Positions 1 to 64,000 of a DNA stretch of 64,000 nt are shown here, in pieces (position 1 is the stretch's first letter; each line of letters opens with the position of its first letter). Both the position numbers and the translations under genes were made by a program. Below the pieces are notes generated by a model. That model was given only the letters and a program-made list of their open reading frames with translations, made no database searches and was not told the DNA's origin. Source of the stretch: Artemia franciscana (taxonomy: Eukaryota > Arthropoda > Branchiopoda > Anostraca > Artemiidae); contig NW_027063134.1 of assembly GCF_032884065.1 (NCBI RefSeq), forward strand, positions 24,348 to 88,347. The letters are read 5' to 3'.

Positions 1-396
1 ATGAAATATTTAAAAAATGTTTTTTATTTAATGTCCAGCCTGGATCTGACACTTTTTAAATTTATAATTCTCTTTGTTTCCTTTTTTGTTTGAGAGTTAA
101 ACCATTCAAGTCAAAAGCACTTTTTTCTGTATCTGTGTATCTACAGTCCTATAAAGTTGCTTGTATTCTTCAATGACATCCAAAAATAAGCAGAGGTAAA
201 TCAATCCCCCGTTGTTACAAAATTGGGAATAAACATATTTTAAAATCACTCAACATATCTTAATGCCACCGGTCAGTAGATCCGATAAATATGTTGTCAG
301 GGGAAAAGGAATGAAGAAAAGGCAGGGGAAAGGGTATACTTTATGATGTTCGAGTAAAGAGTTGCTATGTTTCTAATTAATTATGTATTATTTTAG
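1..396. other. AT-rich sequence before a NOS-like exon, probably intron
   Basis: No coding signal was seen. The stretch ends in TATTATTTTAG, a plausible splice acceptor for the exon that starts at 397, so it is best read as the last intron of a plus-strand gene whose earlier exons lie outside the window. Confidence 0.5.
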
Positions 397-492
397 AATA
401 GCGGCCGTTACCATGAGGACATTCTGTGTATTACTGTTGGTGCACGAAAATCTCACTTGGAATGTAACAGACAAGCCCTTGATGAAGAATAG
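397..492 (+). CDS. NOS: NOS-like diflavin reductase, C-terminal exon
   Basis: After the acceptor ATTTTAG the sequence reads open in phase 0 for 31 codons to a TAG stop: NSGRYHEDILCITVG, then a charged tail ending LDEE. RYHEDIFG is the conserved C-terminal signature of nitric oxide synthase reductase domains, where it follows the NADPH-binding region; here the last F-G is L-C. The phase fits the minus-strand exon at 36195-36392, which ends in phase 0 at the matching point of the family (VVDNLF, then the RYHEDI block). A poly(A) signal lies 127 bases after the stop. The tail is shorter than in vertebrate NOS. Related diflavin reductases (P450 reductase) lack this HEDI block, so NOS-like is preferred. 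The rest of the plus-strand gene would lie before base 1. Orientation is opposite to the other C-terminal exons in the window. Confidence 0.7.
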   Translation, partial: NSGRYHEDILCITVGARKSHLECNRQALDEE

Positions 493-1284
493 TACTGTCT
501 GATTCAATTGTTAGTTCAGTGTTCAAATGTTTATTTGATTTGAAGCCGTTTTATTTTTTTGAAAGTGCGAATTTCCCCGAAATTTGTCGATTTTAACTGT
601 ATTTTAAATTATTCATCTTAATAAACATATAAACCATAAAATAATATCTATCAATTTCTTTTTTCTTTTTTTGGAATGGTTGGACTGCTTTCTATTATTT
701 AGGGACAATTATTGATTGGTCGTAACCTATTTTAACTATCTTTTGATGTACACTTCTTGTAATTTCTAATGGAAAAATAGACAACTTTAAGAGTCGATTT
801 TTTTGAATTTTCCTCTGCAAATGAAAGCGGCTAGTTGACGAACGAAAATTTCTGTTACATTTTAAATTTAGTTCTGCCATTTTGGACCTTCGGCTTAGTA
901 ACTAGAGTAAAGGGGTACATGATGTGCTGCTGTATATCTCTTGTAGTAGATGTTATTTCTGCTTCGGAGCAACGCTGGTTTTGTTTTGCTTTATTGTGTC
1001 TGATCAGCGGTCTGCAGCTCAAAAATGGAAAGAGATGAGAATCTGAAAGTTTTTTTTTGTACTAACATCGCGAGTTTTCTGATTAGTTTTCTAATGAATT
1101 TCTTTTTCTCATCGCCTGCAAAAAAGTGTGATTTTTACACAAAAGTGCCAATATTCGTAGATCTAAAAGTGAATTGCTCACGAATCACGTTAGTTGTCTT
1201 GTGTCAGGTGTTGTTAACACTCAGGTGTATTTGCCTCAAATTCTGGCTACAATTATGGGCAGATTGTGGGAAGTCACGCTCCGG
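493..1284. other. 3' untranslated and intergenic sequence
   Basis: It contains a canonical AATAAA at 620-625, the likely poly(A) signal of the exon at 397-492. The rest is AT-rich with homopolymer runs. From about 835 it has open but featureless frames that lead into the LINE-C relic; no protein family is recognised there. Confidence 0.45.
620..625 (+). terminator. Poly(A) signal AATAAA of the NOS-like terminal exon
   Basis: AATAAA, 127 bases downstream of the stop codon at 490-492, a usual position for a short 3' UTR. Inferred from motif and context only. Confidence 0.45.
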
Positions 1285-2845
1285 AGTAGTCAACACTGTT
1301 CGTATTTACACGAAACGTAACTTTTCCAAAGGCATCGCACAGCATAAGGCTAAAGAAATTGCCCGTACCAGCGAGATTGTCCATAATTCGAATCCTGCTT
1401 TATGGCGTCTTCGAGCTAAGAACAAATCTTCCAATGGCCCACCCTGCATGCCAGAAAAGACTGATTCGACTACTTCAGAGACAATTTTCAGCCCTAATTC
1501 CTACCTAGACAACACCTTTTGTCAGACCCTCGATAAGGAGCTCCAGTTTGCAGTTAAGGATATTGACTTCCTGGTCACTCCGTCTTTAATGCGTTCCAAA
1601 ATTGTTAAGCTAAAAAAAAGAAATCTAATGGCATCGATGGTATATCTGGCACCCATTTAAGCTTTGCCAGCAATTTTCTCCTAGAGTACCTTTCTCTGCT
1701 ATTTCAGATGATTTTTGTTACTGGCATCGTTCCGGACGACTTTAGTGTTGTATTGGTTCATCCTATTCTCAAAAAAGGTAAACCAGCTGACGAGTGCACT
1801 TCATATTGTCCGATCACTGTTTCAACTACTTTTTGTAAGCTACTTGAATCCCGTATTTTTGATGAAATTGCACTTCAATGCACTACTCCGGACAATCAGT
1901 TCGGGCTCAAAAAGCACTCAGGACGGGAATACGTTCACAGCGTTCTTGCAAATCTTCTTGTTGATGCAGATAAAAATGGTGATATTTCGTCTTTGGAGTG
2001 CTTGGTGTTAGTAGAGCCTTCGATTCTGGCATCCATGGCCATATCTTGCTCAAAGCTCTTCAGTGAGGTGTTTCCTCTTGCATCATTTCCCCTGTCTACA
2101 GCATGTACAATAAGCTCTCGGCTGTCATCTTGATCCCCTCTCCGTCCGGTTCTTTTCCTTCTAAAGAAATGCTGAGTGTCAAAGCTGCAAAACTTCACCA
2201 ACACTGTTTAATAACGCTATAATCGAAGCACAACAAGGAATAAAGCCGTCGTGCTTTCTCCGTGGGATCAATCTGTCGCTGCTGAACTTCGTTGATGACA
2301 TTCTTCATGTTTCTTGTTCAATTTCTTTATTTCAATAAAATTACGACTCACTTGCAGCGGCATACAAGCAGATCGGACTTTCCTTCAACGAATCTAAAAC
2401 AGAACTTCTTTTCTTCAATGGTTCAAAAAATGAGCTTTCAATTAAACTCTGCGTTAAAATTCGTTACACTCTGATTAAGCCCTGTGAGTCCCATACCTAT
2501 CTTGGCCTCCCTATTTCTTCTACATTGAAGGACACACGCTCAGCACTGACAAACCACTTCTGTTCCCGTCTACGAGCGTCTTACGGATTACTTAATGCTA
2601 ATAAGTATCGTTTCAACCGTCCTCTCCTTGCCCGGCTATACAATGCTTTTAATAACCCTCAACTGCTTGCTCTGGCTCCCTTCTGGAAAATATTCACAGC
2701 TACCGAAAAGAAAGCCATTTGTAGCGTATTCTACAGACATGCCAAGTTTCTCTTCCGTCTCCCTATGTGGTACAGCAATGGCGACATCTCCATGAAATAC
2801 AAGCTCACCAACCCTTCCATGGCCATAGAAAGAAGAATCTCCCAC
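1285..2845 (+). pseudogene. LINE-C: non-LTR reverse transcriptase relic
   Basis: Translated pieces in shifting frames follow the order of a LINE ORF2 reverse transcriptase. First comes the thumb-side lead (KSNGIDGISGTHL near 1620-1650, split by a frameshift in the A-rich run at 1612-1620). Next is the fingers motif VVLVHPILKKGKPA (about 1749-1790). The palm motif LNFVDDILHVS follows (about 2285-2317, with both catalytic Asp present at 2294-2299), then LSFNESKTELLFFNG (about 2377-2420) and the terminal connection region with HTYLGLPISS (about 2495-2525) through to 2845. Several frameshifts and stops make it inactive, although the FVDD core survives. The 5' end is not defined. The 3' end is cut off exactly where the Helitron 3' tail begins, so the Helitron (or a later deletion) truncated it. 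The clade was not determined. Confidence 0.8.
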
Positions 2846-3157
2846 CCCAACACCTAGTTGGTGGGGCGCTTCGCGCCCCCCCCCCCCCCGTGCGCGTAAG
2901 TCGTTACGCGCCATATTAGTTACGCGCCATTGTAGTTGTGTCCCTGTGTCCCACCTGTGAATATAGATAGACTTATATATGTGTTTCAAACTACGTAAAA
3001 CTTGCGAATATACAACATTCTTGGCTTTTCCATTGTCTGTGCATATACAAAGCCTTATGTACTAATAATGACGTCATATGCAAACGCTCTTTTTACAAAC
3101 ATGCATACACACAACTCGTTTTTATATAGATAGATAGATGGATAGATACAATACAAA

Positions 3158-5205
3158 TTAACTGCGTAAAACTTGCGAATATACAACATTCTTCGATGTC
3201 AAATTGTCGCTGCATATAAATAGATTGTCAGGTTTACCGACCCTCGAACATGCAACGTACAATTGTCCATGAAAAAAACAATCAGTATTAAGATCTATAC
3301 CACATTTGTCTAATGATTGACCTTGAGCTTTGTTAATGGTGATTGCAAATGCTAATCGAATTGGGAATTGCAATCTTTTAAATTGAAAAGGCAGATCCGT
3401 TGGAATCATGGGAATGCGAGGAATAAGAACAGCCTCACCCTCAAAAGGCCCTGTCAAGATTGTGGCCTCTATTAGGTTTTCCATTGTTTTTATTTTACGG
3501 CAAGCCGCGTGCCATTGCAAAGCTTTGGTGGGTTGATATTTCTTAAAAGTATTATTGGTACGCCTATTGTTAGTTGTAGCACGTGTTGTGGAAACCCTGA
3601 AAGATCCACGGAATTTAAAAATTCAGATGGATAATTAACCGCTTCATTTGGTTCCAAAACTGTGTCGACTGACTTGTAAAGGACTGCCTGGTCTCGAATC
3701 TTGGTCAAAACAATATTGTTGATTTCGTGGACGTCTATATTTTTGGGTGCAAGAATCGCTCTTTCACTTAACCATTTATTATTTTTATAATTGTTTAGAA
3801 TATTCGGAAATACTTTTTCAATCAATTCATTTTTGGACGTCACTAAATTACAGAAATCAGCAGGTAGTTGTATACGTCCTGAAATTGAGTCTACTGGGAG
3901 CTTTCCGTTTCCAATTGCCAGCAATTGATCTGAAAATGTTTGACCAGAGTCATCGTTTTGCAATCGGACACGCATATTTGTAGTTAATTTTAATGTTTTT
4001 ACGTGTGCCCATAAATTAGAATTTTTCAGGCAAGCATTCATTTCGTCTGCAGGGGTTGATCTCGGTATTATAGGTAATATTTGCCTGAAATCTCCCGCAA
4101 GCAATATTAATGTGCTGCCAAAGGGTTTCGACTTCCCTCTCAAATCTTTCAAGCATTGATCCAGAGCCTCGAGCGATTTTTTGTGTGCCATTGTGCACTC
4201 ATCCCAAATAATAAGTTTGCATTGCTGCAATACTTTACCCATCCCAGATGATTTGGAAATATTGCACGTGGGAGTTTGTGTAGAATGCGAATTCAGAGGC
4301 AATTTCAAAGCGGAATGAGCAGTTCTTCCACCAGGCAGCAATGTTGCGGCTATTCCGGACGACGCAATTGCCAACGCTATATCATTTTTGATGGAATTGA
4401 TGCCAGAATCAGTTTTATCACAAACGTTTTACCAGTACCTCCTGGCGCATCCAAAAAGAAAATTTCTCCAACGTTGTTATCGACACAATGCATTATCGTA
4501 TCATAAATGTCTTTTTGTTCCGACGTTAACTTGGAAATGTTATTGTGTACATACGACAATAGATCACTCGTACTGTAACTTTGTTCACGATCCAATTCTA
4601 TATATGTCGAAACAGCAGCGATACGGTTAGGTGAAGGCATTCCCAAATCCTGAAGAGGTTTGTTTGCCATGCGTACGCACAAATCTTCTATAATAACTAG
4701 AGTGTAGTTATAAATTTCTGATGTAAAATCAAAAGTCATATCTGACGTCTCTAACTGTTTTCGATGGAGTATATCTTCGGACATTTTTGACTTATATTTA
4801 TGGAGAGCAAGTTGTTAAAATGATGCCAAACAATGCACGAATTTGACTTGGAGTTGACGTTTCGCACGCGTCATTGATACAGTTATCCCAGTGTTGGTCA
4901 ATCTCCAATAAATTCAGAGCTTGGCATGCACTACGGTAAGTGTCATGTATAGTACCGTCTACAGTTCTCAAATACTCAAAGGATGTCGGACCGGGTACAT
5001 TCACCAAAAGCAGGCGTAGAAAGAAGCATTCATGTCGATTGGGGTGAACGGTGTAGAGTCTTCCTATCGTGGTATCTTTGAAGATGGTAGGCTGGCCGTC
5101 GACTGACTTACCCTGTTTTCGACGTTCAAATACTTTATTTTTAGCATTCCACGTGTAATACGAAGGCACTTCAGTATACAGCAGTTTTTTTTGCAAAAGA
5201 ATCAT
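3158..5205 (-). pseudogene. Helitron RepHel protein, PIF1-type helicase half
   Basis: Continues the Rep half after a frameshift at the T-run near 5186. It shows the pre-helicase segment (about 5200-4800), Walker A APGGTGKTF (about 4430-4460), ASSGIAATLLPGGRTAHS (about 4315-4370), Walker B LIIWDECTM (about 4195-4220), AGDFRQILPI (about 4070-4100) and the C-terminal motifs FAITINKAQGQSL and GQLYVACSRV (about 3235-3350). This is the 5'-3' DNA helicase of the SF1B/PIF1 group that unwinds the transposon strand. Frameshifts near 4790, 4380 and 3495 interrupt it, each in a short run; all helicase motifs are otherwise legible, suggesting fairly recent decay. Confidence 0.9.
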
Positions 5206-7458
5206 TTTTGCAAAGCGAAAAGAAAGCGGTTAACTTTGTATCCGGTGGATTCAGGGCTCTTTGTTGCACGTTGGTTTCCGAGAAATAAACACGTTGACCA
5301 TTCTGTAAATGTACCGCTAAGTGAACAACAGCTGGACTACGTTCATGTATCGGAAATGAAAGAATTCGCCAGACAGCTTCATTACTGCTTATGTATCTTC
5401 CAGCCTGATATTGTACGATTTTGTCGATATCTTTGATATCGGGCTGCAAGCCAAAAACTGCCATGTCACTGCCTTTGTTGACGTATTTACAAATGTATAT
5501 GATTGCCTTTACGGAGTTACAGTATTAAACGTTTATGTGTGCATTAAATGTTTTTGATAATAACGGGGAATATGGAACAACCCACTGGTTATCTACTTCG
5601 ATGGTGGTACCGTTACGCTTCTTTATTATTGCTGTTTTACCGCCATCTTCAGTAGATCTTCTTCTATATTTTGGGTAACCATCATTGCCAGTAATTGTGT
5701 TGGATACTAAAAGTCGAGGATATTGCTTTGTGCACCTTCCTTTGGCCATACATGGTGAATTTTCGTTCAGTGCACCGCAAGGTCCATGTATCATATTTTT
5801 TACAATAGTATCATGTAACCCCTTATCGACATTTTCATCAGGTATTTCAGCGGGAATCACATCATCAATTTCGTTCGAAGTAATTTTTTTATGTAGCCAG
5901 ATTAGTATATGTGCGTGTGGCAAACCTCGTTTTTGCCATTCCACTGAGTACATCCAGCATCGCACTGACCCAAACACTTCAAGTTTTACTATGTAGTTTA
6001 TCAGTGATTTCAACTTTTGCCGGAAGACACGGGCCGTAATGTCATGTCTATGAACCGCCGATTGTCCTTGAAGTAAAAGCTGCTGTATCTCGTCCCAAGA
6101 TTGATTACATGTAAATGTAATAAATAAATCTGGACGACAATAGAGACGAAAATACGCAATAGCATCTTGAGCATATTCATGCATATGACGGGGACTGCCA
6201 TCATATGACGAAGGTAAAATTGTTAATCTTCCCACGTTTGTGGTATTACCGTCATTTACAACTGCATCTCGCAAATGAATGTATTGTTCAGAGCGGAGCT
6301 TGGTCTGATTCAGGCAGATATATAGCAAACGTTCTGATTCAATTTTAGCATACATATCAACGACGTATTGGTGAAACAATTCACGGCATTTTAAAATATA
6401 ATTTTCTTCATCCTGCCGAATCATTAGTCTATAGGAATAATAATGCATTGCACTGAATTTCTTATTCATTTCTTTGTTAGTGGCTGGATTCATCAATTTA
6501 ATATTAAAGTGATAGCCGTCGGCTCCATCCCTAAAAATGATAGGATATTGTAGGGCATCGTAGCATCGATGAGTTTCAGCAATTCTTAACAACTGAGCGT
6601 TTCGCTTATGAAGATTAATATCTCGAGGTAAAAACTGATCACCGACCGATAAATTTGCCCTTTTACTTTGAAAGTAGACATAAATTGATCTGGATTTTCG
6701 ATTTGGGCTCCAAACGACGTCATTTGGAAACATGAGTTATATTTTCTGATTTTTGACAAAAAACGCTTAGATTCTGACGTAGTTCCAGTAAGGAAAGTCT
6801 TCAATGGCTCTGGTGGTGCAGCCAATAGAGGAAGTTTAACTTTTCCTGAGGCGCAACACATTCCCATTGTTTCACCATTGAATTTCAAGGCCTTGCAATA
6901 GGGACAAATTTTAGACATAGTCCCCATTTGAACACATTTACTCAAGCTATAATCATCGACTGGGCTGTACCTGAATGCCAGGCGATAACTTTCAGGTTGC
7001 TCTGATTCCTCGGCACGCTTTCTTTTCTTACTTTCTCTATCAGCAGCAAGCCTGATTTCTTGCTGTTCTTGTGATTCCTCGGCACGCCTTCTTTTTTCAC
7101 TTTCTCTTTTAGCAGCAAGTCTGGTTTCATGTTGCTCTGGTAGTTCCTCGGCATGCCTTCTTTTTTCTCTTTCTCTTTTAGCAGCAAGTCTGGTTTCGCG
7201 TTGCTCTGGTAGTTCCTCGGCACGCTTTCCGTTCTTTCTTTCTCTATCAGCCTCAAGCCTGTTTCCTTGCTTTTCTTTTGATTCCTCGGCACGCTTTCTT
7301 TTCTTACTTTCTCTATCAGCCTCAAGTCTGTTTTCTTGCTGTTCTTTTGATTCCTCGGCACGCTTTCTTTTCTAACTTTCTCTATCAGCAGCAAATTTTT
7401 TGGCATAGACTCTTTGAGCATCTTCTTCGGCTGTTGCCATTGTAAGTTCATCAGTCAT
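5171..7458 (-). pseudogene. Helitron RepHel protein, N-terminal and Rep (HUH/Y2) half
   Basis: Frame from ATG 7458: MTDELTMATAEEDAQRVYAK, then about six imperfect 25-residue charged repeats built on RLAAxRESxKRKRAEE, then a Cys motif CPYCKALKFNG (about 6900) and the Helitron-like N-terminal domain. The Rep domain contains RPDLFITFTCNQ and the HUH motif WQKRGLPHAHILIW (about 5915-5955), followed by the Y2 motif IYICKYVNKGSD (about 5465-5500) with both tyrosines. This nickase starts rolling-circle transposition. Breaks: TAG at codon 29 (7372-7374), a frameshift near 6640, and TAA replacing a likely GAA at 5525-5527 just before Y2. The first two also occur in the right-arm copy (34690-35563) and so predate the duplication. 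Confidence 0.88.
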
Positions 7459-7618
7459 TTTAAAGTTAAACATTAATAGATTTCTACGTGAACGCATGTC
7501 TTAAATATCTTTAATGACGTCACCGTCATAAAAAAAGGACGACAACTAGCTTCATGACGTCATTCAACACACAAACATGACATCACCCGACAGACAGACA
7601 CATCCACAGACAATTTAT

Positions 7619-7767
7619 TTATATATATATAGAAGATAGATGTGGCTGTGTCCCGGTCGTCATTTGTGTCCCGATGTCCCGGTCTGTAATTTCGTCAGTC
7701 AAAAACATGACGTCAGTTAACACACAAACATGACGTCACCCGACAGACCCACACACACACAGACAAC

Positions 7768-7768
<1 letters not shown>
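7619..7768 (-). mobile_element. Short Helitron 5'-end fragment
   Basis: Minus strand begins TCTGTGTGTGTGTGGG next to the AT microsatellite and carries two TGACGTCA sites (7708-7715, 7731-7738), then the phrase GACCGGGACAYCGGGACACA. That phrase also occurs in the short Helitron beyond. It is interpreted as a remnant of a second non-autonomous Helitron abutting the 5' end of the large one. The mirror copy in the right arm lies at about 34398-34548. Confidence 0.5.

Positions 7769-7772
<4 letters not shown>

Positions 7773-7846
<74 letters not shown>
7773..7846. repeat. (AT)n microsatellite
   Basis: About 74 bases of pure TA dinucleotide, adjacent to the CTAG terminus of the short Helitron. The corresponding tract in the right arm (34355-34392) is about half as long. 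Confidence 0.95.
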
Positions 7847-7847
<1 letters not shown>

Positions 7848-8505
7848 TAGCTGTTGGGGTGGCACTTTGCACCACCCCAACACCTAGTTGATGGGGCCCT
7901 TTGCGCCCCCCGAGGCCCTCCCCCCACGTGTGTAAGTCGTTACGCGCCATATTAGTTACGCCCCATTGTAGTTGTGTCCCTGTGTCCCACCTGTGAATAG
8001 AGATAGATATAAATATATGTTTTTAACTACGTAAAACATGCGAATATACAACATTCTTCGCTGTCCCATTGTCTGTGCATATAAATAGATAGTCAGGTTT
8101 ACTGATTCTTGAACATGCAACATATAATTGTCCATGGGAAAAACAATCCGTATTCATATCTATACCTCATTATTCTAATGATGTGTCCTTGTGTTCCGGT
8201 CGTTATTTATATTCCCTGTGTCCCGGTCGTCATTTGTGTCCCAGTGTCCCGGTCTGTAATTTCTATTCGAATGCACGCTTTCTTTTCTTACTTTCTCTAT
8301 CAGCAGCAAGTTTTTTGGCATAGACTCTTTGAGCAGCTTCCTTGGCTGTTGCCATTGTAGGTTCTTCAGTCATTTTACAATTAAACATTTTTCCGTGAAC
8401 GTATGTCTTAAATACCTTTAATGACGTCATCGTCATAACAAACATGACGACATCTAACTTCATGACGTCAGTCGACACACAAACATGACGTCACTCGACA
8501 CACAC
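7847..8505 (-). mobile_element. Non-autonomous Helitron with complete 3' end
   Basis: The 3' terminus is intact: stem TTGGGGTGG / CCACCCCAA (7854-7880 on the plus strand), then CAGCTAG and the T of the (AT)n target, the expected hairpin-CTRR-T arrangement. The 5' part has three TGACGTCA sites (8422, 8463 and 8486) and a short reading frame that starts like the large Helitron protein (ATAKEAAQRVYAKKLAADRE) but runs out after KRKRAFE. It is an internally deleted derivative. The exact 5' base is uncertain (about 8505). A mirror copy occurs at 33617-34354. Confidence 0.75.
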
Positions 8506-8639
8506 TCGGGTTTAATAAAAAAATATAACACCACTGATTCCCTTATCGCCTCAAAACTTATTACGCACTATGGCTCTTCCTTCACTCCTTGGTACAACCC
8601 TGGCGTCTACCTTCAATATTATCCTTGTAAGTCCCTACC

Positions 8640-9355
8640 ATTTCGTCCACGAGCAAACCACTCTAATCTCTACTAAAAAAAGAAATATTAATAAAATACT
8701 CAATAATGACCAAAATATCTTACCTGTTTAAATTCGTCATTCAATGTAACTTATTTCAAAACAAGATATTTTTTTTAGTCTCTTTTTTAAAGAACCAAGA
8801 GAGCTCCTACCTCTCGGTTCAAGTGAAATGGTATTGTAAGCCTTAGCGCAGACGATGTCAGGCGAAAAATCTGGCCTCACTGTTGGCGTATGTCGAATAT
8901 AAATCTGTGCAGATAGTCTTGTAATTGAAGATGCTGTTTGACTACCAAACAGAATAGATTCCTAAAAAGCAGTGGAAGCAAGCTGGAGAAGAATCAGAAA
9001 GTAAAATCCAAGCAGGAAAGCTCAAACAGCGATTTCAGCGAGAGATAATCATCTGTGTGTTTAATGATCTTCAGGGCATTCTTGTAAATGGAATCCAATT
9101 TTTTCAGATTGGATTTGAACGTCGACTGCCATGCCATTGCGCGATACAGTAAATGGGTTTTGATGAGCGAATTGTAGAGAAGGGTAAGAGTTATAAATGG
9201 GAATGTGTTCTTCAGTTTCTTCATGATGCTAAGATTCTTTGAATGCTTTAGTTCTACAGCATGGATGGGGGGAAGCAAAGAAAAGTTTTTATTCACTCTT
9301 AATCCTAAATATTTTGTAAATCCGTTTGCTGTTAGTCGAACCTTTCTAAGAGACG
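8640..9355 (-). pseudogene. LINE-B reverse transcriptase 3' part, inverted copy
   Basis: Minus-strand translation gives VNKNFSLLPPIHAVELKHSK and LTLLYNSLIKTHLLYRAMAW, then YKNALKIIKHTDDYLSLKSL, the connection/thumb region at the end of a LINE ORF2. It is the mirror of 32663-33390, with a Pro to Thr change in LIKPHLLYR. No palm motif is present, so it is a 3' fragment only. Confidence 0.75.
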
Positions 9356-9372
9356 TCGCAATTCCTGTTGAG

Positions 9373-10385
9373 GAAATGAGGGGGAAGGAAATAAGACTTC
9401 TGTAGGCAGGGAGGGGGAGGAGATGGCAAAGGATAAGGGAGGAGAATTCGGGATCGGGAAGGGTTTGTCAATTTTTGAGCTGTGCCTGATGAACTTTGAT
9501 GAGAAATATTTGCTTGAGTGCGGTGCACTAAAAACGAACGGCAGAAGGGAGATGAGTGGCTCTTACAATTTTTATCTTTGGACAGGGACACTGGAAAAGG
9601 GCCCCGGGGAGTAGAATTAACATCATCTACTTTCGGTGCATGGGCAAAACTACAATATTTGTTACAATGCATGGTGGGAAAAGGTGGAGGAAAAGTTTGT
9701 ATGGCAGGGGGATGGAAACTAAAAGGGGATACTAAAGTAGGGGTATTCAGGGAGGGGGAGCTTGTTTTCCGAACAACCCTCTTGTTTTCCGAAAGTCAGG
9801 AGTGAAATGAGCGAAAACACATTCTCTGTTGGTAAAGAGTAAATTTTACACTTAAAACCAGTAACAGTTTTAAAGCTACTTAATAATTACGATTTTTTCC
9901 GAATTATTGAGGGGGCAACTACCCCCTTACCTCTCTCCCCCCCTCAAAGACACCACTGACCTAATCTAACCAAAATACGACACCACTGACCTAACCTAAC
10001 CAAAATACCAATTTAATTTTTTTTTTTTTTTTTTTAATATAACTACAATGTAGTGATCCACTGAGCCGAAGCTAATAATGTTGTCTCCTTATACAAACAG
10101 CAATAAACCGGTTATTGTCTCATTTTAAATCCAAGTTCTAGATTGTGAACTGGCTAACACAAAAGTAAAAAAAAAATTACTATCGACGGAAATTGCGCAT
10201 TGGGATTACTGCAAGTGTATATTTGTATATAAGCCTACGGTGAAAGAAAAAGATGACACTTCGCGTCAATGGGACAACTACCGTCGTTGAAAAAGAGTCA
10301 GGTTTTAAGAAAATCCACCAGCGCTAAATGGTCGAGAACAAGTAATTGACTAATTTAAAAAAAATTAAAACCAGCAATTAAACTG
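9373..10385 (-). pseudogene. LINE-A middle segment, inverted copy
   Basis: Reverse complement of 28253-29257: the ORF1-ORF2 spacer and the proline-rich start of the LINE-A second frame (minus strand MHCNKYCSFAHAPKVDDVNS, about 9672-9610, to PPPPCLQKSYFLPPH, about 9390). At about 9355-9373 it joins directly to the LINE-B segment, whereas the right arm has 3.5 kb of LINE-A there. It includes the doubled 28-bp unit with GGTTAGGTTAGG (about 9955-10012). Confidence 0.75.
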
Positions 10386-10790
10386 TAAACTCAAGTAATG
10401 AATTATTTTTTTTAAAGAAAAATATAAACTTTGCCTTTCAATGGCTTCAAGCTCTATTTATTGCTTTCCCCTGAGGAACAGAATAGTTTTGTGTCTTGTT
10501 TCTTCTATTTCTGCCTTTTAGTGCAACTGAACAATGTGCGGAAGATACATCGATTGAAGTACTGCGTGGCTTTTCGATGTGCCACCTTGATCTTTGCTCC
10601 TATATCTTTTAACGAACGTTTGCACCGTTTTTGATGCTCGTTTCTCACAATCGGTTTCTTTCTCTCTCTTTCTTTGTCTCTTTTGAGTCATATTTATTTT
10701 ATTTAATAACTGAGCGGGTTTTCCATAGAAAAATAATTGGAATTCAAAAGAAAATGAAGGATCACGAAATTTCGGAGACGGGCAACAGTT
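10386..10790. other. Unassigned sequence between left arm and T1
   Basis: AT-rich single-copy-looking sequence with pyrimidine runs. No protein motif, repeat family or RNA was recognised. It ends where the tandem unit begins (ATGTTGGGTTAAGAAAG). Confidence 0.4.
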
Positions 10791-11141
10791 TATGTTGGGT
10801 TAAGAAAGTGTCAAAATAGTAGCAATAAAAAGGATTTTTTGATGATCCAGTAACAAATTGCCGAGCGAGAAACTATTTGTCTTCGCAATACATTATATTT
10901 TGTAAAATTCCAGAGTTTATATTTATATAATATTAAAACATATTAACCTATTGCGAGAGAACTTGTTTAAAATAGAAAGGTAGTGCGTATTGTGACACAG
11001 CATAGAAAATTACGTAATTACTGTAAAAACCGCTTACAACACCAAATAGAAACAATGCTCATCATTAACCGGAGCAATAAGTTTGGAAAACAAAGTTTTT
11101 TTGATAAATACAATGCATACATGTATTATTTTATTTTTTAG

Positions 11142-11307
11142 CATGCTCGATTCCAATTGCCAGAAAATCCAAATGTTCCACATATAATGATAGGACTGGG
11201 TAAAAGCACCGCACCATTCAGGTATTTCTGGATACACAGGGCAAAACTCAAGAAAGGAAATTTCTACGATTTAAGCAAATGCGTAATTTTTACAATTTGT
11301 GACTAAG
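11142..11307 (+). pseudogene. NOS: NOS-like reductase exon (NADPH-binding), T1 copy
   Basis: A strong acceptor (TTATTTTTTAG) precedes HARFQLPENPNVPHIMIGLG, then KSTAPFRYFWIHR. NOS and related FNR-type reductases have F-LP-x-P-x-VP-x-ILVGPGTGIAPFRSFWQ here, the pyrophosphate-binding loop for NADPH, so the alignment is clear but the loop GPGTGI is GLGKST. Two donors are possible. CAG|GTATTT after 11221 gives phase 2. AAG|GTAATA after 11307 gives phase 1, which is what the minus-strand exon at 42959-43107 needs, but it places a TAA (11304-11306) in frame. Either the short form is used or the copy is dead. No upstream FAD-binding exon was found in the unit. Confidence 0.65.
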
Positions 11308-14300
11308 GTAATACTTTATGATTTATCCTACAATTTTGTATATTTTGTTTCTAATTCCCCTACTTTTTACGTTTTTCTCTTAAGCTATGTCGCCTTTGGA
11401 AATATTTTTTTTTTTGGAACGAACAATAGTTGTTCCTTGTATGAGAAGGGTGGCCCTTTTCAACACTCCTCTTCACGCTAAAGTTTTTTTTAGACTTCTA
11501 AAATAGATTTCAAATCTAATTACACGGCCCTTGTGTTTTAGGAACTGAAAAGGTTGAACTTTAGCGTAAAGAACAGTATTACCTTGAGGACTGCGGGGAA
11601 GGATTGTCAACCACAAAAACTTAATTACTAGACTTTTCAACTATATTGAACAAAAAAGGTTTTTCTCAAAATTTTTATTGAATGTGTATGATGAATTAGA
11701 GGTATGGAGTGGGGGATGGTTACCCTTCAACCATTTTTTACTGTTAATAAGCGCTCAAGAGCTTTCCATTTTGCGATTGAATGAGCTCCTTTAAAAGTTT
11801 CTACGACAAACCCTTCTACACGAAGTGCCTTGGTCTGAAACCTATTTACTCACTTTGTCCTAAAGTGTGTCGAATCTGGGTATCAATGATGAGACACCTA
11901 AATGAAACTCCTTTTCTAAAACCAAACGAACCTCGTATTTCTGTTTCATTTCAGCAATTTTCATTGACAGTTGAAAATTGTCAAATTGTTATCAGAAATT
12001 CCATTTATTCGATTTTGCTGTGTACCAGAATCAGCCAGTTCCTATTTTGTCACTAGGATCGTCCCCTTTTTGGTCTATGATTGTGTCCCCTAAACATCCA
12101 GAAACATATTCATCTTCAAATCTCAAAAACTAGACACTTCTTTTTCACCAGTCCGAATCTCTTGTCCGATTTCTCTTGTCCGAAGAGATAAGTCGTAACA
12201 AAGTAGGTACTATTATTCAAAAGACACTTTATCAACCTCTTTTAAAGCGGCAACTTAAGATCAAATTAAAAAAAAATAATACATAAGAAGCATTTATACA
12301 AAATGACTTTGAGGGAAAGCTCAAAACGCAAATCAACATGTAAATTCCTTACTCTGGAGAATCCTTTCCTTATGACATCTGTGACATATTGTAAATATTC
12401 GAAACATTTTGTAAATATTTACAAATATTGTAAATATTCAAAACCTGGATGATGTTCTGGACTCACACTGTTGCCTGTAGGAACCGACATTAAAGTCTAC
12501 ATATCAGGGAAATCTTACCAATCTGCAATATAACCAGAGGTGTGACTTGCCAAACCCCATTTTGCCCTCCCCCCTCCAATCTGAAATGTAGTTTCTTCAA
12601 TCACATAAATTTTTTCTCAGGTACTCAGTTAGGGCTAGCTTGAAGCTGAAATACAATGATATACAAGCGTAAGGAAATTTTAGACGGAAATTGATACAGA
12701 GTAGATACATCTTAAGTACTCCAATTCTATGTAACTGATTATTAACTAATGACCCTTTTAAGGCCAATACGGGGTTCTAACGCTCACGCCAAGTAACGTT
12801 AAACAGCTTATCGGTCTTTAGAAAAAATTAGGGTTTGGATAAAGTGGCATGGTAACAAAAAGGTCGATATTGTTCAGTCTGTTCAGAAATAGAAGCGATC
12901 GATCTCTGCGTATATTAAAAATCAGTATACATGCATTTTCGATTTCTCTTGATATTTTTCTTTTGTTTCTATTACGATTCCTTTAGCGCCCAAGTTTTCA
13001 AAAAAAAAGTTTAAAGAAATTTGGATACATTTTGTTTTCTTTTCTTTTATCTAAACCAAAAGATTTTAAATCTCAGTGACTAATATTTTAAAAAGTCCGA
13101 AATAACGTTTATGGGTGTGTGGTAACAATTGTGTTTCGTAAAGGCAAACCAATTTCAGCGATTTTTTAATTGGGTTTCGGAAAATAAAGTGCTTGCAATT
13201 ATATTGTGATGACAACTTCTTTTATGATGACAAACTTGAAAAAATGTAAGAAAAATAGGTTAAGTTAAAGGTAATACAGGGGAAAAACAAATAGTGAAAC
13301 TAAAAACCCAGCGTTTAGTAAAGGTAAACAAAACGGAAAAGTTTTTTTTTGTTTCGTAAAAGTAAAACATTTTCAGCAGTTTTTACTATACCCAATAGCT
13401 CAATAAAACACAGAGCTTACAGGTGATGGAATTTTTGGAAACTGGGAAGATGAAGTGCTTATTATCAAACAATCTTTTGGAGAGTTACACATATTTTTTT
13501 AATGAATAATGTAGAGAGGGGTAAAGTAACGATTCAATGTCGGGACAAACCACTACGTTCAAATTCTCAGTTTCCTTTAAAACTTTAAAATTTCCTCGTT
13601 TTTGTTTTACAATATATCTAATTTTTACAAAATACACACACGATGGGGATGAACTTAGGTATAGCTGTAAATTTTGGGATAAATAGCTAGGTAGTCTATA
13701 TTAGTTAGTTTAAGGCCTTAGTTATTCTTGAATCTAAAGCAATGGTTCCCATCCAATTTTGGGCCATGCTTGAACCTAGGCATTTCAAAAATTCTCATGC
13801 AAAACATAGGAAAGTTACCATCCCCTGTCTTGAATAACGTGGAAAATATATTGGCTTGGAAATCAAGAAAATTGACTGAAACCACGATATTCTGCTTATA
13901 CGCCATCTTTTTTTCTTAGTTTCTTTCTTCGCTTTCACCTCAGTTATCAGGGCACTGGAACATCGTAGAGAGCTGCTTAATAGCTCATTTGAAAGGAAAT
14001 TAATGTATTTAAAAACTTTTTGCAATTAAAAAAATAATTTTAAAATTAGTTGTACAAGGAATAGATAAAGTTCATCATAAATGGTGTCAGTCAAGAGAAT
14101 CTCATGTAGTAGATGATCAGTTGATTTTCAATCCCTGAAACTTTCCCTTTCATACCCTTAGGCACAGTTGTAATACTAGCAAGAGTAGTAGCAATAGTTC
14201 TATTAATGTTTGCATTACTAACAGCAACATTAAAAACGATAACACTAGCACTACTTACAACAGATATATTAACATATGCCTTTTAATCAGTTGAATATCC

Positions 14301-15876
14301 TCCTCACCAAGTTTCTGGAAGTTTCAACTTATTACAATTATCCATTGCTATGACATGGTGATAGGATCTTTTAAATACCTATCGATATTTAAGTTTCATA
14401 TTCAATTTAAAAACATTAGCTATTTTGATTAAGCATGGGCACTAATCTTTTTTTTTTAGGAAATAAAAAAAATATAGCACTTTAAATAGCACTAAAATAA
14501 GCACTTTATTCTTTTTAAGTAGCACTTTAAATAACACATAAAAATAATAGCAATTTAACGAAAACGCACTTTTCGGATCCAGATCCGAAAACGTTACTAA
14601 TACGGCCCTTTTCTCACAAAAAGACTATTTTTTATAATGAAAGAAAAAAATCTTTTATATACACAAGCTTTTCTATCTTTTTTGGGAGGAAGGGGGGAGT
14701 TATTTCCTTCCTTTTTCTTTTCTTTTTTTAATTTCCTTTCGTGAACATCTTAATGCAAAACTTGTATTTTCTCATAATTGAAGATATTACGAATGTCTAA
14801 GAATGTTACATGCTTGCTGCTTCGATGAATGTCAGTGAAACGGAAAACTGTTTGTTTTCATGGAGAAACAGAGACTGCTATTGCTAATCAGCAATTTGTT
14901 TTAAATTGTCTGAATATGAATCTCCCCAAAGCCCCAGCCATAGGGTGCATGTCCAACTCATTACCCGCCAAAACGTTTCCCTGATCATTTTTAAAATAAT
15001 ACCAAGAGAGCCACCTTCCTATCCATGTCTTGCTATTAAAATTACCCTCTACAAGTCTATATGTAAAATTGGGTCATCAAAGAGGAAGTAAAACAAACAA
15101 AACAGTTGCGCTTAACAATTCTGAAAAATTCCCCCGCGAAAATTTCCCTTGGAAAGTTCACCGCCAGAAACTTTCCTCATCACAGAAAACTTTTGCCCTG
15201 CCAATAATCACCCAAAATATGTCAGTAAACTCCCCCTTCCTCCCGAAAAAACTCTATATGTAAAGAAATGACAAATTAAGCAACTTATAGCCGTTTTCCC
15301 AAGGGTCGTGGAGGAATATTGACAAATTCCCACAGTGTAAAACTTCCTTTAAAAAGTTCACTTCGTGAAACTTCCCTCTCCATGGACATTTCTTCGCCTT
15401 GGAATATCTCCTAAGCAGAAAATTTGTCCCCCCACATGCAGACTTCCTAATGAAAATTACATTTAGTGTTTCTTAACTTTGTTTAATCTTTCCAGCTTTG
15501 CATACTATTTTTTACTAACTGCAAATAACTAATGCGATATTTTTATCCAAATTTGTAAGGTTGAGCGGCAACTTTGTAAGGGCAGGAACACACTTTATTC
15601 CATTCCCTCTTGCTTAAAAAAAAAAAAAAAAAAAAAAAAAATGGGGAAAATACCAACAATTATTTATCTAAACAATGCTATATGCGAGAAAACAAATTTT
15701 ATTCAAAAATGAAAGAAAAAAAATGAATACAATAAAGTAGAAACATTTCTTCCTTTGCATAAGTCTCTTAAGAAAACGCAGCTGATGATGAAAAGAACCA
15801 AAATATATATGACATTGGAAAAAAAAAACAACAAAACAAAATATAAATAACTATTAAATACATTTACATACAATCC
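11308..15876. other. Noncoding part of T1
   Basis: AT-rich, intron-like. Seen in it: a copy of interspersed family Rep-X (about 11540-11760); AGCACTTTAAA-type short repeats (about 14450-14560); a 22-bp palindrome at 14570-14591; TTCCC/GGAAA-rich sequence (15120-15430); and an A tract near 15617. Several open frames are the same in T2 only because the whole unit is duplicated. AATAAA on the minus strand near 15693 is a possible poly(A) signal for the DnaJ gene. Confidence 0.5.
14570..14591. repeat. 22-bp palindrome with BamHI-like core
   Basis: TTTTCGGAT, a 4-base centre CCAG, then ATCCGAAAA: a perfect 9-bp inverted repeat. It is present unchanged in T2 (about 23456-23477). Confidence 0.8.
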
Positions 15877-16446
15877 TCACAACATACAATCCTCACATTT
15901 ACATAAAAACATACTATCCTCAGCACAATAGAAGTGAGAATTCTTTTGGAAAGAAAAACCCGTGAAAAAGGAACATTCATCTGCGGAATGATCCCTTATA
16001 TCTTCAACTATCGTCTTACATACCCTGCACTGGAATCCGGTACCCATGTACCAAGTGAGGTCATCCCTGTTTAGAAATATCTTCCTACACACCCTGCACT
16101 GGAATGACTGTTTTTTGGTCCCAGAGCTATCAAAAGTCCTAGAGCTATCAGAAGTGCCAGAGCTATCAGAAGTGCCAGAGGTTGTACTAAAGCTATAAAC
16201 GTTATAATTCTCACGTTTTTCGTCATCAACAAGAACCTCATAAGCTTTTAAAATCTCTTGAAAACGGCTTGTGGCTTCTTTCTCATTGTTCCGGTTTTTG
16301 TCAGGATGCCATCTCATAGCTAAAAAACGGTACGACTTTCTTACTTCTGCCTTAATTTCCTTTGCCTTCATACCTGTCATTTTTTTTCTATTTAACTTTA
16401 GCATAGTATAATAGTCGGTTTTCTTAGCTTCTATTCGCCTTGACAT
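15877..16446 (-). CDS. Small J-domain (DnaJ/HSP40-like) zinc-ribbon protein, T1 copy
   Basis: Intronless 189-residue protein. Residues 10-80 form a J domain: YYTMLKLNRKKMTG, then RKSYRFLAMRWHPDKNRNNE with the HPD tripeptide that stimulates Hsp70 ATPase, and AYEVLVDDEKRENYN, the usual helix IV. A linker has the repeat SGTSDSS/SRTFDSS (about 89-108). The C-terminal part is Cys-rich: CRVC, a second CRVC, C, C and CKCEDC, probably a zinc-binding unit. There is no G/F region and no classical DnaJ CxxCxGxG repeats, so it is a type C-like J protein. The client is unknown. The start ATG at 16446 is 58 bases after the predicted initiator. The neighbour T2 copy differs at about 18 residues. Confidence 0.85.
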   Translation of the reverse strand: MSRRIEAKKTDYYTMLKLNRKKMTGMKAKEIKAEVRKSYRFLAMRWHPDKNRNNEKEATSRFQEILKAYEVLVDDEKRENYNVYSFSTTSGTSDSSGTSDSSRTFDSSGTKKQSFQCRVCRKIFLNRDDLTWYMGTGFQCRVCKTIVEDIRDHSADECSFFTGFSFQKNSHFYCAEDSMFLCKCEDCML

Positions 16447-16503
16447 GATATGAATTTCTTAAAGTTTTGTCTAATCTGACTCCTAGTGTTGCAGTTTTAG
16501 TAC

Positions 16504-16631
16504 TGAGGCTGAACAATGCGCTGCTTTTATTTATACTATGAATGACGTCATCGAGTTTTTACATAGTCACGAGTCTAAGACTTTCACACGTCACGAGTTT
16601 AAGACTACAATATTATTTAGATGTGACGTCA
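16504..16631 (-). promoter_or_regulatory. DnaJ promoter, T1: CRE sites, TATA box, TCAGT initiator
   Basis: Reading the minus strand: TGACGTCA (16624-16631), two copies of TCACGAGTYTAAGACT (about 16567-16605), TGACGTCA (16543-16550), TATAAATA (16528-16535), then TCAGT with its A at 16504, exactly 31 bases after the first T of the TATA box. That spacing is the standard arthropod TATA-Inr geometry. TGACGTCA is the consensus CREB/ATF site, so inducible expression is inferred. The 5' UTR would be 57 bases. Confidence 0.7.
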
Positions 16632-17090
16632 TATTAGTTTTAAATTAGCTACTGGTAAAGGATGATGAATAGGCAAGAGCTCTTATAATCAGTTCAAAAC
16701 TTAATATAGTACCGAGATTAATGTAAAAAGACAACAATTCAAACGGTAGTCATCCGTAAAATGAAAATATTGCTATTTGCTACAATTTGCTAAACTATTA
16801 TAAATTTGTATTTTAACGCTAAAATAAGATTTATTCATCATACAATGCACATCTAATATTAAATTTTATTATTCACCAAAAGGCTCTTTGGCCTGTAAAG
16901 AAGAGGAAAATAAACGAGTCACTTACTCAGAGAAGAAAAAAATTGATATAATCACTTACTCACAGAGAGAAAAGCAACAAGGAGAAGAAAAGAAAATATA
17001 AATAAAATAAAAACTACAGAAAACAAAATTAAATAGACTAACAGATTGAATAGACGCAATTTTTAGTAGATAAAAAGGACTCCAATAAAT

Positions 17091-17165
<75 letters not shown>

Positions 17166-18134
17166 CAGTTTTGAATTGAACCTTCAAACTTTATTGTGCA
17201 ATTAAGCCTGTGTGCTCGTTCTAACGGCAGTAATTGAGGGGAAGGAACGTCCTTTCCTCCTTGGTTCTTCGCTCCTGCCTAGGTTCTCGAAAAACACCTT
17301 TCTTCGGTCATTTTATTGGAATAAGCACTTTTTATTTATTTGAAGAAAAAAAAATGAGGAAACAGCCGAAAGTGCGCTTTATGGGAATGTGCTGTGAAGT
17401 TAAATTTATAAAAAGTGATTACACATAAATATAAGCTTTTAAATGAGCCTTTAAACAGCTCTCTTTTTTACAGTAGCCTTCTAGTTTCTGCTAGTCAGCA
17501 GTCGATTTAGAAAGCCCTGTCCTCGTTATAGTTTTTTCAGGCTAAATCGGCCGAGTAGAAACAACTTTTTGCTCATCAAAAATAAACGTTCCTGAATAAC
17601 ATGTATTGGTTTGTTAGGTATGGATAATGAACTTTATGTTATAGACTGAAAGTTTTTCGTAGCTGTCAAGGTTGTCCGCAGTATTTTCTAGAGATGTCTC
17701 ATCTCAGCCGACGAGACTACAATGTCTTGTTTGAGAGTTCATACAGTAAACACCTTTATTGATACAACATTGATATAATCTCATTATACAGTAAAACTCA
17801 ATCGTGAGTTTTTTCAACCTCATTATACAGTAAGACTCAATCGTGACCCTATGGACTTAATTGAACTTGAACTAAATAGAACTTGGATTATTTAGTTATT
17901 TGATCTCCCTATGGACTTTTTCTGAAAATATTTCAATAATCAGAACTTGAATTATTAGACAACTAATTATTAATTGTGAAAACAACTAAGTGACTAAGGT
18001 GTTGAAGATTGCTTATGTGCCTTGCTTAAACTAAAATTGAATAATTCTTCCTTTCCCTCAATGTTGCCACTGCTTGACTCTCTCTGTCTAGTGTTGCCAC
18101 TGCTTGACTCGAGTCCCGAAGCAACTATTGTGAT
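16632..18134. other. Noncoding sequence upstream of DnaJ and LINE-A ORF1, T1
   Basis: Holds an (AT)n tract (17094-17163, about 70 bases), a 35-base tandem pair containing CATTATACAGTAARACTCAA (about 17785-17845), and two copies of TGTTGCCACTGCTTGACTC (about 18063 and 18094) just before the LINE-A ORF1 start. The last part is probably LINE-A 5' UTR. No host gene was recognised. Confidence 0.5.
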
Positions 18135-18656
18135 ATGTCGAAACCAAAAAACTATTGTCCCGAGTGCCGACTGCTGGTAACCACAAATTCTGTCCAATGC
18201 GTGTCAGGATGCGGCCTTTGGCACCATGCGGGCGTTAATAAATGCGCCCAAATCGGACTAAAGGACCATTCCGGCGAATGGTTATGCATGGAATGTCTTG
18301 CAAAAGAAATACCCTTGACTCCGAAGTGGCAACCATCTCAACCTCCACAAAAGCCTAGTCTAAAGAGACCTGTAAGAGGAAGTGGAATCGGCACCTCTTC
18401 ACCACAAATTATTACGGGACCTAAAACTAACTCTGATATATCGAAAGGGACTAAGCCATCTGCGGTAAGTGTAGACATTCCCAACTATGAATCCGAAACA
18501 ATCTGTCTAAGTGAGAAAATTAAGACCCTGGATACAAGTTTATTGGCATGTCAAGCAGAAAATCTAGACATCCGGACAAATCACTCAATGTTTGTGTCAG
18601 AAATGGAGGAAAAGAACAATCAAATTAAAGTGTTGACAGGCCATTTGGAGGTTAAA
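18135..18656 (+). pseudogene. LINE-A ORF1 with PHD finger, T1 copy, cut by gap
   Basis: MSKPKNYCPECRLLVTTNSV begins a PHD-type Cys4-His-Cys3 finger (YCPEC, CVSGC, WHHAG, CAQIG, CMEC), followed by a Pro/Ser linker and a Leu/Glu-rich coiled segment. The frame is open up to the N run at 18657. It matches T2 ORF1 with few changes (for example GLWHH against GRWHH). PHD fingers are known in ORF1 proteins of CR1-like retrotransposons. Anything read across the N run is artificial. Confidence 0.75.
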
Positions 18657-18756
18657 NNNNNNNNNNNNNNNNNNNNNNNNNNNNNNNNNNNNNNNNNNNN
18701 NNNNNNNNNNNNNNNNNNNNNNNNNNNNNNNNNNNNNNNNNNNNNNNNNNNNNNNN
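18657..18756. other. Assembly gap (100 N)
   Basis: Exactly 100 N, a conventional placeholder for a gap of unknown size. It removes the end of T1 and the T1 copy of LINE-A beyond mid-ORF1. Confidence 1.
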
Positions 18757-19656
18757 CATGTTTTTATTACACATATGAGAGGGTTCGCCCCCTCGTCAGT
18801 ACCTCTCTCTTTACACTAAATCTTAAATTTTGGCCCAATTCATTAAGAATGACCCCTGAATCACAAAAGCCGTAGAATAAATAGTTGACATTACTAAAAA
18901 TACTTTAGCGTAAAGAGCGAGGTATTAGGAGGAGGTGAGCCCCTCATATGGGTAATAATTTCTGTTCGTTTTAAGTTCTAATGCTGCTCCTTACTTCCAG
19001 CTGAAAAGAACTTTTTCATATTTATTTTTTCATTGTTTTTTTTTTAAATAATGCTAGTAAATCCTGTACTCCCTTCATGGAAATTTTCTTCCCCCATTAC
19101 AAATTCCTCGATGGAAAGTTCTCCCAGTATATCCCCCTCTTTTCAACCCCTCCCCCAACCAAAAAATCCTCCTGAAAACACCTGTATACTTCCCTATAAC
19201 CATTACTATATGTAAGCACTGGTCAAAGTTTGTAACTTGTAGCCCCTCCCACGGGGACTGTGGAGGAGTAAGTCGTCCCCAAAGACATAGTTATAAGGTT
19301 TTTCGACTACGCTGTATCAAATGGCTAACTCAGAATTTTTATCTGTTGACTTTGGGAAAATAATTAGCGTGGGAGGGGGCCTAGGTGCCCTCCAATTTCT
19401 TTGGTCACTTAAAAAGGGCACTAGAACTTTTCATTTCCGTTAGAATGAGCCCTCTTACAACATTATAGGACAACTGGGTCGATATGATCACCCCTGGGAA
19501 AAAAAACAAAAAACAAACAAACAAATAAACACGCATCCGTGATCTGCCTTCTGGCAAAAAATACAAAATTCCACATTTTTGTAGATAGGAGCTTGAAACT
19601 TCTACAGTAGGGTTCTCTAATACGCTGAATCTGATGGTGTAATACGCTGAATCTGA
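18757..19656. repeat. Interspersed repeat Rep-X and TTCCC-rich sequence between T1 and T2
   Basis: About 19240-19650 matches the reverse complement of 46730-47190 in order: CCCCAAAGACA, AATGGCTA, a GACTTTG-GGAAAATAA stretch, GTCACTTAARRAGRGCACTAGAACTT, TTTCCGTTAG, GGGTCGATA. This defines a family of 400 bp or more, with other copies near 11540, 20440, 54130 and 58120. The left part (18757-19200) is AT-rich with TTCCCC runs. No gene was seen. Confidence 0.7.
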
Positions 19657-20008
19657 ATATGTTGGGTTAAGAAAGTGTCAAAATAGTAGCAATAAAAAGG
19701 ATTTTTTGATGATCCAGTAACAAATTGCCGAGCGAGAAACTATTTGTCTTCGCAATACATTATATTTTGTAAAATTCCAGAGTTTATATTTATATAATAT
19801 TAAAACATATTAACCTATTGCGAGAGAACTTGTTTAAAATAGAAAGGTAGTGCGTATTGTGACACAGCATAGAAAATTACGTAATTACTGTAAAAACCGC
19901 TTACAACACCAAATAGAAACAATGCTCATCATTAACCGGAGCAATAAGTTTGGAAAACAAAGTTTTTTTGATAAATACAATGCATACATGTATTATTTTA
20001 TTTTTTAG

Positions 20009-20174
20009 CATGCTCGATTCCAATTGCCAGAAAATCCAAATGTTCCACATATAATGATAGGACTGGGTAAAAGCACCGCAACATTCAGGTATTTCTGGAT
20101 ACACAGGGCAAAACTCAAGAAAGGAAATTTCTACGATTTAAGCAAATGCGTAATTTTTACAATTTGTGACTAAG
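20009..20174 (+). pseudogene. NOS: NOS-like reductase exon (NADPH-binding), T2 copy
   Basis: Same acceptor, reading and two alternative donors (after 20088 or 20174) as the T1 exon, and the same in-frame TAA just before the second donor. One difference is visible in the conserved loop: GKSTAPFR in T1 is GKSTATFR here (C to A at 20081). The proline in the APFR motif is nearly invariant in this reductase family, so the T2 copy looks the less constrained of the two. Confidence 0.6.
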
Positions 20175-23100
20175 GTAATACTTTATGATTTATCCTACAA
20201 TTTTGTATATTTTGTTTCTAATTCCCCTACTTTTTACGTTTTTCTCTTAAGCTATGTCGCCTTTGGAAATATTTTTTTTTTGGAACGAACAATAGTTGTT
20301 CCTTGTATGAGAAGGGTGGCCCTTTTCAACACTCCTCTTCACGCTAAAGTTTTTTTTAGACTTCTAAAATAGATTTCAAATCTAATTACACGGCCCTTGT
20401 GTTTTAGGAACTGTTTCTAGAGAACTGAGACAAAAGGTTGAACTTTAGCGTAAAGAACAGTATTACCTTGAGGACTGCGGGGAAGGATTGTCAACCACAA
20501 AAACTTAATTACTAGACTTTTCAACTATATTGAACAAAAAAGGTTTTTCTCAAAATTTTTATTGAATGTGTATGATGAATTAGAGGTATGGAGTGGGGGA
20601 TGGTTACCCTTCAACCATTTTTTACTGTTAATAAGCGCTCAAGAGCTTTCCATTTTGCGATTGAATGAGCTCCTTTAAAAGTTTCTACGACAAACCCTTC
20701 TACACGAAGTGCCTTGGTCTGAAACCTATTTACTCACTTTGTCCTAAAGTGTGTCGAATCTGGGTATCAATGATGAGACACCTAAATGAAACTCCTTTTC
20801 TAAAACCAAACGAACCTCGTATTTCTGTTTCATTTCAGCAATTTTCATTGACAGTTGAAAATTGTCAAATTGTTATCAGAAATTCCATTTATTCGATTTT
20901 GCTGTGTACCAGAATCAGCCAGTTCCTATTTTGTCACTAGGATCGTCCCCTTTTTGGTCTATGATTGTGTCCCCTAAACATCCAGAAACATATTCATCTT
21001 CAAATCTCAAAAACTAGACACTTCTTTTTCACCAGTCCGAATCTCTTGTCCGATTTCTCTTGTCCGAAGAGATAAGTCGTAACAAAGTAGGTACTATTAT
21101 TCAAAAGACACTTTATCAACCTCTTTTAAAGCGGCAACTTAAGATCAAATTAAAAAAAAATAATACATAAGAAGCATTTATACAAAATGACTTTGAGGGA
21201 AAGCTCAAAACGCAAATCAACATGTAAATTCCTTACTCTGGAGAATCCTTTCCTTATGACATCTGTGACATATTGTAAATATTCGAAACATTTTGTAAAT
21301 ATTTACAAATATTGTAAATATTCAAAACCTGGATGATGTTCTGGACTCACACTGTTGCCTGTAGGAACCGACATTAAAGTCTACATATCAGGGAAATCTT
21401 ACCAATCTGCAATATAACCAGAGGTGTGACTTGCCAAACCCCATTTTGCCCTCCCCCCTCCAATCTGAAATGTAGTTTCTTCAATCACATAAATTTTTTC
21501 TCAGGTACTCAGTTAGGGCTAGCTTGAAGCTGAAATACAATGATATACAAGCGTAAGGAAATTTTAGACGGAAATTGATACAGAGTAGATACATCTTAAG
21601 TACTCCAATTCTATGTAACTGATTATTAACTAATGACCCTTTTAAGGCCAATACGGGGTTCTAACGCTCACGCCAAGTAACGTTAAACAGCTTATCGGTC
21701 TTTAGAAAAAATTAGGGTTTGGATAAAGTGGCATGGTAACAAAAAGGTCGATATTGTTCAGTCTGTTCAGAAATAGAAGCGATCGATCTCTGCGTACATT
21801 AAAAATCAGTATACATGCATCTTCGATTTCTCTTGATATTTTTCTTTTGTTTCTATTACGATTCCTTTAGCGCCCAAGTTTTCAAAAAAAAAGTTTAAAG
21901 AAATTTGGATACATTTTGTTTTCTTTTCTTTTATCTAAATCAAAAGCTTTTAAATCTCAGTGACTAATATTTTAAAAAGTCCGAAATAACGTTTATGGGT
22001 GTGTGGTAACGATTGTGTTTCGTAAAGGCAAACCAATTTCAGCGAATTTTTTAATTGGGTTTCGGAAAATAAAGTGCTTGCAATTATATTGTGATGACAA
22101 CTTCTTTTATGATGACAAACTTGAAAAAATGTAAGAAAAATAGGTTAAGTTAAAGGTAATACAGGGGAAAAACAAATAGTGAAACTAAAAACCCAGCGTT
22201 TCGTAAAGGTAAACAAAACGGAAAAGTTTTTTTTTGTTTCGTAAAAGTAAAACATTTTCAGCAGTTTTTACTATACCCAATAGCTCAATAAAACACAGAG
22301 CTTACAGGTGATGGAATTTTTGGAAACTGGGAAGATGAAGTGCTTATTATCAAACAATCTTTTGGAGAGTTACACATATTTTTTTAATGAATAATGTAGA
22401 GAGGGGTAAAGTAACGATTCAATGTCGGGACAAACCACTACGTTCAAATTCTCAGTTTCCTTTAAAACTTTAAAATTTCCTCGTTTTTGTTTTACAATAT
22501 ATCTAATTTTTACAAAATACACACACGATGGGGATGAACTTAGGTATAGCTGTAAATTTTGGGATAAATAGCTAGGTAGTCTATATTAGTTAGTTTAAGG
22601 CCTTAGTTATTCTTGAATCTAAAGCAATGGTTCCCATCCAATTTTGGGCCATGCTTGAACCTAGGCATTTCAAAAATTCTCATGCAAAACATAGGAAAGT
22701 TACCATCCCCTGTCTTGAATAACGTGGAAAATATATTGGCTTGGAAATCAAGAAAATTGACTGAAACCACGATATTCTGCTTATACGCCATCTTTTTTTC
22801 TTAGTTTCTTTCTTCGCTTTCACCTCAGTTATCAGGGCACTGGAACATCGTAGAGAGCTGCTTAATAGCTCATTTTAAAGGAAATTAATGTATTTAAAAA
22901 CTTTTTGCAATTAAAAAAAATAATTTTAAAATTAGTTGTACAAGGAATAGATAAAGTTCATCATAAATGGTGTCAGTCAAGAGAATCTCATGTAGTAGAT
23001 GATCAGTTGATTTTCAATCCCTGAAACTTTCCCTTTCATACCCTTAGGCACAGTTGTAATACTAGCAAGAGTAGTAGCAATAGTTCTATTAATGTTTGCA

Positions 23101-24498
23101 CTACTAACAGCAACATTAAAAACGATAACACTAGCACTACTTACAACAGATATATTAACATATGCCTTTTAATCAGTTGAACATCCTCCTCACCAAGTTT
23201 CTGGAAGTTTCAACTTATTACAATTATCCATTGCTATGACATGGTGATAGGATCTTTTAAATACCTATCGATATTTAAGTTTCATATTCAATTTAAAAAC
23301 ATTAGCTATTTTGATTAAGCATGGGCACTAATCTTTTTTTTTTAGGAAATAAAAAAAATATAGCACTTTAAATAGCACTAAAATAAGCACTTTATTTTTT
23401 TTAAGTAGCACTTTAAATAACACATAAAAATAATAGCACTTTAACGAAAACGCACTTTTCGGATCCAGATCCGAAAACGTTACTAATACGGCCCTTTTCT
23501 CACAAAAAGACTATTTTTTATAATGAAAGAAAAAAATCTTTTATATACACAAGCTTTTCTATCTTTTTTGGGAGGAAGGGGGGAGTTATTTCCTTCCTTT
23601 TTCTTTTCTTTTTTTAATTTCCTTTCGTGAACATCTTAATGGAAAACTTGTATTTTCTCATAATTGAAGATATTACGAATGTCTAAGAATGTTACATGCT
23701 TGCTGCTTCGATGAATGTCAGTGAAACGGAAAACTGTTTGTTTTCATGGAGAAACAGAGACTGCTATTGCTAATCAGCAATTTCTTTTAAATTGTCTGAA
23801 TATGAATCTCCCCAAAGCCCCAGCCATAGGGTGCATGTCCAACTCATTACCCGCCAAAACGTTTCCCTGATCATTTTTAAAATAATACCAAGAGAGCCAC
23901 CTTCCTATCCATATCTTGCTATTAAAATTACCCTCTACAAGTCTATATGTAAAATTGGGTCATCAAAGAGGAAGTAAAACAAACAAAACAGTTGCGCTTA
24001 ACAATTCTGAAAAATTCCCCCGAGAAAATTTCCCTTGGAAAGTTCACCGCCAGAAACTTTCCTCATCACAGAAAACTTTTGCCCTGCCAATAATCACCCA
24101 AAATATGTCAGTAAAGTCCCCCTTCCTCCCGAAAAAACTCTATATGTAAAGAAATGACAAATTAAGCAACTTATAGCCGTTTTCCCAAGGGTCGTGGAGG
24201 AATATTGACAAATTCCCACAGTGTAAAACTTCCTTTAAAAAGTTCACTTCGTGAAACTTCCCTCTCCATGGACATTTCTTCGCCTTGGAATATCTCCTAA
24301 GCAGAAAATTTGTCCCCCCACATGCAGACTTCCTAATGAAAATTACATTTAGTGTTTCTTAACTTTGTTTAATCTTTCCAGCTTTGCATGCTATTTTTTA
24401 CTAACTGCAAATAACTAATGCGATATTTTTATCCAAATTTGTAAGGTTGAGCGGCAACTTTGTAAGGGCAGGAACACACTTTATTCCATTCCCTCTTG

Positions 24499-24532
<34 letters not shown>

Positions 24533-24764
24533 GGAAAATACCAACAATTATTTATCTAAACAATGCTATATGCGAGAAAACAAATTTTATTCAAAAATGA
24601 AAGAAAAAAAATGAATACAATAAAGTAGAAACATTTCTTCCTTTGCATAAGTCTCTTAAGAAAACGCAGCTGATGATGAAAAGAACCAAAATATATATGA
24701 CATTGGGAAAAAAAAACAACAAAACAAAATATAAATAACTATTAAATACATTTACATACAATCC
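20175..24764. other. Noncoding part of T2
   Basis: Same content as 11308-15876: Rep-X fragment, AGCACTTTAAA repeats, the 22-bp palindrome, TTCCC-rich sequence, and an A tract of about 27 near 24502. One position that could have been an exon (after CACCTCAG, T1 13938) acquires a stop here, arguing against coding. Confidence 0.5.
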
Positions 24765-25337
24765 TCACAACATACAATCCTCACATTTACATATATACAT
24801 ACTATCCTCACCACAATAGTAGTGAGAATTCTTTTGGAAAGAAAAACCCGTGAAAAAGGAACATCCATATGCGGAATGATCCCTTATATCTTCAACTATC
24901 GTCTTACATACCCTGCACTGGAATCCGGTACCCATGTACCAAGTGCGGTCATCCCTGTTTAGACACATCCTCGTACACACCCTGAATGACGGGAATGACG
25001 TTTTTTTGGTCCCAGAGCTATCAGAAGTCCTAGAGCTATCAGAAGTGCCAGAGCTATCAGAAGTGCCAGAGGTTGTACTAAAGCTATAAACGTTATAATT
25101 CTCACGTTTTTCGTCATCAACAAGAACCTCATAAGCTTTTAAAATCTCTTGAAAACGGTTTGTGGCTTCTTTCTCATTGTTCCGGTTTTTGTCAGGATGC
25201 CATCTCATAGCTAAAAAACGGTACGACTTTCTTATTTCTGCCTTAATTTCCTTTGCCTTCATACCTGTCATTTTTTTTCTATTTAACTTTAGCACAGTAT
25301 AATAGTCGGTTTTCTTAGCTTCTATTCGCCTTGACAT
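24765..25337 (-). CDS. Small J-domain (DnaJ/HSP40-like) zinc-ribbon protein, T2 copy
   Basis: 190 residues, paralogue of the T1 protein. The J domain keeps HPD (RWHPDKNRNNE) with only conservative changes (M15V, V to I, S to N). The C-terminal half diverges: the first CRVC becomes FRVC with a one-residue insertion before it (SFPSFRVC), RKIFLN becomes TRMCLN, DLTWY becomes DRTWY, SADEC becomes SAYGC, and several F become Y or A become G. The second CRVC and the terminal CKCEDC are kept. The frame is fully open, so both copies appear functional. All differences I can see change the protein, while the promoter and 5' flank are practically identical. Confidence 0.85.
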   Translation of the reverse strand: MSRRIEAKKTDYYTVLKLNRKKMTGMKAKEIKAEIRKSYRFLAMRWHPDKNRNNEKEATNRFQEILKAYEVLVDDEKRENYNVYSFSTTSGTSDSSGTSDSSRTSDSSGTKKTSFPSFRVCTRMCLNRDDRTWYMGTGFQCRVCKTIVEDIRDHSAYGCSFFTGFSFQKNSHYYCGEDSMYICKCEDCML

Positions 25338-25394
25338 GATATGAATTTCTTAAAGTTTTGTCTAATCTGACTCCTAGTGTTGCAGTTTTAGTAC

Positions 25395-25522
25395 TGAGGC
25401 TGAACAATGCGCTGCTTTTATTTATACTATGAATGACGTCATCGAGTTTTTACATAGTCACGAGTCTAAGACTTTCACACGTCACGAGTTTAAGACTACA
25501 ATATTATTTAGATGTGACGTCA
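25395..25522 (-). promoter_or_regulatory. DnaJ promoter, T2: CRE sites, TATA box, TCAGT initiator
   Basis: Identical arrangement to T1: TGACGTCA at 25515-25522 and 25434-25441, TATAAATA at 25419-25426, initiator A at 25395, plus the doubled TCACGAGTYTAAGACT. Conservation is uninformative on its own because the whole flank is duplicated. Confidence 0.68.
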
Positions 25523-27063
<1,541 letters not shown>

Positions 27064-28160
27064 ATGTCGAAACCAAAAAACTATTGTCCCGAGTGCCGAC
27101 TGCTGGTAACCACAAATTCTGTCCAATGCGTGTCAGGATGCGGCCGTTGGCACCATGCGGGCGTTAATAAATGCACCCAAATCGGACTAAAGGACCATTC
27201 CGGCGAATGGTTATGCATGGAATGTCTTGCAAAAGAAATACCCTTGACTCCGAAGTGGCAACCATCTCAACCCCCACAAAAGCCTAGTCCAAAGAGACCT
27301 GTAAGAGGAAGTGGAATCGGCACCTCTTCACCACAAATTATTACGGGACCTAAAACTAACTCTGATATATCGAAAGGGACTAAGCCATCTGCGGTAAGTG
27401 TAGACATTCCCAACTATGATTCCGAAACAATCCGTCTAAGTGAGAAAATTAAGACCCTGGATGCAAGTTTATTGGCATGTCAAGCAGAAAATCTAGACAT
27501 CCGGACAAATCACTCAATGTTTGTGTCAGAAATGGAGGAAAAGAACAATCAAATTAAACTGTTGACAGGCCATTTGGAGGTTAAAGACTTTCTTATAGCT
27601 CAGCTGAAACAAGAACTCTCGGTGGCTATCGAAACCCGCCCTCGTGACCCTTCGCAAATCTCCCGTGACCAAGTTACCCAGTCAACGCAAACGGACAAAG
27701 ATATCTCTGTTGCTAACCGAAATGCACCCATTGATATTAAAGTGCAAAAAATAACATCTAGCACAAGCTTAGCCCACGACTGTGCGATCTTGTCAGACGA
27801 AATGAATCCTAGTGATACGTTATCAACTAGTGCAAATGCACCCCTTCCGACGCTCGTAGAGAAAAGCTAAAGAACTTGGCAATCTATCAAAAGAAAGTAC
27901 TTGACGCAAATCAGACGGCTAGTAGGATCGCTGTTTTTTTTACGAGTCCATTTTTTTAATCTTTTTTTTTTTCTGTTGATAGTAGGCTATATAAACAAGG
28001 GAACGCTAATGTCTCGCTACTTGGCGTTCATCTCGGAACACTACGTACACCGCACAGTTCCTCCACGCTTGACATAGTCCCCAGAACACTAGAGTCGGCT
28101 CCACTACGTTTGGCAGGCGCCACTGGTGTAAGCTGCACGATTTATGATTGTTATGATATA
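27064..28160 (+). pseudogene. LINE-A ORF1 (PHD finger, coiled coil), T2 copy
   Basis: The first 268 codons are open: PHD finger at residues 7-55 (YCPEC ... CVSGC ... WHHAG ... CTQIG ... CMEC), Pro/Lys/Ser linker (about 60-110), and a coiled coil (about 125-185: SEKIKTLDASLLACQAEN, EEKNNQIKLLTGHLEVKDF). The frame stops at 27870, but one frame over the sequence goes on sensibly as ARREKLKNLAIYQKKVLDAN (from about 27854). After a T-rich slip it continues as GNANVSLLGVHLGTLRTPHS and LESAPLRLAGATGVS to about 28150. The true ORF1 was therefore longer (about 360 residues) and is broken by two frameshifts. Its role would be RNA binding and chaperone in the retrotransposition particle. Confidence 0.75.
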
Positions 28161-28956
28161 TAGCAATCTATCTTTTTTTAAATTGCTTTTTTTTAAATAT
28201 TAATCTTTTTTTAAATTGCTGGTTTTAAATTTTTAATTGCTGGTTTTAAATTTTTAATTGCTGGTTTTAATTTTTTTTAAATTAGTCAATTACTTGTTCT
28301 CAACCATTTAGCGCTGGTGGATTTTCTTAAAACCTGACTCTTTTTCAACGACGGTAGTTGTCCCATTGACACGAAGTGTCATCTTTTTCTTTCACCGTAT
28401 ACTTATATACAAATATACACTTGCAGTAATCCCAATGCGCAATTTCCGTCGATAGTAATTTTTTTTTCACTTTTGTGTTAGCCAGTTCACAATCTAGAAC
28501 TTGGATTTAAAATGAGACAATAACCGGTTTATTGCTGTTTGTATAAGGAGACAACATTATTAGCTTCGGCTCAGTGGATCACTACATTGTAGTTATATTT
28601 AAAAAAAAAAAATTTAAATTGGTATTTTGGTTAGGTTAGGTCAGTGGTGTCGTATTTTGGTTAGGTTAGGTCAGTGGTGTCTTTGAGGGGGGAGAGAGGT
28701 AAGGGGGTAGTTGCCCCCTCAATAATTCGGAAAAAATCGTAATTATTAAGTAGCTTTAAAACTGTTACTGGTTTTAAGTGTAAAATTTACTCTTTACCAT
28801 CAGAGAATGTGTTTTCGCTCATTTCACTCCTGACTTTCGGAAAACAAGAGGGTTGTTCGGAAAACAAGTTCCCCCTCCCTGAATACCCCTACTTTAGTAT
28901 CCCCTTTTAGTTTCCATCCCCCTGCCATACAAACTTTTCCTCCACCTTTTCCCACC
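28161..28956 (+). other. LINE-A spacer with short tandem repeats
   Basis: It has three copies of an AATTGCTGGTTTTAAATTTTT unit (about 28200-28275) marking the inner edge of the inverted repeat. A 28-bp unit ATTTTGGTTAGGTTAGGTCA followed by GTGGTGT is present twice (28630-28685). No protein was recognised. Confidence 0.55.
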
Positions 28957-31900
28957 ATGCATTGTAACAAATATTGTAGTTTTGCCCATGCACCGAAAGT
29001 AGATGATGTTAATTCTACTCCCTGGGGCCCTGTTCCAGTGTCCCTGTCCAAAGATAAAAATTGTAAGAGCCACTCATCTCCCTTCTGCCGTCCGTTTTTA
29101 GTGCACCGCACTCAAGCAAATATTTCTCATCAAAGTTCATCAGGCACAGCTCAAAAATTGATAAACCCTTCCCGATCCCGAATTCTCCTCCCTTATCCTT
29201 TGCCATCTCCTCCCCCTCCCTGCCTACAGAAGTCTTATTTCCTCCCCCCTCATAGTATGCTACCCTACACCCTCCCTACTCTGCCACAAACCAGCAATTT
29301 CTTGACGGATATGAATCACTATTACCAACCAGGTCCCCTTTCCCAGTACCTTACGAATCGCCACCCCCAGCCCATTCGTTTTATCCCTCGTGCCTACCCT
29401 GTCAACGTGACTCAGGTCTGAGACTTTTTAATTGTCTTATAATGAATCTTAATTGTTCTCCTCGTGATTCATCCATATCATTGCCTGTCCCCCCACCCCG
29501 GAATCCCCATGAAAAATCCTTCTCTTACTCTAATAATTCATCTATCGATGTTGACCCTAATAGTCATCCCATAAACGTCAAATGTGCTCCCTTGGTCCCT
29601 TGTTCAGACTACATTAATCTGGCCCCCACTAAGAATCCCACCCCACCCCCTGTACCGATTTTTAATTTAAATAAAGTAAAGTGTAAAAATGGTACCTTTG
29701 CAGGTCATTTTAAATTTCCCACACTTTTGTTAAGCAACGCTGAAAGTCTTAATTTTGAAAAACTTAATGAATTAGACTCCTTTTCTAAAATATATAGATC
29801 AGACATAATCGCTATTACTGAAGTACACGCTCAAAATACACACATGTTAAAAATGAATAATTTCACCCAGTTTATTAAACTCAGACCCAAAACCCACCCT
29901 CTGGGTAAGAAAGGGGGTGGAATTCTTTTCTTTGTCCGTAATGATTTTTATCCTTCAGAAATATTAGCTCCTTGTCTTAATCCCTTTGATCAAATTTTGT
30001 GGGTTTGTATTCGACCTAAGGTCTTACTACGTCCTTTCAATTTGAAGGTCCTGTATTGTTTTTACTACTCTCCTGGGCAGAGAGCGGCTGAAAAATTAAT
30101 TTTATTGAGAAATTGCATAGCGGTGCCGACTATGTACTATCTAAATACCCAAATACTGGAATTTTCCTCTTGGGTGATGCAAATGAATTAAAACTTGAGT
30201 CTACATGTAATACTTTTAGTCTAAAACAAATTGTAAAAGTCCCTACTACCAAAGGCAATTCTACTCTTGATTTAATATGCACCAATATGTCAAATTTCTA
30301 CAGACCCGTCACCATTCTTCCCCCTCTCGGAGGTAGTTACAACATTAGCCTACTCCTATCTCCACTAGATACAGTTAAACATTCCTTTATTATTGCTGTA
30401 ACCGTCTTTAGACCTCAAATTTACTCAGGACTCTACAATTTTGGCTCTTGGATCACTGGTGAAAATTGGTCCCCTGTGTACCAAACAAATGATGTCGACT
30501 TCAAGGCTTTATCCCTCCAAAATTTATTGAGGAGTAATTATGAAGCCCATTTTCCGGTGAAAAAAAATTAAAATATGCTCTACCGATAAACCTTACATTG
30601 CTGCGACTTTTAAAAAACTAATAAGGAAAAAAAATCAATTTGTTCAAGCAAGGACATATCACAAAGGCTAATGATCTAAGAAAGTTCCTGAAGAGAAAAT
30701 TGAGAAAGGCAGCTTGTGGGTATTACAACAGTAAGGTTAAGGATTTGTATTCTAACAAACCCAAACAATGGTAAAGGAAAATTAAACAGATTTGTGGAAA
30801 AGACCCTGTTGAAGTTAATTTTCATCTCTCTGAGCCCCCTTACAAGATAACCAACGATTTGAACCTGCATCTTGCGTCCATAGTACAAAATCTTCCCCCT
30901 TTCACTGGCTCAGGTCAAACTATTCCTCCCTCCACCTCTTTCCCCCCAATTTCTCCCTCTGATGTAATAAATAAAATCCAAAAGCTCAAAAAATCAAGTA
31001 CTTGCCCATTAGACATCCCAATTGACTTCATTAAAGCCTTTTCAGACACAATTGCTGGACCTTTGTCTGATATTTTTAACCAAATTACAAAATCTGGTAA
31101 ATTCCCAAGTTGCTGGAAACTAGGTTTTATAATACCCATCCCAAAGAAATCTTCCAGTCTGACTATAACCAACAAGCGTCCTATTACACTCACTCCATTT
31201 TTTTCTAAACTTTACGAAGGGTTCCTTTGGGACTGGCTTAAAATTAAAATTTTACCACGCATTGACATCCGACAGTTTGGTAATTTAAGAAAAAACCTCC
31301 ACCACCCATTACCTTGTACACTTGATTCACACGATCCTAAGTGAACTAGAGAAACTAAATGTTTGGCTAAACCTGGTTTTAGTCGATTTCCAAAAAGCGT
31401 TTGACTTAGTTGACCACACTTTCCTAATTCGTCTACTGCATGATAACTTTGAAATTGACCCACTTTTAGTAAGTATTGTTATATCGTTACTTTCAGACAG
31501 ATCACAAGTTGTAAAATACAAAAATACCTTCTCTAACCCCCTCCCTAGGTACTGTGGAATACCTCAAGGAACCTTATTGGGACCACTATTATTTCTTCCA
31601 TGATTAACGAAATTGGCAAGGAATTCCCCCAAAGATGGAAATATGTGGATCACTTGTCGATCCTTGAAGTATGTCATAGGAATATTAAATTGACCCCGTT
31701 GAAATCCTAACCCAAGGTTCGGATGAATCTAAGAATCTAAATATGACAGTAAATCCCACCAAATCACAGATAATGACAATCAACTTCTTGAAATCTACTC
31801 CTGCTTTTTGCGATCCGATCCCAAGCGAAATACTAGTAAAACATGTTAAGGTTCTTGGTGTCACAATTTCTAATGATCTTAAGTGGGACACACATGTTTC

Positions 31901-32468
31901 CAACATTGTTAAACAAGCAAATGTTTCACTATCCATTTTTAAGCTACTAAACAAATTTAATTGTACTAAGATACATTCCCTCCGTGTTTACTTATCCTTT
32001 ATCAGGCCGTTATTGGAATATGCATGTCCGGTCTGGCATTGGCAACTTTCAAATGAACTTAGTGACAAAATCGAGTTGGTCCAAAAGCGTTCGCTCAGGA
32101 TCCTTTACAAAGAAGGCAAAATTCCATACTCCTTCCTCCTTAAAGCTGCACGCATAACCACCTTAAAAGAAAGGAGGGAAAAAATTTGCCTGCTTTTCGC
32201 TAAATCAGTCATTTCCAATCCCCGTACTGAGGACTTACTCCCTGATTTTCACAATCCCATTAGACTCCGACTCCCCCGGTCAGCCTCCTTAGCTATCCCA
32301 ACTTACTCTCCGATCCATGCTGTTACAGAAAGGTTTCACAAAAGTTTTATACCCTTTATTCTGGAATACCTTAATAATAATTCGTTATTATGTACTTGCC
32401 AAATTCGCCTTTTCCTCTATTGCCGTTTTTATTCTTTTTTTATTTACTGCAATGTTTTCGTATTTTAA
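28957..32468 (+). pseudogene. LINE-A ORF2: endonuclease and reverse transcriptase
   Basis: A proline-rich leader (28957-29690) precedes the endonuclease: LLLSNAESLNFEKLNELDSF, then ITEVHAQ with the catalytic Glu, GGGILFFVRNDF, and after a frameshift near 30110 GIFLLGDANELK and GGSYNIS, where active enzymes have SDHN. Reverse transcriptase: KLKKSSTCPLDIPIDFIKAF (about 30985), WKLGFIIPIPKK, KRPITLTPFFSKLYEGF, frameshift near 31310, LVDFQKAFDLVDH (31380-31420), GIPQGTLLGPLLF (about 31558-31596), then RWKYVDHLSILEVC, where the catalytic YVDD is YVDH. The connection region VKVLGVTISNDLKWDTHVSN and the C-terminus end near 32468. The product would nick the target and prime reverse transcription; it cannot do so now. 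Confidence 0.85.
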
Positions 32469-32655
32469 TTGTTAAGTTTACTGATTTGCCCTTTATCTTT
32501 GATGATTTTGCTTTTTAATTCCTTTTAATTTTAAGTGATTGACTTAATGTACTGTTTTGAACTTTTTTTTTCTTAGCTTTTACTAACATATAAAGCGGAT
32601 TCGGCTCTATAGAGCCTGTGATAGCCTTTTGAAAATAAATATTATCTTATCTTGT

Positions 32656-33390
32656 CTCTTACTTGTGGATAGATGCTAACAAACTTGTAATCAATGTCGA
32701 AAAATCTTGCATCCTATTATTTTCTAGGGTAGGAACCCTTCACCCGGAAATAACAGGAATTGCGACGTCTCTTAGAAAGGTTCGACTAACAGCAAACGGA
32801 TTTACAAAATATTTAGGATTAAGAGTGAATAAAAACTTTTCTTTGCTTCCCCCCATCCATGCTGTAGAACTAAAGCATTCAAAGAATCTGAGCATCATGA
32901 AGAAACTGAAGAACACATTCCCATTTATAACTCTTACCCTTCTCTACAATTCGCTCATCAAACCCCATTTACTGTATCGCGCAATGGCATGGCAGTCGAC
33001 GTTCAAATCCAATCTGAAAAAATTGGATTCCATTTACAAGAATGCCCTGAAGATCATTAAACACACAGATGATTATCTCTCGCTGAAATCGCTGTTTGAG
33101 CTTTCCTGCTTGGATTTTACTTTCTGATTCTTCTCCAGCTTGCTTCCACTGCCTTTTAGGAATCTATTCTGTTTGGTAGTCAAACAGCATCTTCAATTAC
33201 AAGACTATCTGCACAGATTTATATTCGACATACGCCAACAGTGAGGCCAGATTTTTCGCCTGACATCGTCTGCGCTAAGGCTTACAATACCATTTCACTT
33301 GAACCGAGAGGTAGGAGCTCTCTTGGTTCTTTCAAAAAGAGACTAAAAAAAATATCTTGTTTTGAAATAAGTTACATTGAATGACGAATT
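32656..33390 (+). pseudogene. LINE-B reverse transcriptase 3' part
   Basis: Directly after the LINE-A tail: WIDANKLVINVEKSCILLFS, then FTKYLGLRVNKNFSLLPPIH, LTLLYNSLIKPHLLYRAMAW and YKNALKIIKHTDDYLSLKSL. After a stop at 33125 comes SLEPRGRSSLGSFKKRLKK, the usual tail of LINE ORF2. It begins downstream of the palm motif, so it is a 5'-truncated copy or the remainder of an element into which LINE-A inserted. It is distinct in sequence from LINE-A. Confidence 0.75.
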
Positions 33391-33616
33391 TAAACAGGTA
33401 AGATATTTTGGTCATTATTGAGTATTTTATTAATATTTCTTTTTTTAGTAGAGATTAGAGTGGTTTGCTCGTGGATGAAATGGTAGGAACTTACAAGGAT
33501 AATATTGAAGGTAGACGCCATGGTTGTACCAAGGAGTGAAGGAAGAGCCATAGTGCGTAATAAGTTTTGAGGCGATAAGGGAATCAGTGGTGTTATATTT
33601 TTTTTATTAAACCCGA
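33391..33616. other. Linker between LINE-B and the short Helitron
   Basis: AT-rich, shared with the left arm (about 8506-8720 inverted). No gene or known repeat was recognised. Confidence 0.4.
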
Positions 33617-34353
33617 GTGTGTGTCGAGTGACGTCATGTTTGTGTGTCGACTGACGTCATGAAGTTAGTTGTCGTCATGTTTGTTATGACGATGACGTCA
33701 TTAAAGGTATTTAAGACATACATTCACGGAAAAATGTTTAATTGTAAAATGACTGAAGAACCTACAATGGCAACAGCCGAGGAAGCTGCTCAAAGAGTCT
33801 ATGCCAAAAAACTTGCTGCTGATAGAGAAAGTAAGAAAAGAAAGCGTGCATTCGAATAGAAATTACAGACCGGGACACTGGGACACAAATGACGACCGGG
33901 ACACAGGGAATATAAATGACGACCGGGACACTCAAAGAGAAATTACAAACTGGGACACCGGGACACAAATGACGACCGGGACACAGGGAATATAAATAAC
34001 GACCGGAACAGAAGGACACATCATTAGAATAATGAGGTATAGATGTGAATACGGATTGTTTTTCCCATGGACAATTATATGTTGCATGTTCAAGAATCAG
34101 TAAACCTGACTATCTATTTATATGCACAGACAATGGGACAGCGAAGAATGTTGTATATTCGCATGTTTTACGTAGTTAAAAACATACATTTATATCTATC
34201 TCTATTCATAGGTGGGACACAGGGACACAACTACAATGGGGCGTAACTAATATGGCGCGTAACGACTTACACGCGTGGGGGGAGGCCTCGGGGGGCGCGA
34301 AGGGCCCCATCAACTAGGTGTTGGGGTGGTGCAAAGTGCCACCCCAACAGCTA

Positions 34354-34354
<1 letters not shown>
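33617..34354 (+). mobile_element. Non-autonomous Helitron, right-arm copy
   Basis: Mirror of 7847-8505, ending in TTGGGGTGG, a short loop, CCACCCCAA and CAGCTAG at 34351-34354, followed by the T of an (AT)n tract. Its interior holds an extra repeat of the GGGACACAAATGACGACCGG phrase (33889-34005), making it about 80 bases longer than the left copy. Confidence 0.75.

Positions 34355-34392
<38 letters not shown>
34355..34392. repeat. (AT)n microsatellite, right arm
   Basis: About 38 bases of TA dinucleotide; the left-arm counterpart has about 74. Confidence 0.95.
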
Positions 34393-34397
<5 letters not shown>

Positions 34398-35563
34398 GTT
34401 GTCTGTGTGTGTGTGGGTCTGTCGGGTGACGTCATGTTTGTGTGTTAACTGACGTCATGTTTTTGACTGACGAAATTACAGACCGGGACATCGGGACACA
34501 AATGACGACCGGGACACAGCCACATCTATCTTCTATATATATAACAATAAATTGTCTGTGGATGTGTCTGTCTGTCGTGTTGACTGACGTCATGAAGCTA
34601 GTTGTCGTCATTTTTTTTATGACGGTGACGTCATTAAAGATATTTAAGACATGCGTTCACGTAGAAATCTATTAATGTTTAACTTTAAAATGACTGATGA
34701 ACTTACAATGGCAACAGCCGAAGAAGATGCTCAAAGAGTCTATGCCAAAAAACTTGCTGCTGATAGAGAAAGTTAGAAAAGAAAGCGTGCCGAGGAATCA
34801 AAAGAACAGCAAGAAAACAGACTTGAGGCTGATAGAGAAAGTAAGAAAAGAAAGCGTGCCGAGGAATCAAAAGAAAAGCAAGGAAACAGGCTTGAGGCTG
34901 ATAGAGAAAGAAAGAACAGAAAGCGTGCCGAGGAACTACCAGAGCAACGCGAAACCAGACTTGCTGCTAAAAGAGAAAGTGAAAAAAGAAGGCATGCCAA
35001 GGAACTACCAGAGCAACATGAAACCAGACTTGCTGCTAAAAGAGAAAGTGAAAAAAGAAGGCGTGCTGAGGAATCACAAGAACAGCAAGAAATCAGGCTT
35101 GCTGCTGATAGAGAAAGTAAGAAAAGAAAGCGTGCCGAGGAATCAGAGCAACCTGAAAGTTATCGCCTGGCATTCAGGTACAGCCCAGTCGATGATTATA
35201 GCTTGAGTAGATGTGTTCAAATCGGGACTATGTCTAAAATTTGTCCCTATTGCAAGGCCTTGAAATTCAATGGTGAAACAATGGGAATGTGTTGCGCCTC
35301 AGGAAAAGTTAAACTTCCTCTATTGGCTACACCACCAGAGCCATTGAAGACTTTCCTTACTGGAACTACGTCAGAATCTAAGCGTTTTTTGTCAAAAATC
35401 AGAAAATATAACTCATGTTTCCAAATGACGTCGTTTGGAGCCCAAATCGAAAATCCAGATCAATTTATGTCTACTTTCAAAGTAAAAGGGCAAATTTATC
35501 AGTCGGTGATCAGTTTTTACCTCGAGATATTAATCTTCATAAGCGAAACGCTCAGTTGTTAAG
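34398..35563 (+). mobile_element. Helitron 5' end with truncated RepHel frame, right arm
   Basis: A short Helitron 5' fragment (about 34398-34548) is followed by the 5' end of the large Helitron from about 34552 (TCTGTGGATG). The frame starts at ATG 34690 with the charged KRKRAEE repeats, meets the same TAG at codon 29 (34774-34776) as the left copy, continues through CPYCKALKFNGETMG, has the same frameshift in QIYQSV, and ends at 35563 where homology stops. It lacks the Rep HUH, Y2 and helicase regions. Confidence 0.85.
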
Positions 35564-36194
35564 CAATTAGCCAAGGCAGACAGGATTACTGTTTCAGGGA
35601 TACAGGTATGAAATTATAACCCTAAACCATCTCATAACACGAGAATAGCTTAAATTTTTCTACCCAGCCTATCATTATGCAAAATTAAGATTAAAGGCAT
35701 GATTTTAACTGCTGAACAGTACTAAGCTAATAGACACGACACCCATTTTTGAATATATTAAAATTTTATGCTCTTATCAAGATACAAACGAATTTATACA
35801 CTTAATTTAGTATTCCTAAATGTAAAGAAGCATTGAGAATCATAAACTCTGGAATCCAACCAAATTTGATTCCTTGAATCTAGGGCTGGAGTGATAGAAC
35901 TAGGACCTTAGGGTCCAGGGCTGAAGGTGAGAACTTATGACAGTGGGAGTACCCTTAACCTTAGCCTGCCCTCACGCAAAATTAAGCTTAAAATTTGATT
36001 TGCAAGAAAATTAACATAAGAAGAGAATTTCCATACTAGTTTTAGCAAGTGGAAGAGTTTAGCAAGTGGAAGTGGAAGAGTATGTAGGAAAAATTAAAAA
36101 TCCCTAAGCAGTTTTTGATTGCAAGCTTGCATTACTAATGCCCTGGGATTGAAAAGAGGGTGGCAATGAAAAGACAAACAGGCAAGAAGCTTAC
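35564..36194. other. Noncoding sequence after the right arm
   Basis: No homology to the left Helitron from here on. AT-rich and intron-like, with a short duplicated phrase TTTAGCAAGTGGAAG near 36043-36070. On the minus strand it would be the intron after the NOS-like exon; no terminal HEDI-type exon was found in it. Confidence 0.45.
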
Positions 36195-36392
36195 AAAGAG
36201 GTTGTCTACAACCGATGCAGCTTCATCCAGATCGATATTTTCTTGTTCTTGAAATATTGAAACCACAGCCGATTTGACTTCATTGGCCAGGTTAGCATCT
36301 CCACATACATAAATATGACCACTGTGATTATATAACAAATCATGAATACGACGGCTGTTGGCATTCGTCCTCATTATTTGCATTACAGATTT
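36195..36392 (-). CDS. NOS: NOS-like reductase exon, NADPH-ribose/adenine region (exon V)
   Basis: The acceptor TTTTATAG precedes 66 codons in phase 0: KSVMQIMRTNANSRRIHDLL, YNHSGHIYVCGDANLANEV, then IDLDEAASVVDNLF, and donor TTT|GTAAGC. GHIYVCGDVTMA is the NOS signature here, and acidic LDEA plus V-LR before RYHEDIF follows in NOS. It encodes part of the NADPH-binding lobe that feeds electrons to FAD. The phases at both ends match exon U (42959-43107) upstream and the RYHEDI exon type downstream. The canonical YVQD is SVMQ, so the protein is divergent. The alternative, another diflavin reductase, is less likely because of the LDEA segment. Confidence 0.75.
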
Positions 36393-38572
36393 CTATAAAA
36401 TATAAAATTCAAACATAGAGGCATCCAATGTGACTTCAAGCGAAAAACAGAACATAAGCGAAAGAACAGTAAAAACTATTGACGATAACTTCTTTCTATT
36501 AGATATAGATCTACCTTTAGAAGCAACACTCAAACTCAGTGCTGCCTTAAAGTGAAACGAACAACTCGCCAAAATACGCCCGAGCCGTTCAAAACCAGGA
36601 TTGCCATCATGGTCAGTTCCTAAAGCGCTATAATTGCCTAAATTTGTATGTTTCACAGACATAAATTACTAAATTTGTATGTTTCCCAACAATTTTTGGT
36701 GCTAAAGTTAAATAAGTGTGGCTCACTAAGTGTAGTTGTTTTAGTTTTAGATCAGTTTTTTTTCTTTCGGTTATTTTGAACTTAGCGTCAATTTTCCAAA
36801 ACAAACATAGCAAAAAGGTTGTCCTGATTAAATCAAAATTCGCACAAATCTTTCGAAACAAATACGGAAAAATGCGATCCACACTTTTTGTAAATTCATC
36901 TGCCTCTTTTAAAAATCTACATCATTTCGTCCATGACAAAAAGAAAAATTGAATCACAAAAGTGCTACAAATTGAAGTACGGGCTTCAGTACAATACATG
37001 ATGAAACAGTTCTTTCTGAAAAAGTCAGACAAAGTTTTGCCTCTAGTCTAACTCTATTTTTACATTCCTTGCTTACCTTTGGTTCACCCTGTTCTGCTTT
37101 CAAGGTAAAACATCAATTTCGCGTGATCCACCAAACTTCACCTGTTTTTAGCTACAGGTTTATGCGTCATAATGTTTCAACAGCTGTGAACTCTTTATTT
37201 ACTTCATAACTTAATATAGCTCATTCCTATGGATACACTAGTCTATACTATTAACAACCACGAGCTGAAGACATAAAATATTTTTGGTTTATTATCATAT
37301 AAAATTTTTTGGTACAGTTGCAATACATTATTTACAAGATAGCTTCATAATTAATGTAAGGCGTAAAAAAGAAGACGAGTCTAGTCAAGCAAAACGTTCA
37401 AGCAACATTGTCAGAGAAATCCTACTAAAATTTTGATAAAAAGCTGGATTTTATAAAGTATGTGTTTTAAATACTTTTCTAAAAAGTATTATTATAAAAA
37501 GTACCGATATTACATTTCTGCTAATCCATAAACGGAAATTTTTCATTTGATTAAACAGTTTCTTCAGCCATAGAGCCTAATAAATAAAAAAATGCAGAGG
37601 CTAATTGATCCTTTGTACAAAATAAATAGCCGTAAAAAGAGTTTCTGAGCTACGACCTTTTTTGATTATTATAACTTTGTTTATCTGTGATTAAACTATG
37701 TTCTGGAAGAGAAAGGTAAGTTGCATCTAATCTATTCGTTCTTTTTTCTTTGAAATTTTAAACCCAGGCGTGTACTATGGAGAAAAGACCTTGATAAAAG
37801 AGGCAACCACATGAAAAATAATCTAAGGTCTGGACAATAAAAGCTCACTAATTTAGTATCAACCAAAATTTTTCACACAGATCTGTCAAATATATCCAAA
37901 AAACATAAATTTGCATATAATCCAAGTCTTACCTTAGCCTGAGCAAAAAAAAAAGAAGAAAAGACTATAAGAAAAGACTTTACAAACGCATAAAAAATTA
38001 ATTATATCCATTTTTACAAGTCAATTAAACATTTCAGGGGGAGGTCAAGCCCCATGACCCCTCTGGATACAGCCTTGGTTGCAGAGTCGTTATTTCGTTC
38101 TTTATTTTGAGACTTTTCTCTCTTTGTTTTTAAACATAAAATTAAAGCAAATTTATTGTATCAGTTTACGAATAATGAAAACTAACAAGGACTTTGATAA
38201 ACACGTACAATTTCAACCCGAGCAAAAAAAAAAAAATAATTTTAAATAAAATTAGAAGTTGGATAATAATTTCAAATAGATATTTTTTTTTTTCAAAAAG
38301 CAAATAGCTCATTCGAACAGAGACAAAAGGCAGTCAAAAATAGTCAAAATTAGTTTACCACTTTATTAATTATTAAAGTTATATAGCAGCAATTGGAATA
38401 AGAAACCTGACAATTAAATTCCCTTAAATAAGCGCTATTCTGCTTGCATCCTATCTAAACGCAGGGTGCACTTGCAGAACCAAGCGAAAATAAATTCGCT
38501 AATGGTTCCTTTACCCATTGCGGAAATCCGTGCAGAAATCTGTCGTTTACGTTGAATGTAAAGTGAGATTTA

Positions 38573-38617
38573 CATTTTATTCGCATTCAGTGAGACACAC
38601 TGAATGCGAATAAAATG
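38573..38617. repeat. Perfect 20-bp hairpin at a duplication junction
   Basis: CATTTTATTCGCATTCAGTG, a 5-base loop AGACA, then the exact reverse complement. It sits where intron sequence meets the LINE-D fragment. The corresponding LINE-D fragments at 40810 and 46020 have only the right arm (CACTGAATGCGAATAARATG). Confidence 0.95.
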
Positions 38618-38813
38618 AGAAACAAAGTCGTTTCAGCCCTCCGAGCTTCCCGAAAAAGATATGTACGCGAAAAAATAGCACCACTCCTCAAGTCAGAATC
38701 TTACATTTGGCATGACGCAGTAAAACGGGGCTAAGTAGGAAAAAGAAAGGAAACGGAGCACGAATCGATAACCTTGATGGTAGTCTGAATAAAGCCTCAG
38801 AAGTCACGAAAGG
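38593..38813 (+). pseudogene. LINE-D fragment (1 of 3)
   Basis: Translates NKVVSALRASRKRYVREKIA, then SESYIWHDAVKRG, the segment upstream of the reverse transcriptase core in LINE ORF2. The same 220 bases recur at 40815-41030 and 46025-46245. Confidence 0.6.
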
Positions 38814-40799
38814 TGCTTACCTTTGGTTCACCCTGTTCTGCTTTCAAGGTAAAACATCAATTTCGCGTGATCCACCAAACTTCACCTGTTTTTAGCTACA
38901 GGTTTATGCGTCATAATGTTTCAACAGCTGTGAACTCTTTATTTACTTCATAACTTAATATAGCTCATTCCTATGGATACACTAGTCTATACTATTAACA
39001 ACCACGAGCTGAAGACATAAAATATTTTTGGTTTATTATCATATAAAATTTTTTGGTACAGTTGCAATACATTATTTACAAGATAGCTTCATAATTAATG
39101 TAAGGCGTAAAAAAGAAGACGAGTCTAGTCAAGCAAAACGTTCAAGCAACATTGTCAGAGAAATCCTACTAAAATTTTGATAAAAAGCTGGATTTTATAA
39201 AGTATGTGTTTTAAATACTTTTCTAAAAAGTATTATTATAAAAAGTACCGATATTACATTTCTGCTAATCCATAAACGGAAATTTTTCATTTGATTAAAC
39301 AGTTTCTTCAGCCATAGAGCCTAATAAATAAAAAAATGCAGAGGCTAATTGATCCTTTGTACAAAATAAATAGCCGTAAAAAGAGTTTCTGAGCTACGAC
39401 CTTTTTTGATTATTATAACTTTGTTTATCTGTGATTAAACTATGTTCTGGAAGAGAAAGGTAAGTTGCATCTAATCTATTCGTTCTTTTTTCTTGGAAAT
39501 TTTAAACCCAGGCGTGTACTATGGAGAAAAGACCTTGATAAAAGAGGCAACCACATGAAAAATAATCTAAGGTCTGGACAATAAAAGCTCACTAATTTAG
39601 TATCAACCAAAATTTTTCACACAGATCTGTCAAATATATCCAAAAAACATAAATTTGCATATAATCCAAGTCTTACCTTAGTCTGAGCAAAAAAAGAAGA
39701 AGAAAAGACTATAAGAAAAGACTTTACAAACGCATAAAAAATTAATTATATCCATTTTTACAAGTCAATTAAACATTTCAGGGGGAGGTCAAGCCCCATG
39801 ACCCCTCTGGATACAGCCTTGGTTGCAGAGTCGTTATTTCGTTCTTTATTTTGAGACTTTTCTCTCTTTGTTTTTAAACATAAAATTAAAGCAAATTTAT
39901 TGTATCAGTTTACGAATAATGAAAACTAACAAGGACTTTGATAAACACGTACAATTTCATCCCGAGCAAAAAAAAAAAATTAATTTTAAATAAAATTAGA
40001 AGTTGGATAATAATTTCAAATAGATATTTTTTTTTTCAAAAAGCAAATAGCTCATTCGAACAGAGACAAAAGGCAGTCAAAAATAGTCAAAATTAGTTTA
40101 CCACTTTATTAATTATTAAAGTTATATAGCAGCAATTGGAATAAGAAACCTGACAATTAAATTCCCTTAAATAAGCGCTATTCTGCTTGCATCCTATCTA
40201 AACGCAGGGTGCACTTGCAGAACCAAGCGAAAATAAATTCGCTAATGGTTCCTTTACCCATTGCGGAAATCCGTGCAGAAATCTGTCCGTGTCTTTTCGA
40301 ACGATGGCCCAGTAAACGCTACATTTTAAGGCATAATTTTTAAATAAAGCGTAGATGAAGACAAGTTTTAAAAGAAGAATATTGGCTAATTTGACTCTCG
40401 CTTTGTTCCTTATGCTGCGAAGGAGGCATAAAAGACAAAAAGAGAGAGAGAGAAAAAGAAATCAGTCTGAAACAACAAAGATTTTGATTTTCCATCATAG
40501 TCATGGTTTTATTCATCTGAAAACCTTACCAAGAATCCGTCCTGAATGAACCAAAACGTTGCAGAAATCTGGAGGGTTTTTCAAGCACGGAAACGGAAAA
40601 AATCTCCGCAAGGATTGATTTCCGGACTAGATCCGGACAGATTTCCGCAATATGTAAATGAACCATAAGCGGAGAGTGATGCAGAATACCCTTCCATGCG
40701 TTAAAAAGGGCTCTTGTCGTAAACGAACGTAAAAGAACGCACGATATGTGAGATGGATAAACCGTGATTGGACATATATATTTATAAACAATGTAAACT

Positions 40800-42560
40800 C
40801 CATGCTTCAGGAGACACACTGAATGCGAATAAAATGAGAAACAAAGTCGTTTCAGCCCTCCGAGCTTCCCGAAAAAGATATGTACGCGAAAAAATAGCAC
40901 CACTCCTCAAGTCAGAATCTTACATTTGGCATGACGCAGTAAAACGGGGCTAAGTAGGAAAAAGAAAGGAAACGGAGCACGAATCGATAACCTTGATGGT
41001 AGTCTGAATAAAGCCTCAGAAGTCAACGAATTCTTTAATTAGATTTGTACTACCCACCCAAACGTAAGTGGGGAACAAATGTGTGACATCATTAACAACA
41101 ATAGTACAGATGAAATCGTAGAAGTGTCAGAAATGGCAGTTCACTATGGAATCGGACGGCTATGGAACAACTGCCTCATACCCAGGTGAACTCCCTGTAA
41201 AATCATTGAAAGAGTACTCACCTCTTTTAGCCTATCCCACCAGTGATAAACCAATGTTTCTTAGAACAAATATTTCCGAAAATGTGGAAAGCTGCATATG
41301 TCCGTGTCATACCGAAAGTCAAGATACCCCAGACCTGTGACCGACTGAGACCAATATCGATAACTCCTAACTTAGTAGAAGTAGCTGAGGGTTTTATCTA
41401 CCATTCTTTGTTACAACAAATTGATCCTGGGATCAAGCCGTACCAATATGGTTGCATATGAAGCAATAGCACGGCAATGCATATAGTAAAAATGTATCAC
41501 TTAATCGTCAAGTGGTTGGAAACTTCTAATAGTTGTCGACTTATTATTGGCAGACTACTGAAAAGCATTCGACCTTATCAAACACATGACTGCATTGACA
41601 GATCTAAAAGAAATTGGCACTAAAAACAAATACTACTATTAGTGAGAGAATTTTTAAAGGGAACAGGAATCAGTATACCCTTTGTTTGCAGAAGATACCT
41701 GCTCTGAGTGGTCAGAACTAACCTGCGGCTGCCCTCAAGGAACAAAATTAGCAACTCTTTTATTTCTTGGCGTCATACCCCATCCTTGTAGAATCTGAAG
41801 AGCGTTTCAAGACTGTTTATGACTTATGTGCGTTTCTCAAACATATAATTAAAAATGCAGTAGCAAAGCAGCAGTCTGACCCAAGTTTCTTCAAAGACTT
41901 CATCAACCAGTGTAAGTCGAATAGTCTACAAGTAAATGAACAGTAATCAAAAGTTTTATGATTTAATCGACTCCAATTGTTTCCTCTGCAACAATCCTAG
42001 GCGTAACATTTACATTTAACTGCTCGTTTAAGCTGCATGTAGACAGTACTGTGCACAAAGATCACTACTGGATCCAGAATTTAACAAGTATGTGCAGGTT
42101 AGGCTTTTCTGATCGTCAGCTTCTGCTGGCGTATACAACCTACATCAGTCCTATCCTTCAGTATTGCTGCTCCATTTGTGGTCCCAAAACTCAGAACACA
42201 GCTTACATGGCAGCTAACTAGAAGATGGTCAAAAACACACTACTAAGATAATAATCGGACACTATTTCAGCAACAATGAAAGTGCCCTTGAGCTCTTGAA
42301 TTTACCCACCTTATTCCATCGAAGACATGAGCTAATAATGAAATTTGGGAAATCACTATTAACAAACGAGAAGCACCGATCCATACTTGCACCATCCGCA
42401 TCAATCAGCAGACATGCTAGGCATTACAAGAAATTAGAACCAGTCCAGTGCCGTACAAACAGATTCGCAAATTCCTTTGTACCATATTTCCTAAGTGCAT
42501 TTAACAGGTGAATTGAAAGTTGTGCCATATTTTGTAAGTGTAGCTAACAAGTGATCATTT
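40800..42560 (+). pseudogene. LINE-D: non-LTR reverse transcriptase relic
   Basis: Segments in changing frames: RASRKRYVREKIAPLLKSES (about 40855), FPKMWKAAYVRVIPKVK with DRLRPISITPNLVEVAEGF (41275-41400), IDPGIKPYQYGC (about 41420-41458), a degraded palm region (41480-41960), SDRQLLLAYTTYISPILQYC (about 42112-42172), and the C-terminus NRFANSFVPYFLSAFN to a stop at 42511. Many stops and frameshifts; no YxDD box is legible. It lies in the intron between NOS-like exons U and V, opposite in orientation to the gene. Confidence 0.78.
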
Positions 42561-42958
42561 TGTGATCGTAAAAGTAGCGTAATTTACTCTTCATTTGTGA
42601 GTGCTACGATACCTGTTTCATTAAACAAATACAAAATACGATAACAAGCCCATTTTTTCAAAAAAAGCCCGTGTTCCCACCCCACGTTCACTCAAAAATT
42701 CAACCCGCCCCTGATGGCGGGTCTTATGTTTACTGTCGACTTCATTATCCAATTTGCTCATAAAATCCTTTTTTTTAAATTTTAACCATCTTCACGTGAA
42801 AATAATTTCTTTAAACGTACTTGTCCGAAGGTCAGGCTTATTGACGATATAAGAAACGAAAACCAGTTCATCCTCATTGGGAGGCTAAGTTTCTCGATTT
42901 GTTAATATTCTAAGTCACAAAAAGAGAAAAAGGAAAAAAATATCAAGTCTACGCTTAC
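42561..42958. other. Intron sequence downstream of exon U
   Basis: AT-rich with a short C-rich patch near 42670-42720. No exon or known element was recognised. The donor of exon U (GTAAGC, minus strand 42953-42958) is at its edge. Confidence 0.4.
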
Positions 42959-43107
42959 TGGCTCAATTAAAGCTTCTCGGGAATACGCAGTTGGAGCTAG
43001 CTCAATAACACCCAGATTATGATATTTCCACTTCTCCTCTCTGAATAGGTCCAGTTCTTGTATTGCATACTCTCCATAGAAAATGGCTCTTCCCAGTTGT
43101 TGTTCAA
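42959..43107 (-). CDS. NOS: NOS-like reductase exon U
   Basis: The acceptor AGTTTTAG is followed by 2 bases and then 49 codons: EQQLGRAIFYGEYAIQELDL, FREEKWKYHNLGVIELAP, TAYSREALIEP, with donor CCA|GTAAGC in phase 0. NOS proteins have LVFGCR-x5-DH-YREE, then GVF, then AYSREP in this order, so the match spans the whole exon. The expected next block (PKxYVQD, then GHIYVCGD) is exon V, which lies downstream on the same strand with a matching phase and an intron of about 6.6 kb. The leading 2-base phase needs a preceding exon ending in phase 1, as the long form of the T1/T2 exons does, but those are on the other strand. Confidence 0.75.
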
Positions 43108-43124
43108 CTAAAACTAAATTTGGC

Positions 43125-43156
43125 TTATTCGTTTATGATGTATTAAGAATTAGTAT
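43125..43156 (+). repeat. 32-bp direct repeat bordering block 2, left copy
   Basis: TTATTCGTTTATGATGTATT then AAGAATTAGTAT; the identical 32 bases are at 46384-46415. The pair brackets a 3.2-kb duplicated block. Confidence 0.9.
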
Positions 43157-43218
43157 TACTAATGCCCTGGGATTGAAAAGAGGGTGGCAATGAAAAGACA
43201 AACAGGCAAGAAGCTTAC

Positions 43219-43416
43219 AAAGAGGTTGTCTACAACCGATGCAGCTTCATCCAGATCGATATTTTCTTGTTCTTGCAATATTGAAACCACAGCCGATTTG
43301 ACTTCATTGGCCAGGTTAGCATCTCCACATACATAAATATGACCACTGTGATTATATAACAAATCATGAATACGACGGCTGTTGGCATTCGTCCTCATTA
43401 TTTGCATTACAGATTT
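43219..43416 (-). pseudogene. NOS: NOS-like exon V', misplaced duplicate with dead acceptor
   Basis: Copy of exon V (36195-36392). The coding sequence is open and almost unchanged (VVSILQEQENIDLDEAASV against VVSIFQEQENIDLDEAASV). The acceptor dinucleotide is lost: minus-strand TTTTATAG of exon V is TTTTATAA here (43417-43418). It lies upstream of exon U in gene direction, so inclusion would put the C-terminal block before the U block. It is therefore most likely skipped and non-functional. Confidence 0.8.
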
Positions 43417-46009
43417 TTATAAAATATAAAATTCAAACATAGAGGCATCTACATCCAATGTGACTTCAAGCGAAAAACAGAACATAAGCGAAAGAACAGT
43501 AAAAACTATTGACGATAACTTCTTTCTATTAGATATAGATCTACCTTTAGAAGCAACACTCAAACTCAGTGCTGCCTTAAAGTGAAACGAACAACTCGCC
43601 AAAATACGCCCGAGCCGTTCAAAACCAGGATTGCCATCATGGTCAGTTCCTAAAGCGTTATAATTGCCTAAATTTGTATGTTTCACAGACATAAATTACT
43701 AAATTTGTATGTTTCCCAACAATTTTTGGTGCTAAAGTTAAATAAGTGTGGCTCACTAAGTGTAGTTGTTTTAGTTTTAGATTAGTTTTTTTTCTTTCGG
43801 TTATTTCGAACTTAGCGTCAATTTTCCAAAACAAACATAGCAAAAAGGTTGTCCAGGTTAAATCAAAATTCGCACAAATCTTTCGAAACAAATACGGAAA
43901 AATGCGATCCACACTTTTTGTAAATTCATCTGCCTCTTTTAAAAATCTACATCATTTCGTCCATGACAAAAAGAAAAATTGAATCACAAAAGTGCTACAA
44001 ATTGAAGTACGGGCTTCAGTACTACACATGATGAAACAGTTCTTTCTGAAAAAGTCAGACAAAGTTTTGCCTCTAGTCTAACTCTATTTTTACATTCCTT
44101 GCTTACCTTTGGTTCACCCTGTTCTGCTTTCAAGGTAAAACATCAATTTCGCGTGATCCACCAAACTTCACCTGTTTTTAGCTACAAGTTTATGCGTCAT
44201 AATGTTTCAACAGCTGTGAACTCTTTATTTACTTCATAACTTAATATAGCTCATTCCTATGGATACACTAGTCTATACTATTAACAACCACGAGCTGAAG
44301 ACATAAAATATTTTTGGTTTATTATCATATAAAATTTTTTGGTACAGTTGCAATACATTATTTACAAGATAGCTTCATAATTAATGTAAGGCGTAAAAAA
44401 GAAGACGAGTCTAGTCAAGCAAAATGTTCAAGCAACATTGTCAGAGAAATCCTACTAAAATTTTGATAAAAAGCTGGATTTTATAAAGTATGTGTTTTAA
44501 ATACTTTTCTAAAAAGTATTATTATAAAAAGTACCGATATTACATTTCTGCTAATTCATAAACGGAAATTTTTCATTTGATTAAACAGTTTCTTCAGCCA
44601 TAGAGCCTAATAAATAAAAAAACGCAGAGGCTAATTGATCCTTTGTACAAAATATATAGCCGTAAAAAGAGTTTCTGAGCTACGACCTTTTTTGATTATT
44701 ATAGGAGAAAAGAAATTATATTACTATGGAGAAAAGACCTTGATAAAAGAGGCAACCACATGAAAAATAATCTAAGGTCTGGACAATAAAAGCTCACTAA
44801 TTTAGTATCAACCAAAATTTTTCACACAGATCTGTCAAATATATCCAAAAAACATAAATTTGCATATAATCCAAGTCTTACCTTAGTCTGAGCAAAAAAA
44901 AAAGAAGAAAAGACTATAAGAAAAGACTTTACAAACGCATAAAAAATTAATTATATCCATTTTTACAAGTCAATTAAACATTTCAGGGGGAGGTCAAGCC
45001 CCATGACCCCTCTGGATACAGCCTTGGTTGCAGAGTCGTTATTTCGTTCTTTATTTTGAGATTTTTCTCTCTTTGTTTTTAAACATAAAATTAAAGCAAA
45101 TTTATTGTATCAGTTTACGAATAATGAAAACTAACAAGGACGTTGATAAACACGTACAATTTCAACCCGAGCAAAAAAAAAAAATTAATTTTAAATAAAA
45201 TTAGAAGTTGGATAATAATTTCAAATAGATATTTTTTTTTTTTCAAAAAGCAAATAGCTCATTCGAACAGAGACAAAAGGCAGTCAAAAATAGTCAAAAT
45301 TAGTTTACCACTTTATAAATTATTAAAGTTATATAGCAGCAATTGGAATAAGAAACCTGACAATTAAATTCCCTTAAATAAGCGCTATTCTGCTTGCATC
45401 CTATCTAAACGCAGGGTGCACTTGCAGAACCAAGCGAAAATAAATTCGCTAATGGTTCCTTTACCCATTGCGGAAATCCGTGCAGAAATCTGTCCGTATC
45501 TTTTCGAACGAAGTCCCAGTAAACGTTACGTTTTAAGGCAGAGTTTTCAAATATATACATCAGCGTGGATGAAGACAAGCTCTAAAAGAAAGAATACTGG
45601 CTAATTTGACTCTCACTTTGTTTCTTATACTGCGAAGAAGGCACAGAAGACAAAAAGAGAGAGAAAAAAACTAGTCTGAAACAACAAAAATTTTGATTTT
45701 CCATCATAGTCATGGTTTTATTCTTCTGAAAACCTTGCCAAGAATCTGTCCTGATTGGACCAAAACGTTGCGGAAATCTGGAGGGTTTTTCAAGCACGGA
45801 AACGGAAAAAATCTCCGCAAGGATTGATTTCCGGACTAGATCCGGACAGATTTCCGCAATGTGTAAATGAACCATAAGGGGAGAGCGATGCGGAATACCC
45901 TTCCATACGTTAAAAAGGGCTCTTGTCGTAAACGAACGTAAAAGAACGCACGATATGTGAGACGGATAAACCGTGATTGGACATATATATTTATAAACAA
46001 TGTAAACTC

Positions 46010-46330
46010 CATGCTTCAGGAGACACACTGAATGCGAATAAGATGAGAAACAAAGTCGTTTCAGCCCTTCGAGCTTCCCGAAAAAGATATGTACGCAAAA
46101 AAAATAGCACCACTCCTCAAGTCAGAATCTTACATTTGGCATGACGCAGTAAAACGGGGCTAAGTAGGAAAAAGAAAGGAAACGGAGCACGAATCGATAA
46201 CCTAGATGGTAGTCTGAATAAAGCCTCAGAAGTCAACGAATTCTTTAATTAGATTTGTACTACCCACCCAAACGTAAGTGGGGAACAAATGTGTGACATC
46301 ATTAACAACAATAGTACAGATGAAATCGTA
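46010..46330 (+). pseudogene. LINE-D fragment (3 of 3)
   Basis: Same segment as 40800-41115, including KVVSALRASRKRYV, with one extra A that shifts frame at about 46095. Homology ends at GATGAAATCGTA. Confidence 0.6.
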
Positions 46331-46383
46331 ACAATACATACATTTAAAAATACATTTAAAATACAACTAAAAATACATTTGGA

Positions 46384-48177
46384 TTATTCGTTTATGATGT
46401 ATTAAGAATTAGTATAAACTGTGAGGGCCGAAGTTGACAATTTTTCCGAGGAAAGTAAATCGAATCAAAAGTAACACTATTAAGCAATAGTAAATACCAG
46501 AATTTTAAACAAGTATTCTACATTTTAAAAATCAAACAGATTTACCTAGATTAAAAAATTTTTAAATAAAAACAACATTTTGGCACCTACTTTTTAATCA
46601 AGCAGGTCGTGGAAATAATTGCGAATATGGAGTGACTCGGCCAAAAACAAAATTTTATTTAGAATTTGCTAAACAGAATTTTGATAACAATAGATAGATC
46701 AAAAGATTTAGCTTTTTTAATCTTACCCATCAAAAGTTACGAGCCTGAGAAAATTTTCCCGATTTTTGAAAAAGAGTGCAAATATCCCCAAAAGTCAAGG
46801 AGTCTTATTGAAAATTAAACCATCAGATACAGCGCATCAGAGATTTCTTCTGTAGATATTTTCAAGCTTCCACCTGTAAAAATTGGAACTTTGTATTTTT
46901 TACCAGAAGAAAGATAAAAGATATTTTTTTTTCTACCCAGGGCTGATAGTATCGACCCAATGAGCCTAGGGACATTGGGAGGGGGTTCATGGGCTAACGG
47001 AAACTGAAAGTTCTAGTGCTCTTCTTAAGTGACAACAAAATTTAGGCTAACTAGCCCCCATTCCACGTTATTTTCCTCAAAGTCGTCTGATCAAAATTTA
47101 GAGATAGCCATTTTGTTCAGTATAGATAAAAGGCTCAATAACTGTCTTTGGGGAGGACATTATCCCCCAGAGCCTTTGCGGGTTGAACTTTAATGTGGAA
47201 ATTATTCACAGAGGAAGTTTCAAAAATCCATATACGGAATTCGTTTTATATGTATTGCTTTCTCGTTGGCACCTCATCTTAATGTGGAGATGCTCTGGGG
47301 GATTATCCGGGGAAATTTACGGCGGAGTTGGAATTATCAGGGGGATTTCCCATGGGAGAAATTCTCCCAGGAGAAATTATAGGAGAAATTTTGCATGGGC
47401 ATTTCCCAAGGAAGATCCTTTTCATTGGCAGGGAGAGGGGGATATTTCCCCCTATGTGAAAAAAAATTAACATACAGGGGGTATTATGCCACGACCGGAA
47501 CAAAGGTCAGAAATTCAACAGAAAACAAGCCTTTCTTCTAATGAAAATATACTAAGGAGTATTTTTCAGGCGGAATCGCAAGTAAAAAATTTTCCGGGGG
47601 GGGGGGATCACAACAAGAATGGAATTATCCGAGGGTAATTTCCTGGGGTATAATTTTACAAGGCAGGAAATTTCCGTGAGATGATTTTCCATGGAGGATT
47701 TCCAGGGGGGGGTGGATTTCCTAGGATTATTTGGAAAACTATAAGAAATAAATAAAATCAAAAACAGTTTTTTTAATGATAACAAACAGAAATGATTCCG
47801 TATAAGGGGGAGGGGAGGGAATTCGTCCATAGAATTTTCAATTTCGAGACTTTTGGAAGGGTAAAACTCGAGACAAAGGTCCGTAAAACCTTTGTTGCCT
47901 AGGGGCTTCGTGGAACAGTGGTGTTTATATTTCCTACTGGCCTGCTAAGTCCCAAGGTACTGAGGGAAAGATCTCCTTATCCAGCCAAACCAGTTGAACA
48001 TTTTTAACAAGTATCTGCAAAAATTTGGGGCATCCGTGGGCATATGCATTTTGTATCAGTTTGCAATGCCCTGGGAAATCCCAGAAATCAGCAGGAAGCG
48101 CTCAACGCACTTTTTTGTATCCCTTGAAATTCCTAGTGAGAGAGACTAGCAATGTATGTGTTAGTATACATTAATAA
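46384..48177. other. Repeat-rich noncoding region with Rep-X copy
   Basis: 46730-47190 is Rep-X on the minus strand (see 18757-19656), and is also similar to 58120-58470 on the same strand. 47270-47720 is rich in degenerate GGGGGAAATTT/GGGATTTCC units and a G10 tract near 47597. No host exon was recognised. Confidence 0.55.
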
Positions 48178-48290
48178 CTAGACCTACGTTGCCTGGGCAA
48201 CGTGAAGTGTTGCGGCAACCTTTGTCCGGCTTTGCCGATTAAAGTGTTGCGAGAGCAACACTTTGGTTTTGTTTCTTCGCTATCGGTTAA
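48178..48290 (-). mobile_element. Helentron-like 3' end
   Basis: Minus strand reads GTGTTGCTCTCGCAACAC (hairpin), then GGCAAAGCCGG, GTTGCCGCAAC, CGTTGCCCAGGCAACG (hairpin, 48187-48202), TAGGT, CTAG (48178-48181), T. A hairpin followed by CTAG and T is the expected rolling-circle transposon terminus. It is unrelated in sequence to the Helitrons at 2.8-8.5 kb. Confidence 0.6.
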
Positions 48291-48555
48291 ATGCTGAAGT
48301 TGTCAAAACTATCAAAGCTTTCAAAACGGCATATTCAAAGAAGAACACAATCAGTAATCACATGATCAAATTCTTCAGCGTTGAAAAAACAACAGCAAAA
48401 GAATATCGGAAAAAGGGACTAAATTGAGTTTGCAGCCAGATGAACTTTATCCTTTTCAATCGTAGACATCGTGAGGGATGGAAACTTGGAACATTATCTT
48501 ATGTAATCTAGTTGGTATTATAAAGCTATCTGTAACTTTTCAGGATCAAAATACC

Positions 48556-48649
48556 ATCAGGGACCCATAAATTTCCTGTAATGACTCGCCATCCAGGATC
48601 GCTTATTATTGGATGGCGAGTCATTACAGGAAATTTATGGGTCCCTGAT
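48556..48649. repeat. Perfect 40-bp inverted repeat with 14-base loop
   Basis: Arms 48556-48595 and 48610-48649 are exact reverse complements (start ATCAGGGACCCATAAATTTC; ends GGAAATTTATGGGTCCCTGAT). RNA from either strand would fold into a 40-bp stem. No TA or other target duplication is evident at its edges. Confidence 0.95.
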
Positions 48650-48654
48650 TCCAT

Positions 48655-49055
48655 AGATGTGTACCAATTTGCACAAATTTGTAGCCCCTCGTGAGCCTCC
48701 TCTAGCAACCGATTCTTACTTACAAGTCCCTCTCCCGGGATATACATCCAAGTTCACCGGAAACAAATAATGGGTACACCAACTAGCAAAAGTTCCAAAC
48801 CCCTTGTCGCTGAAGTCATTGTAGCCTAACAGCCGATTATTACTTACAACTCCCCTACATGTCTTACAATCGGGAACCAAGTTGTTCTTACCATCAATTA
48901 CACCAGAAACAGATAATAGGTACACCAATCAGCAAAAGTTGCAAACCCCTCATTGCCAAAGATGATTATAGGCTAATAATCGACTGTTGCTTGGAAGTCC
49001 CCTACATATCTCACAATTGGTATCGGCCTATTTTTGGTTCAAGTGTGTACCTTAC
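48655..49055. repeat. Three diverged tandem units of about 120-145 bp
   Basis: Recurring landmarks: GTACACCAAYYAGCAAAAGTTSCAAACCCCT, then CCGATTATTACTTACAASTCCC, then CACCRGAAACARATAAT. Units start near 48655, 48778 and 48925. Apparent open frames here reflect the repeat, not a recognised protein. Confidence 0.7.
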
Positions 49056-50820
49056 CACTGAAGTTGTCAACCCCTTGAAACTTTCAAACTGGTGTATGTC
49101 ATGAAGGAATTTTTGTAACAAAAAATGGATGACATATACTTTGATCAGTTCATCAAGGTCTATCGATTGTCATTGAAAAAAAAATTCTATCTGTCTTAGT
49201 TCAAAAGTTGACTTTTTTGCCGGAGGCCAACTTTCTAACACCACCACTTAGAAAGGAGCAAAGGATAAGCTCTAATTTCTTTAGCAATGAGAGAACTTTT
49301 AAAGTTTAAGAGGTATATCTGATACCATTTCTCTATTGCAATCCCAAGTAGAAAAAAAAGAATGGTAAAGTCAGCTGAAATCACGAACAGAAATGGCTAG
49401 AAACAATAGATGGCAGCACTTTCGGACCCGTGGGAAAATCGCACTTTTTTGTTTCTGTAAATTTTTCTATTTATCACTCAAAGAAGATATATTGGCAGTG
49501 GGGCCGGGGAACTACCGCATATATTTAACACTTATAGATTTTAGTCCATCTTCAATTTGAAACTGGTGCCTGCCTGCTTGCCTGCTAGAACGGAGCTTTC
49601 CACTCGAAAGCAGAAACATGGTTTGATGAAACGAAAGCTTGGCTGCACAACTTCAGATACTCCTCTCTGACATAGGCTATATAACTCCACTTCACTTCGC
49701 ACACCATAGGCTCTGGCTCGAGGACAAGCAAAAACCATCCTTTTTGGCCCCAGGCAAGAGTTCTACGGAGCTTTCCAAAATGTAATGTCATATTCATCAA
49801 TCCGGCCTGAGGTCCACACTTTCCGTAAAAACCACACAGGTTAGACCCTTACCAGTTTCCAGGAATAAGCTGAGATCGGCGGCATAGGAAAAAAAAAAAA
49901 AAAAAAAAAAAAAACCGGGACAAAACCAAAGTGTTGCTCTCGCAACACAATTAGCTGTGAAAGTAAAAACAAAATAGGGATAATGTGGAAAGGGGGCTAA
50001 CTATTAAACAAAAGAATGCTTCTAAGCAACCATTATATAGCACAAAACAATTCCATTTCCAACCCGGTTATTTTATGGGCGGGGTTCAATCCCCCTTCTT
50101 CTAACAACGTCCAAACAAAATATTGTCGTGTGTGTAATTAAAAACAGTTAACTTTAAAAAGATTGAAAGAAATGAGTAGGGTACAGCTGTGCATAAAGGT
50201 GTTTAACTTGCATTCTCAACAGTGGCGTCGTTTTGGGAGTAGGTCAAGAGGGAACTCCCCCCAATAATTTGGAGAAAAAAATCATTATATAGCCCATGAC
50301 ACTTGAAACTCTGGATGTGGACCCTTTTGCCCCCAAATAAAAATGCTGGAGCTAAGCCCCTTATTTTTAATGTATTTTCAAGGCCTCCTTTTTCATTTGA
50401 CAGTAGACGTATTTCTTATTTGAACTTCTATCATTTTCGTGGCGAAGAAGGTGCCTCAGACTCATCGACGAAACCAGTTTTTTTCCGTCTCTTTGAAGGA
50501 CAGTCTTCAGGATGTGAACCATGTACACGGCCATCAAAAGTAATTTTCGGAAGCCCCCCCCCCCCGCTTAAGCCCGAAATTTTTGTTTGTTACGTAAAAA
50601 TGTAACTAAAATGCATTTAAACGAAAAATGTATCCAATCTGCATATTTTTTTTTGTAAGCCTCTCCCAAACAAAAATTGTTGACACGCCCTTGGCCCCCT
50701 TATTATTTCTGACGACTTGGTAAAAAAAATATAGTCAGCTCACTATATAAATTCAATAAATGAGAAGAATAAAACAAAGAATAAGATAAATATGACAACA
50801 AGATAGATTAAAAAATGAGA
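49056..50820. other. Noncoding region with A28 and C10 tracts
   Basis: An A28 tract lies at about 49889-49916 and a C10 tract at about 50557-50566. A minus-strand open stretch (49585-49800) has no recognised motif. Nothing was assignable. Confidence 0.4.
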
Positions 50821-50826
50821 AAATAA

Positions 50827-50895
50827 CAAGTACTGAAATTGACATGACAACTACTGAAATAGACATGACAACTCCTGAAACTGAAATGATAAATA
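50827..50895. repeat. Short tandem repeat, 21-bp unit
   Basis: ACATGACAACTACTGAAATAG and two variants follow one another, with the third degraded. Confidence 0.75.
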
Positions 50896-53344
50896 CCGAC
50901 TTCACTGTTTAAAGAATAAAGATGCAGATATTTTGTCAATTTGATTTCTAAACAAGATAAATATCTGAATAAGATAGATACTACTCTATAAGATTAATCA
51001 ATAAAGGAAACCTTTTACAACTTATCCAAAGCTATCTTGATCTCATTCAGTAATGAGCCAAATTACAAATGATAAGATCGCCGTGTACATGTCAAGAAGA
51101 AGTGTTTATCGATACTTAGGGAAGGTAATATGTCCATAAGCCTGCTTAGTCCCAGAAACAGAAGAAAATTGGTCTTTTACTTTTTGAAGGAAATTGGTCT
51201 CTGTGTCAATTTAGTTTAATATTATGGCCTCTTAGTGAAAATTGGCCTCTCCGTGTCAATTTAGAGAAATAGAGAATCACCATGCTGTTGGTTATGAGCC
51301 ACATATTCTGTTCACCTTTAATGTCAAGTTTTGTCAGAATTTTCTGCTATTGGCCTGTGAACTAGTGTACTTAGACAGAAAAAGCACATAATTCAGGGAG
51401 TCTAACTGACGTCATTGAGGTCTCTATAACAAAAAAGGTGCATTCGTGTATGAAAAAAACGGTGAATAAAATAAAAGTTCCTTTGTAATAGCAAAATACT
51501 GTCACATCATTTATGATTTGATATAAAGTCTATAAAATATCTTTAAAATAATCGGTGAAGTTCTCATTGACGTCATTGTGGCCGCAATAGGCAAAAAGGA
51601 GCATTCATGTGCGAAAAGGGCTGACAGATGAAAAGTTGCCTTGTAATGGTAATTTAGTGACAAACTCAGTGACAGTTTTGATAAATGATTATGTCATTTA
51701 AACCCACCAACGCCATTATGAAGAAGAATTAACTATTTTTTACCATAATTAGGATATTAGTACTATACTCCTTTATTAAGTGTAAAAGAGTGCTTTAGTA
51801 ACTGCAACTTTTGGGAATGAGAATTTTAGTGCATCTGTTTGTTACATTTACATGAATGTAGCAATTTTGTTGTGTTTTGCATCATTCATTATATTTTTTT
51901 TTATAACTGCATCATCTTTATATGAATATATAGTTTTTGTCAAAAATGTATTTTATTTTTAATACTATGGTTTGTTACTTCAAAAACACGTGTATATAGC
52001 CATTTCCTTTCAAATGAGCCCTTAAACATCTCCCTTCAGTGTTTTAGCCTCCGCCCTCTCGCAGCGGCGACAGAAAAAAAGGGAGCAAGAGAATAAAAGG
52101 AGAGACGTCACAGCTTTCCATGCGAAATAGTGATTTTCGTTGGTTTTCGGCTATGGTTCATAAAAATGAACAGAAATTAATTTAAAAACTTTTTCCACAA
52201 AACAAGTTTGTCAAAGAATAGTACAGACCTCATTAAGCCAAAAATTAGTAAAAATAAATTCAAATAATTTTTTAAGCGTAATACTACCACAAATCACCAT
52301 CAATAAATGAATTAAATTTAAAACGAATAGAAATTTAATAAATAACGGATTCAAACTCAAAGCAAGCAAAAATAAACATGAGTAGGGCTGACAACCCCCA
52401 GACCTCCTCATGACCAGAGCATAATTTGTACTTTACTAAAAATAAAACATATTTTAATATTTTCACTTTTTTTTAGTTCAATAAATAAAAGATGTATTAA
52501 GACTACAATGAATAAATATACATTAAACTGACAATACACGGTCATTTCTCTTTTTTGTTTTTAGTGAAGTGCAAATTTTGTTCTGGTCTTGAGAAGACGT
52601 GGGTGTTGTCAGCCCTATTCCTTCAAATTTTTGCTTGTTTTGAGTTAGAGTAGGCTATCTATATAATTTCTTTTGGCTTTTGGTTTCATTTATTTATTAA
52701 TGGTGATTTGCGGTAGTTTTACACTTGGAAGATAAAAAGAAAAAAAAAAAAATCGTAGAATTTGACAGCACTTCCGTCCGTAAAAACTTAAACAATAAGA
52801 ATTTGATGGTTCCCAACAGCCAACTATCGTTTCAAAGGAAACCTAAACCTTTTCAAACTTTTTGATGCCATTTGTTTTTAGCCTAATTTTGATGATTGTT
52901 CGCCTACATTTTATTTCTTCTTCTTTTTTTTCTTTTTTTTTGCGCCCGCTACTGCCAAAAATTGCAAAAGCTCAGAAGGAAGTCTTTTCAATAAAAATGG
53001 ATTTGTGTTGTTTTTTTTTACAAGTTTTTAAGATACTTTTGGTGTGTAAATACCTATTTCCGCGTTCCTGGCACTTTTCAACAAAACTATAAAAAAAAAC
53101 TCAAACAAAAATTTCAAATTAGAAACCTTATTTTTCGCTGGGAAAATTATTTGAGATTGGCAAAATTAGTGTAGTAATAAACATCTGATATCAGTTTCTG
53201 AAAAACAGAGTTATAAAGCTAGAAAAACGAGCAAAGAAATACCAAATAATAGATGGCACTAATGATTTTCTTATTGACACTAGAGCATGAAGAAAAAACA
53301 AAACATCCCACTCTAATGAAAAAAAGCACCAAAGGACCACTTAC
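50896..53344. other. Noncoding region, possible last INTS11 introns
   Basis: Two diverged copies of a roughly 160-base unit (from TGACGTCATTGAGG at 51407 and TGACGTCATTGTGG at 51568, each followed by AAAAAGGWGCATTCRTGT). AT-rich, intron-like otherwise. The downstream INTS11 exons expected on the minus strand were looked for and not found. Confidence 0.45.
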
Positions 53345-53527
53345 ATCATCTTTAACTACCAAAACACCATGAACCAAACAAGGTCTTTTCGGATCGGGTG
53401 GATTCATTTCATACTTTTGTTTGCTCTTCATTAAAAGCCCTTGATCAATCACAGCACGGACAGGCAGAGCGGTTTTAATAACTGCTGTCTCACCGTTAGC
53501 TGGCATAAAACAATCTATACCCAATTC
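53345..53527 (-). CDS. INTS11: Integrator complex subunit 11, exon C
   Basis: Between acceptor TGTTTCAG and donor GAT|GTAAGT, 61 codons in phase 0: ELGIDCFMPANGETAVIK, then LPVRAVIDQGLL, PDPKRPCLVHGVLVVKDD. MPANGET and the K-R-P-LLHG-L-MKD segment are the conserved INTS11 sequence after the beta-CASP domain, at the start of the C-terminal dimerisation region that binds INTS9. It joins exon B exactly in phase (QIQT|ELGID). The next exon should continue in the C-terminal domain; none was recognised down to 43 kb. Confidence 0.92.
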
Positions 53528-55645
53528 CTGAAACATTTAGAAGTCCTTTAATTATCAATTCATTCGACAAAAATAAAGAATACAAAGAAAAACAGGAAAT
53601 GAAAATGAACAAACAAGCCAAATGAGGGCGATTTTCAGCCTGTGGGGGGAAAACACAAAGACAAAGCAGATGTTTTGACAAAAACCTCCGCTAAGCCGTT
53701 CTCAGCGGTCGAAAAAAAGGGGAAAAGGAAAGATGGCATATATAAAGAAAAAAAAAAAAACTTATTGCAGTAAACCATACCACGAAAGAGAAATTAATAA
53801 ATAAAACACAAGTCAAAACCATCCTCGTTTGGTATCTTAATTATTTTTTTCTTCATATTCGTCCTTTCTTTTCCAAGCGTCATGTATAGCTAGTTCAGTC
53901 TCAGAACGTATAAAATAAAATAAAATATAAAATAAAAATATAAAATAAAATAAAAAGACTTTAAAATAAAATATGTTCAGTATTAACTACTAAAACTTAA
54001 TGATTAATTGATAAGGGGGAGATTTAAAATTTGCTTGATTTTATACACGAATATTTATGTTTGTTTTAGACTTTAAAGGTTTTAGTACTACTGAAAGGAA
54101 GCGCAAGAAAAAAAAACGGAAAACTCTCATTCAGCCATTAAATACAGCTCCTTGGCTTAGATTAACCCCGCTTCATAGTTTTTTTTTCTACAACAAAAAG
54201 TTTAGCTATTTATGTATCCCTTCCATAAGAACTTCATATGCTCCTGGGGCATATCTTACGGCCCTTGACCCCGGATTTTGGGAGTTTGTTTCTACCCTGA
54301 AGGCCTTGTTATATGATCTTTAGACTATTTTGAATAAAATGGTTACCTCAAAATTTTTATTGGACGCATTTTGGATAAAGAACGCGATGGGGGGTAGGGG
54401 CTAGTTCCCTCCGATCACTTTTGACTCTTAAAAAGGCCTCTATAACGATTAATTTCTGATCAATTCATTGGAAGAAAGATATTCTTTTTGCCGTACATTT
54501 TTTGGTTTTTCTTTTTGTTTTCGATACCTCACTCCTCGAAAGTGACATTGTATATATTAAAAGCCATAAATAAATAAATTATTATTATTATATTAAATTC
54601 ATAAGGATAAAATTTCTGGTAATTCGAAAACAATTAATATTCTAAATAATGATTTGAAAAGAATAGCGTTATATATGCTTCAAAATGTTAGTAAATTCGA
54701 CAATAATGTACATTCTTGGTCTTTCAAAGGAGCGGAATAAGATACAAGCCTGTCCAAAACACACAAAGTGCAGCTTTCAGGCTGTATTTCTTATTTTCCC
54801 AAGAGGACCTTTGGATTGAACTTAGGGGGGTAATCTTAGTCTATGTACGGATACGTGTAACTGCTCGATAAATTCAAAAACTTCTCAGATGCTCATAAAT
54901 TCAAATACAATAGTCTGTAAATGCAGTTCTCTGAGCATTACTGTGCAAAACCCTTCACAGTAGAAAAGCTTACCCATTTCCAGCCTTTTCCAATCGTTTC
55001 TTTCTTGAAAAAAAAAATCTAACTAGAAACAACAAAAAACCTGGTTGGATTGTTGTAAACCATCCAAAGTTATTAGATCTCATACCTTCAGCGAAGAATG
55101 TATCTGCCTTTATATTACTGCACAAAATTCTTTATTGTAAGCAAAATGTAGAGCTTGTCTTTTCCACCATTTCCAAACCATTTTTTTTCTTGAAAAACAA
55201 AACAGACAAAAAACATGCCTAAATAGGGAAAAAACGAGGTCGGGATTGTTATTGCAATTTAAGGTAGTTAGATCTCTTCAGCACAAAAAGTACCTGCCTT
55301 TATGGGATATCTTGCTTTATTTCCGATATCCCATCACTATAAAGTGAAAACAAAAACACAGTTCAATTGGTCAAAACAGCTAGTGAACTTAAAAAGAAGC
55401 TCGGGCATTTCACAATCAAACGTTTTTGGGACACACAGAGGGTTTTTTTTTTATAGATGTTTGGTTTTTAATTATACACTACTAGAGCGTAAGAAAAAAG
55501 GAGACAGTTCACGTCATATGGAGGGCTACCACTGCCAACCATCAAGAAAATTAAGTGCAATCTAACGGCATTTTGTTGGTAAAACTCTCTGAGCTTGTGA
55601 CAAGCCTAGACAGTCAAACCAATGAAATAAACACAGAGCATAAAC

Positions 55646-55669
55646 TAAATATTGGTCAACCAATATTTA
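55646..55669. repeat. 24-bp palindrome
   Basis: TAAATATTGGT, CA, ACCAATATTTA: perfect 11-bp arms with a 2-base centre. Confidence 0.9.
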
Positions 55670-55719
55670 ATTCATTTTTGTTAGCCCAACTGTCTTATAT
55701 TATAAATAGGTTCATTCGC

Positions 55720-56090
55720 CTAACACTCTAGTCAGACAGGCCCTTTTAGGCTTTTGACACTTGTTCCCCTTACAATTCCAGGCAATTTGTTGGTCAACTA
55801 ACATTGAATTAAGTTTTATTAGTGTAAAGGTCTAAGTTTATGAATTGAATGAATCGCCTTATCTGACACTCAATGCAAATGGGCCTAATTTAGCTTTGGA
55901 CGCTTGTTTGCCTGTCATTCCACGCAAATTAGCGGTCCTGAGTGAATTCTCAATTCTTGGTCAAAATGCCTAAGACCATTGGTAGGCGTGCCTTGTTTAC
56001 CTCTCATTCTAGGCAATCTAACGGTCCTATGTCAATTTTAAATTCCTGGTCAACCTGCCTGAGACTCTGGGCGGGCGTGCCTTTCTAAAA
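55720..56090. repeat. Diverged tandem repeats in INTS11 intron
   Basis: Repeating landmarks: GGMSTGYCTTGTTTRCCTSTCATTCYAGGCAAWYTARCGGTCCT, then TCAAWTTTYAAATTCCTGGTCAA, then GCCTRAGAC. Three to four units are legible (from about 55755, 55893, 55979 and 56065). Confidence 0.6.
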
Positions 56091-57220
56091 GCTAACAAAC
56101 AAGTATTTGTCCAATAAGAGTCATACTTAATCCCGCCGTTTACCCGTGCCATTTAACCAAACACTTGGAAAATTATAGTCTCTACGACTATCTTAATTAT
56201 GTGACTATCTACCTTAGTTCTACCCTAGGAATTATGCATGGACGGATGATAGATAGAATTTTTTTTTTACAAATGACCTGATATCATTTTTATGCAATCC
56301 TAATTAGGGCTTATGCCAGATTTGCCTCTCACTCAATCGGACTATCTGTCTTGGCTTTTTCTACAATTAGCCATGGCTTGATGCCCACAACTACTTGATT
56401 TTAATTCAACTTAATTTAAGATTTAAGATTTTAATTTAACTAGTATAAAGTACGAACTGATTACAATGTGAAACTAATTAATATATCAATTATATAATAG
56501 AACTTAATAAAAAAATATGTATATTAAACTTAGTATATCAAACATAATATAGAACATGAAACTGATTACAAGATTTACAAATTACTAAGATGAGCAAATA
56601 AAAAAAAAAAATCATCCAAACACATTAAACAGTGAAGTTTTTGTTTTTATCAATGCGGGGGCATTAGTTTTATCACTCAAATCTCTAGTATGTGTTATTT
56701 TGTTCCGTACTCTAAGGTGTTCCTTTTTTTGGTAGGAATCAAAATATTGTGTTAACATAGCCCTTTCCATCAGCTTTCTAATCATTCTTTTAAAAATCAT
56801 GGAGGCTAGTGCAGGACTGTGACCAAAATTAAAATTATTTAACCAAAATAATTTTTCTAAGACTATAAATGAGGGTCTCAGACAATCTTGACAAGAGCCA
56901 CCGTATCAAATTAGACAAAGCCACTGTATCAATTAGAAAAATTAGTAGGGGTATAGAGGTAATGGCCCTTTGAGGCTTCAGACACGATCTAGTTCGTATA
57001 ACCCACAGCAAATTACAATTATGACATAAAAAAGCCGTCGTTGAATAGTTATTATGAATAGTTATTATTTGTCCAATGGGAAGATTCCTATTTTCACTTA
57101 TTTATTTCTAGTCCTCCGATTTTTATGTAGTCTGGTTTTAGCCCTTTTTTAGACAGTGGCAACTCTGTCAACCTGTACTCTAAAAGCCTTTCCTGCTATA
57201 TAATTAGGTAAGAGTCTTAC

Positions 57221-57352
57221 CGTTTGAATTTGCTTTTTCAAAAAGTCCATCTTTTTCCCTTCACCATGAACAAGTAGCACATTTTTTGGCTGGCAATACT
57301 GTATCAACTGCATGATTCCCTTAGCATCTGCGTGAGCAGAAAACGACATGTA
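57221..57352 (-). CDS. INTS11: Integrator complex subunit 11, exon B
   Basis: Between acceptor TTCATTGCAG and donor ACG|GTAAGA, 44 codons in phase 0: [20 protein letters not shown], then [20 protein letters not shown]. These are motifs B (His of FSAHAD) and C (His of LVHGE) of the metallo-beta-lactamase/beta-CASP nuclease fold, which complete the zinc-dependent active site that cleaves snRNA and paused nascent transcripts in the nucleus. Both histidines are present. The match to INTS11, rather than CPSF73, is clear from [12 protein letters not shown]. Confidence 0.95.
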
Positions 57353-58608
57353 CTGCAATGAAAACAGAAAAATAATGATGATCAACAGCACAAACTAAAA
57401 AGAAACACAAAATAATGGCCTAAAAACAAAATTAAATTTTTGATGTCAATTCAAACATGGAGATGGGTGACACTGATGTTGAAATTGACCGACATAGAGA
57501 TTTTGGAACCAACAACAGACTAACAACTTCATCAGCAAATTTGAATTTTTCTGTTTTTCTATTCGAAAACAGTAACAGCATTCAGAAACAATTTTTCAAG
57601 AAACAATTTTCAGAAACAGTAAGCAATTTGAGATGAAAACGTCAAATCTTGGGAGAAGGTCATTTGAAAGGAAGAAACCAAATCTAATAGCTTTTTTTAA
57701 GTAACAAAAGATAATACAATGCTAAAATGAATACAATTTTTGACAAAAACTGTATCTTTGTACACAATCTGATATACCAGGTGTTCTTTTTTTGAAAAGT
57801 TGCTTCTCTAAGGTATGATGTTAGAATTAAGTGACTCCGTTACCTTATTCCTTGAAATGAAATCATAAGCTGGTTTTTAGAGAATTTCTGGCGCAATAAA
57901 CAAATCGACACACAATTCCAAATTGACACAGATACATCAATTGCCCGGCACCATTTAGAAAAAAAATTAAAGGAATAAAAAAAAAATCGGCAACGAACTA
58001 TAATCAAACACATTGCAATAAGGAGCTGCAAGAAAGGGGCGCACATGTAACTTTTAATAGCAATTAGTACACCAGAAGAATCGGTTTTGTAGGCTGATTA
58101 CCATTATATAGAACTCATTAATTTTAAAGTTGTCCGTCAAAAGCAACGAGCCCGAGAAATTTGCTTTATCTTCGAAATAAAGGAAAGGTGCCATTAAAAA
58201 GTTAGTTATCTTGATGAAAATCACACCATCAGATATGGCATATCAGAGACCTTTATTGTAAAGGTTTCAAGCCCTATCTACAAAAATGTAGAATTTTGTA
58301 TTCCTTTTTTCCCAGGACAAAGATCACCAATGCGGTTATTTGTTGCGATCATTTCGAACCAACAGTTCAATAGAATCGGAGGAGGGCTCATTCGAATGTA
58401 AATTAAAAGTCCCGTTGTTCTTTTTAATCAGCCAAAAGGATTTTGTAACAGGAAAGTGGTGTTTTCTACCATTTTGAGGAACAGGAAATTGAAAATTTGA
58501 GACATCCAATCGATATACAGCTATCGAAAACCTCTATATTGAGTTACCCAGCTTCACAGGCAGTAATTTCGCACGGCAGCAAATTCAAAGAGTAACGTAG
58601 TCCATATA

Positions 58609-58775
58609 AAACAAACGGTTGTCCTGTGGTGGCGCAGTGGGTTTGACCTTAGCTTGGTAATACGGGACCCAGAGATCGAATCATGCTGCAGCAATGCACT
58701 GCAGGGCCGACGCAGGGACCTTAGTAGTCAAGAAGTGTCGTTAATCTGATACAATACTATACAAACAAACGGTTG
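58609..58775 (+). mobile_element. tRNA-derived SINE with 13-bp target duplication
   Basis: AAACAAACGGTTG occurs at 58609-58621 and again at 58763-58775. Between them is a 141-base element with a pol III A box (TGGCGCAGTGG, 58630-58640) and B box (GATCGAATC, 58674-58682) at tRNA-like spacing. It ends in an AT-rich tail, TGATACAATACTATAC. Confidence 0.85.
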
Positions 58776-59109
58776 ATATATCCATTTTTGAATAGAAAAA
58801 ACAGTTTTAATAAATTCATTTGAGGTGAGAGAATGTCAATTAAAGTTGTGCACAAATCCCCGAATTTAACATCCGTCAAATTTTTCTCTACCAGTATCGT
58901 CATTTCATTTCTTTCTATTTGTCATTATTTTTATTCGTTACACCTCGGTTAGGTCTGGGCATGATTTGCAAATGATCAGAAATTAAATTTTTAAAAAAAA
59001 TCAACCTAATGCTTGGCATGCTGCAGATTTGTCATTTTGCCATGTTGAAATGACATATAATTTTGACTAAATGAAAGAAAGATAATATCTGTTAGCTTGA
59101 TTCAGCATG

Positions 59110-59610
59110 CCCCTGGACATTTCAACTTAACACCCTTAGTTGTTCCTGAGATATTGCGAATACACAATTTTGAAAACTTGGATTCATATACCACCTTTTG
59201 GTTTAGTTAATGGTTAGTTAGTTGGTTTAATTAACTCCTTAATGCTACCTAGAAGCTTCAACTTAAAAGGCTCCTGATAAATTGCAAATAAGCCATTTTG
59301 ACAACATAGAGGCTTTTTATTTAATTCAATGTTCTCTAAAAGTTTAAACTTAATATCCACTGTCGTTCTCGATACATTACAGATAGAGCCTTGTAACAAC
59401 CTGGATGCGCACAATATCTTTTCATTTAGTTCAACGTACACCTCAAAATTCCATTAAAGCGTCACCTTAATACTGGTTTTCGGCCAATCCTATGCTGTTC
59501 CTGAAACATTGCAGATACTGTTTCGACAACCTGGACACACATAGTTTAATTTAATTAGTTTATCATCTCCTCAACATTCCCTACAAATTTCAACATAATA
59601 TTCTGCCTTA
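59110..59610. repeat. Diverged tandem repeats (about 120 bp) in INTS11 intron
   Basis: Four to five units share ATTTCAACTTAAYA, then GTTCCTGAKAYATTGCARATA, then TTTTGACAACCTGGA and a TTTAATTYA stretch (near 59125, 59250, 59345, 59460 and 59575). Confidence 0.6.
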
Positions 59611-60061
59611 CAAGCACTTTTAACTTATAAAAAGAGCACTAGAACTTCCATTTTCCTATTTATTGAGTCTCTTTCGACGTTTTTAGGATGCCTCCTTCCA
59701 TACAAAGTGGCCTGCAGAAAAAAAATAATACAATGAAGCCACTTTATCTTTACTTAGGCAGAATTACTGCGCAGTCTATGGTTAATAAACCATAAGTGTA
59801 AAACTACATATCAAGCGCGTTCAGCTCGAATGACAGAGGATATAATTCTCAATCACGAAAGAATCTTCCATTTGTGGGGTAAAAACTGGAGTAAAAAATA
59901 AAAACTTATTTTTGTATTGTAGGAGAAATTGTGGTGTAAAATATGTAGTAGGTGTGTACTCAGAACAGAGTATTTCTACGTTCTTTTTCCTTTTTATACC
60001 TGTAGTCTGATAGGACCTTTTTTATTAAAACCCCAAAATTAACAAAGTAAAATACACTAAC

Positions 60062-60175
60062 CTCTACTGACAGCTTTACTTCGACAGTTTGTCGATTTTC
60101 AATTTCAATCTTTTTTGCTCCACCAAGAACCTGAGTGCCAACTGTTCCTTGTACACAATATCCTGGCATGATCAA
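60062..60175 (-). CDS. INTS11: Integrator complex subunit 11, exon A
   Basis: Between acceptor GATTTCAG and donor GAG|GTTAGT, 38 codons in phase 0: LIMPGYCVQGTVGTQVLGGA, then KKIEIENRQTVEVKLSVE. It matches the beta-CASP segment VIMPGYCVQGTVG of INTS11 and splices in phase onto YMSFSAHAD of exon B (VE|YMSFSAH). Upstream exons with the N-terminal HxHxDH zinc motif would lie beyond the window end or were not recognised. Confidence 0.94.
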
Positions 60176-60700
60176 CTGAAATCAACAAAAATTAAACCCG
60201 GCACGATGACATTTTCTTCTATGTCTTTCACATAGAAAAAGATATAGGGGAGATTCAGAGGGAAATGAAGAGGCAGATAAAATGGATAGAGTAAGGAGAG
60301 TAGGAGACTAGAAAGAGACTAGAAAATGGAAAAGAGACGAGATGTGAGAAGACAGGAAGAATAAGAAAGAAATGAAGGTAAAAAGGAGGGAGATCCGGGC
60401 CTCTTGGTGCTCCATCATGGACCTGAGCACCAGCTGCTCCTTGAACATATTAACCTGGCATGATTTACTGAAACCAACAAAAGTTAAACCCAACAACGAT
60501 AATATATTCTTCTGTCTTTGAAACAGAAAAGGGTATAGGTATAGTTCAGAGAAAAATGAGGAGAAACGTGAAAAGAATGGGTAGAGTAAGAAGAGAATGA
60601 GACTAGAAAGAAAATGGAAAAGAGATGATGGATGAGAAGACAGATAATAAGAAAAAGAACAGAAGGGAGATTGAAAAGGAGGGAGATATGGATGATGTGC
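60117..60700 (-). repeat. INTS11: Tandem duplication of INTS11 exon A border (two units of about 295 bp)
   Basis: 60117-60400 and 60409-60700 share exon sequence, splice acceptor and the purine-rich intron beyond (AACAAAARTTAAACCC, TTCTTCTRTGTCTTT, GAGACTAGAAA, AAAAGGAGGGAGAT) in the same order at an offset of about 292. Divergence is considerable, so the duplication is old. It copied the first two-thirds of exon A. Confidence 0.85.
60409..60467 (-). pseudogene. INTS11: Decayed copy of INTS11 exon A 5' part
   Basis: Starts after a retained acceptor (GGTTTCAG). In the frame of exon A it reads stop-IMPG-stop-YVQGAAGAQVHDGA: the first codon TTG is TAA and the Y-C region has become TAA-TAT. With two stops and no donor it cannot be a working alternative exon. 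Confidence 0.85.
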
Positions 60701-61870
60701 CAATGAGATGTGAAAACGAAAGACAGAGGCACAGGAGGGAGAAACAATAAAAAAAAATGCTGGGAAACAGAGACAGAGAGTGAATGGTAATGAAGGTGCA
60801 GAAAGGCAGAAGAGAGAGAAACGAAACAAAAGTCAAAGGGAGTAGGACGTAAGAATGTGATCAGAAATATAGGAAGAGGAATAGAGAGATGGAGACATAT
60901 AAAGAGATGAATACGAATTACCGAAAAGAAAAATCGCGACCGGTGTTAATGGGTCTCGATAGAGATTTTTGATGGAAGAAAAGCAAAATGACTAAAAAAA
61001 TGCGATGTTAAATACAAAAACAAAACTTTCAAAGAAAGGGATTAGAAATTAAAAAAAAAACAAATGATCAGAATTTAAAAAAAAAAAAAAAAATCAAAAT
61101 TCCATCAGAATTCAGCAGATATAGAAAATAAAGTGTAAGAAAAGATTCATAAACATTGAAGGAAACACAAAAAAGTACAAAACTAAAAATAAAAGTAACG
61201 ATAAAAAAATTTGGCCTACAAAGCTTTACTTTTTTAAAGCTTTACCGCCCTAAATGCATACAGGTATGCGCGAGCATTTTATTATTTTCAATGAGGGACA
61301 AGCACATATGACGTATTTACTTCAAGTGACAAACGACAATATTTTCAAACACGTGTTTAAGAATATTTTTGTAGAAACCTAAACAGTTATTTTTTTTTCA
61401 TTTTCTCGGTGGCAAAATTATTATTAAACTTTTTCTTCCTACCTTGGGATCAAAACATCATAAATAAAAAAATTTCAAGAACACTACATTAGTCTGAACA
61501 GTCAAAGGTCTGAAAAATGTGCCACTCCTCATGCCACCTCCTCGGGTAGCACGTTAAGTGCCATCCCAGGGATAAGAGACCAAAATTATGTAAATACTCT
61601 GTATAAAGGAGAGGCGTCATAGATATATTTTCAAACTGTTCTGGTAACGAAATGTAAGTAAATAGCAGTCCGTATCAATACTACCCAAAACAAAAAAAAA
61701 GGAATTTGAATAGTATTATATGTATCACAAGAATTTCTCTAGCAGGTCAGAGAGACCTATATATGAGGTCAACAGTCCCTACCAACCAAAAATATAAAAT
61801 TTGAATCTTTTAACGACAGTACAGGAGCGTGACTTTTTTTTTTGTTCACTTAATGTTAATTAAGAAAATT
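60701..61870. other. Purine-rich and AT-rich intron or intergenic sequence
   Basis: 60700-60900 is an AGAGAA/GAAA-rich low-complexity stretch (its antisense open frames are Phe/Ser-rich and not credible proteins). The rest is AT-rich. The expected INTS11 exon with the FATPGMLHAG-type motif was not found. Confidence 0.45.
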
Positions 61871-62548
61871 AATGTTAAGAAGACTAAGTCAATAAGGTTA
61901 GGAATATGTGAAGATGAAAAGGTGACGTTGGGTAACAAAAAAATTGATCAGGTGGGCAGCTTCACTTACCTTGGTAGTATTATTAGTTAAGACGGTGGTA
62001 GCAGTGAAGATGTTAAAAGTAGGATAACCAAGGCTCAGGGTCTTTTTTTCACAGTTAAAAAAAAAGTTTTGAAGAACAGGAAGATAAGTATGCAAACCAA
62101 GATTAAAATATTGGAAGGTACAGTGATATCAGTGGTCAAATATGGCTCTGAAGCATAGGTGCTCCGAAAAGCGGATGAAGATATACTAGATGTATTCCAG
62201 AGAAATTGCCTACGGATCGTTCTCGGTACCCTACTGACTGACCGTATTTCAAACAGTAGGCTTTACGAAAAATGTTCTTCAATCCCGCTTTCAAGGACTA
62301 TAATGAAAAAAAGGTTGAGATGGCTAGGGTACGTTCTGCGGATGCAGGATGACAGATTGCAGAAGATTCTCCTTTTCGGCCAACCGTCTAGAGCTAATCG
62401 GAAAGCAGGTTGTCCTCTTCTGAGGTGGGAGGATGTCATAAAGAAATATTTATAGCAAATGGGAACTTCCTGGGAGGGTGTAATGAGGAAGGCTTTGAAT
62501 AGATTGGGATGGAGGAGGAGCTTGCGTAGGTGTGTTGGCCTCAGGTAG
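61871..62548 (+). pseudogene. LINE-E: 3' end of a non-LTR reverse transcriptase ORF2
   Basis: One frame throughout, with three stops: NVKKTKSIRLGI, VGSFTYLGSIIS (stop) DGGSSEDVKSRI, ISMQTKIKILEGTVISVVKY, GSEA (stop, TAG for the usual TGG Trp) VLRKADEDILDVFQRNCLRI, KKRLRWLGYVLRMQDDRL, then a stop at 62453 and SWEGVMRKALNRLGWRRSLR. This is the connection/thumb region typical of arthropod LINEs. There is no palm domain, so it is a 5'-truncated insertion. Confidence 0.82.
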
Positions 62549-64000
62549 CTTGGTGCTGTGGTAAGTTGTAAGGAGAAAAGTTTGAGGGAAAAGTAAATTT
62601 TCCCTCAAAAGGTATAATCACTAATGTTTTTTTCCAGGGGTGATCGTATCAAACTGGTGGGCGAAGATTGTCGGGAGAGGGCTTGCTATAAGAGATATCC
62701 AAGCTTTTTCGCTCTTTTTAGTTAAATAAAGTGATAACACTAAATCTGAGCACCAATTTCTTCCATTTTGAATTGAAGAACAACGAATCTCGTCTAAACA
62801 AGTAAAAATTACATCAAGAGAAAATTCTGAAACTCAATTCTAAGCCAATTGGGTTAGAACTATGGGTCACTTCTAGAGCCCCCCCCCCCCCAATCTCAGG
62901 GGATAAACTGGCACACTGTGAGACATTCGCCCCTAAGCGTACATACTCTATAAAAATTATGTCTTTATTATAGCGACCGTATATCCAATAAAAGTAACAG
63001 TTAGAGGAGTTGAGGGCAGAATGAGGCTGATACTGAAAACAAACATAAAATTTAAGAAAAAGAAAATTTTCTGTGAGGCCAATTGTACCGCTTAGAAGCG
63101 TGAAATCCAAAAAAGGTTTTTGACAGTTTAATAGAGCATAGATACGTAATAGCCGAATTGTTAGTGCGCTAGACATGAAATACTTTTTGCGTGAGTACGG
63201 GTGTTCCGAGTCCTTGTGTCGCTGGTTATTTTGTTCGGAGCGAGAGTCAGCGGTGTGACTGTAAGCTCAGTCAGAGTCTACCAGAACTAAAAGGGCAGCT
63301 GGAGAAATCTTGGGAGGGGGACAAGAAAGGAATTGGCTGATTTGCCACAACCATGCATTGCACTCCGGCCGAAGGCAGAGAATCAGGAAATCAATATTTG
63401 TGCTACGCAGACCATTGTTCAGGATGCGATTTTTTTTTTAGGGTATATCAGGCTTTGCTGAGATAAGAGTAAGGCAAGGATTTCCAACCAGCATGATTGG
63501 AGGGCTCTTAGAAGGGTATTTGGGCATATGCTCCCTCTCTTCGATTTTTTATCATTGAAAAGGGTATGATAATAATATGTGAAGGCATTTTTATTTACTT
63601 ATGCTCTTCTGGTTCAATCTTTCACTTGTTTGAGTGACATTAGTGAGTTCTTCTTGGCTTTCTGTCACCGTTCTTCTTATGAATATACTTCCAATATGCC
63701 CTCTTAACTTCTTCCTTTCTTGCTTCTTGAATTACTGGGAAGAATTTTCATTCAGTTGATACAGATGAATGGGCTGAATGGGCTATTTTGGGTTTTACAT
63801 CAGCATTTACCACAAACATATGCTTTTAATATTTTAACTAAACTCTAATGTTATGATTTTGAATTACCTATGTCCTTCCTGTTCAACTACTCATTCAGTC
63901 GACTGAGCTTTTCTGGGCTCTCTGTCTGCATCCCGCATGCGCATTTGCTTTTAACATACCAGCCTAAAAACTCGCTTTTGCTTTTCGAATTGCATTCTTC
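62549..64000. other. Noncoding end of window
   Basis: Includes a C11 tract (about 62880-62890) and a SINE-like head (63150). 63590-64000 is T/C-rich without recognised genes. Confidence 0.4.
63150..63420 (+). mobile_element. Possible tRNA-derived SINE
   Basis: A-box match TAGCCGAATTG (63150-63160) and, 43 bases on, a B-box with one extra base, GTTCCGAGTCC (63203-63213). This is followed by about 200 unrelated bases ending in a run GCATTGCACTCCGGCCGAAG. No target duplication was identified. Confidence 0.4.

Follow-up and report, generated by a model that had tools for sequence, protein, structure and literature searches.

J-domain proteins are usually conserved housekeeping co-chaperones. Among the described systems closest to the genes reported here are DNAJC21/Jjj1, which has a J domain plus two C2H2 fingers, and the KRAB or ZAD clusters, in which zinc-finger genes diverge through conversion and as fingers are acquired or lost. 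A search of the open-licence PubMed Central literature found no J plus C2H2 family like the one described below, and such a family may be annotated elsewhere; one article (PMC8616336) deals with the plant J-domain protein SILENZIO.

A duplicated unit carries two intronless J-domain genes

The window, i.e., the whole stretch of 64,000 nucleotides that was analysed (C548:24348-88347), is the right-hand part of the 88,347-base scaffold C548 in a genome of 1.27 Gb. The genome's 97 matches to Chitin_bind_4 mark it as that of an arthropod, and the zero matches to the odorant-receptor family 7tm_6, from a search that had no positive control, are no more than a hint that it is not an insect. It contains a duplicated unit of about 7.9 kb, with one J-domain gene in each copy (T1 and T2), and the first-pass annotation had placed both genes correctly in coordinates, strand and reading frame. 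The main features are as follows.

10791..18656: unit 1 of the duplication, its right end cut by a gap
18657..18756: scaffold gap of 100 N between unit 1 and unit 2
19658..27585: unit 2 of the duplication
15877..16446, minus strand: T1, an intronless J-domain protein of 189 aa, comprising the J domain (residues 11-82), a Ser/Gly/Thr/Asp linker, two degenerate fingers and a Cys-rich end
24765..25337, minus strand: T2, paralogue or allele of T1, 190 aa
18135..18656, plus strand: LINE ORF1 fragment in unit 1, used for comparison, with a PHD-like Cys/His motif by eye
27064-27870, plus strand: LINE ORF1 in unit 2

The two units differ by 56 substitutions in 7864 aligned columns and by nine indels (in the unit, flank and C3 alignments, pieces shorter than 150, 100, 60 or 200 bases were left out, depending on the comparison). 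Because the 100-N gap ends unit 1 inside LINE ORF1, the tandem arrangement of T1 and T2 depends on the scaffolding, and the two genes may be paralogues or alleles. The left flanks are unlike, with 10383-10790 and an inverted repeat beside unit 1 and a dispersed repeat beside unit 2. In a genome search with unit 1, in which 40 of 8212 first-look candidates were scored and copy numbers are therefore minimum values, long matches outside the LINE part represented at least two units on C548, at least one on C3 (8290889-8300025, 92-99% by piece) and at least one on C2 (25779042-25791445, 90-92%); shorter, older pieces lay near C2:25668948-25691143 and C2:25806451-25807944 among the matches listed. 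The gene in the C3 unit is without promoter and first codons, and this unit carries a second, tail-only copy. Beyond the C3 unit (8284500-8288540 and 8300445-8302900), only AT-repeat and short 75-80% matches to the window were found.

T1 and T2 are members of a J-domain family

The J domain (PF00226) was the only Pfam match in T1 (66.9 bits) and T2 (70.0 bits; cut-off 27.8), and both proteins bear the HPD motif that goes with membership in the J-domain proteins. A protein search of the genome for more copies, as the first-pass annotation had proposed, returned 39 matches, from which we counted 19 loci or fragments of the family: two on C548, two on C3, four on C2, one on C6, eight on C15 and two on C63, the other matches being either parts of these loci or J proteins that are more distantly related. 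A number of the copies are shortened or carry frameshifts. In a tree of 24 J domains selected from these matches, C63 being omitted, ten family J domains including T1 and T2 formed one clade (support 1.000), and its sister group (support 0.77) consisted of C19 genes from this genome that by eye look DNAJB6-like. The family J domains, those of T1 and T2 included, have extra residues before helix II. No relative was found when T1 alone was compared with viral contigs, and an AlphaFold2 model of T1, for which T2 was the only other row in the alignment, was too poor to use (mean pLDDT 39.9). T1 and T2 probably arose recently within a young multigene family that encodes short J-domain proteins without introns and is probably functional, and their HPD-bearing J domain predicts recruitment of Hsp70.

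The region upstream of T1 holds several promoter-like elements, and a polyadenylation-like signal lies downstream.

16502..16631, minus strand: core promoter-like elements of T1, identical in T2 at 25393..25522 (minus strand)
16624-16631 and 16543-16550, minus strand: two CRE sites, TGACGTCA
16586-16593, minus strand: promoter-like element TGACGTGT
16529-16535, minus strand: TATAAAT
16502-16506, minus strand: initiator-like TCAGT
15698..15703, minus strand: AATAAA, polyadenylation-like, downstream of T1

The CRE, TATA and initiator labels are consensus names. The twin TGACGTCA, TATAAAT (at -89/-90) and TCAGT (at -60) align in T1, T2, C2_779, C2_784 and six C15 copies (six of the eight C15 loci entered this alignment). 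C2_688 has the TATA and one exact CRE without TCAGT, the truncated copy C2_741 has TCAGT only, C63 has one CRE and TCAGT, and C6 has no element. The 23-mer CRE-TATA core TGACGTCATTCATAGTATAAATA, searched with up to one mismatch, occurs at 12 sites in the genome (11 exact; three on C2, seven on C15 and two on C548), all of them upstream of genes of the J-domain family, and the reversed control gave none. Since the promoter was copied along with the gene, separate retrocopying of each family copy was rejected; a sigma-70 promoter scan was disregarded, as it says nothing about eukaryotic DNA. With their promoter elements and AATAAA, T1 and T2 appear to be complete genes that lack introns.

The C-terminal tail resembles decayed zinc fingers

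16036..16104, minus strand: T1 finger 1 (FQCRVCRKIFLNRDDLTWYMGTG), His ligands gone by eye; T2 additionally lacks the first Cys
15973..16035, minus strand: T1 finger 2, rearranged by eye into a C-x2-C...H...C pattern

Five of the ten proteins scanned (C6, C2_779, C2_784, C63 and C3B) contain C2H2 fingers above a Pfam cut-off, with zf-C2H2 scores of 45.5 bits in C6, 27.5 in C63 and 25.3 in C2_779 (cut-off 25.2), and C2_688 and C15_318 contain them below the cut-off. The Pfam scan gave no C2H2 match in T1, T2 or the C19 gene (none at E up to 1 for T1 and T2), and it does not place T1 and T2 among the C2H2 proteins, whose hallmark is C-x2-C-x12-H-x3-H. By eye, the fingers form a series from canonical in C6, through loss of the last His on C2, to loss of both finger-1 His in T1 and T2; in C3B the finger pair is doubled. 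To judge from these relatives, the tail of T1 and T2 is derived from C2H2 fingers that have now decayed, and the 'client-binding domain' of the first-pass annotation gives way to this description. The RDD of the finger-1 helix is constant in T1, T2, C3A, C3B and three C2 copies, which argues against a change of DNA specificity; the finger-1 changes hit the zinc knuckle. The loss of ligands suggests a new protein-binding or disordered role for the tail of T1 and T2.

Divergence between T1 and T2 is concentrated in the coding sequence

The coding sequences of T1 and T2 differ at 19 of 570 aligned columns (20 when codon-aligned) plus a 3-base insertion, whereas the units outside the DnaJ coding sequence differ at 37 of 7294 sites. 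With the flank as the neutral rate, flank divergence is below coding divergence (Fisher P = 5.5e-9; odds 6.7 times), and the densest other 570-base stretch of the unit, in the LINE part, has nine differences. By codon, 18 are changed and one is inserted, with none synonymous; a path-averaged count gives one silent step, within two-change codons of the tail. Three changes fall in the J domain and HPD is intact in both genes, while 16447-16842, which includes the core promoter, shows no difference between unit 1 and unit 2. The first-pass annotation had estimated by eye about 18 residues plus one inserted, 20-25 bases in 570 without a clear silent change, 350 identical bases upstream including the promoter, fewer than 1 difference in 100 in the rest of the unit, and changes chiefly in the Cys-rich C-terminal half with J domain and HPD kept; this observation was confirmed.

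For an expected silent share of 17-23%, the chance of zero silent changes is P = 0.005-0.023 with 20 changes, and P = 0.03-0.09 with 13, when linked changes are merged. The LINE ORF1 fragment, compared between the units, also has seven nonsynonymous to one synonymous codon changes in 522 bases, so the scarcity of silent changes alone is weak evidence, and the excess in density carries more weight. A neutral hotspot in the coding sequence is disfavoured as the cause of that excess, as it predicts 3.6 silent changes where none was observed (P = 0.028).

A tract in T2 is identical to a chromosome-3 copy

The first-pass annotation had offered conversion from a third paralogue as an alternative source of the pattern, with a test for conversion tracts. 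Such a tract was found in a comparison with the chromosome-3 copy C3A.

16059..16343 (T1 coordinates, 285 bp), minus strand: tract where T2, not T1, is identical to C3A
24947..25234, minus strand: the C3A-identical tract in T2, 288 bases with the inserted codon

Within the 285 bp, T1 differs from C3A by ten substitutions and three inserted bases, and T2 by none. At five informative sites (16100-16076) T2 groups with C3A against T1 with C3B, and at four of them C2_784 agrees with T1; at the next 29 informative sites (16014-15426) T1 and T2 group together, many of these sites lying in the C-terminal end, where C3A and C3B differ wholesale. Because the tract groups T2 with C3A and the neighbouring tail groups T1 with T2, the history of the tract is unlike that of its surroundings. 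The simplest reading of this mosaic genealogy is that T2 received the tract by gene conversion from a copy resembling C3A, although the transfer may have run the other way, and the mosaic supports the suggestion of a third paralogue.

Of the 19 T1-T2 substitutions, ten fall in the tract, as does the inserted codon. A single complex mutation may account for the insertion and the five finger-1 sites, which together span no more than 25 bases, and the number of events is then nearer 13-14. The remaining 285 coding bases hold nine substitutions against 1.4 expected (P = 2.1e-5, the tract having been delimited post hoc). All nine are protein-changing (P of that alone, 0.09-0.18), and they are without a traced donor, the C3 states there being mixed or missing. 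Non-coding differences are also blockwise, with ten U1-derived (12913-14553) followed by five U2-derived (14756-15230), a pattern seen post hoc that excludes 11214, 13056, 15504, 15819 and all sites to the right of the gene.

The tail evolves faster than the J domain across the family

Unit 1 (U1) was compared, gene and flanks, with one C2 copy, C2_784. Divergence was 2.5% in the promoter, 3.3% in the J domain, 4.0% upstream and 6.2% in the 3' flank (3.3% in 15001-15600); it was similar in finger 1 (13.6%, 11/81) and the 3' UTR (15.6%, 41/262), and 31.7% over the whole tail, where the alignment is poor. In the dN/dS set, which comprised six of the eight C15 loci and excluded C3B as well as the truncated C2_741, J-domain dN/dS was 0.09-0.61 in 12 pairs with a C2 copy and 0.40-0.52 against C6, and was undefined for T1-T2, T1-C3A and T2-C3A, which have zero silent change. 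Tail dN/dS was 4.1 for T1-T2 and 1.9-2.0 for T1-C3A and T2-C3A, compared with 0.43-0.72 in pairs with a C2 copy (C6 aside), including 0.50-0.72 for T1, T2 and C3A against C2 copies, where the alignment is poor. The J-domain dS of 0.12 for T1-C2_784 exceeds the 6% of the flank, hinting at coding-specific exchange or chance.

Divergence and pN/pS within C15 were taken from 21 pairs of seven of the eight loci, the one in which no start was found being omitted. Divergence ranged from 0 to 3.3% in the J domain, 0.3 to 9.7% upstream and 0 to 20% in the tail. The J domain was less divergent than the upstream flank in 20/21 pairs and the tail more divergent than the J domain in 20/21; the tail exceeded the upstream flank in 12/21 and the downstream flank in 6/21, with doubtful alignment downstream. 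In the tail, pN exceeded pS in 18 of the 21 pairs, in most cases by a small margin or with few silent sites to count, was lower in one and was 0/0 in two. In the J domain, pN was below pS in 18/21, the silent sites of the other three being unchanged. The comparisons in this section show purifying selection on the J domain where C2 copies are set against those of C548 and C3, and they show that a tail faster than the J domain is general across the family; only for T1-T2 does the tail clearly outpace the neutral rate.

Conversion and selection on the tail, and the alternatives

We regard as somewhat better than an even prospect that this is a working J-domain family whose tails are exchanged by conversion and, at least in T1 and T2, pushed to change by selection. 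The J domain would recruit and stimulate Hsp70, and the tail would set the location or target of Hsp70 action. Family copies would swap tail segments via gene conversion, finger modules would be gained and lost in the tails, and selection would favour new tail amino acids while preserving the J domain and the promoter; the differences between T1 and T2 would then amount to one imported tract plus nine further protein-changing substitutions. The tail does not outrun the flanks throughout (C15; C2_784), which tempers the support for this reading and raises that for relaxed constraint. The diversifying selection proposed in the first-pass annotation fares unevenly: the coding excess that persists outside the tract (nine against 1.4) and the disfavoured hotspot (P = 0.028) speak for it, and the test of no silent change, which weakens at 13 events (P = 0.03-0.09), the C2 tail dN/dS of 0.50-0.72 on a poor alignment and a C15 tail faster than upstream in only 12/21 pairs are less favourable.

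That T1 and T2 are alleles of one locus, i.e., haplotype contigs scaffolded in series and a coding polymorphism possibly under balancing selection, is a serious but rather unlikely alternative. It fits the 100-N gap between the copies, the size of C548, which at 88,347 bases is not one of the large scaffolds, and a flank divergence of 0.5%, which is within usual heterozygosity, but the units differ in their left flanks, a difference that a heterozygous insertion could explain. Conversion alone, with the coding region being the stretch still alike among clades where ectopic conversion lands, would make selection for new residues unneeded. The T2-C3A mosaic, the blocks of non-coding differences (post hoc) and the matches around the gene, which outside C548, C3 and C2 are mainly promoter and J region among those listed, are in keeping with it; however, imports should bring silent changes and there are none among 20 substitutions, and with nine residual changes left without a traced donor we hold it unlikely. 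The stepwise loss of zinc ligands and the truncated or frameshifted copies would suit a tail decaying towards loss under relaxed constraint and changing at the mutation rate, as would the C15 tail that is often no faster than the flanks and the U1-C2_784 tail that is no faster than the 3' UTR. Such decay cannot alone yield a T1-T2 coding rate that is 6.7-fold (odds) the rate elsewhere in the unit, and as the main explanation it is improbable. An assembly or consensus error that makes one copy seem divergent is most improbable: a gap adjoins the unit and the C3 copy looks rearranged, but the differences are mainly substitutions, both frames stay open and the finger-1 variant of T2 is found again in C3A.

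Comparison with known systems

If conversion and selection on the tail are indeed at work, the family would be a natural experiment on the evolution of co-chaperone specificity, with a constant J domain and promoter and an exchanged tail, and a fast-changing partner would be implied. A broader picture, speculative and in our view quite unlikely, is of a lineage-specific arthropod family in which the J domain would serve as an unvarying handle for Hsp70, conversion would reshuffle a hypervariable tail of former zinc fingers under a shared CRE promoter, and a partner that itself keeps changing, e.g., mobile elements or gamete proteins, would drive an arms race.

Among described J proteins, T1 is like the class B proteins, in that its best solved J-domain matches include chains of DNAJB6, DNAJB8 and DNAJB2 (6u3r, 2dmx, 2lgw). 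Unlike class B, the family has about eight extra residues before the second helix and a zinc-finger-derived tail in place of the long C-terminal region; the linker, by reading, is S/G/T/D and not the G/F-rich linker that goes with the class B C-terminal region. A Cys-rich stretch after the J domain recalls class A (DnaJ/DNAJA), but the Cys residues of T1 and T2 stem from C2H2 fingers, and the two proteins have neither a CxxCxGxG motif nor a Pfam match to that domain. DNAJC21/Jjj1, from its architecture alone, likewise begins with a J domain and ends with C2H2 fingers, whereas T1 and T2 belong to a short intronless multigene family. Like the KRAB or ZAD clusters, the J plus C2H2 family has clustered copies, signs of conversion, and modules gained and lost (C3B); its finger-1 changes, however, fall in the zinc knuckle and leave the RDD of the helix constant, and so do not look like a change of DNA specificity.

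Repeats surrounding the DnaJ units

Both sides of the two near-identical DnaJ units are flanked by a large inverted repeat (arms at 6581-10382 and 28253-35568, 95-99% alike), which includes one end of an element named by eye as Helitron-like, and the right arm of which carries inserted LINE-like ORFs. To the right of the units, 36131-46330 holds overlapping direct repeats of ~0.6-1.6 kb each, 96-99.6% alike.

Repeat-associated features (names of the ORFs and of the Cys/His motif by eye)
3158-6733: Rep- and helicase-like ORFs of the Helitron-like element
7515-8486 and 33629-34626: two stretches of the Helitron-like copies that contain TGACGTCA
18135-18656 and 27064-27870: ORF1 of a LINE, carrying a PHD-like Cys/His motif

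The DNA around LINE ORF1 is dispersed across the genome in copies that match it at 84-94%. Of the 21 copies of TGACGTCA in the window, 14 fall within the two Helitron-like stretches listed; it is the CRE motif that is also present in the J-gene promoters.

J-domain sequences on other scaffolds

J-domain matches form a second cluster on C5 (G000:C5:11610457-11691017), and some of them contain stops; in the genome protein search, T1, the J gene of unit 1, hit none of them. The chromosome-3 relative of T1 and T2 comprises a gene, A, and a further partial copy, B.

L039 (G000:C3:8288000-8297900), 4236-5800: C3 copy, gene A and partial copy B

Gene A is without a promoter and its first codons; copy B, which comes after it, consists of the tail only, with the finger pair doubled.
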